Position numbers and translations under genes: made by a program. From NCBI RefSeq assembly GCF_019649055.1, contig NW_026570241.1, positions 1,130,501 to 1,194,500 of the forward strand: 64,000 nucleotides of DNA, in the 5' to 3' direction. Numbering within the stretch: the first letter of the stretch is position 1; each line of letters begins with the position of its first letter. This document shows positions 1 through 64,000 of this stretch, piece by piece. The DNA is from Paramacrobiotus metropolitanus (lineage: Eukaryota; Tardigrada; Eutardigrada; Parachela; Macrobiotidae). A model generated the notes under the pieces. It was given only the letters and a program-made list of their open reading frames with translations, was not told the DNA's origin and made no database searches.

Positions 1-515
1 ACATCGCAAATTTTATTCGATAAATGCTGTCATTTCTACATTCATTTAATGCGCCTTCCGTATGGTTATATCACAACACTCGTATAGTAATTCAACGGTT
101 ATTAAAAACGAGATAGCATATAGCGCGCTTTAAGTCATTAGTGACCTTTGGCTATACAGTTTAGAGAAAAGTGCCCCTATAATGTTGTTTCTCTTACCAC
201 ACACTAATAATATTTTTCATGAATTCTTCGATATTTGTAGCAGCCGGTAAGTTTTTTTTATGTTTGAAACATCCAGTTACTTATTCGTGGCCAAGAGTTT
301 TGCGGCGCAAATTCTGTTAAAAACTTGAACGAAAAAATGACAGCGCTGGATCACTAACTGACAAAATACGGGACACAAAAAGTTTTAAAATCTTTGCATT
401 TTCAGTAATCTTGAATACGTGGGTGAGCTGTAGCTTAAAATTTACAGTGAAAGCGATCTACAAATGCAAGTACAAGACATACGGAAGTATAGATGTAAGT
501 TGAAAAATTTTTCAG
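1..515. other. No gene recognised (window edge)
   Basis: AT-rich sequence upstream of the first recognisable exon of three-TM copy 1. The conserved first exon seen in copies 2 and 4, ending in a G-I-W-G-L motif, was not found here. It may lie outside the window or be lost. Confidence 0.4.
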
Positions 516-1146
516 GTTCGCCGGATGACAGTGGCCGCATTACGTCTGGGAATGTCAGCATGCAGGCTCCCGTCGATCAAGATGACATCTTTAAATGGGT
601 TAGTCCATGGGAAACATGGCCGGACTGCGATGAACTGCAGCATTCAGATCGTCCGGAAACAGTGTTGCGCAAGCTCTGCTTTGGCGTTGTCTGCGAAATG
701 GGTAGATTAAATAATCAAAGATTCTCTAATATTATACAATTAAAATGTGCAGTCTGTTGGTTTTGTTTTGTAATCCGTTTTCCCTTCTTGACAGTTCTTG
801 TAGAGCAGTAAGCTAAAATATTCCCGTTTATTTAAATTAACCACTCATTCCATACTTATGACTCGATTTCCTTGCATCATAGAGGTGGCCCACACCCAGA
901 CAATATTGTAAACGTATAGTTGGATGGAGAAAGACGGAGCCCCTTTGGAGAATGTCGGTTTTGGCAATAAGCGGCGGCGTCTTTCAGCTTGTAGGTTTGC
1001 TGACTGTGCTCGCCGGCGGAGTTGAGCGGTCTGGGTGGGTTGCGGTTGGATGCTTCGTTTTCTTAATCGCCTTTATAATGTCGTGGACTTACTTATCCAT
1101 TGTAGCGAGTAAACTCCACATTCTCATCAGTGCGATTTCTTGGTAG
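516..1146 (+). pseudogene. Three-TM family copy 1, exons 2-3, probably frameshifted
   Basis: Exon 2 (516-701, 186 bp) starts after a TTTTTCAG acceptor and encodes the family signature S-P-D-D-S-G-R-I-T-S-G-N-V-S-M-Q-A-P, then a D-R-P-E-T-V-L-R-K-L-C block. Exon 3 (about 883-1146) encodes C-K-R-I-V-G-W, two hydrophobic helices and the family C-terminus ending I-S-W-stop. Joining the two at the conserved phase-1 junction runs into TAA after nine codons; the C-K-R-I-V-G-W frame is shifted relative to it. Exon 3 is 264 bp against 266 or 269 bp in other copies. No exon 1 is visible. It resembles copy 3 most (subfamily with D-D-x-G-R-I-T-S). Either a frameshifted pseudogene or a gene with a different acceptor. 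Function is unknown. Confidence 0.6.
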
Positions 1147-1413
1147 AAATGAAGATTTTATCAGCCTTTGCATTTGATGAAATATCCTTGGCGGCCTTGC
1201 TTATTGGTGTACTTTTATTAAATATCTGATATTGATATTTGTTTTAATATTTCGCTTCCTTACGATGATTTATTAAGATTTTGAACATGCTGTGTTTGAG
1301 TCATTATTTATAAGCTGTTCATGCATACTTTATTATGTCTACTTCAACTTTTCTTCCTACAAAATTAAGTACAATAGAAGCAACGTTTTTGCACTTTTGC
1401 GCTCGGCTGTCGT

Positions 1414-1584
1414 GCTCCCGGTGGAGCCGTTCAGGGAACAGCTCCACCGGGAGCAAATTAAGATTATTTCATTTATTTATTTTGTTCTCAGACTGCACGT
1501 GACTGTTGTTTGCTAATGCCGTCTGGGGCGATGTTCTGTTGATTGTTTCTTAATTTGCTATGCGCCCGGAATTTTCCGGGCGCA
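1414..1584. repeat. Pair of GC-rich hairpins, possible MITE relic
   Basis: Two inverted repeats sit 106 bp apart in AT-rich sequence. One has 14-bp arms reading GCTCCCGGTGGAGC at 1414-1427 and its complement at 1441-1454. The other has 11-bp arms at 1561-1584 around TGCGCCCGGAA. Related sequence (CAGCTCCACTGGGAGC) follows the endonuclease fragment near 58975, which suggests a shared repeat tail. No target duplication was seen. Confidence 0.4.
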
Positions 1585-2494
1585 CGGACGTGATCTAAAA
1601 CATTTTTGTCGAACCGAAAGACTCGTGAATAGAAGGAACGCGTCGCTGAAATATCTTTTTGCCCTAAATAGGGAGTAAAATTTGCGCACAAAGGATTCGG
1701 TTTCTGACGAGTACAACCGTAAAAAAGCGGCGGCAAAAGATAGCAGAGTAAGTACGTAGTAGCTGTACTTCATCGAACAAACATATTAAACAATACTAGT
1801 TGACCCCGCGCAAACTGCGCGGAATGAATCGGCGATGAACTGAATCTTGGAAAAACCACAAACCTACGATTACAAATTTATCTTTAGTAATACTGAGCGA
1901 AGCGTAGAACAATAATAAATCACTTTTATTGGCATGAGAATTTGGCCAATACCTACTTCGTTGGCTATATTTGGATGGCTATTGTCTATTATTATTTTTT
2001 AAACATACATTTCTTACACAATCTCAAGAAACTTCACTTATTACACAGCATCAACTGACTCATGCGGTTGGCTATTATAAATCATACTACTCTAGGCTTT
2101 GGTCATACTGTATTGACAGTCCACCAGTACCAGTGCCACTATTGTACGACTACCAGCACCAATACCATTAATTAACTAGAATTACCCCAACAAATCATAC
2201 AAGGATTTTTCAAAAGTGACAAATTTTTCAACCTAGCCAAAAAAACTTAAGATGGTTTAAAGCCTTAACCAGGCTTAAAACTGAGTTATGAGCACCCACG
2301 ACAGGTTAATAGAAAAGGTTACAAAACTTAAATGCTTAAGAAAAAAGGAAGCATAATACTATTTATACTTAAGTTAATCAATGCAGTGAGTGTATAACGG
2401 AAATCAAATGATACCATTATACTTCCGATATAATGAACCGGAGAAAGTATGTGTACGAAGAAAGAATGTATACGGAGAAAGAATGATTTCAAAA

Positions 2495-2530
2495 GGTAAA
2501 CAAGGTAAACAAGGTAAACAAGGTAAACAA
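2495..2530 (+). repeat. (GGTAAACAA)4 tandem repeat
   Basis: Four exact units of GGTAAACAA lie head to tail, followed by a degenerate unit. The 9-bp period keeps frame, producing a fortuitous ORF with G-K-Q repeats. Confidence 0.9.
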
Positions 2531-2875
2531 GGTTTCCGCAAGGTAAACATTTACTGGGAGCAGCGAATTTCGCCACTCGAGTGGACTTTCGTGTATTTGT
2601 TTATTTATCGACTACTGCATAGTTGCACTAACATCATCCGGATCTGTGGCATACCATGAGTGTTATCGATCATGTCTCATTTGGTGTTTGCTTACACTTA
2701 ACACCCCGGTGCCAGGATCGTTAACACAGCCTAGCATTCTCAGTGCATGGATTATAATTTGACGGACCTTCTAGGTACGTATACGGTATAATCTTACGGA
2801 AAATGGCAGAATTTCCTTATATTAAATAATAAATGCTTGTAATTTTGCCAGTATTCGTTGACGCAGGACACAGAG

Positions 2876-4220
2876 ATGCCTTCAACTGCAATAATTAACA
2901 GTATAACCCTTCAAAAACCGAAGCCAGAGACTGGCGATAACAGACGAGGATTATGGAATTCAGTCAAAGGCTACGCGTGCAAAGTGCAGGAAATGGCCTA
3001 TAGCAAGGTCTGCAGAATATTTAAGGAAGACAAGAAATCGGAAGAAACTGGTCCGAACCGCGTGCAGATGGACATAATGCGATGCATACCATCTGGTGTG
3101 CGGAGCTGCTGCAGCGTTTTTGCTGAAGGCTGCGCCTGGATCTGTTGCTTGTTGATGGTCCTTAACGTTGTGCCCGCCATTGGAATGGGTATCTGGGGAC
3201 TTAATTATCAAGCTCGACACTGTGCGTTCAGTTAAGCAAATCAGCACTGTGCAAACTGTTCGTTTTTGCTTACATTCTTTCCCTGTGAGGTCATCCTGGC
3301 AGGAGGACGGCCTTCTTTACATTAAGCGTTACCGTGCAATAGCAGATGCTCGTTAAATTCGCTGACCTTTAAAAAAGCAACGCATTGCTCATGTTACTTC
3401 GCTTCGCTGAAATGCACTGTACGTATACTTTGTAGTAGTGTAACGTGAGTTGTTATGAAATCGCCTGCACTACTCGGCTGCATTAGCAAGTTTTAATATT
3501 CCAAGAATCCAGTTGAATGATCTTTAGGTACGCCGGATTCCAGCGGTCGGATTACTGCAGGAAATGTCAGCATGGAAGCTCCTGTCAGGCAGAGTGATGT
3601 ATTTAAATGGCTTGACCCAACGAATGGACTGGATGATGCTGACACTCTGCATGCATGGGATCGCCCGGAGACTGTTTTGCGCAAACTTTGCTTTGAAGTG
3701 GTTTGCGAACATGGTAAATATAATTAAATACGCGTGTCTGATGCTTATGAAACGTGGTTGGCGAAGCTAAACATTATTACTCTAGATACAGATATAGGAG
3801 TATATTTATATAGAAGGTATAGAAGTACTGATATGCTGCAGTGAAGAGCGACCAAACGTCCATCGTTTCATTTAGTTTCAAAACGTTATTGCACGTTTTG
3901 CTGCTCATAACTTATTTCCATCCAAATTGTACCGATCTTGTTTTTAAATCACAGATGAAAAGCACGGCCAGTTTATACAGACGCTATGTATGCGCGTAAT
4001 CGGCTGGAAAGAAGCGTCGCACCTGTGGGGAGCATCCGTCGCCGTAATAGTCTGCGGCGCTTCTCAGATCATGGGTATGGTTATCCTTGCGTTGGAGAAG
4101 TACTGCGGTGGCGCTATGGCTGGACTGTGGTTATTTTTTATTGGCTTCGCAATTTCGCTGATTTACTATTGCCTCATAGCGGGCGAAATCCACATTTACA
4201 TCAAAGCACTTTCCTGGTAG
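2876..4220 (+). CDS. Three-TM family protein, copy 2 (complete)
   Basis: Three exons: 2876-3221 (346 bp), 3528-3713 (186 bp) and 3955-4220 (266 bp), total 798 bp or 265 codons plus stop. Each junction has GT-AG ends and is frame-consistent. I chose the ATG at 2876 (M-P-S-T-A-I) because copy 4 starts identically. Residues 1-75 are basic and polar. A cysteine-rich stretch (S-C-C-S-V-F-A-E-G-C) leads into a first hydrophobic helix ending M-G-I-W-G-L. Exon 2 encodes a hydrophilic loop with G-N-V-S-M (an N-x-S glycosylation site), F-K-W-L-D and R-P-E-T-V-L-R-K-L-C. Exon 3 encodes G-W-K-E and two more helices, ending A-L-S-W. A membrane protein is inferred. I do not recognise the family. Copies share flanking sequence, so the whole unit was duplicated. 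Confidence 0.8.
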
Positions 4221-6080
4221 AAATCCAGCAATGTTTTTGATATTGTTTTGCTAATTTGCTTAAGTGTCATGCACATCAGTCTGTACCTATGTAAATAGCA
4301 CAAGAAACTTTATTCGGAAAGGATGTTGATGTACATGTACAATGCCTTTGTTTAAAGCTCTAAAATATGTTCGAAAAATTCTATTTACAACGTTAGTGTA
4401 CATGCAGCTTTTATTTACAGTGCAAGGTACGTCAGAGCTTCACACTCACAGAAGCACTGCAAACACACTTTTCCGAACACACAACTCTCAGTGGTTGTAG
4501 ATAATTTAATAAAACGAATTACGGCATCATATGGCAGCGTCGAAATTTCAGAAGCAAATTAAACATAGCATTATGTCATGAGCGACGATTGAGCGTTAAA
4601 AAATGATAATAGGATGACTAATTGACGATTCTCGCCAGGATGGTACCCTGTGGCGGTTGGCAGCCGTGCGCCTACGGTGCGCCGGGAAGTCATCGTAGGC
4701 CCATAACAACAAGCGCTTATCCCGGCACTTTTTAAACAGCGCGCGTTCGCAAACCATGTTGTTGGTTAATTGGGCAGATACATGAAAATTTACAAAAAAC
4801 CATCCTCTGCAAACGAGGAAAAAATGTGTGATAAAAATGTTTACGGTATTTTTAAATTTAGCGCTGGCGTTGTGGCCACTTCAATGCATTACCGCCTCGA
4901 AAATTCTAGCACACGAACAGAAACAGAGCGAATGCATAATTCTCCTGTTGGCGCACTCCAAAATCCCTGTTTGTTAGTGACGTCAAAATGACACACTGCC
5001 AGTCTGCAGTCTCGACGAGAATCACGAATACTCTTGCGCAGAACACTCTTGCGCGATGCGTTGAAACTGCCTGTTAGTTTCTCTCGTTCGTACTCGTACT
5101 CTGTACAGTAGATGTTCATGTGCAAAAATGGCTTCGACATTCTTTAGTTGTCCTTTAGCAGGGCAAAAGCATAAGGACCAAACAACTGCCAGTAAAACCG
5201 GAAAAGCTGTCAAAAATATGCAAATAAAAGCTTGTGTGTTGTCGCTCTGTACCCAATGATTATGCTGGATTAGCCTCGATAGGCAGAAATCTGCAATACA
5301 GTCTAAAAGCTACCCTACTGTGTAGTGTATAGAAGCAGTACAATAATGTTCTATGTGACCTGATGCAGCAGAATTCATTACCGGCGCAAGTTTTTACAAG
5401 TATTTACTTACTGGCAATTGGAGAGTTTTATTATACTTATTACCATCGATTTTTGGCGTCAACGTAAGCAAAAAATTTTGTTCGACTCACCTGAGTATTG
5501 TCGATTTACAGAAGGCAGCGACCATTAACTGTATTTCGGCACAATCTTTAATAATTTCTCGTCTGGACAACACGACGTATTGTCCATGACTTTATTTATA
5601 TTAATTTACCAAAATGTAGTTCTTTACGGTTTAGTGGAAGGCACATATTTTCCGCAGTAACCATTATTAACCGATCAAGTTATGCCGAAAGCGGCAAGGG
5701 AGAATGGAGTGCGGCAAAAGTAAGGTGACAGAAGCGAAGATGAAGCCCGCGTTTCACGACCTTTTATCCAAATTATTGATACCGGATAACAAATAACACG
5801 CCGCAAAACCGGCAAAATATTTCAGGGCAAATTATGGATCATTCTACTCTGCACTTAGCATTCAGAAGTCCTGTGGTTTCTTCATCCGATGCAGTGTTGG
5901 TAACAGAACCTCGCTGATGGCATTCAATGTTGAAGTTGAACTCGCACTGGCAATAGAAATGCGGAATCTGCGCTACTGACTCACTACCAATCTCGACACT
6001 GTAATTTTATCAAGCAGGCTCGTGAATTACAATTATCGACCGAAGCGTAGCGAAGGTCCTCTATGTTCAGCGTTAATGAA
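4221..6080. other. Intergenic, no gene seen
   Basis: Only short, non-homologous ORFs occur. The part from about 5230 to 5400 is recognisably related to 18190-18370, downstream of copy 5. It therefore seems to be duplicated 3' flank of the three-TM unit. Confidence 0.5.
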
Positions 6081-6634
6081 AAATGTGGTGTCTGTCGGTC
6101 ACCGCCACCTAATGCACGTGCGCACGGTCACCGTACTGCCATTCGCACATGCGCGCTCGCTGTATATACTCAAGCCGCATGGAAAATGTGGTGTCTGTCG
6201 GTCACCGCCACCTAATGCACGTGCGCACGGTCACCGTACTGCCATCTGCACATGCGCGCTGGCCGTATATACTCAAGCCGCATGGAAAATGTGGTGTCTG
6301 TCGGTCACCGCCACCTAATGCACGTGCGCACGGTCACCGTACTGCCATTTGCACATGCGCGCTGGCCGTATATACTCAAGCCGCATGGAAAATGTGGTGT
6401 CTGTCGGTCACCGCCACCTAATGCACGTGCGCACGGTCACCGTACTGCCATTTGCACATGCGCACTGGCCGTATATACTCAAGCCGCATGGAAAATGTCG
6501 TGTCTGTCGGTCACCGCCACCTAATGCACGTGCGCACGGTCACCGTACTGCCATTTGCACATGCGCGCTGGCCGTATACACTCAGGCCGCATGGAAAATG
6601 TGGTTTCTGTCGGTCACTACCACCTAATGCACGA
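6081..6634. repeat. 103-bp tandem (satellite-like) repeat, 5.4 copies
   Basis: Units begin at 6081, 6184, 6287, 6390, 6493 and 6596 (partial). Each is exactly 103 bp and nearly identical, with a few substitutions such as the TGTCGTG variant in the fifth unit. Each unit contains CACGTGCGCACGGTCACCG and TATATACTCAAGCCGCATGG. Because 103 is not a multiple of three, the overlapping ORFs of about 90 codons are frame-rotated readings of one repeat and not genes. Confidence 0.95.
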
Positions 6635-7895
6635 ATGTAAGGTTATTCTACTTTAAAAGGTTATTGTATGCTGGCCCTAGGTACTCATGCAAACTGTTAC
6701 GTTCGTCGGACGTTTCCACTTTCCACCCACTACACTGGTGCGCGGAAGCCGTACAGACTCTAGGCTTATCGAATTTTCCCAAAAATACATATTAATTTTA
6801 GTGCACCATATACTGTTGTATTCATGGAATCGGTGTAAAAAAACGTTTTATACCGTATACAATTAACTACCAACATTTATGAACAATAATTATCCCATAC
6901 GTCACCGGTGCACGAGAACACAAGTGTGCACCGAACACTGGTGGATAAATAACTTTATTTTACTCTTTACCCTACGCTTAGGTCATGCAGTGCCCGCAAA
7001 AGGCGAGTGCACTTTCCTAGTAATTATGGTATGGCTATCCTTGTTTGCGTCTTCCACGCTTGACCAGCGAGATGGGTTTCGTTGTACCGCTAACGCTATA
7101 TGAACAAACAATTTTGTGAAGTTGTATGCCAAAAAAACGTAAAACATCAACTTCTCGTTAATTTTCCGTTTGATAAATATCGAAGCAAACGCAAAACTAT
7201 AAACGCTTTACGGTGTGAAAATTGTTTTTTTATTTTCATACGAAGAAAAAGTCAGATAAAGCAATTAATGAAGTAGCAAATACCGCGTATATGCTCAAGA
7301 AACGAGAACTCCCCAAACGTAAAGCAATAGAATAAGTAGCAGACTGGGCAGTATACGAGTACTCCCACTTAGGTATAGAAGTACTTCGATTTGCTCCGTC
7401 ATGGGATCACTTATACTTTACGGTGCAGCTATCAGATCACTCAGCACTCGATATCAGATCAGCAAGTTTTTCAAACGACATTAGGGTGGGCTCTAATTAC
7501 GGGGGGCGGCTTGTATTATGAGGTGGGGGGGGGGTTCAAATTCGATAATTGCGGTAATAAAAATTTGAATAAAATCTGTTACTTCCCGGACGTTTCCTTA
7601 CATTGATACAGTACAATGAATACATTTTCCGCATTGCAGTAATCGCACTATGACTGCAGTCTTTTGTGGGACCCCAGGTTTTCATTGTTGTGGCGGACAG
7701 TCTTAAAGGCCAACAGAAAAAATTAGACACTTAGGGGCCGTGCCCGTAACATTCGACATTGTACAATATGGCACCTAACATGTTATGTACCGCACACATT
7801 CCGAACAACGTCTGGTCGCACCAAGAGACATCTACATTATAATTAGGTAACCGTACCGCGACCACATAAAAAATCCATTCTGGAAAGCATTATTC
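6635..7895. other. Intergenic, no gene seen
   Basis: AT-rich with no recognisable exon. It contains a short G run at about 7524-7533. It precedes the truncated exon 1 of copy 3. Confidence 0.5.
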
Positions 7896-9174
7896 ACTGC
7901 GGCAATGGGAATTTGGGGACTGCATTATCAATACCGACACTGTAAGTTTGTCCGGCGAAACCGTAAATGGGAAGTAACAGATTTTATTCAAATTTTGTTT
8001 TGGTTATGCGTGCTTCTAACAGTAAGCTAGCCCTTTTCGCGTCCGATCACTTCGGCCGCGTTACATTTCGGCAGCACAGGTTCACTTCGGCCAACGTTCA
8101 TTTCGGCCGTGGCTCACTTCGGCCGACACTTAATTCGGCCAAAGCTCATTTCGGCAGCTGGACATTTCGACCATTTTAGGTTTTCTTGGTTTTCCTTATG
8201 TTTCTTAGGTTTCTAAAGTTTCTTAAACGCGGCCCTTCGCTGTCACTTTTTTTGATTCTACGGTTTAAAGTTTCCGACAAATTTCTATCGAAAGTAACGT
8301 TTTGTAAATTATTCCAAAATGGGCGTCGGCCGAAATGTACTATGGCCGAAGTGATCGGCGGCCGAACTGAATGACGGCCGAACTGAATGACGGCCGAAGT
8401 GAATGGCGGCCGAAAAACTTTGGCCGAAATAAACGCGGCCGAAATGAAAACGGCCGAAGTGATCGGTAGCCTGCCCGCAGAAGGAAATCTAGGAATATTG
8501 AACTCTTTTTCAAAAGTATCTCCTTTAGGTTCGCCGGATATTAATGGCCGTATTACGTCTGGAAATGTCAGCATGCAGGCTCCTGTCGAGCAAGAGGATG
8601 TCTTTAAATGGATAAGTCCAGAACAAGAAATGCAGGATTACCCGGACTTTGATAACCTGCAATACTCAGATCGTCCCGAAACCATTTTGCGCAAACTCTG
8701 CTATTCCGTTGTCTGCCAACCGAGTAGGTTTTAGTGTTTTAGTAATAACAAATTCCAACGATACAGCTCATTATAGACTTACGATGTATTATTTTTTTCC
8801 GACTACCGAGGTTTTATTCAAAGATGAGTAAGCTTCGGTGCAGACAGTCAGTGTGTTTAAGGTGCTTGTGCACATTCAGTCTTCATCAGTTTTCTAACAT
8901 AACAGAGGAGACCCATAGCAAACTGAGAGCGGGACCTTGTAAACGCGCAATTGGATGGAGACAAGCGACGCCTCTTGAGGTACCATCGGTCACCGTAATA
9001 GTGTGCGGTGTGTATGAAATCGTGGGCTTGGTGTTCCTCACTGTACCCTGCCTCAACCAAGGGGACTGCGCGATAATTGGATTAATCTCTGTTGTTTTTG
9101 GGTGTTTCTTTTCATTGCCTGGATTGTATTGTATTGCAAGTAGCCTGTATGTCTTCATCAGCGCTCCTTCCTAG
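7868..9174 (+). CDS. Three-TM family protein, copy 3 (5'-truncated exon 1)
   Basis: The end of exon 1 is present at about 7868-7941, encoding A-A-M-G-I-W-G-L-H-Y-Q-Y-R-H before a GTAAGT donor. The N-terminal part of exon 1 could not be found upstream. Exon 2 is 8529-8723 (195 bp) and exon 3 is 8906-9174 (269 bp). The exon 2/3 junction is in frame and exons 2-3 are open to the TAG at 9172-9174. Exon 2 carries S-P-D-I-N-G-R-I-T-S-G-N-V-S-M-Q-A-P and R-P-E-T-I-L-R-K-L-C. Exon 3 carries C-K-R-A-I-G-W-R and two hydrophobic helices. Intron 1 contains the foldback element at 8043-8466. The copy is either a 5'-truncated pseudogene or has an unrecognised diverged start. Confidence 0.55.
8043..8466. 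repeat. Foldback element built of TTCGGCC subrepeats
   Basis: The left arm (8043-8172) is an array of units reading roughly CACTTCGGCC or CATTTCGGCC spaced about 14-18 bp apart. The right arm (8325-8466) carries the same units as complement (GGCCGAAGTGA, GGCCGAAATGA). The outer ends are CCGATCACTTCGGCC and GGCCGAAGTGATCGG. The middle, about 150 bp, is unrelated AT-rich sequence. This is the layout of a foldback-type transposable element. No clear target duplication was found. It lies in intron 1 of three-TM copy 3. Confidence 0.8.
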
Positions 9175-9440
9175 TAACGTTTAAAACTTCGGTGAAGTCA
9201 TATATACAGAACTGGGATGCAATTCTAATATTTTGACTATCCGTGGACTTCTTCGTCCTGATGATGATAATTGTCCTAATGTGGAAATCATAAATTAGTT
9301 AATTAGATTTTCTTGTGCTGGAATGCTTTTTGCAAGCGGCTCTTGCTATTTTATTTTGCTCTAATGCAATAGTTTCTTCGGAATTAAAGACGAATTACAA
9401 TAACAGAGAGTACGCTCAAAGTCCTGCATTCCGTTCGCGC

Positions 9441-9890
9441 TGTTAGAGGCACGACAGCCTGCGTGATAGATACGCCACTTCGCGTATGCGTATCACTGCA
9501 CACATGCTGATTCGCCCTCTCTTGTACGTACGTGAGTAGCTGCACTGCACTCTCCGCCTAGCGGATCTACCGCCAGCGCACTCACTGAGCATACTTGCTC
9601 TCTCGCTCCTCTCTCTCGCTGTATGACTCAGCGCATATACGCTCGCGTTGGATACGAGTCCAGTCTGCGCACACACATTCCATGTGTCTGGACAGCGTGA
9701 CGCCGTTGCCGCCAGCACATTCTATTCTCTACATTTCATTACGCTCTAGAACTAGCTCGCAGCAACTCGACTTGCTGATTTCCGCCAGACATTGGCTTTG
9801 TTGTGCTTTTTCCCCGCAATCACGCGGTATTTGCTCCACTTTATTTGTACAATAAAGGCACCTGTGAGCTCTCTGTGCTTGCCTGTCACA
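9441..9890 (+). mobile_element. Solo LTR 1 with 4-bp target duplication
   Basis: A 450-bp unit begins TGTTAGAGG and ends TGTCACA, with TG...CA termini, and is flanked by GCGC on both sides (9437-9440 and 9891-9894). It contains ACAATAAAGG, a likely polyadenylation signal, near its 3' third. It aligns along its length with 10333-10781. The 4-bp duplication and TG..CA ends suit a Ty3/gypsy-like LTR. Internal retrotransposon sequence is absent, so it is a solo LTR left by recombination. Confidence 0.85.
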
Positions 9891-10332
9891 GCGCTATTCT
9901 TCAAAACGGCGGAATAAGGTAGATATGCAGTTAAATGATTTATTTCGCAAACTTTCACCTTTCTCGAATCGCTACTCGTGGTCAAGCTTGGGACACTTGT
10001 AAAAAGCTACAAATATATTTTACACAACTCGATACGTGTCAACCGACCCAATGAAATCAAGTCATGCATATATCCTATCATTATAATTCGGCAATATTCC
10101 CGAATTCCAAACATTATGCGAGCGATTTGGCAATGATCCCTCTGAGCAACAAAACGCCTTCGATGGAGCTTTACTACATGATGCAGTGCATAGACATTTT
10201 GTCGGTGTTCTTTCTTGGGAGTACGTAAAACGTAATCTACATTAATTCTCCGTATTCTGATTTTGATGATTGCTCAGGTTTTGAAACCATGAATTAAACT
10301 TTGATTGTGTAGCATAATTTTTTTAAAAGGTT
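9891..10332. other. Spacer between the two solo LTRs
   Basis: About 440 bp of AT-rich sequence with no retrotransposon coding region. The two LTRs have different target duplications, so this is host sequence and not the inside of one element. Confidence 0.7.
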
Positions 10333-10781
10333 TGTCAGAGATGGCAGCCTGCGCCTGGTGCGTACGGTCCACACAGGACGTACTTGCACCCATTGCATGC
10401 CGCTATCGCCTCTCTCGCCGTACGTACGTGTGCTGCTGCTGCACTGACTCATCCGCTGAAGCGGATATACGCAGCGCACACACTGAGCAGTACTTGCTCT
10501 CTCGTTCCTCTTTCGCAGTACTACTCAGCGTTCATACGCTCGCGTTGGATTGAGTCCAGTCTGCGCATCATCACACAGCTGACGCATCTGGCCTGCAGCA
10601 CGCACGTGGTCGCAGCCAGCATTCTTCAACGCCTTGGTAGACGCTCAAGAACCCTTTAGCACACACTTGCTAGATTTGGCCATCAGCGCCTTTGTTCTTG
10701 CTTCCCTGCTATTACGCAGTATTGTTCCCCTTTATTTGTCAATAAAGCTCACTCGTGATCTCCTCGCCAGAGTCTGTTACA
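10333..10781 (+). mobile_element. Solo LTR 2 with 4-bp target duplication
   Basis: A 449-bp unit begins TGTCAGAG and ends TGTTACA. It is flanked by GGTT at 10329-10332 and 10782-10785. It contains CAATAAAGCTC aligned with the AATAAA region of LTR 1. Shared landmarks include CAGCCTGCG near the start, ACGTACGTG, and CGCTCGCGTTGGAT. Divergence from LTR 1 is considerable, so the two insertions are old or of different subfamilies. Confidence 0.85.
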
Positions 10782-11557
10782 GGTTTATGGAATATTTTAA
10801 CAAAGCATGGCAAATTGCCGTAAGGTTCGCCTCGATCTGCTCACACTCACCTCCATACATTTCATTCAATATTAATATTTTGGAAAATAATAATATCGAC
10901 AGTTACTGCGTATCCAGACCTAAACCTTTCCTCTTTAATTAACAATCTTCGTACAAGGCGGAACGATAACTGAGAACGTACAAATACCAGATTTTCTATT
11001 TTAGAAAAAGAAAATTTCAGAATCTAACCTAGTTTATAATAAAAGGCCCCACTTAACCCACGAGCCGTTAGTAAAAAGCATTATAACGCTTACCTTATCA
11101 CTTTCGAATCAAGTATGCTATCAGAAATACCAGAAAGGAGACGAAGCATGTATGTTAACCGCCGCAACGAATGACAGTCATAACGGAAGTGCTAGTACAC
11201 AAAACCATGATATTTTTGAGACAATGGGACGTGCAATGAATATATGCTAAAAGCCATGCCAGATAAACATTTACTGGAAGCAGCAGCATTTGCCACCAGA
11301 GCGTATTTGTTTATTTTTCGACAACTGCAAGCTTGCGATGAAATTATCTGCGGCATACCGGGAGTGTTATTGATCATGCCGCAGTTGGCATTAGTGTGCG
11401 CATCGGCGTTAGTAGCGCTAGCAGGGCCCAACATTTGCACTGTTCAAATGGTAATTTAGCAGATCTTTTACAGATTTGCAGAAAATTAAAAAATTCTTTT
11501 AGATTTAGCAGTAAAACGTTTATATTTTTGGTATTCGTCGTTGTTTTGGACAAAGGA
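10782..11557. other. Flank upstream of copy 4
   Basis: No exon recognised. The interval 11260-11405 is related to 2538-2700 in front of copy 2 (shared ATAAACATTTACTGG and GTGTTATTGATCATG-like blocks). It is a candidate shared promoter or 5' flank. Confidence 0.5.
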
Positions 11558-12942
11558 ATGCCGTCGATAGCAATTAACAATGTGGTGCGCCAAAAGCCGA
11601 AGCCAGAGACTGGTGACGGAGCTTTATGGAGGTCGATCAAAGCCCAGGCGTGTAAAGTAAGGGAAATGGCGCATCGAAAGGTTCGCCGCATATTTAAAGA
11701 AAGCAAGAAATCGAAGGAAGATGGTCGCAACTGCGTGCAGATTGCCATAATACGATTCGTACCATCTGGTGTGCGTAGCTGCTGCAGTGTCTTCGCTGAA
11801 TGCTGCGTCTGGAGATGCGGCTTGATAATGGTCCTTAACATTGTGCCAGCCATCGCAATGGGAATCTGGGGAGTCAATTACCAAGCCCGACACTGTACGT
11901 TCAGGTGACCGAATTCTCGATACTGTGCAAACTGTTTTGTTTTTGTATTCCTACGTTCTTTTGAAGTTTTCCTGCAACGTAACATTTACTTTTACAAATA
12001 TACCGTTGCCGTGCGGCAGTAGATGCACGTAGAGTTCGCTGACCTTTCCTAAGAATTATACTTCTTCTCGGGTTCTTTTCGTTTAGTTAAAATGAAAGAT
12101 TTAGAGTATCTGTACTTTGTAATAGCTAGTTTAAGGCGTTACTTGGTATTAGGAATTAGCCTGCACTACTCTGCTGCATTAGTTGGGTTTATCATTTCAT
12201 ATATTACAAAACAGAGTTATCTTTAGGTACGCCGAATGCTAGTGGGTATATTGGCGCTGGAAATGTCAGCATGCAAGCTCCTTCCAGACAGGCTGATGTA
12301 TTTAAATGGTTGGATTCAACTCAGAAAATGGATGATGCTAACATTCTGTATGCTTGGGATCGTCTGAAGACCGTTTTGCGCAAACTCTGCTTTGAAGTTA
12401 TTTGCGAACGGGGTAAATGCATACTCGTGCTTGATGCTCAAAAAGTGATTGGCAAATCTAAAAATTTGGTATGCAGCGTATGCTGATATGTATGTAAATT
12501 GTAATATATATCCTGTATACGCAAAGGCGACCAAACTTCAATAAAGCGATAACATTTATTTAGAAAAGCTTGCACTGCAATAACTATCGTCATGTGCACG
12601 TTTTAGGCACAGGGACTCAAGGTGCTGAGTGCCTAGCGCAAATCTCTAGTACTATAACAGTTTTCTTGAATTGTAGAGGAGTATCGTAGCAAATGGATAC
12701 AGCAAATGTGTATACGCATAACCGGATGGAAAGAGTCGTCGCGACTGTGGGCATGTTCGATCGCCTTAATAGCCTGCGGCGCATCCCAAATCCTGGGTAT
12801 GGTTATCCTCGCTTTAGAGAAGCACTGTGGTGGCGCCATGACGGGATTGAGGCTTTTCTTGGCTGGCTTTATAGTTTCGGTGTTCTGCTTTTGCCTCGCA
12901 GCGAGCGATCTTTACATTTATAACAATGCACTGTCCTGGTAA
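11558..12942 (+). CDS. Three-TM family protein, copy 4 (complete)
   Basis: Exons 11558-11894 (337 bp), 12227-12412 (186 bp) and 12677-12942 (266 bp) sum to 789 bp, 262 codons plus stop, with GT-AG junctions in matching phases. The start M-P-S-I-A-I-N-N is conserved with copy 2, as is the K-P-K-P-E-T-G-D block. The first exon ends in M-G-I-W-G-V-N-Y-Q-A-R-H. Exon 2 has G-N-V-S-M-Q-A-P-S-R-Q-A-D-V-F-K-W-L-D. Exon 3 has C-I-R-I-T-G-W-K-E, two hydrophobic helices and ends A-L-S-W. It is the closest relative of copy 2. A membrane location is inferred from three hydrophobic segments. The function is unknown. Confidence 0.8.
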
Positions 12943-13568
12943 AAGCCCAGCTCTATATGTAAAAAGTCGTGTTAAATTTTCCTAAGCTAGTATTATAAGA
13001 GTTCATGTTTACTGTACTAAAGGAGGGCATATTCTATGCAGGGATATGCCGAGATAAATATTTTACCGGAATGTAACAGCTCGACAGCAAGTAATATTTG
13101 CGAGTTCAAGGCAGTACAATTTCTAAGATAATGGTTTATCAGCTTTACCAACCCAGAGTTTGAAGAAAAGCGTTACATAGCTAAAATAATTACACTGTAC
13201 TTAATCCAGGTAGAAAAATTACGGAAAAGAGAAAGCATGATGTTATTCATAAGTTCTTATATTCCATTTTCAGCTTCCAAGTATCCAGTTGAATAATTAA
13301 TAGGTACGTCGAATGCGGCCGGCCGGATTACTGTTGGAAATGTCAGCATGCAAGCCCCTACCAGACAGAACGATGTATTTAAATGGCTTGATCCAACAAA
13401 TGGACTGGATGACGCTGACACTCTGCATGCTTGAGATCGTCCGGAGGCTGTTTTGCGCAAGCTCTGCTTTGAAGTGGTCTGCGAACGAGGTAAGTGCAAG
13501 GTAATATATCCGCATGCCTTATGCTTAACAAGTGGTTAGCGAAATTAAAAATTGGGCATACTAATATA

Positions 13569-13676
13569 GGGGGAAAAATGAGTCTAGCCGAACCAGTCCC
13601 TTGTACTTCTGATGTAAGCCAGCTGGTGGTTTACGTTGCGGCTAGACAGCGTTTTATGTACAGCGCCGCTATTAAG
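13569..13676 (+). repeat. Left terminal inverted repeat (108 bp)
   Basis: Begins GGGGGAAAAATGAGTCTAGC and ends in GCCGCTATTAAG. It pairs with 17482-17589 with about eight mismatches and no gaps. Confidence 0.9.
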
Positions 13677-13793
13677 ATATACCACCTTGCCTTTTCTACT
13701 GAAACCGATAAAGTAGCAAATGTGGAAAAATTGACCTTCAAAATTTGTCGCAAATTTTCTATAAAAGTGAAAGATTTGTACTGAATACACAGC

Positions 13794-14190
13794 TCAGCCG
13801 ATTACTGAAATGGGCGGCCTAATCACGCAGAACATTTCGTCTAAGTTAGCCGATGCTGGTGCTGTTCCCATGACTGAGGCCGCGTTCCCGCGTTGGATGT
13901 CGATGCTGATCCGTTGGCGCAGGAACTCCGTCGCCCGTACCTCGCCTGTTTCCTGTTGTATCATCTTCCCGACTTCGGTGACCAAACGAGAGGCGTCCGG
14001 TCCGAGTGGTCCGAGTGTTTCGACGCCAACTGCACGGAACAGGTAGTCTCGGGTGAGTTCCCGATACTTTGCCACTTTATCCTGCTCTGCGCGCGCCGCG
14101 GCTGCCCCCGCTTGCTTCGATGTTGCCGCGATGTGCGACAAAGCTACCGTGCACACATGTGGCGTCCCAGGTCATTAAGATTACAAGTAC
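13794..14190 (-). pseudogene. R2-like endonuclease-domain fragment
   Basis: On the minus strand an open stretch (about 14156 down to 13794) encodes the C-terminal part of the same restriction-like endonuclease domain as the retroelement next to it. Shared blocks are V-A-L-S-H-I, A-E-Q-D-K-V-A-K-Y, F-R-A-V-G-V-E-T-L-G-P-L-G and Q-R-I-S-I-D-I-Q-R-G-N-A-A. It lacks the upstream RT and the R-P-D-G motif. It lies between the left TIR and the fuller element, in the same orientation, so it is a 5'-truncated or nested copy. Its sequence is closer to the fragment at 58.6 kb than to its neighbour. Confidence 0.75.
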
Positions 14191-14399
14191 TGATAACAGG
14201 TATTAAAGCAGCACTCGTATAACTGCAGGATTTGGAAATGCCATTCCGCAGATGGAAATGGAACTGCGTACATCCATAGAATTACATTTCTGCAATATGA
14301 AGAATATTTATTGGTTTAGTCATTACCTAGCAGTTTAACATCATACACAAAAACAGATCACAAAACAAAGTAAACAGCACTTAAACCATCAGAACGTGG

Positions 14400-15110
14400 A
14401 ACAGTTGAAGTAACCGACAGAGCATTCCCGCGCTGTATTTCGATGCTAAGACGCTGTAACAAGAACTCGTAGGATCGTCGTTCACCCAGTAGCATCCTTT
14501 AGGCGTTTACCCAGCTCACGTAAAAATTTCAAATACGATGGACCGACAACACCAAAAGTCTCAAAAGCTAAAGCGACAAAATCGTACTCGGTTACCAGAT
14601 ATTCGTATTTACTACATTTTTCCTCTTCCGCTTTCCTGGCAGCCTCACCAGCTTTAATACTGCTGCTGATAACGTTAGACAAGGCAACTGTATCGACGCA
14701 TGTCACATCCCAAGCCAGTCGTAATCCGTTTTTCCAAGGCAGTAGTGACAAACCATCCGGCCGGCGATTGTTCACGGGATCAGTCCCTCTCGGTTCGAGT
14801 ACAGCCGGTATATTAGCAGTAACCAGGCTTCTGCGAATCACTTCGTTCAAGGATGTGTGGCGAAGGAAACGTCCGGCGCTCTTTTTACAAGAAAGTCCGT
14901 GGTGGCCGTATTGGTCGACAGGTTGACGGCAGTCAGTGCAGAGATGAGGACTGCAGATTGGTGCGCCAGTGTAATCCGACGGCTACGCGGAAGCTTTCAT
15001 CAGACATCAACGTTCCAAGGGAAGGTACGGGAGGGCGTTTAGCCACTTTCCCGATTCCGGCTGTGCAACTAAAAGCGCGCACAGTGGGTAACATCGTTTT
15101 AAACAAATTT
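14400..15110 (-). pseudogene. CCHC finger and restriction-like endonuclease region of the retroelement
   Basis: Minus-strand continuation of the reverse transcriptase, separated from it by frameshifts. Near 14870-14960 the frame reads C-T-D-C-R-Q-P-V-D-Q-Y-G-H-H-G-L-S-C, a cysteine/histidine finger. Next comes N-E-V-I-R-R-S-L, L-E-P-R-G-T, then R-P-D-G-L-S-L-L-P-W and W-D-V-T-C-V-D-T (about 14680-14780), the PD-(D/E)xK-type core. After it are F-V-A-L-A-F-E-T-F-G and, around 14430-14480, Q-R-L-S-I-E-I-Q-R-G-N. Finger followed by endonuclease after the RT is the layout of the R2/NeSL/Hero type of non-LTR elements. Stops and frame changes between 15228 and 14850 show this copy is inactive. Confidence 0.75.
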
Positions 15111-15227
15111 ACAATTACTTCGCAAGACTTTGACTACTCCTGTATCCACACTTTCTGTGACCGTCTAAGGTTTTCTGTGGTAGTTCTGTACCCGAAGCTG
15201 CTTGCCACAACTGGTGCACTAAGTCGC

Positions 15228-17231
15228 TTATCCGTTCAGAGCGATGCTTGAAACCAGAGACGACGTGGCGTAAACCGAAGCCAAATAGGCTGAAGTCGCT
15301 AGTTCTGCCACACGCCTGATCCCTAGCCCACCACTGGAAACGGGAAGCGAAACTTGAGCCCAAGTGACACTATCAAATCTGACATTGGTAACTGACTCAA
15401 GTGCCGATTTGCTCACGCTATCAAAAACTTCTAGCTCGTCTGTACAGAGCCAGGTCGGACTAGCGCGAAGTAGGTAGTTCATTTTTGGGACACAAATACA
15501 GGTACGCAGGAGATAATATGCTTGATGAGCAGGCAAAACACTTAGCTTTGAAGAGAGCCTTTGCAGATCTTCGGTCTTTTTGGCAATCGCATCAGGAATA
15601 GCGGCCTGCAAAAGAGGAGCGCCCAGCAGTAACAATTCACTTTCAGTGGGTTGTAAGAATTCTGGGTGGCACTTAATGAACGTTTCCCGCACAATTTCAC
15701 GATCTAGCGCTGTGCCGCCGAAAACAAAGAATTCACATTTTGTGAGATTTAGTTCTAGACCATATTCATGTGCAGTAGCAATGACCTTATCCACATCAGC
15801 TAATACCTCGCATAATTTGCCGCCTATGACGCCATCATCTAGATACCATGCATTCAAGGGCGACAACAAAGACAAAATTAGCGCTAGTATAAGAAGAGAG
15901 AATAACAGAGGGCCTAATGGATCTCCCTGCTGCACGCCGGCCTGGGAAAGAATGTCCCACTCGCCGAATACTAAACTACTGGGATCTCGATAACACTGGC
16001 TAATAAAATGCAAACATTCTGGTAATTCGGATTGCACACACTGTAGCATTTTATCGCGATGGATCGTGTTAAAGGCATTACGAAAATCAAACTTTACGAG
16101 AACTTGCACCTCATCTGATGGACTTGTGACAAAACGTCTAGCCGCATGTACAACTGCCTCGCAGCCGCCGGGACTACCGAAACCCATCTGTTTCGGCCTC
16201 AGTTTTTCACCCATTTGCTGTTGTACGCGTTTAATCACAATTTTCGCGACTATACGGCGTATAGTGCTACCGACCGCAATAGGTCTTATACCTCCTCCTT
16301 TTTTATTTAAGGCTGTTAAACTTGCGCCGTAAAGTACAGGCACAATTTTTTCGGGAACCCGACCGGCTAGCATATTATCCGCTAATTGGGCTAGAACTTC
16401 ACACAACTGGCCAGAGCTATCGTCCGTGATATCGTTTATCATGTCTTTGAAATGCTGCGGTCTAAACCCATCTAGACCACCAGCCGAATCGTTCGGAAAG
16501 CTGGTAATCGCTTCGAATATTTCTTTTTGTTTGACACGGCTTATCTGATCTCTCTGAGCTGAAGACAATACTGGGTAGCAAGCGTCCGGGTTGGCAGCCG
16601 GATGTTTGTTCTGCAGTTCTGCGAAAGTGGCTGCCGTGCGGGGCGCAAGAGCGTCTCCTGAACAAAGAATGCGGACAGCTCCTGACACGTCGCCATTTTG
16701 AATTTTCCCTTGAACGAATTTCGGTAAATCAAAAGGACGTAGCGGTTGGGCAGGTGCGACGGGAATTTCTCTAACCCCTGACTCAAAGCTAGCAATATTA
16801 CATTTAATCAGCGAGGCTAAAGACTGGGTTCGATCGCTCTTTGCTTTCCCTGGTAAACGAAACACGAAATATGCAAACGTAAGCAGGTCTTCCCATGATT
16901 TTTCTGAGTTTTCCGTAACACACCGAGAAACTACGCGCTTCAACGCTGTGGCGACTGCTCTGCGAGCGCCTTTGGGAATACGCTTTACTAATCGACAATT
17001 TGCTCTCAGAAACTTCACCTGGTCTAGAAGGCTGGAACTGGAGACCGTGGCGGAAACTTGGTTGGTGGCTGATGTGTCCAGTCCGCGCTGCCGACGCACC
17101 ACATTCTCCTTGCATTTGTTGCTTCCGTTGTGTTTGGTGAAGGCGCTTTTGGTCGTGCAGACAAATCCGCAGATTGAACAAGGAAAAGAAGGCTTTGAGG
17201 ACGGCACAGCTCCTCCCGAAGTTAAATCCAT
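15228..17231 (-). CDS. R2-like non-LTR reverse transcriptase ORF (667 aa, 3' part frameshifted)
   Basis: The 667-codon minus-strand ORF starts with ATG at 17231. An N-terminal finger reads C-S-I-C-G-F-V-C with downstream H and C (residues about 17-40). RT motifs follow in order: I-R-P-I-A-V-G-S-T-I-R-R, V-K-F-D-F-R-N-A-F-N-T-I (motif A aspartate), G-V-Q-Q-G-D-P-L-G-P-L-L-F (motif B), W-Y-L-D-D-G (motif C with both catalytic aspartates), and N-L-T-K-C-E-F-F-V-F-G (motif D). Family knowledge: such enzymes copy their RNA at a nicked target. The ORF ends at a stop where a frame shift leads on to I-S-D-L-V-H-Q-L-W-Q (15115-15363). The RT core itself is intact. Confidence 0.85.
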   Translation of the reverse strand: MDLTSGGAVPSSKPSFPCSICGFVCTTKSAFTKHNGSNKCKENVVRRQRGLDTSATNQVSATVSSSSLLDQVKFLRANCRLVKRIPKGARRAVATALKRVVSRCVTENSEKSWEDLLTFAYFVFRLPGKAKSDRTQSLASLIKCNIASFESGVREIPVAPAQPLRPFDLPKFVQGKIQNGDVSGAVRILCSGDALAPRTAATFAELQNKHPAANPDACYPVLSSAQRDQISRVKQKEIFEAITSFPNDSAGGLDGFRPQHFKDMINDITDDSSGQLCEVLAQLADNMLAGRVPEKIVPVLYGASLTALNKKGGGIRPIAVGSTIRRIVAKIVIKRVQQQMGEKLRPKQMGFGSPGGCEAVVHAARRFVTSPSDEVQVLVKFDFRNAFNTIHRDKMLQCVQSELPECLHFISQCYRDPSSLVFGEWDILSQAGVQQGDPLGPLLFSLLILALILSLLSPLNAWYLDDGVIGGKLCEVLADVDKVIATAHEYGLELNLTKCEFFVFGGTALDREIVRETFIKCHPEFLQPTESELLLLGAPLLQAAIPDAIAKKTEDLQRLSSKLSVLPAHQAYYLLRTCICVPKMNYLLRASPTWLCTDELEVFDSVSKSALESVTNVRFDSVTWAQVSLPVSSGGLGIRRVAELATSAYLASVYATSSLVSSIALNG

Positions 17232-17481
17232 AATTTCAACACATTATTCACGTTGCGTTCAGGAATTGGATCAGCAGTAACAAACGAGTATGAACAGAAT
17301 AAATTAGGTAACCAGTACTAACCAGAAATCATGCTGACAGAATGCCTTGGAAGGAGACTGGTATTCTTTGCCAAAGAGTACGCGCTGACGACTGATACAG
17401 CTCAAATTGCAGGTAAGCAGGCTACAACTGTATTGTAGCCCGGTGCAGCTAAAACCACATGTACCGTCAATGCCGCACAGC

Positions 17482-17589
17482 CTTAATAGCAGCGCTTTAC
17501 ATAAAACACTGTCAAGCCACAACGTAAACCACCAGCTGGCTTACGTCAGAAGTACACGGGACTGGTTCGGCTAGACTCATTTTTCCCCC
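17482..17589 (-). repeat. Right terminal inverted repeat (108 bp)
   Basis: Complement of 13569-13676, ending CTCATTTTTCCCCC and followed by TATA. Confidence 0.9.
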
Positions 17590-18010
17590 TATATTTATTC
17601 GTCGTAGAAAGCGATTGATCTTCGTTAACACAACACAAAATTCAAAAACGGTTGCATGTTTTACGGGCCGAAATCGAATGCTCATAGGTCACAACTGAGT
17701 CTGCTTAAAGGTGTATCGGTCTTTTTTAACCATAGAGGAATACCACACGAATCAATTTATTCAGAGGTCGTGTATACGCATAACCGGTTGGAAAGAATCG
17801 TCGCATCTGTTGGGAACATCCGTTGCCTTAATAGTCTGCGGCGTATCTCAAATCTTGGGTATGGTTATCATCGCGGTGGAGACGTACTGCGGTACAGGGT
17901 GCGCTATGGCTGGACTATGGTTATTTATGGCCGGCTTTTTCTTTTCATGGATTTACTATTACCTTATAGCTAGCGATCTTTACATTTACATTAAAGCACT
18001 TTCTTGGTAA

Positions 18011-18685
18011 AAATCCTGATATGCTGCTAATATTGTCCTGTTGCGTTTGTCTAATCTGCCTAAATAAATGTTCTTGCATATCTGTACGTAAATAGTGCGC
18101 GAAGTTTTGTTCCAGAAGAACGTACATATCTGTATTTGCATGCTGTGCGTCGGCGCTCTGTATTGTAAGTAAAGCAAATACCTATGTGCATTATGTGGTA
18201 CGTTTGCTGGACTATCCTCGACAGACTGAAATTGCAAAACAGTCTGAAAACTATTAAATGCAGACTGTACATAATAAAAAGCATATGAAAACGGATGTAC
18301 GAAAATAATTTGGATATTTGCCAAGCGATCCTGACTCCTGAGGCAGCGAAATTCACACCAAATGCCAGCATTGCCATTTACATATTTATTTAATGGAAAC
18401 TGGGAAGCATTGTTAATACCATTGCTCTTTGGAGGACGCAAAGCTACTACAAAATTTTTTGCGACGCTTCGTGAATATTGTCATTTCTGCCGGTAACCAG
18501 CCATTGTTTTCAGTGTTGGTTGCTGTCACAAGCCTTGTCTTTTTTCTCGTCTAGAAAAATGACGGATCATCAAAAATTCATTTGAATTGTACTTCAGGGC
18601 GCAACTTACACTCGTATTTCCGCAGTAGCTATCCTAGCTAATACCGTATTAGCTTTCTGATAATCGACACAGTAGTTATGCTTCC
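18011..18685. other. 3' flank of copy 5, no gene seen
   Basis: Related over about 18190-18370 to 5230-5400 (shared ACAGTCTRAAA block). No exon recognised. Confidence 0.5.
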
Positions 18686-19815
18686 GTGGGAGAGGCGATA
18701 CAAGAGCGCGAAAAACAGTTAATGGTAGGTATTGCAGATGACTCAGATAAAGACCCCGCTTTGCACCATTTGCATAAGGAATTACTCGTGTATAAGACTA
18801 CAAGGTACTGCTACGCATTACGTGCGATGTATTCTGGAGTAAATCACGGTCCATACCACATGGCATTCGGAGATGCTGCATGTCGTTTCTTTACCGAATG
18901 CTTTGGTTGCATTTTCGTTGTGCTGATGATCTTAAATATTATAATATCTTCTGTGGCGATGCATATGGGAATCTGGGGTCTTTGTTATCAGTTTTACATG
19001 CGCTGCCATTTTGGTGTTCGGGAAATTTTACTCCCTTTTTTATCATTAATCGTTAATGACGCAACGCTTGTACAGAAATCAGTAATACTAGTATCTAAAG
19101 AAACGGAATGGCAGATGACGTGCGTTAAGTCCAGCGACCTTTGAAAACGATTAAATTTCATATACCGTCTTCCGAAATTCCGAAATTTCTTGAGTACTCG
19201 TATGCATGAAAAGTTCTTCAGGTTCACCGGATGATAAAGGGTATTACGTTTGGGAATTTCAGCATCCAGGCTCCCGTTAAACAGAATAACATCTTCAAAT
19301 GGATTAGCCCTGTAGAGGAATACCCGTGATTTTGATAACCTGCATTACTCCGATAGCCCAGAAACTATTTTACGCAACCTCTTATACTCTGTAGAACTAT
19401 TCCGTAGTGTGCTAATGGAGTAGATCTTAGCAGTACCGTCCTCGGGGGCACATGCTACAAGTTATGCAGGAAGGCCCCTTGAGAAGTACTCTTGTTTTAT
19501 GTGACCTATCGGTAAGAAACATCGCCCTTGCGTATTACGCAGTTTTCTTAATTAAAACTTGAAAACTCGATCGATTTTGCTTATGTTATAGCGGAGCCCC
19601 ATAGTAAACTACTATAGCGATCTTGTAAACCTCTTTGAGGAATACCGGTTATGTCGATTTTCTGCGGCTTATCTCAGATTGTGGGTGTGCCGTAATGGAG
19701 CAGTGCGATTGCGATGAGGTTGGATCAGTGTTTTCCGTTTTTGGCTTTTTAATTTCGTTGATTTACCTGTAAGTTATATCGAGCAGCCTGTAGATTTGCA
19801 TCAAAATTCTTCCCT
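18686..19815 (+). pseudogene. Three-TM family copy 6 (decayed)
   Basis: Exon 1 remains open from about 18686 to 19024 and encodes a diverged N-terminus, a hydrophobic helix (F-V-V-L-M-I-L-N-I-I-I) and M-G-I-W-G-L-C-Y-Q, but the donor expected after R-C-H is not visible. Exon 2 (from 19222) starts S-P-D-D-K-G, then lacks two bases before I-T-F-G-N. A further shift follows the V-E-E-Y-P block, giving TGA/TGATAA stops. Exon 3 (about 19593-19815) keeps only scattered blocks and lacks the G-W segment in frame. It belongs to the subfamily of copies 1 and 3. Multiple lesions make it a pseudogene. Confidence 0.75.
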
Positions 19816-20583
19816 GATAAAAATCAAGATTTTCTTAGGCTGTTGTAACAAATAGGTTATTACTGCTTCTATTTGGTTCTCTAGCGTCTGCCGCAGCTCA
19901 GGTCGCTCATTTTGTGGATGTATCTGTACCTGTGCTCCTTGGCGGATTAGTGATGATGTTTTTAGTTGTTGGGTTGGCGCAATAATCAATATTAACAAAC
20001 CCTCGCGGACATTTTATGCAAGGAAACATGCACCAGCAACTCCAAACTTTACTTTCGTTTTTATTATTATGTAGTTAAAGCTTTCACTGTAATGTTTTTT
20101 TGTGCAGAAAAAGACAAAACAGTTGAATTACAGCAAAACAAGGTACCGCAACTGATGCCGCTTACAAAATTAATTCAAAGTATTTTTCTTCAAAATCTAA
20201 TTTATGTTTTCGAAATCTGACTAATCCATCAATTCGGAATACGCGATACAAGTATGTACAGTGTACGTACATACAAGCACTTGATAAGCATGGAGCACAC
20301 ATATAAGCACATCAAGTGGACTTGCATCCCTAAAGACTGATCAGTTGCAGATTCGGTCAACTTCGTACATTTGTACATTTGTTTTCCTAGTCTTATTCGC
20401 TTACGGTATTCTCCTCCGGATTCCACAGTTTCCACGGATATTATTAGGTATTCAGCGACAATAAGGCTTCACCCTTTTCCTCTAACGTACCGATGACTGC
20501 TGTGCTTCACAGCTGCTGAACAAAAAGATTTCACCGCTATTCGTCAGCTAGCCCGGCATTTCCGTACGTCTGGAATAACAACC
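19816..20583. other. Intergenic, no gene seen
   Basis: AT-rich with short random ORFs only. Confidence 0.5.
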
Positions 20584-20729
20584 TACTGTACCCGCGCGAG
20601 TTTAAGGGACAGAAACTTGCCCCAGACCGCCCGCACTAGGCGTCGGCTTCTTTGACATCAAAGAAACCGACGTCTAGTGCGGGCAGTCCAGGGGAATTCA
20701 CTGTCCCTTAAACTCGCGCGGGTACAGTA
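20584..20729. mobile_element. 142-bp palindromic MITE with TA duplication
   Basis: The element (20586-20727) begins CTGTACCCGCGCGAGTTTAA and ends with its complement, flanked by TA at both ends. A second inner inverted block (CCGCCCGCACTAGGCGTCGG against CCGACGTCTAGTGCGGGC) makes nearly the whole unit a stem. TA target sites and small size suit a Tc1/mariner-type non-autonomous element. Confidence 0.9.
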
Positions 20730-22275
20730 CTTCCGGGTTTCTCAAGAAAGGCTCGAGGTGAGGTAATGTGATCTCCGAGTTCGTCTGCTCAAAAGCTATT
20801 AATAACTGTTAGTCCTGTTGGGATATTATTTGCACTAGGGCGCTTTCTAGTCAATTTCAGTTTAAATCATACGGGCAGGAAGTTCAACATACCTCCGGAA
20901 AGTTTCGCCAGCGTGTGTATGCAGTCTTCTATTCTCATAAATGTCGACTTCTGAGTGACGAATGTGTTACGTAATTAACGGCGGCTATCATCACTACATG
21001 CTTGTCAAGTAATCAAATAATGATCATGGTTAGATGCTTTCAGCACATCACTACGTAAACAGCGCCAGATCCGATTTTTTATTAATTACTCGTACTTACC
21101 GGAATGTGGACACGGTAGCGTGATATAATATACAGGCCTGTATGCCGTATTGTACGTTGGTCCCGATACTGTTTTCAGTTCGCCTTTTATTGTGGTGTGG
21201 TATTATGTTTGTATTACAGTACGTACAGTATTACATGTGCACTTCCATTTCCATGTCTAAAAGCAAGCAGCTATCAAAATGGTGCCCAGTCTGTAGAACC
21301 TGTAACAACATGCCTGTAAACAACATGCCTGTTGTTAAGGTTAACCGTTAACGAGACTAGACTAAACTATCGTGCATGGAATGATTAAACATGCTGCCAC
21401 ATTGGGATGGCATTTTCCTATCCACAAACATTCATCTAGGAATCGTATCTGTGTTAAAATTAATAAGATAATTTGATTCATTATCAACGCTGGTAAATAA
21501 ACTGCATCCGCTGGTGTGAAGGTGTGCTTGACATATACGGCCTCGGGCTCCTCTCGAGCGCCAACGATCGTATTACGATTTATAGAACGCACAATTCTAG
21601 TGCAGTTTTCAGAAATTACCCGTTCTAAATAGCTCGTAATTAAACGTATTACATGCTGATGTCAATTTAGCCGTCTAATTAGTATAAATAGCCAAGCCTA
21701 GCGTGCTCATAGGATAGCCGCGGCATCTGAATATTAAGGTACCTATCGATTCTTTGACGTCAGTTATATCCTGTTAATCTTGCTTACTTGTTGATGTAGG
21801 TGGCGTAAATGTCAGTTTAATTCACAGCTCACCGGTGAAGTTCCGTATTAGTCTTACTTCAGTGGGCATAATGGAGATGTCCGGTTTCTTGTCAGCCAGA
21901 TTCCGTCCATACCGCAGCTTCTCAAATTATTTTCTAACAACCAGGCATTTTCTTATTATCAAAACACACCTCGGTGGTCGTGCTCTGGGTCGTTTGGCGT
22001 TCGCACATTCATTTTTTATCACGCCGTTTATTTTGACAACAACAATTTCCAGAATTCCAGATCCAACAATGTCTGCGGTCTTATTACGTGTCCAGATCAA
22101 GGCGTAGGAGGCACGATCGGGATTGTTCAACTGTCACCATCTTCACCACGTCGCCACATCACACAGCAGCTTCCTGGAATATAAATGTCGTGGAAAGTAC
22201 TTCTTGACAGTTTCAACGATGTGACAGCAGTCTCATCATCATTAATCGTGCAAAATTGCGTGATCCACACCGGCA
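20730..22275. other. Intergenic upstream of the GPCR cluster
   Basis: No exon recognised. Probable promoter and 5' region of the first receptor lie at its right end, but I see no specific element I can name. Confidence 0.45.
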
Positions 22276-23487
22276 ATGCATAATCACGAGGCCTTTCTTA
22301 ATTTCACCACAAATGAAACCATGCTGAATGCAACCAACTCGTCGCGTTCCCAGCCACCGCTGGGAGCTTATGATATCTGTGAAATTACCAATCTAATTCT
22401 AGCGGTACTATTTAACAGCACAATTTTACTTATCTTACTGCACCAGCCTCGCGAAGTCGCACGAAATCCGTTCCTAATTTACGTTTTGAATCTGCTAATT
22501 GCAAATCTCGTGTTTTTTATCTGCTATACACCGCTGGACCTTGCTGTGGATGATATGGCTGATTTTTCGTTTGGATTGCCGGCCTGCTCATTTTACCTAT
22601 ACGCACAATATTGCGTAGGTAATATCAGTATTTTCGGCCATCTACTGATCGTGATTAACCGCATCTGGGCCGTTGCCGCACCCATTCATTACAAGCAGCA
22701 TCACACAGTCCGCATAACCACTATTCTGTGCGGCATCTCCTGGATTATCATGCACGTTATCATAGTTCCGGGAATCGTTTTTAACGCCACGCTCTTGTCC
22801 AAATCCAATATGCCGAAAGGTTGTGTTGTGGATGTCATCAACAGCGTTATCCTGAAGACATGGAACACTTTTGCCCAGATGGTGCTGGTAATTAGCGAGA
22901 TAATTATGCTGGCTGGATGCCCTTATATCTTGCGGAAGAAGCACGGGACGCGTCAGATTGCAAAATCGGCAGACAGTGACACCAACGACGGCGCTAGTTA
23001 TACCGCAAACAAAGACAGTAAGCGATACAATAATTGTGCTTAAAAATAGATGTGCACCTGCATTTCGCGGATGTGTAATGAGATTCTGTTTTTAGCAGTA
23101 GTGATGAAAGTGTACAAGAGAAAAGCTGATGAGAATAAAGAGACTTCCTGGTTGCTGCTGCTACTGACTCTTTCGGTCTTCTTCTTCTGGACCCCGAGTA
23201 TGATTTGGTACATCAAACTAAGCTTTTCCTCAATTTATGATCCATATGTGACACAAGTGATTAACCTTATTTTCAACTTCCAAGCTGTTGTTGACCCTAT
23301 TGTATTCACCTTGGCATTTGATAGAATACGAAAATACTTTGAATACAATCCGTGTACGGGTGGTACAGCAGCATTTACTTGGTTCAGAAATACTTTGTAT
23401 CGCGTTGGGAAAAAATTAAAAAAATCAAAGACATTTTGCAGTGCAATATTTTGGATGGTGATACGTACGCTAAGGGAAAAATGTTAA
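22276..23487 (+). CDS. Rhodopsin-type GPCR 1 (two exons, intact)
   Basis: Exon 1 is 22276-23017 (742 bp) and exon 2 is 23096-23487 (392 bp), total 1134 bp, 377 aa plus stop. The donor is GTAAGC and the acceptor TTTTTAG or TTTTAGCAG (3 bp apart, both in frame). The N-terminus has N-F-T, N-E-T, N-A-T and N-S-S glycosylation sites. Exon 1 holds TM1 to TM5, with N-R-I-W-A-V after TM3 instead of DRY. Exon 2 holds TM6 (F-F-F-W-T-P-S-M-I-W-Y) and TM7 (F-Q-A-V-V-D-P-I-V-F), where D-P-I-V-F replaces NPxxY. It acts at the plasma membrane. The ligand is unknown. Closest to receptors 2 and 3 downstream. Confidence 0.85.
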
Positions 23488-26155
23488 ACGTTTTACGGTA
23501 GGTCGTTCAAAACAACAACAACAACAACAGAATTACTCATGTATAAAACAGAAATAGTTTTCGCAGAGCAAATCGATCCCTTGATTCGATCACCACTAAC
23601 CAAAGCAGCATTTAGAACGTTTACGTTTTCAAAACTGTCAACACATCGAACGGCTTGTTAGTTTTCGCACTGCAAGATGGTAAACATTTTGGTAGTAACT
23701 GAAACCATGAAGGAAGCTGTAAGAATAGGTCAAACATACTGTAGCGGCTCGATCCAGTGGGCACCACAGATTTTGTGTACGGGAAAACAGCACACATGCA
23801 GCGTTTGCATGCTCGTGCGTTCGGAAGCACAAGCAGCCAGCGCACACTGTGAAAGTGCTGATTTCGCGTACACAAACTCTGTAAGGCTACTTGATCGAGC
23901 CGCTATAATGGGCTATCAGTACGGTACATCCATGTTCGGTCAACGGTATATCCGGTATATTCGGTAGTTTCCGCGACTTGAGCGGCTGCTTAAAACCCCG
24001 CTGCAAAGCGCTGCTCTATCCCATTCACTGCTGTCACTTAGTTGTCTGTTTTGAGTTGTTTCACTGCCAGCAACCATTGCACTTGCCTGAAAACTGTTGT
24101 ACAGAGCGTTTCATAAACAGGTTGTTTACTCTGTAAAACAGCGGAATCTAATATGAACCAGAAACTGAACTGAACTTCTACGATACAGCGGGGCGCTACG
24201 CCATTATTGACAAGGGCTTGCGTAACCCAAGAATATGTGCATGACCTTTGACGAAACAAGATTGATGCAACTGATGCTCCAATGATGTGCTCCTGGCTGC
24301 GTAATGTACCTAAGTGTACCTTCAGTCGCTGGCAGCTTTCTTGTGTAACATAAAATAAAATATATTTTGTTTTTTACACTCATCATTCGGCGCCCACGAA
24401 CAGAACGTTTAGGATTTTACACCCCATTCATTCGATCCAAAATTTGGACGATATTTCTCCGCTCTTGCTGCTGCAATAAACCTGCATCGATAAAATAGAG
24501 TACAACAGGACAAAATAGAGTAGGCATCTTAGCAAATGTTTTTTAGCTTTCGGTGTAATTCCTTTGATTCCATAACAACTTCATGTTGTTCTGTAATATA
24601 GGGACGAACAGATATTTCTTGTTTCTGAAGGTTTGGTGAGTTCCCCAAGTAAACTTACACTGCTGCCTGAGGTCACACGGGTTCCGGTTATTATTTGACT
24701 CGACCAACAGTCGTCAGTTAAATAACAGTGGAGGACGATAAATCGTTCGTGGGCGTGTTCGAGGTTAATTACGCTACTTCAGTTGCTTCTAAGAACGAGG
24801 TTAAAATCATGAAAAGAGCAGCACGTTAGATCCACTAACAACAAATGTCGAACATAAAGCAGGCGTTCATTACAAATTATCTGATTATCATTCAGGATCT
24901 TCGTTCATTTTCACCAGTTACACAATTTTTGTTATCAAGAACGTGCTTTTGCATCCCCTTGGGCCTTGGACCACCGATTGTACGCTTTAATACAGAACTA
25001 ACAGTACTGTATTATGTCCATAATTGCGGTGCCAGTGCCTTTCAAGATTAAAACGGATTATTTGCTTCAGAAGATGCAACAGACAAACTGTTCAAGACTT
25101 ATAATATTTATTGTAATAAATGGATTTTCTGAGACTTATATGTACACTATACAGCCTACAGGTACACCGGTGCAGATACACCTGTACACCGGTGCAAAAT
25201 TTATGTGCCCAGTCGGATTTTGCAGTCCAGCATCTTGCGAAACCGTAAAATTTAAAATAATCTGTCACGCACATCTGTTACTGCATTAGTGACGATGTAT
25301 CATAAACAGATATTCCAATTCAGCCAATAATGTTACTACTTACTAGTAACATGGGCAGCGTAACCGCATGCCAGGACCAGTGGCTTTTCACAGCCATATA
25401 AAAAGAGGAAGTCACTGAGGAATTGTTGAACTCCGTACCTATCTGCATGTTTGTGGCTCTATATGGGATCTAAAATTGCCTACAATTTTCATACTTCACC
25501 AAAAGTACAGTGAATAATTGTAAAAAGCAAGCCAGTCCCGAGTGTACTGTATGCATGCGTTGCAGCGCCGCGTACATGAAAGGTAGGGCTTTTTCTGCTA
25601 CGCCCTTAAAGACCAAACACGTTGCATATCTATTAACAGTACCCATGTCGGGAAGTAACTAATAACCACTTTAAGGGCAAGCAGCGCAAGTAGTAGTAAG
25701 TAATGGTAATAGCGCAAGTTAAAACTTTACGATTGGGCGTATAATGTATGACTACCGTGGCTTTCATTTTTCTGCGTTTTGAAATTGACGTTTTCTACCT
25801 AGACTGCCTGCTGGTTGTGAGAGCGGTTTAACACGTCCAGCTCAAGCTGTGATTTGCCCTTTAATCCATCTCCTTACGTGCCACAGGGCCAAACAAAGAG
25901 CCCACTCAACATCGCCGCAGGATCAAATTGTCGCCATCGTGTTCGATAAGCCACTCGGCGTGTTCATCTCCCATTTAAGGTACCCGACGTGGGTGTATCC
26001 TTCCGTAAAATGTATGGCAATACCAAGCTTCATCCGTGATGATTTTTGAAATGTCGGGTGTGAAAAATTAATCAGATCCGAGAACATCCGGGAACATCTG
26101 GAGCTGGCCATTTATTAATTCATTCGCAAAAATATTGACAGTAATTTTATTTAAA
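23488..26155. other. Intergenic between receptors 1 and 2
   Basis: A (CAA)n run lies near 23506-23529. No exon or transposon with clear ends was recognised in about 2.6 kb. Confidence 0.45.
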
Positions 26156-27295
26156 ATGGCCAATAACACAAACTGCACGTTCATCCCGGTTGTTTTGCGC
26201 ATCTACGACATCTGCGAATTAATTAACTTGATTTTAGCTGTTCCGTTAAATGTCGCGGTGTTAATTGTTTTATTGCGGCAGACGCGTGAATTAGGCAAAA
26301 ATCCGTTTTTGACGTACGTCGTTAACCTGTTGGTAACAAATTTAATTTTTTTCGTGGCCTACGCCCCACTGGACCTCGCCGTCCAGGATTTGGAATTATT
26401 CCAATATGGTGTTACCATCTGCGTATTTTACTTATACACCCAATACGTTCTGGGGAATATTGGAATTTTCGGCCATTTATTGATCGCCATCAATCGCATC
26501 TGGGCGGTCAGCATGCCGGTGCATTACAAACAGCATCACAGCGGAAAAACCGCGATAATTTTATGTGTACTCTCGTGGGTCGCAATGCATGTAATCATAC
26601 TTCCGGGGATTGTTGCCAATCAGCCGTTGTTGCGGGCGTCCAACAATGGTTGCGTGCTAAAGTGTGTGATCAACACCGGCGCGAGTGTGGTGCTGCAGAC
26701 GTGGAATACCATTGCCCAAATGCTGCTGGTAATCAGTGAACTGATCATGTTAACAGCGTGTCCATACATTTTGCGCAAGAAACAGGGAACGCGACGTGTG
26801 GGATTAAAGACTGTTCGTAGTTCGCAGTTATCATCAGAGAAAAACTCTATAAATGACGGTAAGCAGCAGTTTACTTCTTATTTTGATTCTCTACAGACAG
26901 TAACAGACTGCGTAATAAGGTCAGCAAAACACCACAATTAAACAAATAAATACCAGCATAAATATTTTTAATTTTAGGTATTGATTTCTGTTATTATATG
27001 TCAGTTGTGGTTTTCTGCAGACGATGGAGCAGCTCGAAGTGGAAAAACCGTGGAGAGCAATCAAGAAACTTCGTGGCTTCTGCTCCTGCTAACTGTTTCG
27101 GTTTTTGTTTTCTGGACGCCCAGCATGGTCTGGTATCTGATGATGAGTTTTCGCTCCACATCGAATCCATACATCAGCCAAGTTGTTAATTTAGTCTATG
27201 ACTTTCAAGCTGTTGTTGACCCCATTGTGTTTACCCTGGCTTTTGACAGCACTCGTACACAGGCAAAAATTGCCTTTCGAAAATTTCTGCGTTAG
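26156..27295 (+). CDS. Rhodopsin-type GPCR 2 (two exons, intact)
   Basis: Exon 1 26156-26858 (703 bp) and exon 2 27021-27295 (275 bp), total 978 bp, 325 aa plus stop. I chose the ATG at 26156 (M-A-N-N-T-N-C-T). The donor GTAAGC and acceptor TTCTGCAG are in the same phase and place as in receptors 1 and 3. TM1 contains L-I-L-A-V-P-L-N-V-A-V-L-I-V-L-L. N-R-I-W-A-V follows TM3, TM6 has F-W-T-P-S-M-V-W-Y, and TM7 has F-Q-A-V-V-D-P-I-V-F. The cytoplasmic tail is very short. A tandem paralogue of receptor 1. Confidence 0.85.
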
Positions 27296-29149
27296 CAATG
27301 TGCTCTGACTATCTGTGTTACTATTTGTACGAGTAGTACTGTACTGTAATATGGACCGCTTTCGATAATATCATTCTGGCTTTTCATACGTGTAGAGAAT
27401 GCTACAAATTCTGTAGTGAGTTCAGTTCCATAGTGTATTCAGTTCGTGATGCACACAATACTACAGTATCTGTGCAGTTTGGTATCTACTGTCTGATTAC
27501 TGGTATACAGGGTACGGTAGCGGCTTTGGGCGTTTATCAAGAAATGATTGCTTATAGCGAATCCAAAAATTCCGTGTCGTTGTAGTTTACAGGATTAAGA
27601 GTTATTTCGGTCCGCAGTGCGTCTCAGGGTCAGCCCTTGCTTAGCAGAGCCAGCTGAACGCTGTAACGTATTAGCACATTACAATAAAATAAAATGCTGA
27701 ACCTTTTAAAGATTACCTACTGAAGACAGCCGCATTTGGTGAACCACCACAATACAGCATGCTTCACGTGTGTGTGCAAACTTGAAAGGTTTACTGCAAG
27801 AAAGACACCGGAAGAATCTTTAAGCCGTTAAGGTGCACTTTGTGTTGTCATTGTTCGCCCTATACACCGGATTATATTGCAACTGCAGGGGCAACGCTTC
27901 CGTTCTGCGCCCACGCGTTGCCCTTTTTCCTTGAAACAAAAAGATTTATTAGACTGACCGTCATGCAGAACGGTGGGACTCTAGGTGCCTGCAGCCTGAT
28001 AGTGCATCATCAACAAGCGAAGCGGTAGACTTGATCACATCGCATGCCGGCGCAATGCAATATGACGTTTTGCTGCTTGTACGTAATGAAGTTATATTTT
28101 CCACATTTCCCGAAACCTTAAAACAAGATTACCTTAAAAATTTGATGCCGCAAAGCTTGTTATCGTTGGTATGTCCTACAGCAAAGAATTACTATAGTTA
28201 TCTCTTCAACTGAGTTTGTGCCAAACGTGATGCTGTTTTAAGTAGCAATAATTCAGTTCTCCACAAAGTATGTTCTTGTTCCATCCGATGCAGCCTACGT
28301 CAACTATGGTTAAATCTATGCCAAAATGAACATTTAATGCATCGTTTTGATGCATCATAAGTTAACTTGGTCTTCAGCCGGATCCAGGAATGAAAAATGG
28401 GCATCTTATGACGCCGTATGCTGCATGTTAATGTTCGTTGACCCGCTGTGTTCAGCTTTAATATTACAACGTGGTACTATTATTCCGTTTCACTGTGCGT
28501 TTAAGTATTGGTATTAGCCATACCGCAGTCAGTGGGTCAAGTATAATTCCACCATTTACGGTGTACCTCTTGTTGTGATGTCCCCGAAGCCGTAATATCC
28601 CAGCCTGTCAGTCAATATACGCATCAGCCTAATTGAGAAACCGCCTACGCACAGCGCGTATTAACAACGGTTTCTGGAAGATTGTAGCTAGCCAAGACTG
28701 TGTTGTGCAGAGGAAAACGTTCTTTGCATTATTGGCGTTCTTTATCAACCCAGATATCTTTCGGCGAACAAGTAAGCTTGGTTGTCTTCTTTTTCTTATA
28801 GAAATGCTGACCTACCCTACTTGTTTCCAAAATTATTGGCTTACTCATGTTACAGTACTTGTGTTAGAACGCTTTGTGAGCCGCGCGTTTGTACGGATTG
28901 CTTTTTATGAACGTAAACGTGTACGTATGTCATGATGCAGCACAAAATCAACCGGTGGAGTCCCAGACCCATTGCCTCTTTTTAATCTTGCTACGAGGCT
29001 TCCTTGTCCTAAATCCTAGTTTTATAATATTATTGAAGCAGTCATCTGTAGTTTGAATTTGAATGCAGCGATAATTATGAAATCTAATTTATGAGCAGTA
29101 GTACCTGGTTGTAACCTTTGAAACTCGTGAAATAAATACTGGACAGATT
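27296..29149. other. Intergenic between receptors 2 and 3
   Basis: No exon recognised; short ORFs only. Confidence 0.45.
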
Positions 29150-30451
29150 ATGAAACCATTGATAATCCTCAACAATACCAACTGCTCGCATTCACTGACC
29201 AGCGCGTATGACTTATGTGAAATCCTTAATGTCGTTCTCGCGCTACTCACCTCAACGCTGTCGTCTTAATTATTCTCTTGCGCCAACACCGGGAGATTGC
29301 ACGGAATCCATTTCTCATCTACATCCTCAACTTACTGATCACCAATTTAACGTATTTGGTAACGTACACGCCGATCGACCTTACGGTGAACGATATGTTC
29401 CATTTTCAGTACGGAGTGGATATCTGCTCCTTCTACCTGTACACCCAATACGCTTTGGGTAATGTTAGTATTTTTGGTCATCTGCTGATCGTTATCAACC
29501 GCATCTGGGCCGTCACCTTTCCGGTACAGTACAAATACCGGCATACCACGAAAACGGCTGTCCTCCTGTGTGCGGCGTCGTGGATCGTCCTGCACGTAAT
29601 AATCGTTCCAGGGATTGTTTATAACGCTTCACTGCTTCGTGTGTCCCGTATGGCTAGCGGCTGCGTTGTTAATATCGCCAGTAGTGTGGTCCTAAAGGCG
29701 TGGAATACCTTTGCCCAGATGGTTCTGGTAATGAGCGAGGTAATCATGCTCGTCGGGTGTCCGTATATTTTGCGCAAGAAACATCGTGGTCGGCGGATTG
29801 GAAAGCTGTTCAGTGCTATTGCTCCGGAGAACATTATTTATGCCATTAGTAATGAAGGTTAGTACTCTGCAAATACACACATTTCATAGAAGTATTAATA
29901 TTTAATAAAAGCTAGCATCAGCGCTTACCGGGTATAAGACTTTATAGGATTGACCATGCCATCGATTTTGATTTGAAATGCCGTCGAAACCTTAGGGCTT
30001 ACATAATTTCTGCTGCTTATTACTAAGAACAGTTTTTTGCCGTTATTATTTGTAACGAACGTGGCAGCTGTAGACTGATTATCGGCATTTATCGCAATTA
30101 TCCGCCGTGAAAATAAGTTACGGTCGCCGTCAAAATACGAGGGGTAAGAATTTCGGCACACCAATTAACGCTGCATACGTACTATTTTTTATAGGCGTTA
30201 TTCCTAGCCGAAACGGAACACGGTTTGATGATAACTACGAGACGTCGTGGCTGTTACTGCTTCTGACGGTGTCGGTCTTCATCTTCTGGACACCAAGCAT
30301 GATCTGGTACATCAAACTGAGCTTCTCGGCGACGTATGACCCTTATGCTACCCAAGTAATTAATTTGATTTTCAATTTTCAAGCTGTTATTGACCCCATC
30401 GTCTTTACTCTGGCTCTGTACAATATGCGGAAGTATGTGATATTTTGTTAA
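29150..30451 (+). pseudogene. Rhodopsin-type GPCR 3 (frameshift in TM1)
   Basis: The model has exon 1 29150-29857 (708 bp) and exon 2 30195-30451 (257 bp). They sum to 965 bp, two more than a multiple of three. The excess lies in TM1, where the frame from the ATG (M-K-P-L-I-I-L-N-N-T-N-C) runs L-A-L-L-T-S-T-L-S-S-stop. The frame matching receptors 1 and 2 (L-N-A-V-V-L-I-I-L-L-R-Q) begins two bases later. Everything after, including N-R-I-W-A-V, F-W-T-P-S-M-I-W-Y and F-Q-A-V-I-D-P-I-V-F, is open. It is a young pseudogene, a sequencing error, or an undetected start. Confidence 0.75.
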
Positions 30452-32525
30452 AATGTTTACTGCATACCAGTCCTGTGCAACTCAGAGAGCGCTGTCGAGT
30501 CTCGAGTTATACGGACGAAAGCAATGGAAAACATCAGTAACTGAAAACAGCGAACGCACAAGCAATGGAAATTAAGTAATAATGCACAAAAGTGCGGAAG
30601 CTAAAAAATCTGTGTTACACAATATTAACTGTATTTTGTCAATAAACTAAAAAATTAGATTTTAACAGCTATTAAAATTCAATAGCTTTTTTTCGTAGTT
30701 TGTGCTAGTGCGTCTGTACTAGCGTAATCTGTGGTCTGTTTTTTTATCTATTAAACAATTTTTGTAGTCTGTACTAGTGCGACGATGCGTGGTACAATAC
30801 GTAACATGATTAACATGTTAATCACATTTAATGCATGAAACTGAAATGCCAAAAAAGCAACATGCGAATACGCAAACTGGATTTTTAAAATCCCGAGCCG
30901 AACATAATTTCGGTTAACGTTATTAAAATGATGAGGAGATATACGGATGGTGAGGTGATATAGGGCTGGATATCATGCAATCCTGCCAGGTGGAAGACGT
31001 ACTTTTGAAATGCACTGCGGCACATTGGATTTGGCGCCCTGTGGAGAAATTGACTAGAGTGGTCTAGAGAAATTGTGGTCTAGAGTGGAGAAATTGACTG
31101 TTCCGGCGCGCCTTGTGACAAACAATACCACGTTTCTTTCTATCAGACGTGGTAGAATGCTGCTCCGTTGAAGCACCTTTGATGAGTCTATCGTTCTGCT
31201 CCAGGAGATATTTATGAACGAACATTGTTCTCAATATTCTACACAGACTCTGTACAGTGAAAATTTGGTGGCATGAAACCACAATTTTGTTGTGCGACTT
31301 CAGGAAAAGTTACTAGGTGTAAACGTCGCGGTGGATTTGTTGCACGTGAGTGATTATTAATGGCAGTGCGCCCGTGCAGATCTGGAATTTATTAAGCCAG
31401 CGAATGATATGTAGAAACAATTGGCGGTACAGTATTACTGTGCAGGCTTTGCTGCGGCTTTTGGATGTAAAAGAAGTCCAGAAAGTGGTGGAGCTTTTCT
31501 TGACAGAGCGGACTCGAATCGGTCTTATGGTCAGCTGTTACATCAGCCGCATCGGCGTTTGAGACATCGACAGTAACTTCTCTTTCACTGCATGCAGCCG
31601 TTGCGGTATCGGGTGATGTTCTTGTATATTAAACGTTATCGGCCACTTCTAGAATTTTAGTATGAACGCCGTATAGAAACAAACGGCAGCGGAAACCACT
31701 GATCACAGAAACGCGGAAGGCGAATGCGTAGCTGCGTTGTAAATCTGGTTCGCTGTTCCTTAATTCCACATCTCCAGTGCTCAATATTTTAATGAGCGGT
31801 ATTTCGTAGCACGCCGAATTGCGATCAGATAGCAATTGCGTCGAGCCTGGTGGAAACAATGCAATAACACACGGCATGTAGAGTAGGTGTGATACAATGG
31901 AGGTCTTCGCTGTATGTACATACAGCCTGATACAGGTAAATACGTCCAATGCGGCAGTGAATCTGCCATATGCAGATATATGCATACTGTCATAGTGTAG
32001 TTGGTATCTCATTTTCCGCACCTCATTAGGCGTTTATACATGTCCGAATATTGAAATTACACTGCTAGAGCATCCCAAATGAGACCAATTGCAATGACTT
32101 TTGAGGGTTCATAGATCTGGATAGGTCCAAAAAAGTAATACATGTACTGTAGCCGAAACCGTAGCTGTAAAGTGTATTTGTATACTCGAGATTGTTCAGC
32201 TCTTAATTTCTTGCTTTTAGTTGCTTGACAGTACGTATTCTGAGTTCTCACCGTATTGTTAATCGACAGCGGGCGAAACAAAATTAACTGGACACACTGA
32301 CGTAACTGGCAACGTAGAACACCAGATCAGAATAATTATGTAAAACTGTACAATGTATATATGTGCACAGCGTAGGAAAAGCATCAAAATGTCATAAATT
32401 TGTCAGTACGAGTACAACGAGCTTGAAAGTTATCCTTTTAATTGATATATATACATGGTAACAAGTAATAGCACTGAATGTCAATGACTGTTACTGCAAA
32501 CACGAGCTGTATTGTAATTGTACAA
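30452..32525. other. Intergenic, no gene seen
   Basis: AT-rich; no exon or bounded repeat recognised. Confidence 0.45.
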
Positions 32526-33581
32526 TTAAGTTTGACCGGTAAATTTCTTGTGAACGAGATCACGTTGATTAGTTACGCACGTTCCAGCTCGGCAAGGTAT
32601 AGATAAACACTTTCTGACTGCTTGCCGCACATCCTGCAGACACACCGCAAATAGGACGGGATCGATAAGCGCCTGCACCGGATACAACGCCCAGAACATC
32701 TTACGCATCCATTCCGGCGCCGCACGTCCAGTAAAAATCGTGACAGTGGCTGAGACATTATTTGGCAGCCAGCACACCGTAACGCTCATCGTCATCGCGG
32801 TCAACACCAAAAATCCGCGGTCCAGCTCCCGGTGACGGCTGCGAAACAAACTTTGATTGCGCGATGATACCGACGGCACCACATCGCGACCTTTCTCCAC
32901 ACCGGTACGGATCTTCTTGTACACAAACACCGGGTAGGATCCAATGACGAACGCGGTCGGAATCAGGTAAACGACAATTAAGACCACCAGGGTCCATGTG
33001 CGATGAGTTCCAGGATCAAGGTCACACCCGCCTTCATCCACACGGCCTTTACTGGGCAAATCAAGAAGCAGCGGCGGTAAGGTCACCAGGTGGATGATCG
33101 CCCAGATGGATAAGCACACAATTACCGCGAAATTCCTGGAGTGGTATTCGCGGTAGGAGAATGGATGGAACACCGCCCACAGCCGGTTGAAAGTGATGAG
33201 GAAGTGGGACATATTCGTTCCGCCGGTGAAGACGAAATTCCCGTACAATAACACCACACACGCGGCCGGTCCCATCCACCACGTGGCGTACCAGTCATTT
33301 AAGATCTGCAGGACGTTAACGAAGACGTCGTAACAAAGGATGTTGGACGTACATAGACTCATGACGTAGATGTTGAAGGGGGTGTGCAGATGGCGGTTGC
33401 ATAAGAGAATACCTAGAACAAAACCGTTGGTGGCCAGGACACCGATGAGGGCGATGATATCCACGGATACGTAGAAGATGTTGCGGTTGGGCGAAAAGAT
33501 GGCATCGTCGGTATCGTTGAGTGTGGTGTTGATGGTGATTACGATGCGTCCGATAATGACGGTACGGTTGTTGCGCTCCAT
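32526..33581 (-). CDS. Rhodopsin-type GPCR 4 (single exon, 351 aa)
   Basis: A single uninterrupted minus-strand ORF starts ATG at 33581. The N-terminus has N-R-T, N-T-T and N-D-T glycosylation sites. Seven hydrophobic segments are visible. N-R-L-W-A-V follows TM3. The intracellular loop 3 is basic (S-R-N-Q-S-L-F-R-S-R-H-R-E). TM6 has V-C-W-L-P-N-N, and TM7 has V-Q-A-L-I-D-P-V-L-F before a cysteine-rich tail. It belongs to the same lineage as the other receptors here but is intronless, longer and transcribed in the opposite direction. GC content is higher than the surroundings. The ligand is unknown. Confidence 0.9.
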   Translation of the reverse strand: MERNNRTVIIGRIVITINTTLNDTDDAIFSPNRNIFYVSVDIIALIGVLATNGFVLGILLCNRHLHTPFNIYVMSLCTSNILCYDVFVNVLQILNDWYATWWMGPAACVVLLYGNFVFTGGTNMSHFLITFNRLWAVFHPFSYREYHSRNFAVIVCLSIWAIIHLVTLPPLLLDLPSKGRVDEGGCDLDPGTHRTWTLVVLIVVYLIPTAFVIGSYPVFVYKKIRTGVEKGRDVVPSVSSRNQSLFRSRHRELDRGFLVLTAMTMSVTVCWLPNNVSATVTIFTGRAAPEWMRKMFWALYPVQALIDPVLFAVCLQDVRQAVRKCLSIPCRAGTCVTNQRDLVHKKFTGQT

Positions 33582-35477
33582 TAAAACTGATGCGGCAAAA
33601 ACGACGCCGAAACTGAAGACGAAATTTTAATAATGTTTTCGCCTATTAATGTACAGCTTTTGTCGGCTATCCCCATAAATAAAGAAATTCCTATACTAAG
33701 TTCGCAAAGCTTTACGGGAAAAGAATTTGTTGACTTTATGTTTTGCAGAAATGCTTCGCACCGATAAAACGTGCCATGCGTTATACTTTACGCAGTACTC
33801 TGTAGAACATAGGTTAAGCAGAAATTCTTGAACAGCCTGTTTTTATGGATTGAAAAATTCGAGGTTGTGCCAGTCTGGCAACCCCATCGATGCCCCTACT
33901 ATAACGTCGGCTGTGTTAAGGTACTCAGGAATATGGATTGCCTTACTGACAGTCTTATTGTCGTTTCTTGCTACAGAGTACAGACTAACAATTGCACCGT
34001 AATCAGATATACCGCTTGTCAGCGGAAGGACATGGATCGCTTAAAAAAATTGAATGTTCTGGTAAAAACACGTACGAAATTCAGCAGCTGTCAAGTTAAC
34101 GGTGCTGCATCGTACTCGGAAGTACTGTGTATTCGAATGTCCAGCGGAGTGAGCGGACTGCCTTGACAGCCGGAAGTGTATTTCAAGAAGAAGTGGTATA
34201 CGTAGACAGAAGTGTGCTGGCTGTGTTTGTTTGTACAAGAAGTGTTGCCTCAACGCCCGGGGTACAGTACAGATTTACATAAATGTCGTTTTAATACGAA
34301 GAAAACGAACACGATCGCGCATTTCATTGTAAAATATGCTCAATTATTGTACAAAATACTTGTAACTATGACTTGTGCTCGAGCTGGCGGCTGTGTACTC
34401 AGTAAACAATAAATTCAAAGACGAACAACCGTAATTTGCGTACTAAAATGTGTAGTAGCCAGTAAAAAAGAAAATGTATGGTCCGCAATCACAGTTAAAA
34501 ATAAACAAAAAAACACAGAAAATAAAATGTGTATTTAAACAAAAGTAAATTTAGTAAATTTATTTAACTGCTCGCTATTGTGAAATATATTTAATACCAT
34601 TTGAACAATCGTATTTTTATAAACTGTCAGGTTTTTTTTACGTTATCGTCGATAGTTTTGCCATTCCGACATGCGAAATGTCAGGTAATGAATGGGATGT
34701 GTCCGCATTCCCTTATGATTTAAAGCTGCATCAGCAATAACCTGCACGATAATGCCGGGAAATACCGTCATATCCAGATATGCATCGGGATAGACATTGT
34801 TTGCTTTGCGCAGATGGTCCGTCTCCCCAAAGTGCCGGAACTTATGTACTGGTGTAAAATGTTGCTGAATATCAAATGGCGATTATTATGCCGATCTGAG
34901 ATCATGTCAAGGTCCTTACCCGAAACATCCTTCTACTGCATATAAAGTAGTTTGCCTGTATGTAAACAACGCACTGCAAGCGACTGCAGTAATGTTTGTC
35001 TCAATTATGAAACCTTCCATTTATCACGTTTTTGGAGGCACTTTCCATAACCTAACCTTGAACCAATATTTTAACAATCAGTTTAATTTAACGGACTAGA
35101 AGTTTAATATTAATTTACTGTTTGGATATTGCCTCCCAACATACGTACGCCGTGGTACGAGTTTCAGGAAAATGGCGCTTGTCGGTATCGATACATTTGA
35201 TTCGGGTATGTGTTGAGACACTCTTTGCTTTTGTCAACTATATATTACAAATATATGGTACCACTATTTTCCTAACAGACTTGATCTGCAGCAGCTTTCA
35301 GTAAATTAGTGAAGTGCTTTTTTGCTTTGACTTTAATTCAGGCTGCCAGTTATAACGAACAATTTTCAGTAGTCAGTAATCGTTCGACAGCTGTTTTCCA
35401 CAAACAATCACAAATTTCTTAGTTTGATCAAATTTAATTCTTATGGCTTTCCGTTAGGTTCATTGTCGTCCAGCTTT
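33582..35477. other. Intergenic between divergent receptors 4 and 5
   Basis: Receptors 4 and 5 point away from each other, so this stretch must contain both promoters. No specific element or exon is recognised. Confidence 0.45.
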
Positions 35478-36419
35478 ATGGATAACCAGACCGCGCGGCA
35501 AAATATATCCAGCGTTGAGGAAGCCAGTAGCATTTCCATGTGGGCGGACCTTTCGTTGAGTATCGCCGTGTTAATTACCAACCTGCCAGTTTTACTGATT
35601 TTCTTGATATCAAAACCGCTGCAGACGCCATTTGCAGTCTACATCATTTTTCTCTTAGTCTTCAATCTGCTCACCTACTGCGTTGTGGTCAACCCGATAG
35701 AAATATCCAGCGACGCCATCTCCAGCGCTTGGGCTTTAAATATGCCGGCGTGTATTGTCAACATTTACGGGAACTGGGTCATCACGGGAATGTCATCCTA
35801 TGCGCATCTCTTAATCGCTGTCAACCGTGTGTGGGCCATAGTGTCACCGGTATCCTACCGAAATCGGCATACAAAACGATTAGCGATTACTTTTTGCTGC
35901 GGTGTCTTAAGTGCACTGCACGTACTCTGTCTGCCGAATATTTTGTACAATCAGTTGACGTATTATCCCGGGTCGAATCCTTGTGGACTGGATGACACCA
36001 ACCCGGCGCAAGCCATCTGGATTTTTGCTAATTTCTTCCTGGTCTTCGATATACCGGTTATTGCGGTGGTGGGAGTGTGTCCATTTATATTGTACAAAAC
36101 CATTCGGCATCGGAAGGATCCTTTAAAGAATCTGAAAAATGATGGAGCGAGTAATTTTAGCGGGATACGAGGTGGAAAAGGAGAATCATCACGGGCGCTC
36201 TTTACCTTAACGGTTATGACCACAAGTCTTCTTATCTCGTGGGGACCGAATCAGTTGTACTGGACCATTAATTTTTTCCATCATTTGGAGCGACCATCTT
36301 GGCTGTATTTGGATCAGCTGTATAGCATTCAGGCGGTGGTGGATCCTGTAATTTTTGCATTATGTCTGCCGAATGTCCGTACATTTATATTGCGCGTTAT
36401 AAACCGCGCGACCAAATAG
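35478..36419 (+). CDS. Rhodopsin-type GPCR 5 (single exon, 313 aa)
   Basis: Intronless ORF of 942 bp. I chose ATG 35478 (M-D-N-Q-T-A-R-Q-N-I-S-S) because the open frame upstream lacks an ATG. Two N-glycosylation sites precede TM1. N-R-V-W-A-I-V follows TM3. TM6 carries L-I-S-W-G-P-N-Q-L-Y-W, and TM7 carries I-Q-A-V-V-D-P-V-I-F. The pseudogene at 46.6-47.4 kb is its direct paralogue. Plasma membrane receptor, ligand unknown. Confidence 0.85.
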   Translation: MDNQTARQNISSVEEASSISMWADLSLSIAVLITNLPVLLIFLISKPLQTPFAVYIIFLLVFNLLTYCVVVNPIEISSDAISSAWALNMPACIVNIYGNWVITGMSSYAHLLIAVNRVWAIVSPVSYRNRHTKRLAITFCCGVLSALHVLCLPNILYNQLTYYPGSNPCGLDDTNPAQAIWIFANFFLVFDIPVIAVVGVCPFILYKTIRHRKDPLKNLKNDGASNFSGIRGGKGESSRALFTLTVMTTSLLISWGPNQLYWTINFFHHLERPSWLYLDQLYSIQAVVDPVIFALCLPNVRTFILRVINRATK

Positions 36420-37232
36420 ATATACATTTGTTCGTCCCAAGGTTTTTTTGCAATTTGCTTGCACTTGTCCGATCGAACAAAATTTGTTTTCACGCTATTC
36501 TGTAGAAACTCCTGGGTAAAATAACTCGAAGATTTTACGAATCATCATAGTCATTTGAATAACGAATTTTAGGCGTTAAAAAGTCTTGACAGTTAATGGC
36601 TGATAAATTGTTCCACAAACTCATATCCTCGTATCTCCATGGACGTATACATTACCGATAATAATAATAATATTTCCAAGTTTTTCGTCGGCAAAGATAA
36701 CGGTGCAAGAATGCATTCCAACGGCAGGCTGATATCTTTGCTCGTTCAAGCCCAAATACACGGTGCTACCTGTCAGCAGGTCACGACGAGAATTAGCTAT
36801 CATAGCCTATCAATAATAATCTGAGACACGCACTTTTCTATTATACAGGTAGGTAGCACTTAAAACAGTGTTTGCTAATCTGTACAGATAAGCAGCTAAA
36901 GTTAAGTTTGGAACTCCTCGAACAAATCGTGCACTGCACTGTCGTAAACACACGATTTGACCGACTCGGGTCTTAATGAGATTAGAAAATGCTACATCGT
37001 ACCCGACTAACCTAAAAAGCGAACATACAGTAGTTAGTAACTCCTTTACTTTTGCAGGAGGAGAAAATCTTAATAATATATTGTTCCTTCTATCAGCCTC
37101 TTTGCCAGTTATCCAATAACCAGCACCGACAACTGCCACTTTTTTCGATTTGATATCATTTATGTTCCATCGGTGTTGAAAATTTGTTTTTGCTTTGTGA
37201 GTACAGAGTAGATGATCTACCACTGTAAGACG
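36420..37232. other. Intergenic upstream of BTB copy A
   Basis: A 146-codon antisense ORF (36810-37250) overlaps the start of the BTB gene and matches nothing I recognise. Treated as chance. Confidence 0.45.
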
Positions 37233-40187
37233 ATGAACCCTAACGCTCAAGCTATCGAATCAGTTTGGGGATGGCAGGGGCAACAATCCACCATTGCCAA
37301 TAGAGCCAGACACATTTTCGGGAAGGACATTTTAAGCGACGTCACCTTCCGGATCCAGCAACCCAATAGCCCCGTTGTGGACATCAAAGCGCATAAGTGA
37401 GATCACGGTTGGAGTTAAGACGTAGTATTTTACATAACCACCCAGAAGTATTGTGAGAAAAGTGTTCATAATTACTGACAGCGTACTTGATCTTTACAGA
37501 TTTCTGTTAGCCATGGGCAGTGCGGTGTTCGAAACGATGTTTTATGGTACAGTTAAAGAGACCAAAAATATCGTTAAAATCACTGACATGGATCCAGAGA
37601 CATTTAGAATTGTTTTAAGGTAGAGGTTACTTCAGTTACGTTTACTTCAATTGCGGCAATTACATACTGTACGCTTACTTCTGAAGAGGATTTATCTACA
37701 ATATCTGCATGTGTATGTTGCTGTGTATCTTATAGATACATCTATTATGACCAGATTGGCCCGTTCAACAAATTAACCGCATTCTCTGCTCTTTATGCCG
37801 CGAAAAAATACGGCATCCCAATTTTGAAAAACGCCTGCGATCAGTACTTGAGACAAAATATAGCTGCCGATAATTGTCTGGCTTGGTTTGTTCAGGTATT
37901 ATTTGCTGATGGAATTAAAGTAAAATTATGAACTGTCCAGAGTGTACATACTACATAGCACAAAACTGAGGTACTGATGTATGCAGACAATTTTAATAAT
38001 CAACAAATTCCAGTCATATGTGCCATATCCAGCCGACTCAGACTGGAATAGTATATTTAACTTCAATATTTGATTGAATCGTGGATGGTCCAGTTTACCT
38101 TTTACCGTATATGCTGTCCGTAATATTTCACCTAGGCAAGGCTGTATGATGAAACCAACTTGGAGAAGTTCTGTTTGGAAAAAATTGATGTATGGGGAGC
38201 ATCTGTACTGCATTCCGCAGATTTTTTGGAAATTGACCGGGAGGTTTTGTCAGTAATCTTACGTCGCGACACTTTAAAGGTCAAAGAGGTGGATGTATAC
38301 AATGCAGTTATGAAGTATGTACGACGTGGAGAGATTTGAAATGTGCGTTTTATTGTAACTTAACCTGGAACTGTAATCAAGGCTAATAAAACTTGAAATT
38401 TTTAGATGGGTGAAGCATCAGTGTGAACAGCAAAAAATCGATTTTACTGGAGCCAACCAGCGGTCGGTTTTGGGGGATGCACTCTTCCTAATAAGATTTC
38501 CTACGATGACTTCCGAGGAGGTTGCTACTGGACCCGCCAAGGTTTACTGCATTATTTAATTTTCGACTACTCAGGATTTGATCAGCTTATCAAGTTCAAC
38601 TAAATGACTTGCGCAATACCAAAATGAGTTATTTTTAAAGTTTTAACATTAGACAGTTATAACTGTGTATAATTTTGGGCAACACTAACCAACTGACCTT
38701 TAAGTTACCATTGATTTAATTGTCGGTCCGACGGACCGGATGTATCTGAGAGAGTACACTACTCTAGTCCTGTCTGATGTACTTCCGTTCCGTTAGACGG
38801 GAAGTCAATAGTTTGTCATGGAGAATGATTTTTTTCAATTAATTTTTATGCCGCTTATATGGTTTGCAGTCGGGCGCGTTACTGGCAGAAGAAATCAGTC
38901 AGCTTTTTCAGTTTTGGTTCGCCAAGATTGCGCTTCCAGAGAAGTTCATCCATCGAATGAGACATGGCAACGAGACAGAAGTGGCTATTTCTAGGTTTGA
39001 TAGTACGAATAGCATGGAAAATTGGACGTACATGGCTGGGTTTCCCGATGTGATAAGGTACATACAGATCTTCTGAATAGGGGAAATTCCATTTCGCGTT
39101 ATAAACACCTTGGCTGTAGGCACTGCTCTAATTGTCCGCCCAGAGTTTCGCGGCTTGGTTGCACATATAGCGTCTATGCAGCCGTATGGTAGTGCTCCGG
39201 GCAGATGACTGCATGGAGCAGAACGGGGAAGGTGTGTAGGGCGATACTGAGTTCGCCCTGCATACGTGCATCAGAAACCAAGTTATCAACAGATTAATAT
39301 CTTTTGGATTTTGTGCAGGTTCTCTGTCACATCCATTCTGAAGATTCACAATGCAAATTTAGTAAGATGTCGTACAACAGTTATTTTACGCACATAAGTA
39401 CATAGATTGCGAAGCCTATCTCACCACTCAGGGATAATTTTTTGTGATCAAAGGGCGGCCCGACGGCGACAATTAACTTGGTTGCTATTGGTTTGTTTAT
39501 CCAAAATCCACTTCCTGCCGGCGTTGCGTGCACTGCCGCTATCAAAATATACGAATATGAAAGAGTAAGCGTTCGTGGATATTATAGAGACCAGCCACGG
39601 GAACTAGAAAGCTTCCGACAAATATGGAATATTCCCGGTCATACGAATTCAACTACTGCAAAATTTAAATTTGGCTCAGCCTTTCCAGTAATGCCCGAAA
39701 AACAATATGCCCTCTCGCTGGAAATTAAAGTAAGCGAGTTATTCAGCAAAGGCACTAAATGATGTCAAACTATGGGCAAGGATGAGAAAGTTTATATTGA
39801 ATTGAAGGGCATGCAACAATCGGTCTATGGTACAACCGGGAAATCAACTGTGACCACTTCTTCTGGGAATTGTGCACTATCTGTACAATTCTTCGACACT
39901 CTAGATCCAGAATGTATGCATAATGCAAGTCATACAAAATACAGTCATTTATTTAACATGCACATTACCTGATGGTTAGTTGCATTTCTGCAGAATACAT
40001 GCTAAAAATCGGAATGTGAATGCTTGTAGATGACCGCCAACGAAATAGCAGCATGCACGGATATTACTCCAATCAAAGACAAATTGGCTATAATCCAAAA
40101 AATGGAAGTAGTACGTGCGGGACAACAAGTGCTACTAACGGACAATTTCCTCAACTTTACTTTACAGTAGAAGAACCAGCGGCGTAA
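37233..40187 (+). CDS. BTB-BACK-PHR protein, copy A (intact, 509 aa)
   Basis: Ten exons: 37233-37396, 37500-37619, 37736-37895, 38136-38314, 38406-38541, 38870-39057, 39319-39361, 39454-39729, 39808-39913, 40030-40187. They total 1530 bp (509 codons plus stop) with GT-AG junctions in consistent phases. Exons 1-3 encode a BTB domain (D-I-L-S-D-V-T-F, K-A-H-K, G-S-A-V-F-E-T-M-F-Y, Y-G-I-P-I-L). Exons 4-6 encode a BACK-type helical region (F-L-E-I-D, L-R-R-D-T-L, A-N-Q-R-S-V-L-G-D-A-L-F-L-I-R-F-P). Exons 7-10 encode a PHR domain (I-N-L-V-A-I-G-L-F-I-Q-N-P-L-P, F-P-Q-L-Y-F). This is the architecture of BTBD1/2/3/6, Cullin-3 substrate adaptors. The adaptor role here is inferred from the family. 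Confidence 0.85.
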
Positions 40188-40700
40188 AGACCATTAATTT
40201 GTTCGGCAAGGGTTGAGGTGCGCCGAAGTGAACCTTTCAGTGTTCAAATAACGCCAAGTTCCTAAGCACATCCGGCACATAAAGGTTGAATTAGCAGTTC
40301 TATGTGCAACAATTAATGAATAGTCTACATGTATGATTACAGAAAGTAAATTAAATACGATTGCTTAATTAGCTTCTAGCGAGAAACAGAAAAGACATCC
40401 AATTACAGTACACAGAACACAATTTCGACTAACCGCATGCAGTACCATTTTGGGCGTACTATTATTACTTATTGCATAATTTTACTTATTACTTACTCTT
40501 ATTATCTGAACTTATAACTCGTACATTTATTGCACGCAGCCCCTTTCCAGCTAATGTGGCATACTGCGCTGTAGTGTCTCAAAAAACATGCTCTATCACT
40601 CCAAAGTCCAAACTACGGTAAGTGTAATAGTCATAAAACGCCACAAACTGCAAGGCTAAAATAACCTTAATTAAATATAACTTCAAAATTTTGAGCGCAT
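40188..40700. other. 3' flank of BTB copy A
   Basis: No gene seen. AT-rich, leading into the duplicated exon relics at 40.7 kb. Confidence 0.5.
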
Positions 40701-40710
40701 GGAGCATCGT

Positions 40711-41035
40711 GTTATGGTACAACTGGGAAGCCATCAGAAACCATCTTCGGCGAACTGCTCACTCATAGTGCAGTTCTTCGATGCCCATGATCCAAATGTA
40801 CTCATACTGATATCAGTTTTATTAGATTAATAAAACAAATGCACTAACTCACTAGCGCATGGTAAAAATCGTTATTTTTTTGTTTTTTAGACGAGCACCA
40901 GCAGATTAGCAATAATAACATCTACGGGGATGGTTATGGTAATTACAGACAAACTGTCTACTTATAATACAAGCGGAACAACAACTACTGCTAGCGCACA
41001 ATTTTCCTCACTTTTATTTCGAAGTACCTTAACAC
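40711..41035 (+). pseudogene. Duplicated relic of PHR exons 9-10
   Basis: The sequence 40711-40800 resembles exon 9 of copy A (TATGGTACAACTGGGAA, then TTCTTCGATGCC and GATCCAAATGTA). After a short intron with a TTTTTTAG acceptor, 40891-41035 resembles exon 10 (D-E-H-Q-Q, then G-T-T-T-T-A-S-A-Q-F-S). Frames are broken. No other exons accompany it. A partial downstream duplication of the BTB gene. Confidence 0.65.
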
Positions 41036-41318
41036 GCTATGCCATCGTAACCGCTACAGCTGTGGGAGCCGAACAGAACGTTATTACCTGTCTTTCTCGT
41101 GCACTGAATTTTTTTTATTATTCTTCCAGATGAAATAAAGTCATCGCTCCTTTTTCTTCCCTTTCGATATACAGAGTAGAATACCTTTAGACTTCAGTAC
41201 TTGCATGCTCGCACAGAGTTCAGTGCTTCTCTGCGCAGATGGCAAAGTACCGTGCTTACACAAAACGCGGCGTATCATCATATTATATGTACGTACCGAT
41301 GAGCAGTGATATAATGGT

Positions 41319-41852
41319 ATAGTAAAACCTGCGTACTTGGAACACCTGCGGTTCCAAATTTTTCGTTCAATGTAGACGCCTGTTCAATGTACAGAACAGC
41401 TGCGCCCAGGGGGACCGCCCTTGGAAACAGTGCTTTAGCGCTCTAAAGCTGCCCCTGAGGGCGAACAGGCGCCGCCTCAAGGGGGACAGCCCCGCTAGCA
41501 AGCCTTGTTTACGCTATTTTCGCGCATAACAAATCAAAATCTGTAGGCATTCGCTATTTACAACTTTGACACCAGTGAACTCTGGTCCGTTAAGGGCTGT
41601 TTTTGTGTTTTTTCGCTGTCGAAACCAGATTCCGGCGCTTTGTTCATTTTCAAAAGGTCTAAATATTAGTAAATAATTAGATTCGTTCCAGCTAATTTGT
41701 TCAATGTTCACTTTAGGGAAGTGTTCAATATACGCGAGGTCCCCCCTGTGTTATAGTCTACGAGACGCGCCGGTTCCGTATTCCGTAATGACCGTTCAAT
41801 ATACACCAGTGTTCAATTTACGCGAGTGTTCAAAGTCAGAGGTTTTACTGTA
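41319..41852. mobile_element. Mariner/pogo-like MITE, about 530 bp
   Basis: The left end reads TATAGTAAAACCTGCGTACTTGGAACAC; the right end is the complement of TACAGTAAAACCTCTGACTTTGAACAC. Both abut TA. The inverted AGTAAAACCT termini and TA targets are typical of Tc1/mariner-pogo elements. Repeated TTCAATRTA words occur near both ends. There is no transposase ORF, so it is non-autonomous. Confidence 0.75.
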
Positions 41853-42091
41853 TGTGCTTTCGCTTGCACTCCTGCACTATCAGGTGATTTTACACGGGCT
41901 GACGGACACCTCCTAATAGGCAATAATGGTTCCTTGCTGATTCCTGTGATTTTTTGTGCGTCCTATTTTTCGATCAGTTTAAATAAAGTGTTGTAAATCT
42001 GCATGCAGAAGTGATTCAGTTTCTCAGCATCGTTCTGAAGAGAATCGGGAAGCCAATTTTGTTTTCGCACTTTGGCAACCATTGCGTTACG

Positions 42092-44960
42092 ATGGACCCT
42101 AATGCTCAACCTGTGGAGCCCATTTGGGGATGGTAGAGTCAGCAGTCCACGATAGCCAACAGAACCAAGCACATTTTCGGGAAGGATATTTTGAGCGATG
42201 TCACTTTCCGGATCCAGCAACCCAACAGTCCTAAAGTCGACATTAAAGCACACAAGTAAGCTACTGCGGTGTTTCGAAGGAAATTCAGTTAACTAACAGC
42301 TGAGTAGTTTAGAGAAAAACTAAGATTATTAGCTGATATGATGTTCAAACGTTTATGATAAAAGTAAAACGAATGCTGCTTATCAACAAGTTACAAGCCC
42401 GAAGAAAGCACATTTTGTCGCAAGTACTGCTCGCAAGCGTCCTTCTCGTCCTTCAGATGCGGGATACCATACTTTTTCGCGGCATAAAGAGTCGAAAATG
42501 CGGTGGATTTGTTGAAGGGTCCAATTTGATCGTAATAAGTGTACCTACCAGGTTGTACAACATTGTTAACGTAGATCACATGTCGCCTTGCGCTTGCAGT
42601 AACCGTGTAGCGCATGTACAATACAGCAGTCAGGGTAAGCGCGCTTTACCTTAAAACGATTTCGAACGTCTCTGAGTCCATGTCAGTAATTTTAACGACG
42701 TTCGTAGTTTCCTTCATAGTGCCGTAGAACATCGTTTCAAAAACCGCACTGCCCATGGACAAGAGAAATCTGCAAAATCTCGTGTTTTAAGAAACATAAT
42801 TGTCTGGCTTGGTTTATTCAGGTGAGTAGTTTTCACTTAATGGATTGGTTTGTTTTGAATACTTTGTTTTGGTTAGCAAATGGTTCAGTACTTCAAAGTA
42901 TACTCTGTAATACTAACTTGCAAACTGCTTAAGAGTAGCCAAGATCTTAATACGTGGGTGATTCGTTGTTCAAAAAGAGTGAACACGGTCCGTTGTTCAG
43001 AAAAGTCGAAGTACTGTACGTAATCGTATTCCTGCTCTTAGTCGGCGCTAGATTCGTATTCTTTAAGTTGTTTGAATCATAGATGTTCGGCATTGCGATA
43101 TAAAATTATCTGTGCATGGTTGTATCTAGGCGCGGCTGTACGGCGAAACCAGCTTGGAAAACTTTTGCTTGGAGAAGATTGATTTATGGGCAGCATCCGT
43201 ACTGCATTCCGCCGATTTCCTGGAAATTGACTTGGAGGTGTTGCAAATCATTTTACGTCGCGACACTCTAAAGGTCAAAGAGGTGGATGTGTGCAATGCC
43301 GTTACGAAGTATGTACAGCATTATCTTCCTATTCATGCAGGCGTTGACAGTAACTCTAGCCGTTCGTTTTGGCGTGGTTACCTACTGACTAGATCTTGCT
43401 TGTTAGCGTTTCTAACTGAACCTCTTGAAGACAAAATCGGCAAATTTGTACATTTTCTGCAAATTCGACAAATCATTCCGTAGATTTCGAGAAATTTGTA
43501 AGTTTTCTGCAAATTCTAGATGGGCCAAGCATCGATGTGAGCAGGATAAACTTGATCCTACCGGAGCCAACCAGCGGTCGGTTTTAGGGGATGCTCTGTT
43601 TCTGATACGATTCCCTGTTATGACGCCCGAAGATGTTGCAAGTGGACCCCTCAAGATTCCAGATATCTAGCGTGTCTATTATGTTTAGCGATTAACCATT
43701 TCTTCAATTCATTACTTATATGGCTTGCACATTATGTAATGCCCATTTTTAAGGTTTTTGATGACCAGTCAATATAACAGCGAACAATCTAAAATGCTTG
43801 AGTTCAACAGAAAGTCAGCTTACTCATTCGTTCTAATTTATGATGTTCATTTACGTACTTTGCAGTCGGGCTTGTTACTGGACAAAGAAAGTAGTCAGCT
43901 TTTTCAGTACTAGTTCGCCAAAGCACCATTGCCCCAGAAATTCAGAAGCAGCCTACGAGTCGGGAGCCACACAGAGGTGATGATCTCCAGGTTGGGCAGC
44001 ACCACCAGCAGCTCGGCAGCACATCTTGGGAGTACAGAGCCGGTTATCCCGATGTCATCAAGTATTTACTATCTCGTATACAACCGACAGAAGCAAAGCA
44101 CTGACAGCCCATTCTGATCTTTTTAGGTTTTCTGTCACCTCCACCCCAAAATCACACAATGCAGACTCGGTACAGCTTTAGCTTAATACATGCACTTGTA
44201 CATATACCTGTTTTTAATGATTGGTTGACTAGATAGCGAAGGTTGTTTAATCACTAATGGACAACAAATTTTATATACTTACAGAGTGTGACGTCGATTA
44301 ACCTGGCTGCTGTTGGTTTTTTTCGTGCAAAATCCACTTCCTACCGGCGATGTGTGTACTGCAACCATCAGAATTTATGTTTATGAAAATGACAAAATTC
44401 GTGGATATTACAAAGACCAGCCAAAAGAACTGGAAGATTTTCGCCAAACGTGGACCATTCCCCACCACATAAACTCAACCACTGCTAAAATCGAGCTGAA
44501 ACAAGCCTTTCCGGTAGTACCCAGTACGCCTTACAACTGCAGATTGCAGTAAGTGGATAGTAGAAACTGATGTGCAACTTGCAAGCATGGGCGTGGTAAA
44601 ATTAATATTGATGTTGAATTGATTATAGGGCATGCAACAGTCTTGTTTTGGTACCAACGGGAGAGGTGGAGTAACCGCGTCTGCTGCAGATTGTTCGCTC
44701 TTGGTGCAGTTCTCCGATGGTCTGGATCCAGAATGTAAGCATGCTGCAAAAGGGTGTTATTAATGTTTTGTGCAGCTTTAATGGTTGGTTGTGCATGCTG
44801 ACAATCGGAATTTTTATATTTTAGATGAACGCAGACAAAATAATGCCGGATACTCTTGTAACAGAGACCTGGCTATAACGAAGCGCTCCGAAGCTATGAA
44901 TGCGGGACCACAACTGTTACTAGAGGACAGTTTCCTCAGCTCTATTTCGAAGTGGCCTAA
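42092..44960 (+). pseudogene. BTB-BACK-PHR copy B, with exons 2-3 inverted
   Basis: Exon 1 (42092-42255) matches copy A but has TAG at 42134-42136 where copies A, C and D have CAG. Exon 2 (42650-42769) and most of exon 3 (about 42415-42544) lie on the opposite strand. The tail of exon 3 (to 42821, N-C-L-A-W-F-I-Q) is back on the plus strand. Exons 4 (43130-43308), 5 (43520-43655), 6 (43866-44061), 7 (44127-44169), 8 (44285-44548), 9 (44629-44734) and 10 (44825-44960) follow. Other lesions are a lost donor after exon 5 (AAG-ATTCC), a W-to-TAG stop plus an 8-bp length excess in exon 6, an extra T in a T-run in exon 8, and a shift in exon 10. Clearly nonfunctional. Confidence 0.85.
42410..42790 (-). 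other. Local inversion inside BTB copy B
   Basis: Minus-strand exon 3 (about 42415-42544) and exon 2 (42650-42769) keep acceptor and donor signals (TTTGCAG and GTAAAG) read on the minus strand. The right breakpoint falls within exon 3, between Q-N-V and N-C-L-A-W, both halves of which are present in opposite orientation. The inverted exon 3 carries an extra D-E-K triplet. Confidence 0.85.
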
Positions 44961-46557
44961 CCATTTGGCATCAAGAGTGTTTGCACCGGATTTTGTAGAT
45001 ACGTTCTGTATAAGCTCAAGGTTCACGCTGATGTTTTGCTGCATCCTTGTGTTATTCTTTTCGTCCTTTGAACTCCTTTCGTATCGCTAAATTTCGGTTT
45101 TCGAACTGTTGCGGAAAATAGGTGCTTCATTCGTTTTAAAAGTGCGATTACGCGTAAACTGAATAAAACCCTCTGTTCATTTTTAATGGGGCTATCTGAA
45201 GAGCGACAAGTATAATGTATGACAAAAAGAAGTTTATGGCTCGTTTAGCACATACTGCGCAGACAAGCGCTTCTCTGTTCGAGCCCAGTGCTGGCGCCTG
45301 GCGATTGTGATGCGAACCGGTTTTCCTCTTTCAGACTGTTCTCCGTTGATGAATGTTGCAGTGTTCGTTCTCCGTATTGTAATTTGGTTTTATAAAGTGT
45401 ATTAACGTGCGCTTTCTTGCACATTGCACTGATACATTTGTTCGGTATACAATGAACGCTACAGTCAGCATCTGCTACCATCAGAATTTGGAAACATGAT
45501 GTAACAGCAAACAATACATAATTGCTAAGCTTGCATTTTTGGGTCCCGTTTGAAATATACTTACTTATAAACTACAAGCATGGGAAACCACAACGACACA
45601 ACAATGTCATTATCAGCAGTAACAATCGACTTACTCCCGCCGCTAGGTCATTCTCTGTAAAGATCATGAGTCTTCCGTGTCATTAGCAAAATCATAAGTA
45701 TTCAACCCAGTAACCCAGCTGCATGGCCAAGAGTTTTGGTCTGTTCAAAGAACGGTACTATCCAAAACGCATCCGGCAATTTCCGGCTTACAAAGAATAA
45801 TTTTGGAATTTTTTGGGTTATCAATTAATGTGAATACGTTGGCAGCCGAAACGGATTCTCACGCCCAGTATATGTAAACTAATTTTGTAGGAGGCGCCTA
45901 ACGGTTGTTTCCTTAAGGATATAGTAAAGGTCAACATGCCTGTTCCAAGACTTCTTCTTATACGGGCACGTGCATGATAGCTGATCACATGCGCCGCAAA
46001 ACAGGATTCATTGTTTGTTTAAAGCATCCTAAATTTAATTGTCACATTACAGACTGATTTCCATCAGAGTCTGTCGGTAAATACAAATTGCGTTTTCAGC
46101 GGAAAAAGATGCCCTCGATTAGAAAGCGTGCAAGAGAGGAAGTAGCTAGGGCTGCTGGTTGACTTGAGACCGCTCCACAGAAATCCCATGCCGGGATTAA
46201 GAGCGGGTGTATCTGTACATTATAAAGAGACCGTGGTACATTATTACCAAGTCTGGCGCCAGTAGCCAAGCACACCTTTGGGAATTGGGATACTGATGTT
46301 TGACCGAGTTTTAGTTGAATGATTTCGCTTCTCACTTAGCTTGCGGATATTATAATCACTCGTCACAGACCTTCCCAGAGCCTTTACTATTTGCAAAGTT
46401 GGGAAAATTTTCAGCCGCTGCAAAAAAAAAACTTTGCGACGCGGAACAAAAGTTATTGTTTCGTCGCTGAAGACTGAAAATAACCCGTAATGCTACCACG
46501 AGGCTGCAGCGGTTAAATACGACTGTGGTGGATCTATCAACAAACACATCGTTGTGG
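44961..46557. other. Intergenic, no gene seen
   Basis: No exon recognised in about 1.6 kb. Confidence 0.45.
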
Positions 46558-47440
46558 ATCGAACTCTCCTTATCAACCATGATCCTGGTTACAAATCTTC
46601 CACTGCTGGTCGTCTTTTCGCTCACAAGCAGCTCCAAAACGCTTTCAGCGTCTACATCGTTTCCTATTGACCTTTAATCTTCTCACTTACTGCATAATTG
46701 GGAATCCGGTGGAAATGTACAGAAAAGCCGTTGCCAATGAGTGGGTCGTGGGCTTGACGGCTTGTATCGTTAACATCTTTGCTAACTGAGTGACAACCGG
46801 AATGTCCGCTTATTGCCATTTTTTTGATTGCTGCTAACCGCGTGTGGGCTATTGTGTCACCGGTAACGTATCGTGGAAGGCACACGAAAAAATTAGCGAT
46901 TGCGTTGTGTATTGGTGTATTCATGATGCTCCATATCCTCTGCATTCCGAACATTGTGTGCAATCAACTACATTGCAGCTCGATACCAGATTACTGCGGA
47001 TTAAATGATTCCAGTACGGTGCAAGCTGCCTGCATTTTCGCTAATTTCTTCGTCGTGTTCGACATTCCGGCAATTGCAGTGATAGGCGTCTGCCCATTCA
47101 TCCTGTATAACGCTTTTCAACGCCGCAGTGGAGAGCGTCAGATTAGCGATTTCAACGGGCACCGCAGTGAACACTCAGGGGATTCATCGCGTGCACTTTT
47201 CACCTTAACAGTTATGACGCTAAGTCTCCTGGTTTGCTGGGGACCTAATAAATGGTACTGGACAATTAATTTCTTTTTCCGCATGAAGCGTCCATCTTGG
47301 CTTTACCTCGGCCAGCTGCACAGTGCACACTCTACAAGCTGTTGTGGATCCGATAATCTTTGGTTTCTGTCTGCCTGATGTCCGACAGCATTTGCTACGG
47401 TTTTTCACATTTAACTGGAAAACGCGAATTCAAACAGCGA
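46558..47440 (+). pseudogene. Rhodopsin-type GPCR 6, pseudogene of receptor 5 type
   Basis: Aligns with receptor 5 from TM1 (S-L-S-T-M-I-L-V-T-N-L-P-L-L) to the tail. Frame changes occur after TM1 (around 46630-46660), near 46815 and at about 47325 (Q-L-H-S-A shifting to L-Q-A-V-V-D-P-I-I-F). A TGA replaces the tryptophan of Y-G-N-W in TM3. The largest open piece is 46824-47378, with N-R-V-W-A-I-V-S-P, W-G-P-N-K-W-Y-W and TM4-TM6. No intron is present, as in receptor 5. It sits between BTB copies B and C, away from the main receptor cluster. Confidence 0.85.
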
Positions 47441-50252
47441 GTTAGCGAGTAGCCAATATAGAATAGTTAAAATCTGAAGTCGATGGTTTATTACTACAGA
47501 TAGTTACAAATTTACAATATATTGTATCCCTCTTAACAGGTACCTGTAATACGAGTTACACGACAAACGCTTTTGACCGTACACTACTGGTCGAGATTAT
47601 GCATTTCAGAAAAAGAGAATAATTAATTAGTAATGTGCTCATGACTTACTAAAAATTAAGGGAAAATTATTATTAAGGAACCGGCTTGAGATTGAGTTTC
47701 AAATTGATCTCCTAAGCATTACACTGTAAATGCATTATGTGCTGTGAAAACATTTGCATTTTTGTTACCACAATGCGAACTTGAGTTCGTGCTCAAACAG
47801 GGTTACTTTAATCTTCATATTTGAAGGCTTAGAAGGTTTTTAACATTTCAAGGCCAGAGTATCTAATTCAAAAATTATGGGAATACTTTAGTACCAAGTT
47901 GCGCATGATTTCTTGCCCTATGTTTTTGAAAAGCAGTCACAACATTAGGACTTAGTGGATTATTGCCCATCACAAAACGTAATACCGCCGGATGTTTGCT
48001 TATCGAATCCGAAAAGGCATGAAACGAAAGTGTCTGTTACGGAATTGACGGTATACTGGCAATTACAAAATGTTGACAGCACTGGGCTCCCGGCACTTTC
48101 GGAACAGTCTTCCGATTAAAACTCCCTCCATCTGTTTCATTTATTCAGGACGTCTTCAGTAAAATGCCTTTACTGACCTTTCAATAAGTCACTTCAGCTT
48201 CCTTGCACCCTTCCTTGGAAACACTCAACGGGAAAGTTAATTTAGCAAGAGGAATTTCGCAAAAACCTTTTAGTAAGTAGTTGTCGTGCTTGCATCTCGA
48301 TTTCATATCTCGATAAACGTACAACGACCGCCATGATAAAAAACAGGCGCAGAAGATGGAATAAGGAATGAGTGTACGTGATACGTGTTGAATAACCTGA
48401 GACTGAAACGTGAACTTGAAACTCAAGAAGCATATACAGTAATTCCAGCGTTTTGTTCATTCTTTTTCCCCTGACTTCTATGCCGCTGTTAGGAGCCGAA
48501 ACATCGACCATTTTTTACAGTTATTGTTTTAGCGTGTGTTTTTTTTAATCGAAGACAGCCATTGAACTATCTGTAACTCGTATTTCTTCTGCAGTAGTAG
48601 ACCAGATGCGCACAGGCGCTTCGGGGACTTACTTACAACGTTTTTCACCCTTTACATACAGACATCGAACGCAAAACCGCGCCCGTTTACGCGTCTTGCA
48701 TGTATGTATGTACGGGCTAAACTCGACCGCATGCGCACAACAGTCAGGACATACAGACTGACATGTAATATGCGTGCTGTGCTGACATTATGCTTCTAAC
48801 GATAAACTGTAGCACTACTTTTCTAAAAGTTAAACAACGACACATAACCTGTTTAAAAGTACCAAAACAAGGCGCGCTAAGGTACTGCTATGCAGTATTA
48901 TTTTAAGCTAAAATAAACAAAAAAAACAACAAGATATACTAACAATACTTCTGGGTAGCCAGATCACAGCGGGAACCCGCCACACGGTCAAGCAAAACAT
49001 ACAATTTTCTGTCAAAATATACGGACGAAAAACCAAAAATGGAGTTGTCCAGGAGTATAAATCGTAGTCGGGTTTCCACATCCGATCAGGAACTCAAGCA
49101 CAGAATGCAGTAAACTGCAACCAACACCCACAGCTGCGTAGCCAGCGCGCAGTGTTCCCTGCGATACGACGGCAGCAAATGGCAGCAATACATGACAAGT
49201 ATACCACAAATCGTTAGAGACAGCCACAAGGATTCAAGGACCTTTTGGCAAGTCGGAATCAATTTGTAATACGCTAGTCAGCTGCGGTGGGATTCAAATT
49301 ATTTTAAACTGAACGATAATCAGGTAGCAAGCGATCAGTATAAACAGGAGTGCATCTGGCCGAACACTTTACTGCACCGTCTTATCTGAATTCCCAGAAT
49401 ACAGGCTTCCCTGCACTATAGATGAATATCAGTTTCATATTTCTGATTTCAACAGCAAACTAGAAGACAAGAACTTAAAAAACTTTAAAAAAGACGGAAA
49501 ACCCTGTCGTTTTACTGTGTAACCGTCGCTGTCAGCCCAAAGTATGGAGAAACGATCACGTGGTTTTGAATTTTGCTATTGGCGGTGGGCAGCCTCGATC
49601 TAACTCAGAATGCTGACCCACCAATAAAAATCGCGGAAACGCGAAGTTTGTAAGTACCTGGGCGTCGCTTAGACCGTTACAAGGTACGCCCATGTTCGTA
49701 ACGGTTTTCGTCGACGCCCACCGACAGACATCGAGCAAAAAGCGACTTACATCGAAGCCCAGCCAATTGGGACTTGGTACGCCTATTTCTCGTTTCGATG
49801 TAAGTCGCAGATGCTCGATGTAAGTCCGCGTTTTGACTCTGCGCATCCTCTGGAGTTTAGAGCGCTGCACCATCATGCTGATTCATCGAGTGCTATTTCA
49901 TCACACCGACCAATTAGCAATGCAGCTCTCTGTGTGGGCGGTGCCACGAGCGATTCCCACGCTATGCCGGCCTCTGCGGCTTACTCAATCAGGTTTCAGA
50001 AAATTGCCATTGCGCTGTTGTTTTGCCAAATATTTGCCGGCACAATTCATTAGCGACCGATCCGTCGACTTTTAAAGTTGTCATTGACTGACGAGAAGCA
50101 CCGCTGCAAAGTTTCTTATTCCGCTTTCCTTTTTCGGTGCGCTATCCTTTTCCGCTTTGTCCTTTATTCTTCGTGCGCTTCCGGTGTCAAATCCTTGTGG
50201 ACACCCTCCAGCGTCGTTCTGACGGACTACACGGGCTACCACTGCATCCACA
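47441..50252. other. Intergenic, no gene seen
   Basis: Low-complexity AT-rich sequence. An inverted repeat of GCGACTTACATCGAA (about 49741 and 49795) is the only notable structure. The 40 bases before 50253 share CGTCGTTCNGACGGACTACAC with the 5' flank of copy D, a likely conserved 5' UTR. Confidence 0.45.
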
Positions 50253-53167
50253 ATGGACTCTATTGCTCAAGCGGTAGAGCCAATTTGGGGATGGCAGAGT
50301 GTATTATCCACGATCGCCAGTAGGGCCAAACATATTTTCGGGAAGGATATTCTGAGCGATGTCACCTGCCGGATTCAGCCGCTAGATAGCCCCAGTGTCG
50401 ACATCAAAGCACACAAGTAAGAAATCACTGGCACCAAGCCCGTCTTTAGGTGTGTAGTCCCTCAAGCGGAAAAAAGTCTAAAAGTTTCAAGTTAAAACCA
50501 TCCTGATTTAATTTTTCCCCAACCGGTGGTGTCTCCCATACCCTCGTTCCACAAAGCTGTGAAGAACCCGATTGGCATCGCCGCCTAGCACAGCCAAGCC
50601 AGTGGTCGTCTGGAATCTGGGCGAACTACATATTTTTAATTGTGTTAGAAGTATAGATTAGTCTCAGACTCCCAGTTGTAGATCTAAAATTATAATGCAC
50701 CACTGCAGATCGCTTTATGCTTTACATACTCTATTGATTTACCTTATATTGATCGTTAGTCTGATATGCTGATGTAACGACTAACGATATTCAAACGTGA
50801 AACTGAAAAAAAGTGTTCATTGGACAACTGGATTTTGCAGACTTTTGTTGGCCATGGGCAGTGCGGTGTTTGAAACGATGTTTTACGGAGTAATGAAGGA
50901 GGCTGGTGCAAGCGTTGTTAAAATCACTGACATGGACTCCGAGACCTTCAGTAACGTTTTAAGGTACATCTGGAAACGGGCGATGACTATGACCTCGTAA
51001 AATTGGAAGACTGTAGTTGTAAAATCCCTATTTCTTGAAAAAAAGTATGTATTTGCGAGAAGAAACAAGCGATATGTTACATACTTACGCAAGTTGCCAC
51101 TGTCAGAACAGATAAAGCGTCACTGCGTCAATGTTGTCAGATTTACACTGCAAAATGATAAAAACATAATGTAAGCTTTGTAAAGTTCGAAAATCGAAAA
51201 CTAAAAATACCCTTGCACGGCGCTGCTTGCCGCCAGTGCCCTTGTTTCCCGTACATGCAGCATCACCCTGTTAATAAAATGTAGGATGCACGGTATGCGT
51301 TGTTTTACCTAGGCAAAGCTGTACGACGAAACCTTTTTGGAGAACTTATGTTTGAAGAAGACCGATCTTTGGGGAGCTTCGGTACTGCAGTCGGCAGATT
51401 TCCTGGAAATTGACTTGGAAATTTTGACACTAATATTACGTCGCGACACTCTAAAGGCCAAAGAAGTGGACGTGTTCAACGCAGTAGTGAAGTACGTAAG
51501 GTGTCCACTACTGATCGTTTGCTTTTATCATTTATTTTTACAGATGTTGAAACTTTAACCAACCGAACCTTTAGAATAGATTTCGACAAATTTTCGTTTT
51601 GTTTTCCTTTAAACTGCAGATGGGCCAGTCATCAGTGCAAGCAGAAGAAACTTGATCCTACCGAAGCCAACCAGCGGTCGGTTTTAGGCGATAGACTATT
51701 TTTGATAAGATTCCCGATCATGACCTCCGAGGAATTCGCCAACGGACCATCCAAGGTTTGTTGTGCTTAGTATGTTTACCGATCACTCAGTGCTTTGTCG
51801 ATTTAAATTTTCTTATAAACGGCGTATTCTATTTTTAACTTCGCACGCATGCATGTACGCTTATCCAGCAATAGATGCATAACGGAGTACACTCACCTAA
51901 ACTGCATATGATAATGATCGACAAAACTGAAGTTCCATCGTTCGGATAGAATGTCCGAATGATACACTAATATCTAACTGGGCATTCTGGATGCCAGTCC
52001 GGGCTGGTCCGACGGAAAGTTCTTGCGCAGTTCACGATTTACGCTAGAAGTAATATTTATTACGCTCATTTGCTTTGCAGTCGGGTTTATTATCGGCCGA
52101 AGAATCCGACCAGCTTTTTCAGTTTTGGTTCACTAAAACACCATTACCCGAGAAATTCGTCAACCGGATAAGAGTGGGCAGCCAAATCGAAGTAACTGTA
52201 TCCAGGTTTGGCAAAACGATCAGCTCGTCTTATTGGACCTACATGGCTGGATTTCCCGATGTCATCATGTATTCAGTACCTCGCAATAAAACATAGATGT
52301 TCTGCACCAGATCGAGTCAAAACATAAACAGTCTATTTTTTCAGGTTATCTATCGCACCCGACCAACATCCTTGCAGCGCAGATTTGGTACATATAACAC
52401 AGTTAACCTGCTAATTTTTGCTTTCAGTGTTAACACTTAACAACATTTTTCATCAGAGCATGGCGACGATTAACTTGGTGGCTGTTGGTGTTTTTGTCCA
52501 AAGTCCACTTCCTGCCGGCGTGCAATGTGATGTGGCCATCAAAATATATGACTGCGAAGCGGCCAGCACCAATGGACGCTCGAGAAACCAACGAAAAAAG
52601 TTGGAAAGTGTTCGCCATTCAGGGGCCATTCTCAGGAAGAAAAATTTAACTGTTGCAAAACTCCAACTGGGCACGGGGTTTCCGGTAGCTTTCGGCAAAC
52701 GATACGTTCTATCACTGCAAACTAAAGTAAGTGGAGCGAGTTCCATGAATAACAAAAACGATGTGCAGCGCGATCAAAATCATCAAATTGCGAGATGCGG
52801 TGTGTACAAGCATAATGTTTGTAATAATTACTGTCTAGGGCATGCAACAATCCTGGTATGGTTCCAATGGGAAAGCAACTGTGACCGCTTCTTCTGGAAG
52901 CTGCTCGCTCTCAGTCCAGTTCTCCAACGTTCTAGATCCAGAATGTATGCACATGCTTGTGCTACAAGAATCATTTCTTATAGTAACAGAGTGCGCAGGA
53001 TGAGAATGATAATTTTAATGCTTTCAGATGAACGTCAGCGACGCAACGGCTTGTACAGTTACAGCCAAAGAGAAATTGGCTATAATCCAATTACCGAAAC
53101 TAGTACATGCGGAACTACAACTGTTGCCGAAGGACAATTTCCTCAGCTCTATTTCGAAATCACCTAG
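50253..53167 (+). pseudogene. BTB-BACK-PHR copy C, lacking exon 3
   Basis: Exons found: 1 (50253-50416), 2 (50841-50963, 123 bp with one extra codon), 4 (51313-51491), 5 (51620-51755), 6 (52081-52268), 7 (52345-52387), 8 (52457-52726), 9 (52839-52944) and 10 (53028-53167). All are open and lengths match copy A for exons 1, 4, 5, 6, 7 and 9. No sequence like exon 3 (160 bp, end of the BTB domain) occurs between 50964 and 51312. Skipping a 160-bp exon shifts frame. Reading through the exon 2 donor ends in a stop after R-Y-I-W-K-R-A. It may be a pseudogene with otherwise preserved exons, or an exon misassembly. PHR keeps V-F-V-Q-S-P-L-P-A-G and F-P-Q-L-Y-F. Confidence 0.7.
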
Positions 53168-53704
53168 TTTTTAAACTCCGTTTACACGAAACGTGTCTGT
53201 AGATACGGCACTAATGCCCTCGCTACTATGCATAGTACGACTCTTTTCTTTGATCGTATAGCTGACTTTTTGTTCCTTTGCCTTTTTTGTTTTGTTTAAC
53301 TAGCCGAAAATGGATAATGATGAGCGTATGCTGTTATTGAATCAGTTTATAACTGCAGGCAGTCTGAACTAATCAGTCTACGTATCGTTTGCATTCTTTA
53401 AACATGCCGTAAAATATGCATGACGGAAGCACAAGGACACATTGTTAAAACGGTTTCTGGACTGTAGCGGTCTAAAATGAGATACAGTAATTTTACCGAG
53501 CTGCGGCAGTAGCAATACGCCATTACCATTGAAAGTAGCAATAGCCGCCCCATAGTGTCTGTTTGACGATGCTGATCTACAAACCGTAAATATTCTCTCA
53601 TGTTTCCGCTGACAACTTGTTCGTAATCTGCATTGGTTTTGTGCACAAATACGCCGCTTATCAAGCTAATACTGTAACTGAAAACTCGCGAGCGCTCATG
53701 CTGG
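53168..53704. other. Intergenic, no gene seen
   Basis: 3' flank of BTB copy C; no exon recognised. Confidence 0.45.
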
Positions 53705-54055
53705 CTGGACGGATGTGGCTGTACTGGAAAGTCCGAGGGACCTCGGTGCTGCCGCTTTTAGCGACCGCATTGGTGGTCATGAGGGGTCACTCGTGAGCCA
53801 CGATGGATTGGTCAATCGGTATGCGTACGTGGCGTCTTTGGTACCTTACCAACGCACCTGGAGAAGTTCGCGGCTGCCAGTCTCGGTGGTCTGTTGTTCG
53901 CGTTCGGAGGTTGTACGTCAAATGCTCAAAAATTGGGTTACCGATTCTGCGTTCTGTTACAACCCGCATGCGGACATCTGGAGCGACTGCCAGAATGCCA
54001 AAGGCACGGTACCACGCTTCGGCCTGTGTCGGATTCGATGGATGGCTTAAAGATT
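53705..54055 (+). pseudogene. Kelch-repeat relic
   Basis: Across three frames the stretch yields kelch-like pieces in the right order: I-G-G-H-E-G...V-N-R, then A-A-A-S-L-G-G-L-L-F-A-F-G-G-C-T, then C-Y-N-P-H-A-D-I-W-S-D-C, then M-P-K-A-R-Y-H-A-S-A-C-V-G-F-D-G-W-L. The double glycine followed by a tyrosine/tryptophan spacing is the kelch blade signature. No single frame reads through, so it is decayed. It may derive from a BTB-kelch gene. There is no BTB part nearby in the same frame. Confidence 0.55.
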
Positions 54056-54532
54056 GTTCTGACTGCATGCAACCGGATTTCTGGCATTTTTTTTCCGGTT
54101 TTAAGATGAATTTTAAAACTTGTGAAATTCGTTTTAAGATTTTAGGAACATGATGGAAACCCGATTTCGTGTCGAAACAACCTTCTTCTCTTGTGTATAG
54201 TTTCGTAAAAAATTTAAAGAAGATCGGTACATAATGAGACTTTGGTGCACCTCTGTGCATTTAAACTTTAGGGATTTCATGTCACCCATAACTTCTCAAC
54301 CGGATGTTGCGCGCACAAACGGCTTTCACATTATTGTTCACAAATCATGTGGCTATAGAATGCCATTAAACGATGCAAAAACGTTTCTGGAAGAGCACGA
54401 AAGTGAACGTCTTCTTGCATTTACCCGAATTTGCTACTTTGTATCGGGTCTCTTCTCGCAAAGCCAACGAACCATTTTAAAGCCAGAATTGCCAAAAAAC
54501 AAATTCAGCAAATGAATGTTTTAGCACAATTT
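54056..54532. other. Intergenic, no gene seen
   Basis: Contains the 3' flank of the minus-strand receptor gene. No other feature recognised. Confidence 0.45.
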
Positions 54533-57500
54533 TTATAGAAGCGTGGTAGTAAGGCGACATTTAATATCAGCTGAAGATTTTTCTCGCGGAATTTGCTCAG
54601 ATGAGCTGTCGTCAGCCGTTGCGCTAGCTTTCGCGGCGGACGAAGACGCTCGATAGTGTCTTCCAAAGCATATAGAAAGTCTCCCCGATCGGCAATGCTG
54701 TACGTAAGTACCATCCTCGGACATTGGAGGTGTAAATAGTTTAAACAAATGCTCACGGAAATTCCTGGTAGTGACAAGATAAGTGAAAAACGTAAATGAA
54801 TACCCGGCGTACTGGGCAATATCGACAAAAGGAACTGTAAAAAGCTGAACCGTAAAGTCGTAATCTACACCGCTCAAGTAAAAATAGCACGACTGAACGA
54901 CCATGGGGATTCTGGTGACAAGGTACAGTGCGGAACTGCTAAGCAGGATGATGGTATTGCCCGTGTCCGAGCGGCTGGAACGAGAATTATTCCCCTTTAA
55001 GCTGGCATGCGACGACTGTATCTGTTGCAGTCGCATTAGGCCGATGGGTGAACGGTGCTGACGACTGAGTAATACCATCAGACAAACACCGGGGATTAAG
55101 ATAAGGATGAAGGTCACTAGTTCTGCAATAACCTATCAGCGAAAAACAATTATTAACACTCATAGAATGATTGTAATACAGAAAAGCAACTTTCTTGCAA
55201 GCAAATACCGTGCTGTATGTATTGTATCTGGAAAACTACAAACCTATCCACAATTACAAATCGACCGCCCCATGTGAGCGGGGAGAATCAAAAGCATATG
55301 TTTGACCCCATCGACCCTGCTACACGCTTCAGCACTCTGCTTATGTTAACGAAATTTGCGAAGACAATAGCATGGACGGTCTACGAAGTGGCCGTGTTTG
55401 CATTCCTTGACTGACTGACTCACTTGGCCGTACAGTTGGAGACTTGGAGTCACTGTAAGGTTTCGACCCATTATTTTTCGCTACGTATTCGTAGGTAGCA
55501 TTCCCGCCTAGTCGACCACCGGTATTCGTGTATGTTCTGCCTGTATTCCCGCGCTTTCCTCCGGCATTTTAATTTTCTTAGGTCATTCTTAGCTTTTTAG
55601 TTTTTCTTAGTCAGAATTCCGGTGGAATACATGCATAACACAAAGGAACACTGGTGAAATAAGCGGAAATACAGGCGCCGCTGATAATGGGTCGAGTTTT
55701 TTGAGTAAATCGTCCATATATCTTACAGTTATATTGTATTATTATGTACACAGGTCGGTCGTTTTGTGGGCATGCTTGTACGCCAGTTGTACGCTCAGCA
55801 CCAGGACTCAAGTAAAAATAATAGTAAAATAAAAAGATTTCCATCCGCATTTTAAAATTGAATTCATAAGCTGTGTGGTACAAGGTTTCTTACCCTAGCC
55901 GAACGGTCAATCTTTGACCATCGATTAACCCAAGCTGGCATGATGATTATGTCATTATACAACAAGCAGGAAACCACAAACTTGAATACCCCAATCGGTA
56001 GCGCTACGAGAAATAGGATCGCTATTATAATCCAGGCCGTCGACACTCGTTGCAACGATCCAAAGCGAAATGGGTTAATAATTATTAGTAGTCGTTCCCA
56101 GCTAAATGCCACTAGCATCCTAGATAAAATTTATCAGAAACAGGATCGTTGAGGACCAAACACCCAAGATGACCGTACAAATTATTCATACTGAATTTGC
56201 CTTGTCGTGAATTTGTCTTGTCAATTTTGTTTATTCGTAAGGCTTACCAGTCAGCGCAGTGCATGCAAATTTGTTGAAACCACAGTGTGCACCCTTCCAG
56301 AAGCACGAAACTTGAGTATACGTTCGAATAGTTAAAAAACCGTAGCTGATATGATATCCCTATATTGTCGACGCACAATGGCAATCCTAACCATCTAAAA
56401 ATAATTTAAAGATTTATAAGTGCTTGCATTTTGTTTGAGAAACTGATTGCAAGCCATTAATTTTACGATGCTGGAAGGCATACATCTACAACTCAAGACG
56501 AAGCTGACTTTCCGCAGATGCATTATGCATGTAATATTAGTTACACTCAATCTTCAACTCCCTGCACGGGCTGGCAACCCCGAGGAGAGGGGGAGTGTTT
56601 CAAGCAGCGAATAAGAATACGTCTCCCAGTTCAAGTTAACAACGAAGATTGAGGGTGATTTCCAGTGTTTTGCGCGTCCGGAGTTGTCCCTTTTACGGGG
56701 TAGTTAACGGAGAATCAAAAAAACTTTATTGTACTGACAAAATATTACTATATATATTCTAAAACTTTACTACTTACATAGTATGCTTATGTGCGCGATA
56801 GTATGAAAGAATCAAAAATTTACTTTTGGAAAGTTAAAATTTCTTGAATAGTTATGATGTGCTTCTGTTTACGGAAATGCATGAAAATAAATTTTTGCCT
56901 GTCTATGGCATCAAAGTTGAAAATTGACTTCAAACTTCAGGTTAGTTTGGTCGGGCCTGTCGGGGTACGTCCACGGCGAAGCTTTACCAGCTATTTAGCT
57001 GGTCTACGCCGTAGACCGTAGTTGCAATTCCGAAGAGCACAGCGACCAATAACGGCGCAAGGCGGGGCCAATCAGCTCCACGGAGTTGCATCTCCCTGCA
57101 GGGAGTTGAAGATTGAGTGTAACTATTGTAAGGTGATAGCGACTGTTATAATTAAACACGGTACAGCCCATACAGTACACAACGGTTTTGTTGTATCCTA
57201 CTGGGTAGCATTTTATCAGCAGCCAACAAGACCGCGAAGCCATTAGTAATCTGACTACAAAAACCAATTTCGTCCTGACCAGCATATCTGTACAGAACAT
57301 TTTTAAACGTGCACATGTGCCACGAAAAGATATTATACTGCATCGATGGACGATGCAGAGGCTACTTACAGAGCGCCGAGATCGGCAATGGCAGTTCCCA
57401 ACATGTAACTTCGCGCAGATGCTTTCCACTTGCGCAAACTGCGCATTAGGATAACCAGAATGAATACATTGCCGATCGTGCAAACCACCAAAAGAGATAA

Positions 57501-57653
57501 ATATGTGAAGATGTAGAATAGGTACACCTGTTCTACTTGCTGTCTGTTGTACTGACAGATATCATTCCACTCTTTGTATCTAGAAAAGCAATTAGCAATG
57601 CGTGACGTAGTAAATAGAATACTTGTATCGTTTGCCGGTGCAGTGATGTTCAT
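54533..57653 (-). CDS. Multi-exon rhodopsin-type GPCR 7 (model incomplete)
   Basis: Minus strand. The first exon (57653 down to 57370) starts M-N-I-T-A-P-A-N-D-T-S and encodes TM1 (T-I-G-N-V-F-I-L-V-I-L) and TM2 start (G-T-A-I-A-D-L), ending at a GTAAGT donor. A middle exon (56119-55895) follows a TATCTAG acceptor and encodes late TM3 (F-S-W-E-R-L-L-I-I-I-N-P-F) and TM4. The last exon (55122-54533) follows TTATTGCAG and encodes TM5, a basic loop, TM6, TM7 and a tail with D-D-S-S-S-E. Phases between the three do not match, and late TM2/early TM3 is missing, so at least one exon is unfound, probably in 56124-57369. It has classical G-N and A-D-L motifs, like peptide-hormone receptors, unlike the cluster receptors. 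Ligand unknown. Confidence 0.7.
56540..57124. mobile_element. 585-bp MITE with 27-bp TIRs in a GPCR 7 intron
   Basis: Inverted ends 56540-56566 and 57098-57124 are perfect complements beginning GTTACACTCAATCTTCAACT. Both are flanked by TA. An inner hairpin GGTCTACGCCGTAGACC lies at about 57001-57017. No transposase ORF. It lies in the first intron of the minus-strand receptor. Confidence 0.8.
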
Positions 57654-57699
57654 CTTCCAGTTAGCTCTTTGATCTGGCAGACAGGCAACTGCAGACAAT

Positions 57700-58214
57700 C
57701 AAGCTCTTAATCATGAAACTCAGCAGCTGTGTAAATGATAATAAACCCAAATCGAATGCAAAAGAGAGAAACAACAATTACAGAAAAAAGACACCGAGAC
57801 TGATCAGTTAGTTTGCACAGTGCACTACAAATTTTTAACTTTAACCCTGGTTGTGATATATTCATATGTCAACCAATCTACTGTAAGAACTAACAGATTG
57901 TTGACAACCAGAAAAACAGCATGAGAAAGACAAGACTCTAATATTCGATTCAAAACTCTACTACAAAATTTTACATAAACTAGTGGAACGAAATTACCCT
58001 TCTGGCAAAAATCCTTCCGAACTGGTTTATAATAATTACAAACCAGTTATTATCATTAGTATTACTCTGATTTCTATTGCACAAATAGCGTTAATCCCGA
58101 TTTTGATTTCGAACAGCGTCTTCAGACCCTAGAGTAGTTGAAACATACTTCCGTTAAAGTTAGACGGATTTCTCAATATCGCTACCGAAGTACCGTAGAT
58201 TGCATTGCTTTTTT
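57700..58214. other. Intergenic, no gene seen
   Basis: Presumed promoter and 5' flank of the minus-strand receptor; AT-rich with no named element. Confidence 0.45.
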
Positions 58215-58244
58215 AGGAATAGGAATAGGAATAGGAATAGGAAT
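58215..58244 (+). repeat. (AGGAAT)5 microsatellite
   Basis: Five exact hexamers. Confidence 0.85.
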
Positions 58245-58559
58245 ACGCTTCTACTGTACGAGTATCTGTATTTATCAAGCTTCAATATTCTGTAAACGTA
58301 AATTTTAGTTTTACATGCCGGACAATGAACGAGTACATTTTTTGAACGGGTTGTTTCAGTATAGGGGTCGACCTTTTGGTAAGTGAGATACTACGCTGGG
58401 CCGTATAAATATTCGAGTACTTGTACATATAATTCTTTGCTGAAAAATTTTTAATATTCTGATATTCAGCAAAGCGAAACTTATCCATGTAATTAATCAG
58501 ATATGTTTTACCCACGGCGATTTTCTTAATACCAGCCAATAACATGGTAGGCGACACAT

Positions 58560-58999
58560 TAATAATCTCTACTACAGATTTTCGTATCTGAGTAAAGTAC
58601 CGTAGTTTCCAACTGCAAGTGTACTGTGGGAAAGAGGAAGAATTCCGACTTGGATGTCAGTGTCACATGCGTCTGTATGGTGGCCTTATCGCATATCACG
58701 GCGACATCCGTGCGAGCTGGATCAGTGGCGGCAAAGGCCGAACAGGATACGGCAAGCAAGTACCAGAACATTATCCAGGAGTACCGGGACTACCTGTTCA
58801 GCGCTCTGGTCTTCGAAACGCTAGGACCAACCGGAACGGAAGCTACCAGTCTGCATACGGAAGTGGGTAGGAGGGTACGGCAAGAATCCGACAACGTACG
58901 AGCACCGGAAAATTTGCGCCCGCGTATCAGCATAGCAATCCAGCGCGGGAACGCGGCCTCCGTTCAGTGAACACTGAACAGCTCCACTGGGAGCGCACG
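58560..58999 (+). pseudogene. Third R2-like endonuclease fragment
   Basis: A plus-strand open stretch (about 58626-58970) encodes V-T-C-V-C-M-V-A-L-S-H-I, A-E-Q-D-T-A-S-K-Y, F-E-T-L-G-P-T-G-T and R-I-S-I-A-I-Q-R-G-N-A-A-S-V. These match the endonuclease C-terminus at 13.8 kb more closely than the one at 14.5 kb. There is no RT part upstream, typical of 5' truncation in target-primed retrotransposition. The tail contains GTTCAGTGAACACTGAACAG and CAGCTCCACTGGGAGC, partly shared with the hairpin at 1414. No TIR or target duplication found. Confidence 0.7.
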
Positions 59000-60504
59000 T
59001 AGATCAGTTGTGCTCCGTCCTCAGACCTCCCGAGCCTGTTTTCTGCTGATTGAGTATACTGCTTTGTCATGTTGATTGTTTTTCTCTAAACTGCAATTGA
59101 TTAAAAATTTCGTCATATCCCCAATAGTGTACTGTTTCAAATGCACATTACACTATTACGGCACATACAACACCATACTATCCATTGCCCAACAACCCGA
59201 TAAACGTGCAGCGATCGCCCGTACCAAAACAGGCAGGGAACCAGAACAAAGAGTGTACCACAGCAGCTGCCGTATAGATTACTGTACTTACTCGAGTGAG
59301 TTTACTAGTGCCGGAGGCCAAGTAGAACGACCCTAAAAGTCGACAGTGGCACATATTCTGGCGCATTGTTTATTTGCTTTCCACAAATTTATTTGCCGGT
59401 ACTGGAGGAGAGTCAAGCTTTTTAGTTTTTACCAATATATTGTTTCGAAATTTTTACTAAATCAAAGGTAGTACTGTATCTGTGTAATATGCATGTACAC
59501 TTTTGTACAGTTCGGGAGGTTTCATTTCTGTGTTGTGCTATTAACACGTACTTCCTTTGTAGTTTGTAGTAATTGTACTGTAATTATAACAAAATAATCA
59601 AATACAGTACTACTAATTGTAATTAATTTTTATTTTGTGATTTGTCCGAGCGCACCCTCGTGCTGATTCATTTAGCTCACCTTTGTCGCACTGACCAATG
59701 AACAGTACAGCTGTCGGTATAGGCGTGCCGGCACCACTGCCCAGCGCCGCATACAGTATTCTGACCATGAGTACGAGTATGTACAAGCCCATCCAACAAT
59801 TCTTTGACCGCTGTAAGCGGGAATTTAAAGAAACGTGGGCTTGAGCCATTTAATGTGCTTCGACACGTCACGCCACATGGGTCTGCGTATTCTGCGTAAA
59901 TAAGCACCAAATATCTGCATGTGTTGCAGTTACTGTATCTGTGATATACAATGTAATATGTTTAGCATTATTTATTGCCATCATAATTTATATTAATTTT
60001 ATGCTTTTGTAACAGTATTATCTTTGCTTTGCAATACAATATCGCGGTGGTACTTAATATCCATATTACTTTCAAATTACTGATTGCAACATGCCCGGGC
60101 TAAAGATGATTGATTCCAAATTTCCACGTTGGTCTAATAATGGTCTATTAATTGTGATCTAATATACTCGTATTGGTTGAATATTTATAAATATATCTGC
60201 CACTACACTACGATGCGTATTTGCATTACTATGCGCGATTTATATGCGCTGCGCTTACAGCGGTCAAAGAATTGTTGGATGGGCTTGTAATTACTGATTT
60301 AATACTTGATAGTCGACTTTTCGCGGACTGGCGACGAGATGCATCGTGGCCGCGGCAGACTCTGCACGCTCTGTGGACTTCGAAGGTCCCTTGTTGGATA
60401 TTGAGTTTTGGCGTGCTCTTTATTATTCCCTCATCTTTCAGTAAATCCGTATAATCATCCCCAGCGTCGTTCCGACGGACTACACTGGCCATCATCCCAT
60501 CACG
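59000..60504. other. Intergenic with a spaced inverted repeat
   Basis: No exon recognised. It contains 37-bp inverted arms at 59783-59819 and 60252-60288, and the conserved 5' flank of BTB copy D (GTCGTTCCGACGGACTACAC) just before 60505. Confidence 0.5.
59783..60288. repeat. 37-bp inverted repeat with 432-bp loop
   Basis: Arms 59783-59819 and 60252-60288 are exact complements (ACAAGCCCATCCAACAATTC and onward). Possibly TIR-like internal arms of an element, or another fold-back of local sequence. No flanking duplication was seen. Confidence 0.75.
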
Positions 60505-61972
60505 ATGGACCCTAATGCTCAAGCTGTGGAGCCAATTTGGGGATGGCAGAGTCAGCACTCCACGATTGCCAACAGAGGCAAGCACATTTTGGGGAAGGAT
60601 ATTTTGAGCGATGTCATCTTCCGGATTCAGGCGCCAGATACCCCCAGTGTCGACATCAGAGCACACAAGTAAGTTGTCAGTAGCACAGCTACACAGCTAA
60701 AGTAATCGGGTACTGGAATCGGACTTATCACAAATGGCTTTTATTAATTCTAATAATATCTATATTTTGTTAAATCGGAAGTTTTAAGATCCAGTTCACT
60801 TACCTGTTTAAATCCATATGAGTGTAATATTGTAGTTAACACGGTATTACTGTACGTATCTACTTATGCTAATGCTATGCATTTGCCAGTCACTTGTGTC
60901 GATAATGAGTGTCTCGTACTGTACTTGTAAGTTGTACTTACAACACATACTAGCATAATAATTATTATGTTATCGTTACATATTGGTATAACTATACTGT
61001 TATTTTGCTTGGTGCTAATTTTGCTTGCGTAAAAGATAAGAAAAATATTTACTTATAGAAAGCTGAACATTACAGAATCCTGCTGGGGTAGTGCGGTGTT
61101 TGAAACGATGCTTTACGGCACCATGAAAGAGACAACCAGCATTATTAAAATTACTGACATGGACTCCGAGACGTTCCGAATTGTTTTGAGGTACGCTGCT
61201 GTACACGGATACGTAAACTAACCATGTCAATAATATTAATAATAATTATTGTACAACTTGCAGATATATTTATCACGATCAAATTGGGCCGCTCAGCAAG
61301 TTGACTGCCTTTTCGGCCCTTTATGCCGCGAAGAAATACGGTATCCCAATTCTGAAGGACGCCTGCGAACAGTATTTGAGACAGAATGTGGCTGCCGATA
61401 ACTGCCTGGCTTGGTGTATTCAGGTACTGAACAGTTACTACTTTTAAAGTAGTATCTGTAATATAGATATATACCGTGCACCGTATAATATACTTAATAT
61501 CTATATACCGTGCACTGAACGGGTTTGGTTAGAACGCTAATTGTTGCAGTGCAGTACTTCTGGAATAAATATTAAACCGTAGCAATAACGGTAGTACTGC
61601 CTTTAATGAGCTGTCAGTTCGTATTAACTATTCGTATTAATTATTCGTCAGTTCGTGTTAATTCGGAAATTTGCGTCAATAACAAACGGTTGTTTCAATT
61701 TGTTAATACTGCGTTGTGTTTTTTGTACATGGTTTTTTACCCAGGCACGGCTGTATGACGAAACGAATCTGGAGGACTTCTGTCTGGCGAAGATTGATTT
61801 ATGGGGAGCCTCCGTACTGCAGTCCGCAGATTTCCTGGAAATTGATTTGGAAATGTTGAAACTAATTCTACGTCGCGACACTATAAAGGCCAAAGAGATG
61901 GATGTATACAGCGCAGTTATGAAGTATGCACGGCGCCGACTTGTAAAACAAATATTCGTTTTGACTTTTGAC

Positions 61973-62250
61973 TATACTTCGCTTTGCCCATTATTTCAAT
62001 CAGTACCGCTTTAGGGATCAATATATTAATCACTTTACCGAATTGAGAGCCTTTGTGGCGGGCGGCTACATGAACAACCACGGCTGACTGAAATGCAGTC
62101 TATGCATTACCATTCAGTCTATGCAGCCTACGCAGCTTATCAGTGTGCAATCTATGCAGTAAGACCAGCACTGCATCTATGCAGTAAAAGTGATTAATAT
62201 ATTGATCCCTAAAGCGGTACTGATTAAAATAATGGGCAAAGCGAAGTATA
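61973..62250. repeat. Foldback with 64-bp arms in intron 4 of BTB copy D
   Basis: Arms 61973-62036 and 62187-62250 are inverted copies with one mismatch (TATACTTCGCTTTGCCCATT and onward). The loop carries repeated TCTATGCAG words. The left arm starts only 50 bp after the exon 4 donor. Confidence 0.85.
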
Positions 62251-62839
62251 CGTGTTGATGCTAAAACCTTAACTGCAAATTTAAGTAATGTGTGAGCCTT
62301 AAAGACAACACTGAACGAATTCATGATTTTTCCCATTATAATTTTTCAGATGGGCCAGTCATCAGTGTGAGCAGAAAAAACGATGTTACCGGAGCCAATC
62401 AGCGGACGGTTTTAGGGGATGCACTGTTCCTGATAAGATTCCCTGTTATGACGCCCGAAGAAGTTGCCGGTGGACCAGCCAAGGTTTGGTTTGCGTATTA
62501 CATGCTTTTTACAATTTAAAGTGTTTTATCGATTGATGAACTTCAACCAGTATTTCATGGCTTAATTGCGCGTTTGTTATTTATATAATTATGCTGTTTT
62601 TTTTTAAATTTTTCCATAGCCAGTAAATTAATTCATCGATCTCATGCTTAGCTGTTGATTAGTAATTATTTGCTTAACTGTTGATTAGTTGTACTCGTAT
62701 TATGATACTTAATAGAGGTACTGCAATTTTAAATAAAAATAATTATACGTTTATTTGCTTTGCAGTCGGGTATATTACTGGCGGAAGAAATCAGCCAGCT
62801 CTTTCAGTTCTGGTTCGCTAAAGCAGTATTGGCGGAGAA

Positions 62840-62909
62840 ATTTGTCAACCGAATCCGAGCCGGCAACCACACGGCCGTGTGGTTGCCGGCTCGGATTCGG
62901 TTGACAAAT
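62840..62909. repeat. 70-bp perfect palindrome in BTB copy D exon 6
   Basis: Perfect inverted repeat with 35-bp arms and no loop, centre GGCC between 62874 and 62875. The left arm is normal exon 6 sequence (F-V-N-R-I-R-A-G-N-H-T); the right arm is its exact reverse complement, read in frame as W-L-P-A-R-I-R-L-T-N. Confidence 0.95.
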
Positions 62910-62910
62910 G

Positions 62911-62968
62911 GTGCTGAACCTAGAAATGGTCACTTCCGCGGAAGTGACCATTTCTATAGGTTCAGCAC
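62911..62968. repeat. 58-bp near-perfect palindrome in BTB copy D exon 6
   Basis: Centre CCGCGG at 62936-62941. Arms of 28 and 30 bp differ only by a TA insertion in the right arm. The right arm corresponds to the expected exon 6 continuation (V-T-I-S-R-F-S-T-N-S after removing TA). Confidence 0.95.
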
Positions 62969-63122
62969 GAATAGCGGGTGCACGAATAGCGTGGGATTGT
63001 GGGCATACAGGGCTGGTTTTCCCGATGTCATTAAGTAAAGTATAATTTAAGAATAACTCTGTGGCACTGCTTCCAGTTTTATCGTATTTCGCAAAAGTTT
63101 TCGTTAATCACAGAACCTACTG

Positions 63123-63355
63123 CAAGCTGCAGTGAGAGAGCATACTGCTTTTCGGGCAATACCGGAAAGGCGTTGGTCAAGGCGAATTTGGCAGTCGTTG
63201 CGTTCGTGGTGTTGGGAATGGTCCATGTTTGGCGGAAATCTTCCAGTTCTCTTGGCTGATCTCTCTGTTGTCCCTGAATGTTGACCGCTTCGTAGACGTA
63301 GATCTTAAAGGTCGCAGTGCAAACAATTCCGAAAGGAAGTGGGTTTTAGGCAGAA
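63123..63355 (-). pseudogene. Inverted PHR exon 8 of BTB copy D
   Basis: Read on the minus strand, the segment encodes N-P-L-P-F-G-I-V-C-T-A, K-I-Y-V-Y-E-A, D-Q-P-R-E-L-E-D-F-R-Q-T-W-T-I-P and F-P-V-L-P-E-K-Q-Y-A-L-S-L-Q. It matches exon 8 of copies A-C. It is antisense to exons 1-6 of the same copy. Confidence 0.85.
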
Positions 63356-64000
63356 CAGAAAACCTGCGCAGGAAAAATCGTCATCATATTTATTTTGTAG
63401 CGCATGTTTGATATGATGTTCGTGAACAGCTCAGTTTTCAAGTGAATTCGGCTTACATTATAAGGTAAACCTACAATGCATATGACACAGCAGATACTGT
63501 AGTGTATTCACTGTACTGGTACCACTGGGCATAAACGTAATACAAACACGTCCGCGGAAACTGAGGATCACGTCCAGATAAACTGTAGAACAACATCTAC
63601 TATCCCCTTTATGGATTGCTTTTACCGTCATCTCCAGAGAGAGAAAACAAGCAGGTATGCTGTGCGTTTAGAGACTATTCCGTGGAAATAACTGAAGGTG
63701 TGGGCATTTCCGTGTATTATGCGGTGAACCTAGCCTAGTGTAAACGCGCGATTCTGAAACGCATTCTTCTTGACGCTGATGTTTAATCAGATGATAATGC
63801 AGTTACTAGTATAAGAATTCGCTTCTCTTGCTCCCCATGCACGCACTTCTGTCCGACACTTGAAATTGTGTGTCGATGAAGTAAGGTGGTAACTGGTAAC
63901 TACTGTAGCGTTCAAATTAGCAAATCGGCGAATCGCTGGATATGACTCAAAACGATACCGTGAAGGAGCAGATAAATGCTTCTGTGGTTGACCTATCAAG
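63356..64000. other. No gene recognised (window edge)
   Basis: No exon or bounded repeat seen in the last 640 bases. Confidence 0.45.

Follow-up and report, generated by a model that had tools for sequence, protein, structure and literature searches.

The window, a 64,000-nucleotide stretch of the Paramacrobiotus metropolitanus genome, contains a reverse transcriptase (RT) of R2-like type lying between long terminal inverted repeats (TIRs). This structure is almost certainly a nested insertion, with two LINEs of the restriction-like-endonuclease (RLE) kind located within one copy of a MITE, and not an element class of its own. The TIRs, an RLE fragment (insertion A) and the RT element (insertion B) are three separate insertions. 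The TIRs and the RT are without functional link, and nothing found joins the MITE to the LINEs. The RT lies between long TIRs only because two ordinary LINEs inserted into a short DNA transposon, which occurs at other places in the genome without them.

The inverted arms (13563-13676 and 17482-17595) are 114 nt long and 94% complementary, with 3805 nt in between. An R2-like RT frame and two RLE stretches, all on the (-) strand, lie between them. An earlier note on this DNA had described long TIRs of 108 bp enclosing an R2-like RT and a second endonuclease fragment; apart from the arm length, this arrangement is real. The outer limits given there, 13565-17593, coincide with the MITE plus its TA duplications on the TA reading presented below. 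When insertions A and B are removed from the window MITE, the three rejoined pieces match 11 sister MITEs over their length, save for an additional ATTA, a segment of variable length and an insertion present in L009. The argument draws directly on the arms, the short sister MITEs, the target duplications of the LINEs, the empty sites of two sister MITEs and the LINE relatives that lack TIRs.

According to the proposed course of events, the MITE, of about 340 bp, would have inserted first, most simply with a TA duplication, and would have been moved at some time by a putative transposase acting in trans. Two RLE LINE copies of different families entered its interior, probably by target-primed reverse transcription. 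Of these, LINE A is a short 5'-truncated copy located where the left arm meets the MITE interior, with an 8-bp duplication, and LINE B a nearly full-length copy, frameshifted today, with a 9-bp duplication. The features of the locus are listed in Table 1.

Table 1. Features of the nested MITE locus, in window coordinates.
Feature	Position	Strand	Basis or remark
Left TA target-site duplication of MITE	13565..13566	.	Sequence and empty sites of sisters L001, L004; ATAT fits equally
Left TIR of MITE	13567..13676	+	Arm pairing, sister copies
Target-site duplication ATTAAGAT of insertion A, one copy	13671..13678	.	
LINE insertion A: 5'-truncated RLE LINE, 495 bp	13679..14173	-	99% to L037
64-bp 3' tail of insertion A	13679..13742	-	Not found in 17 other copies
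RLE coding part of insertion A	13797..14156	-	tblastn 96% to L042 protein
Target-site duplication ATTAAGAT of insertion A, other copy	14174..14181	.	
MITE interior between LINE insertions A and B	14182..14229	+	
Target-site duplication AACTGCAGG of insertion B, one copy	14221..14229	.	
LINE insertion B: RLE LINE, nearly full length, frameshifted	14230..17404	-	74.7-77.9% DNA to 7 copies
70-bp 3' tail of insertion B	14230..14299	-	Beyond family 3' end (CCAATAAA...)
Insertion B linker, putative CCHC finger and restriction-like endonuclease	14361..15225	-	Two further frames
Insertion B open frame: N-terminal zinc finger and RT	15228..17243	-	671 aa
Target-site duplication AATTGCAGG of insertion B, other copy	17405..17413	.	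8/9 identical
MITE interior, right part	17414..17481	+	
Right TIR of MITE	17482..17591	-	Arm pairing, sister copies
Right TA target-site duplication of MITE	17592..17593	.	TA reading; ATAT fits equally

The MITE family and its target duplication

The window's own genome (169.8 Mb in 533 contigs) was searched with the left arm. At least 41 matches were obtained (40 of 196 candidates scored), corresponding to the window and at least 29 other loci; all 29 were fetched. Here and below, MITE and LINE counts refer to scored and fetched places, not to all copies in the genome. Two arms are present at 26 of the 29 loci, with 285-526 bp end to end: 24 loci span 326-372 bp, L009 spans 526 bp and L032, with a partial second arm, 285 bp. 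A single arm only is found at L024, L029 and L036. A search with LINE proteins, covering LINE coding content, revealed no LINE coding sequence inside the MITE at any of the 29 loci, and the sole weak match, at L009, is located in the flank. The arms are thus those of a MITE, a TIR transposon of only about 350 bp that has no RT. In being multi-copy and short, with long TIRs and an insert length compatible with TA, the family resembles MITEs (short non-autonomous TIR DNA transposons) of the TA-duplicating kind; it differs from them in that an ATAT duplication fits here too and in that the window copy is enlarged by two LINEs.

The MITE ends in the window are TATAGGGGG on the left and CCCCCTATA on the right. 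A search for empty sites with joined flanks, in which 40 of 255 candidates were scored, gave at least 39 matches belonging to L001 and one belonging to L004. All six empty sites read (five for L001, one for L004) are 346 bp shorter than the corresponding MITE-bearing copy. An insert of this length fits either an element TAGGGGG...CCCCCTA with a TA duplication or an element AGGGGG...CCCCCT with an ATAT duplication. TA is the simpler reading; ATAT fits equally. On the TA reading, the window MITE extends from 13567 to 17591. The earlier note had placed TATA next to TIRs starting with GGGGG and had suggested examining empty sites for a TATA or TA duplication. TATA around a GGGGG...CCCCC element was rejected, as the 346-bp insert at L001 and L004 does not fit it, while the TA alternative is compatible with both loci. 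Among the 40 of 255 candidates scored there was no empty site for MITE loci other than L001 and L004, nor for the window's own locus, for which the join in the query was a few bases short.

The LINE insertions and their relatives

The 671-aa frame of insertion B matches Pfam RVT_1 with E=1.5e-23. The frame also gives a weak C2H2 finger match (E=0.015, below the Pfam cut-off). Insertion B is frameshifted, its RLE part lying in two frames other than the RT frame. With a profile of 11 LINE proteins, the best match among solved structures was R2 (E=1.2e-21), followed by LINE-1 ORF2. The C-terminal LINE region carries the conserved motifs C..C / H....C and RPDG...WDVTCVDT, candidates for a CCHC finger and a PD-(D/E)xK endonuclease. 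The RLE region is collinear with the C-terminal part of R2, in an alignment that is weak (5.5 bits, i-Evalue 31). Both LINE families appear to be of kinds already described.

The closest copy to insertion A is L037 (99% identity); 16 other copies show 91.5-94.3%, in each case over at most 13743-14173. Its protein is 96% identical to the L042 protein (tblastn) and 44-46% to the L014 and L015 proteins. ATTAAGAT (8 bp) flanks the insertion on both sides. The 64-bp 3' tail was not found in 17 other A copies; it is similar to another repeat (L060-L065). Insertion B shares 74.7-77.9% DNA identity with seven other copies, its protein pieces are 67-90% identical to the L014 and L015 proteins, and it is flanked by AACTGCAGG and AATTGCAGG (9 bp, 8/9 identical). 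A genome search with its 70-bp 3' tail returned only the tail itself.

A genome search with the RT gave at least 67 matches (66 of 956 candidates scored). Apart from the window, the matches listed comprise 11 rows, at ten places, of 75-83% identity, one of 64% and 54 of 38-44%. The MITE arm is present at none of the 70 other LINE loci fetched (L011-L017, L037-L059, L072-L111). Duplications of at least 9 bp were found for 8 of 17 copies analyzed with a short search zone, versus 12 of 340 mismatched pairs; the other 9 copies gave none. For four full-length B copies, analyzed with a long search zone, a duplication match was obtained in 3/4 versus 13/80 control pairs, and the duplications of L011, L013 and L016 are therefore not secure. 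In a second set, duplications of at least 10 bp were found for 12 of 40 copies versus 18 of 1560 mismatched pairs; 28 copies gave none, and for 4 of the 40 a limit fell beyond the sequence fetched. The resolved duplications of other LINE copies measure 9-14 bp and lie at unrelated sites. Across 21 duplication-resolved sites, including the two in the window, no common target is seen beyond a mild preference for A at the first base (15/21). 5' truncation is seen among the LINE copies, and their target duplications vary in length. Together, the 5' truncation, the 8-14 bp duplications and the R2-type RT point to target-primed reverse transcription, a mechanism drawn from established knowledge of LINEs.

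R2 in the strict sense, inserted in 28S rDNA, was considered and rejected for these LINEs: the 21 sites are unrelated, and no rRNA match was detected in the window, L011, L012, L013 or L016. The self-cleaving ribozyme at the 5' end of R2 is of the HDV-like type. PMC7650587 names a 5' self-cleaving ribozyme as an R2 feature. A ribozyme at the LINE 5' end was looked for using Rfam and none was found, with no match at gathering score in five sources and none at E≤1 in 17150-17450, a search that a diverged ribozyme could escape.

According to PMC4640811, the RLE LINE clades are CRE, R2, R4, NeSL and HERO, and many HERO families are non-specific. Likewise, non-site-specific R2-type elements are described in PMC5035012 (R2NS-1_SMed and R2NS-1_CSi) and PMC7650587 (BLAG 1-6 of the German cockroach, with an RLE). 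The window LINEs resemble R2NS-1_SMed, R2NS-1_CSi and BLAG 1-6 in their N-terminal finger, R2-like RT, putative C-terminal CCHC finger plus RLE stretch and unrelated sites, a likeness judged by description. They are also like RLE LINEs of the HERO clade in the type of RLE and the lack of a fixed target, as compared by description only (PMC4640811). A literature search returned no paper joining a restriction-like endonuclease, a non-LTR retrotransposon and terminal inverted repeats, which is not proof of absence.

Inverted repeats, insertion sites and alternative readings

Two same-strand LINE insertions in a single MITE of about 340 bp are unusual if sites are random. As the window was chosen for its odd look, no number is put on the improbability of this double hit. 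One explanation would be that inverted repeats or hairpins attract RLE LINEs, making MITEs preferred targets; the R2 protein is described as cleaving open four-way junctions (PMC6895275). Besides the double hit itself, this idea draws on the position of insertion A at the inner arm edge and on L011, which apparently abuts a perfect inverted repeat of 38 nt, its duplication not being secure. Moreover, the first 10 sites analyzed included two with a strong inverted repeat at or close to the site (scores 38 and 33), whereas none of 35 random positions in the window reached a score of 18; among the 10 was L013, with an 11-bp match that begins well away from the aligned start (299 bp upstream). Targeting of inverted repeats, which seemed possible on these 10 sites, is not supported on 19. 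At the 19 resolved sites, which exclude A and B of the window, an inverted-repeat edge is found once versus 1.58 expected from same-locus controls, and a spanning inverted repeat three times versus 2.57 expected. L013 was dropped from this test, as were L082 and L098 (of the 12 second-set matches), whose matches are low-complexity or lie at a distance (136 and 103 bp) from the aligned 3' end; L016 is in neither site set. Additionally, 0 of the 29 other MITEs were hit by a LINE, and we consider such an attraction highly improbable.

As both MITE ends persist in the nested structure, the complete 4-kb composite could be moved by a transposase supplied in trans. We regard this as very unlikely; if true, a LINE inserted in a MITE would now and then be carried along by the DNA transposon.

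The earlier note had offered two interpretations, an undescribed element class or a TIR transposon that captured R2-like DNA. A class of TIR transposons with an R2-like RT as its own gene is suggested only by the anatomy of this one locus. Against it, none of the 29 other MITE loci holds LINE coding sequence within the MITE, none of the 70 LINE loci carries an arm, and the LINE pieces have separate duplications of their own inside the MITE. Co-occurrence of TIR and RT at the same spacing, proposed as a check, is seen at no other locus among these 29 and 70. Furthermore, a survey of inverted repeats of at least 30 nt in 13 LINE loci, based on the five longest of 8, 10 and 10 pairs for L014, L016 and L012, respectively, revealed no pair common to them. 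In L011, the insertion site coincides with one arm of the 38-nt perfect pair; pairs of 36 and 39 nt, at only 72%, surround the LINE in L056 and L058, respectively; and the pairs of L012, L014 and L016 lie outside the LINE. A class of this kind is thus exceedingly unlikely. Capture holds only in the sense of two LINEs inserted into one MITE, and in no further sense. On the copies examined, TIRs surround short RT-less elements (two arms at 26/29) and RT relatives lack TIRs (0/70 with an arm), which is the pattern the note had named as pointing to a nested insertion. Finally, that A and B represent one LINE insertion rearranged later, as their common strand and the mere 48 bp of MITE between them might suggest, is scarcely credible given that they differ in family (A 96% to L042; B 67-90% to L014/L015) and each has a separate duplication.

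With two LINEs nested in one MITE as the preferred reading, a false lead is removed, as long TIRs around a non-LTR RT can come from plain nesting, and sister copies together with inner duplications suffice to show it. The analysis also brought out a MITE family whose arms measure 114 bp and an R2-like LINE group that is numerous and apparently non-site-specific. Insertions of this LINE group often carry short 3' tails.

Extra sequence at the 3' ends of LINE copies

Several LINE copies carry a short extra stretch between the family 3' end and the target duplication, namely both insertions interrupting the MITE (a short TIR transposon) in the window and loci L011, L017, L043 and L053 elsewhere in the genome. 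These tails measure 64 bp in insertion A and 70 bp in insertion B, and 4-33 bp in the other copies examined for duplications. In many cases the family 3' end that precedes the tail consists of AATAAA followed by several more nucleotides. The tailed copies are without a clear poly(A); A-runs near the 3' ends are present in L044 and L045.

L017 is 99.7% identical to L011, and 7 bp inside its tail match the L011 flank. These 7 bp look as if they had been copied from the source locus. The insertion A tail, for its part, is similar to a fragment of an unrelated repeat of ~600 bp (L060-L065), of which L060 holds two tandem copies.

Surroundings of the MITE copies

At the sister MITE loci L010 and L030, the right flank contains a second repeat, starting TATATAGGGGG and either adjoining the MITE or lying at most ~30 bp away, which perhaps represents a related MITE family. 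In the window, one direct-repeat stretch lies to each side of the MITE. The open frames of both stretches have similar hydrophobic sequence at their ends, and the stretches are perhaps duplicated exons. In the receptor gene cluster, four ORFs match 7tm_1 with E from 2e-17 to 5e-30.

Coordinates of features in the window
Feature	Position	Remarks
Direct-repeat stretches	12708-12944 and 17770-18012	81% and 71% identical, 5.06 kb apart
Insertion A tail	13679-13742	
Insertion B tail	14230-14299	
Rhodopsin-type 7TM receptor gene cluster	22264-36419	7tm_1 matches
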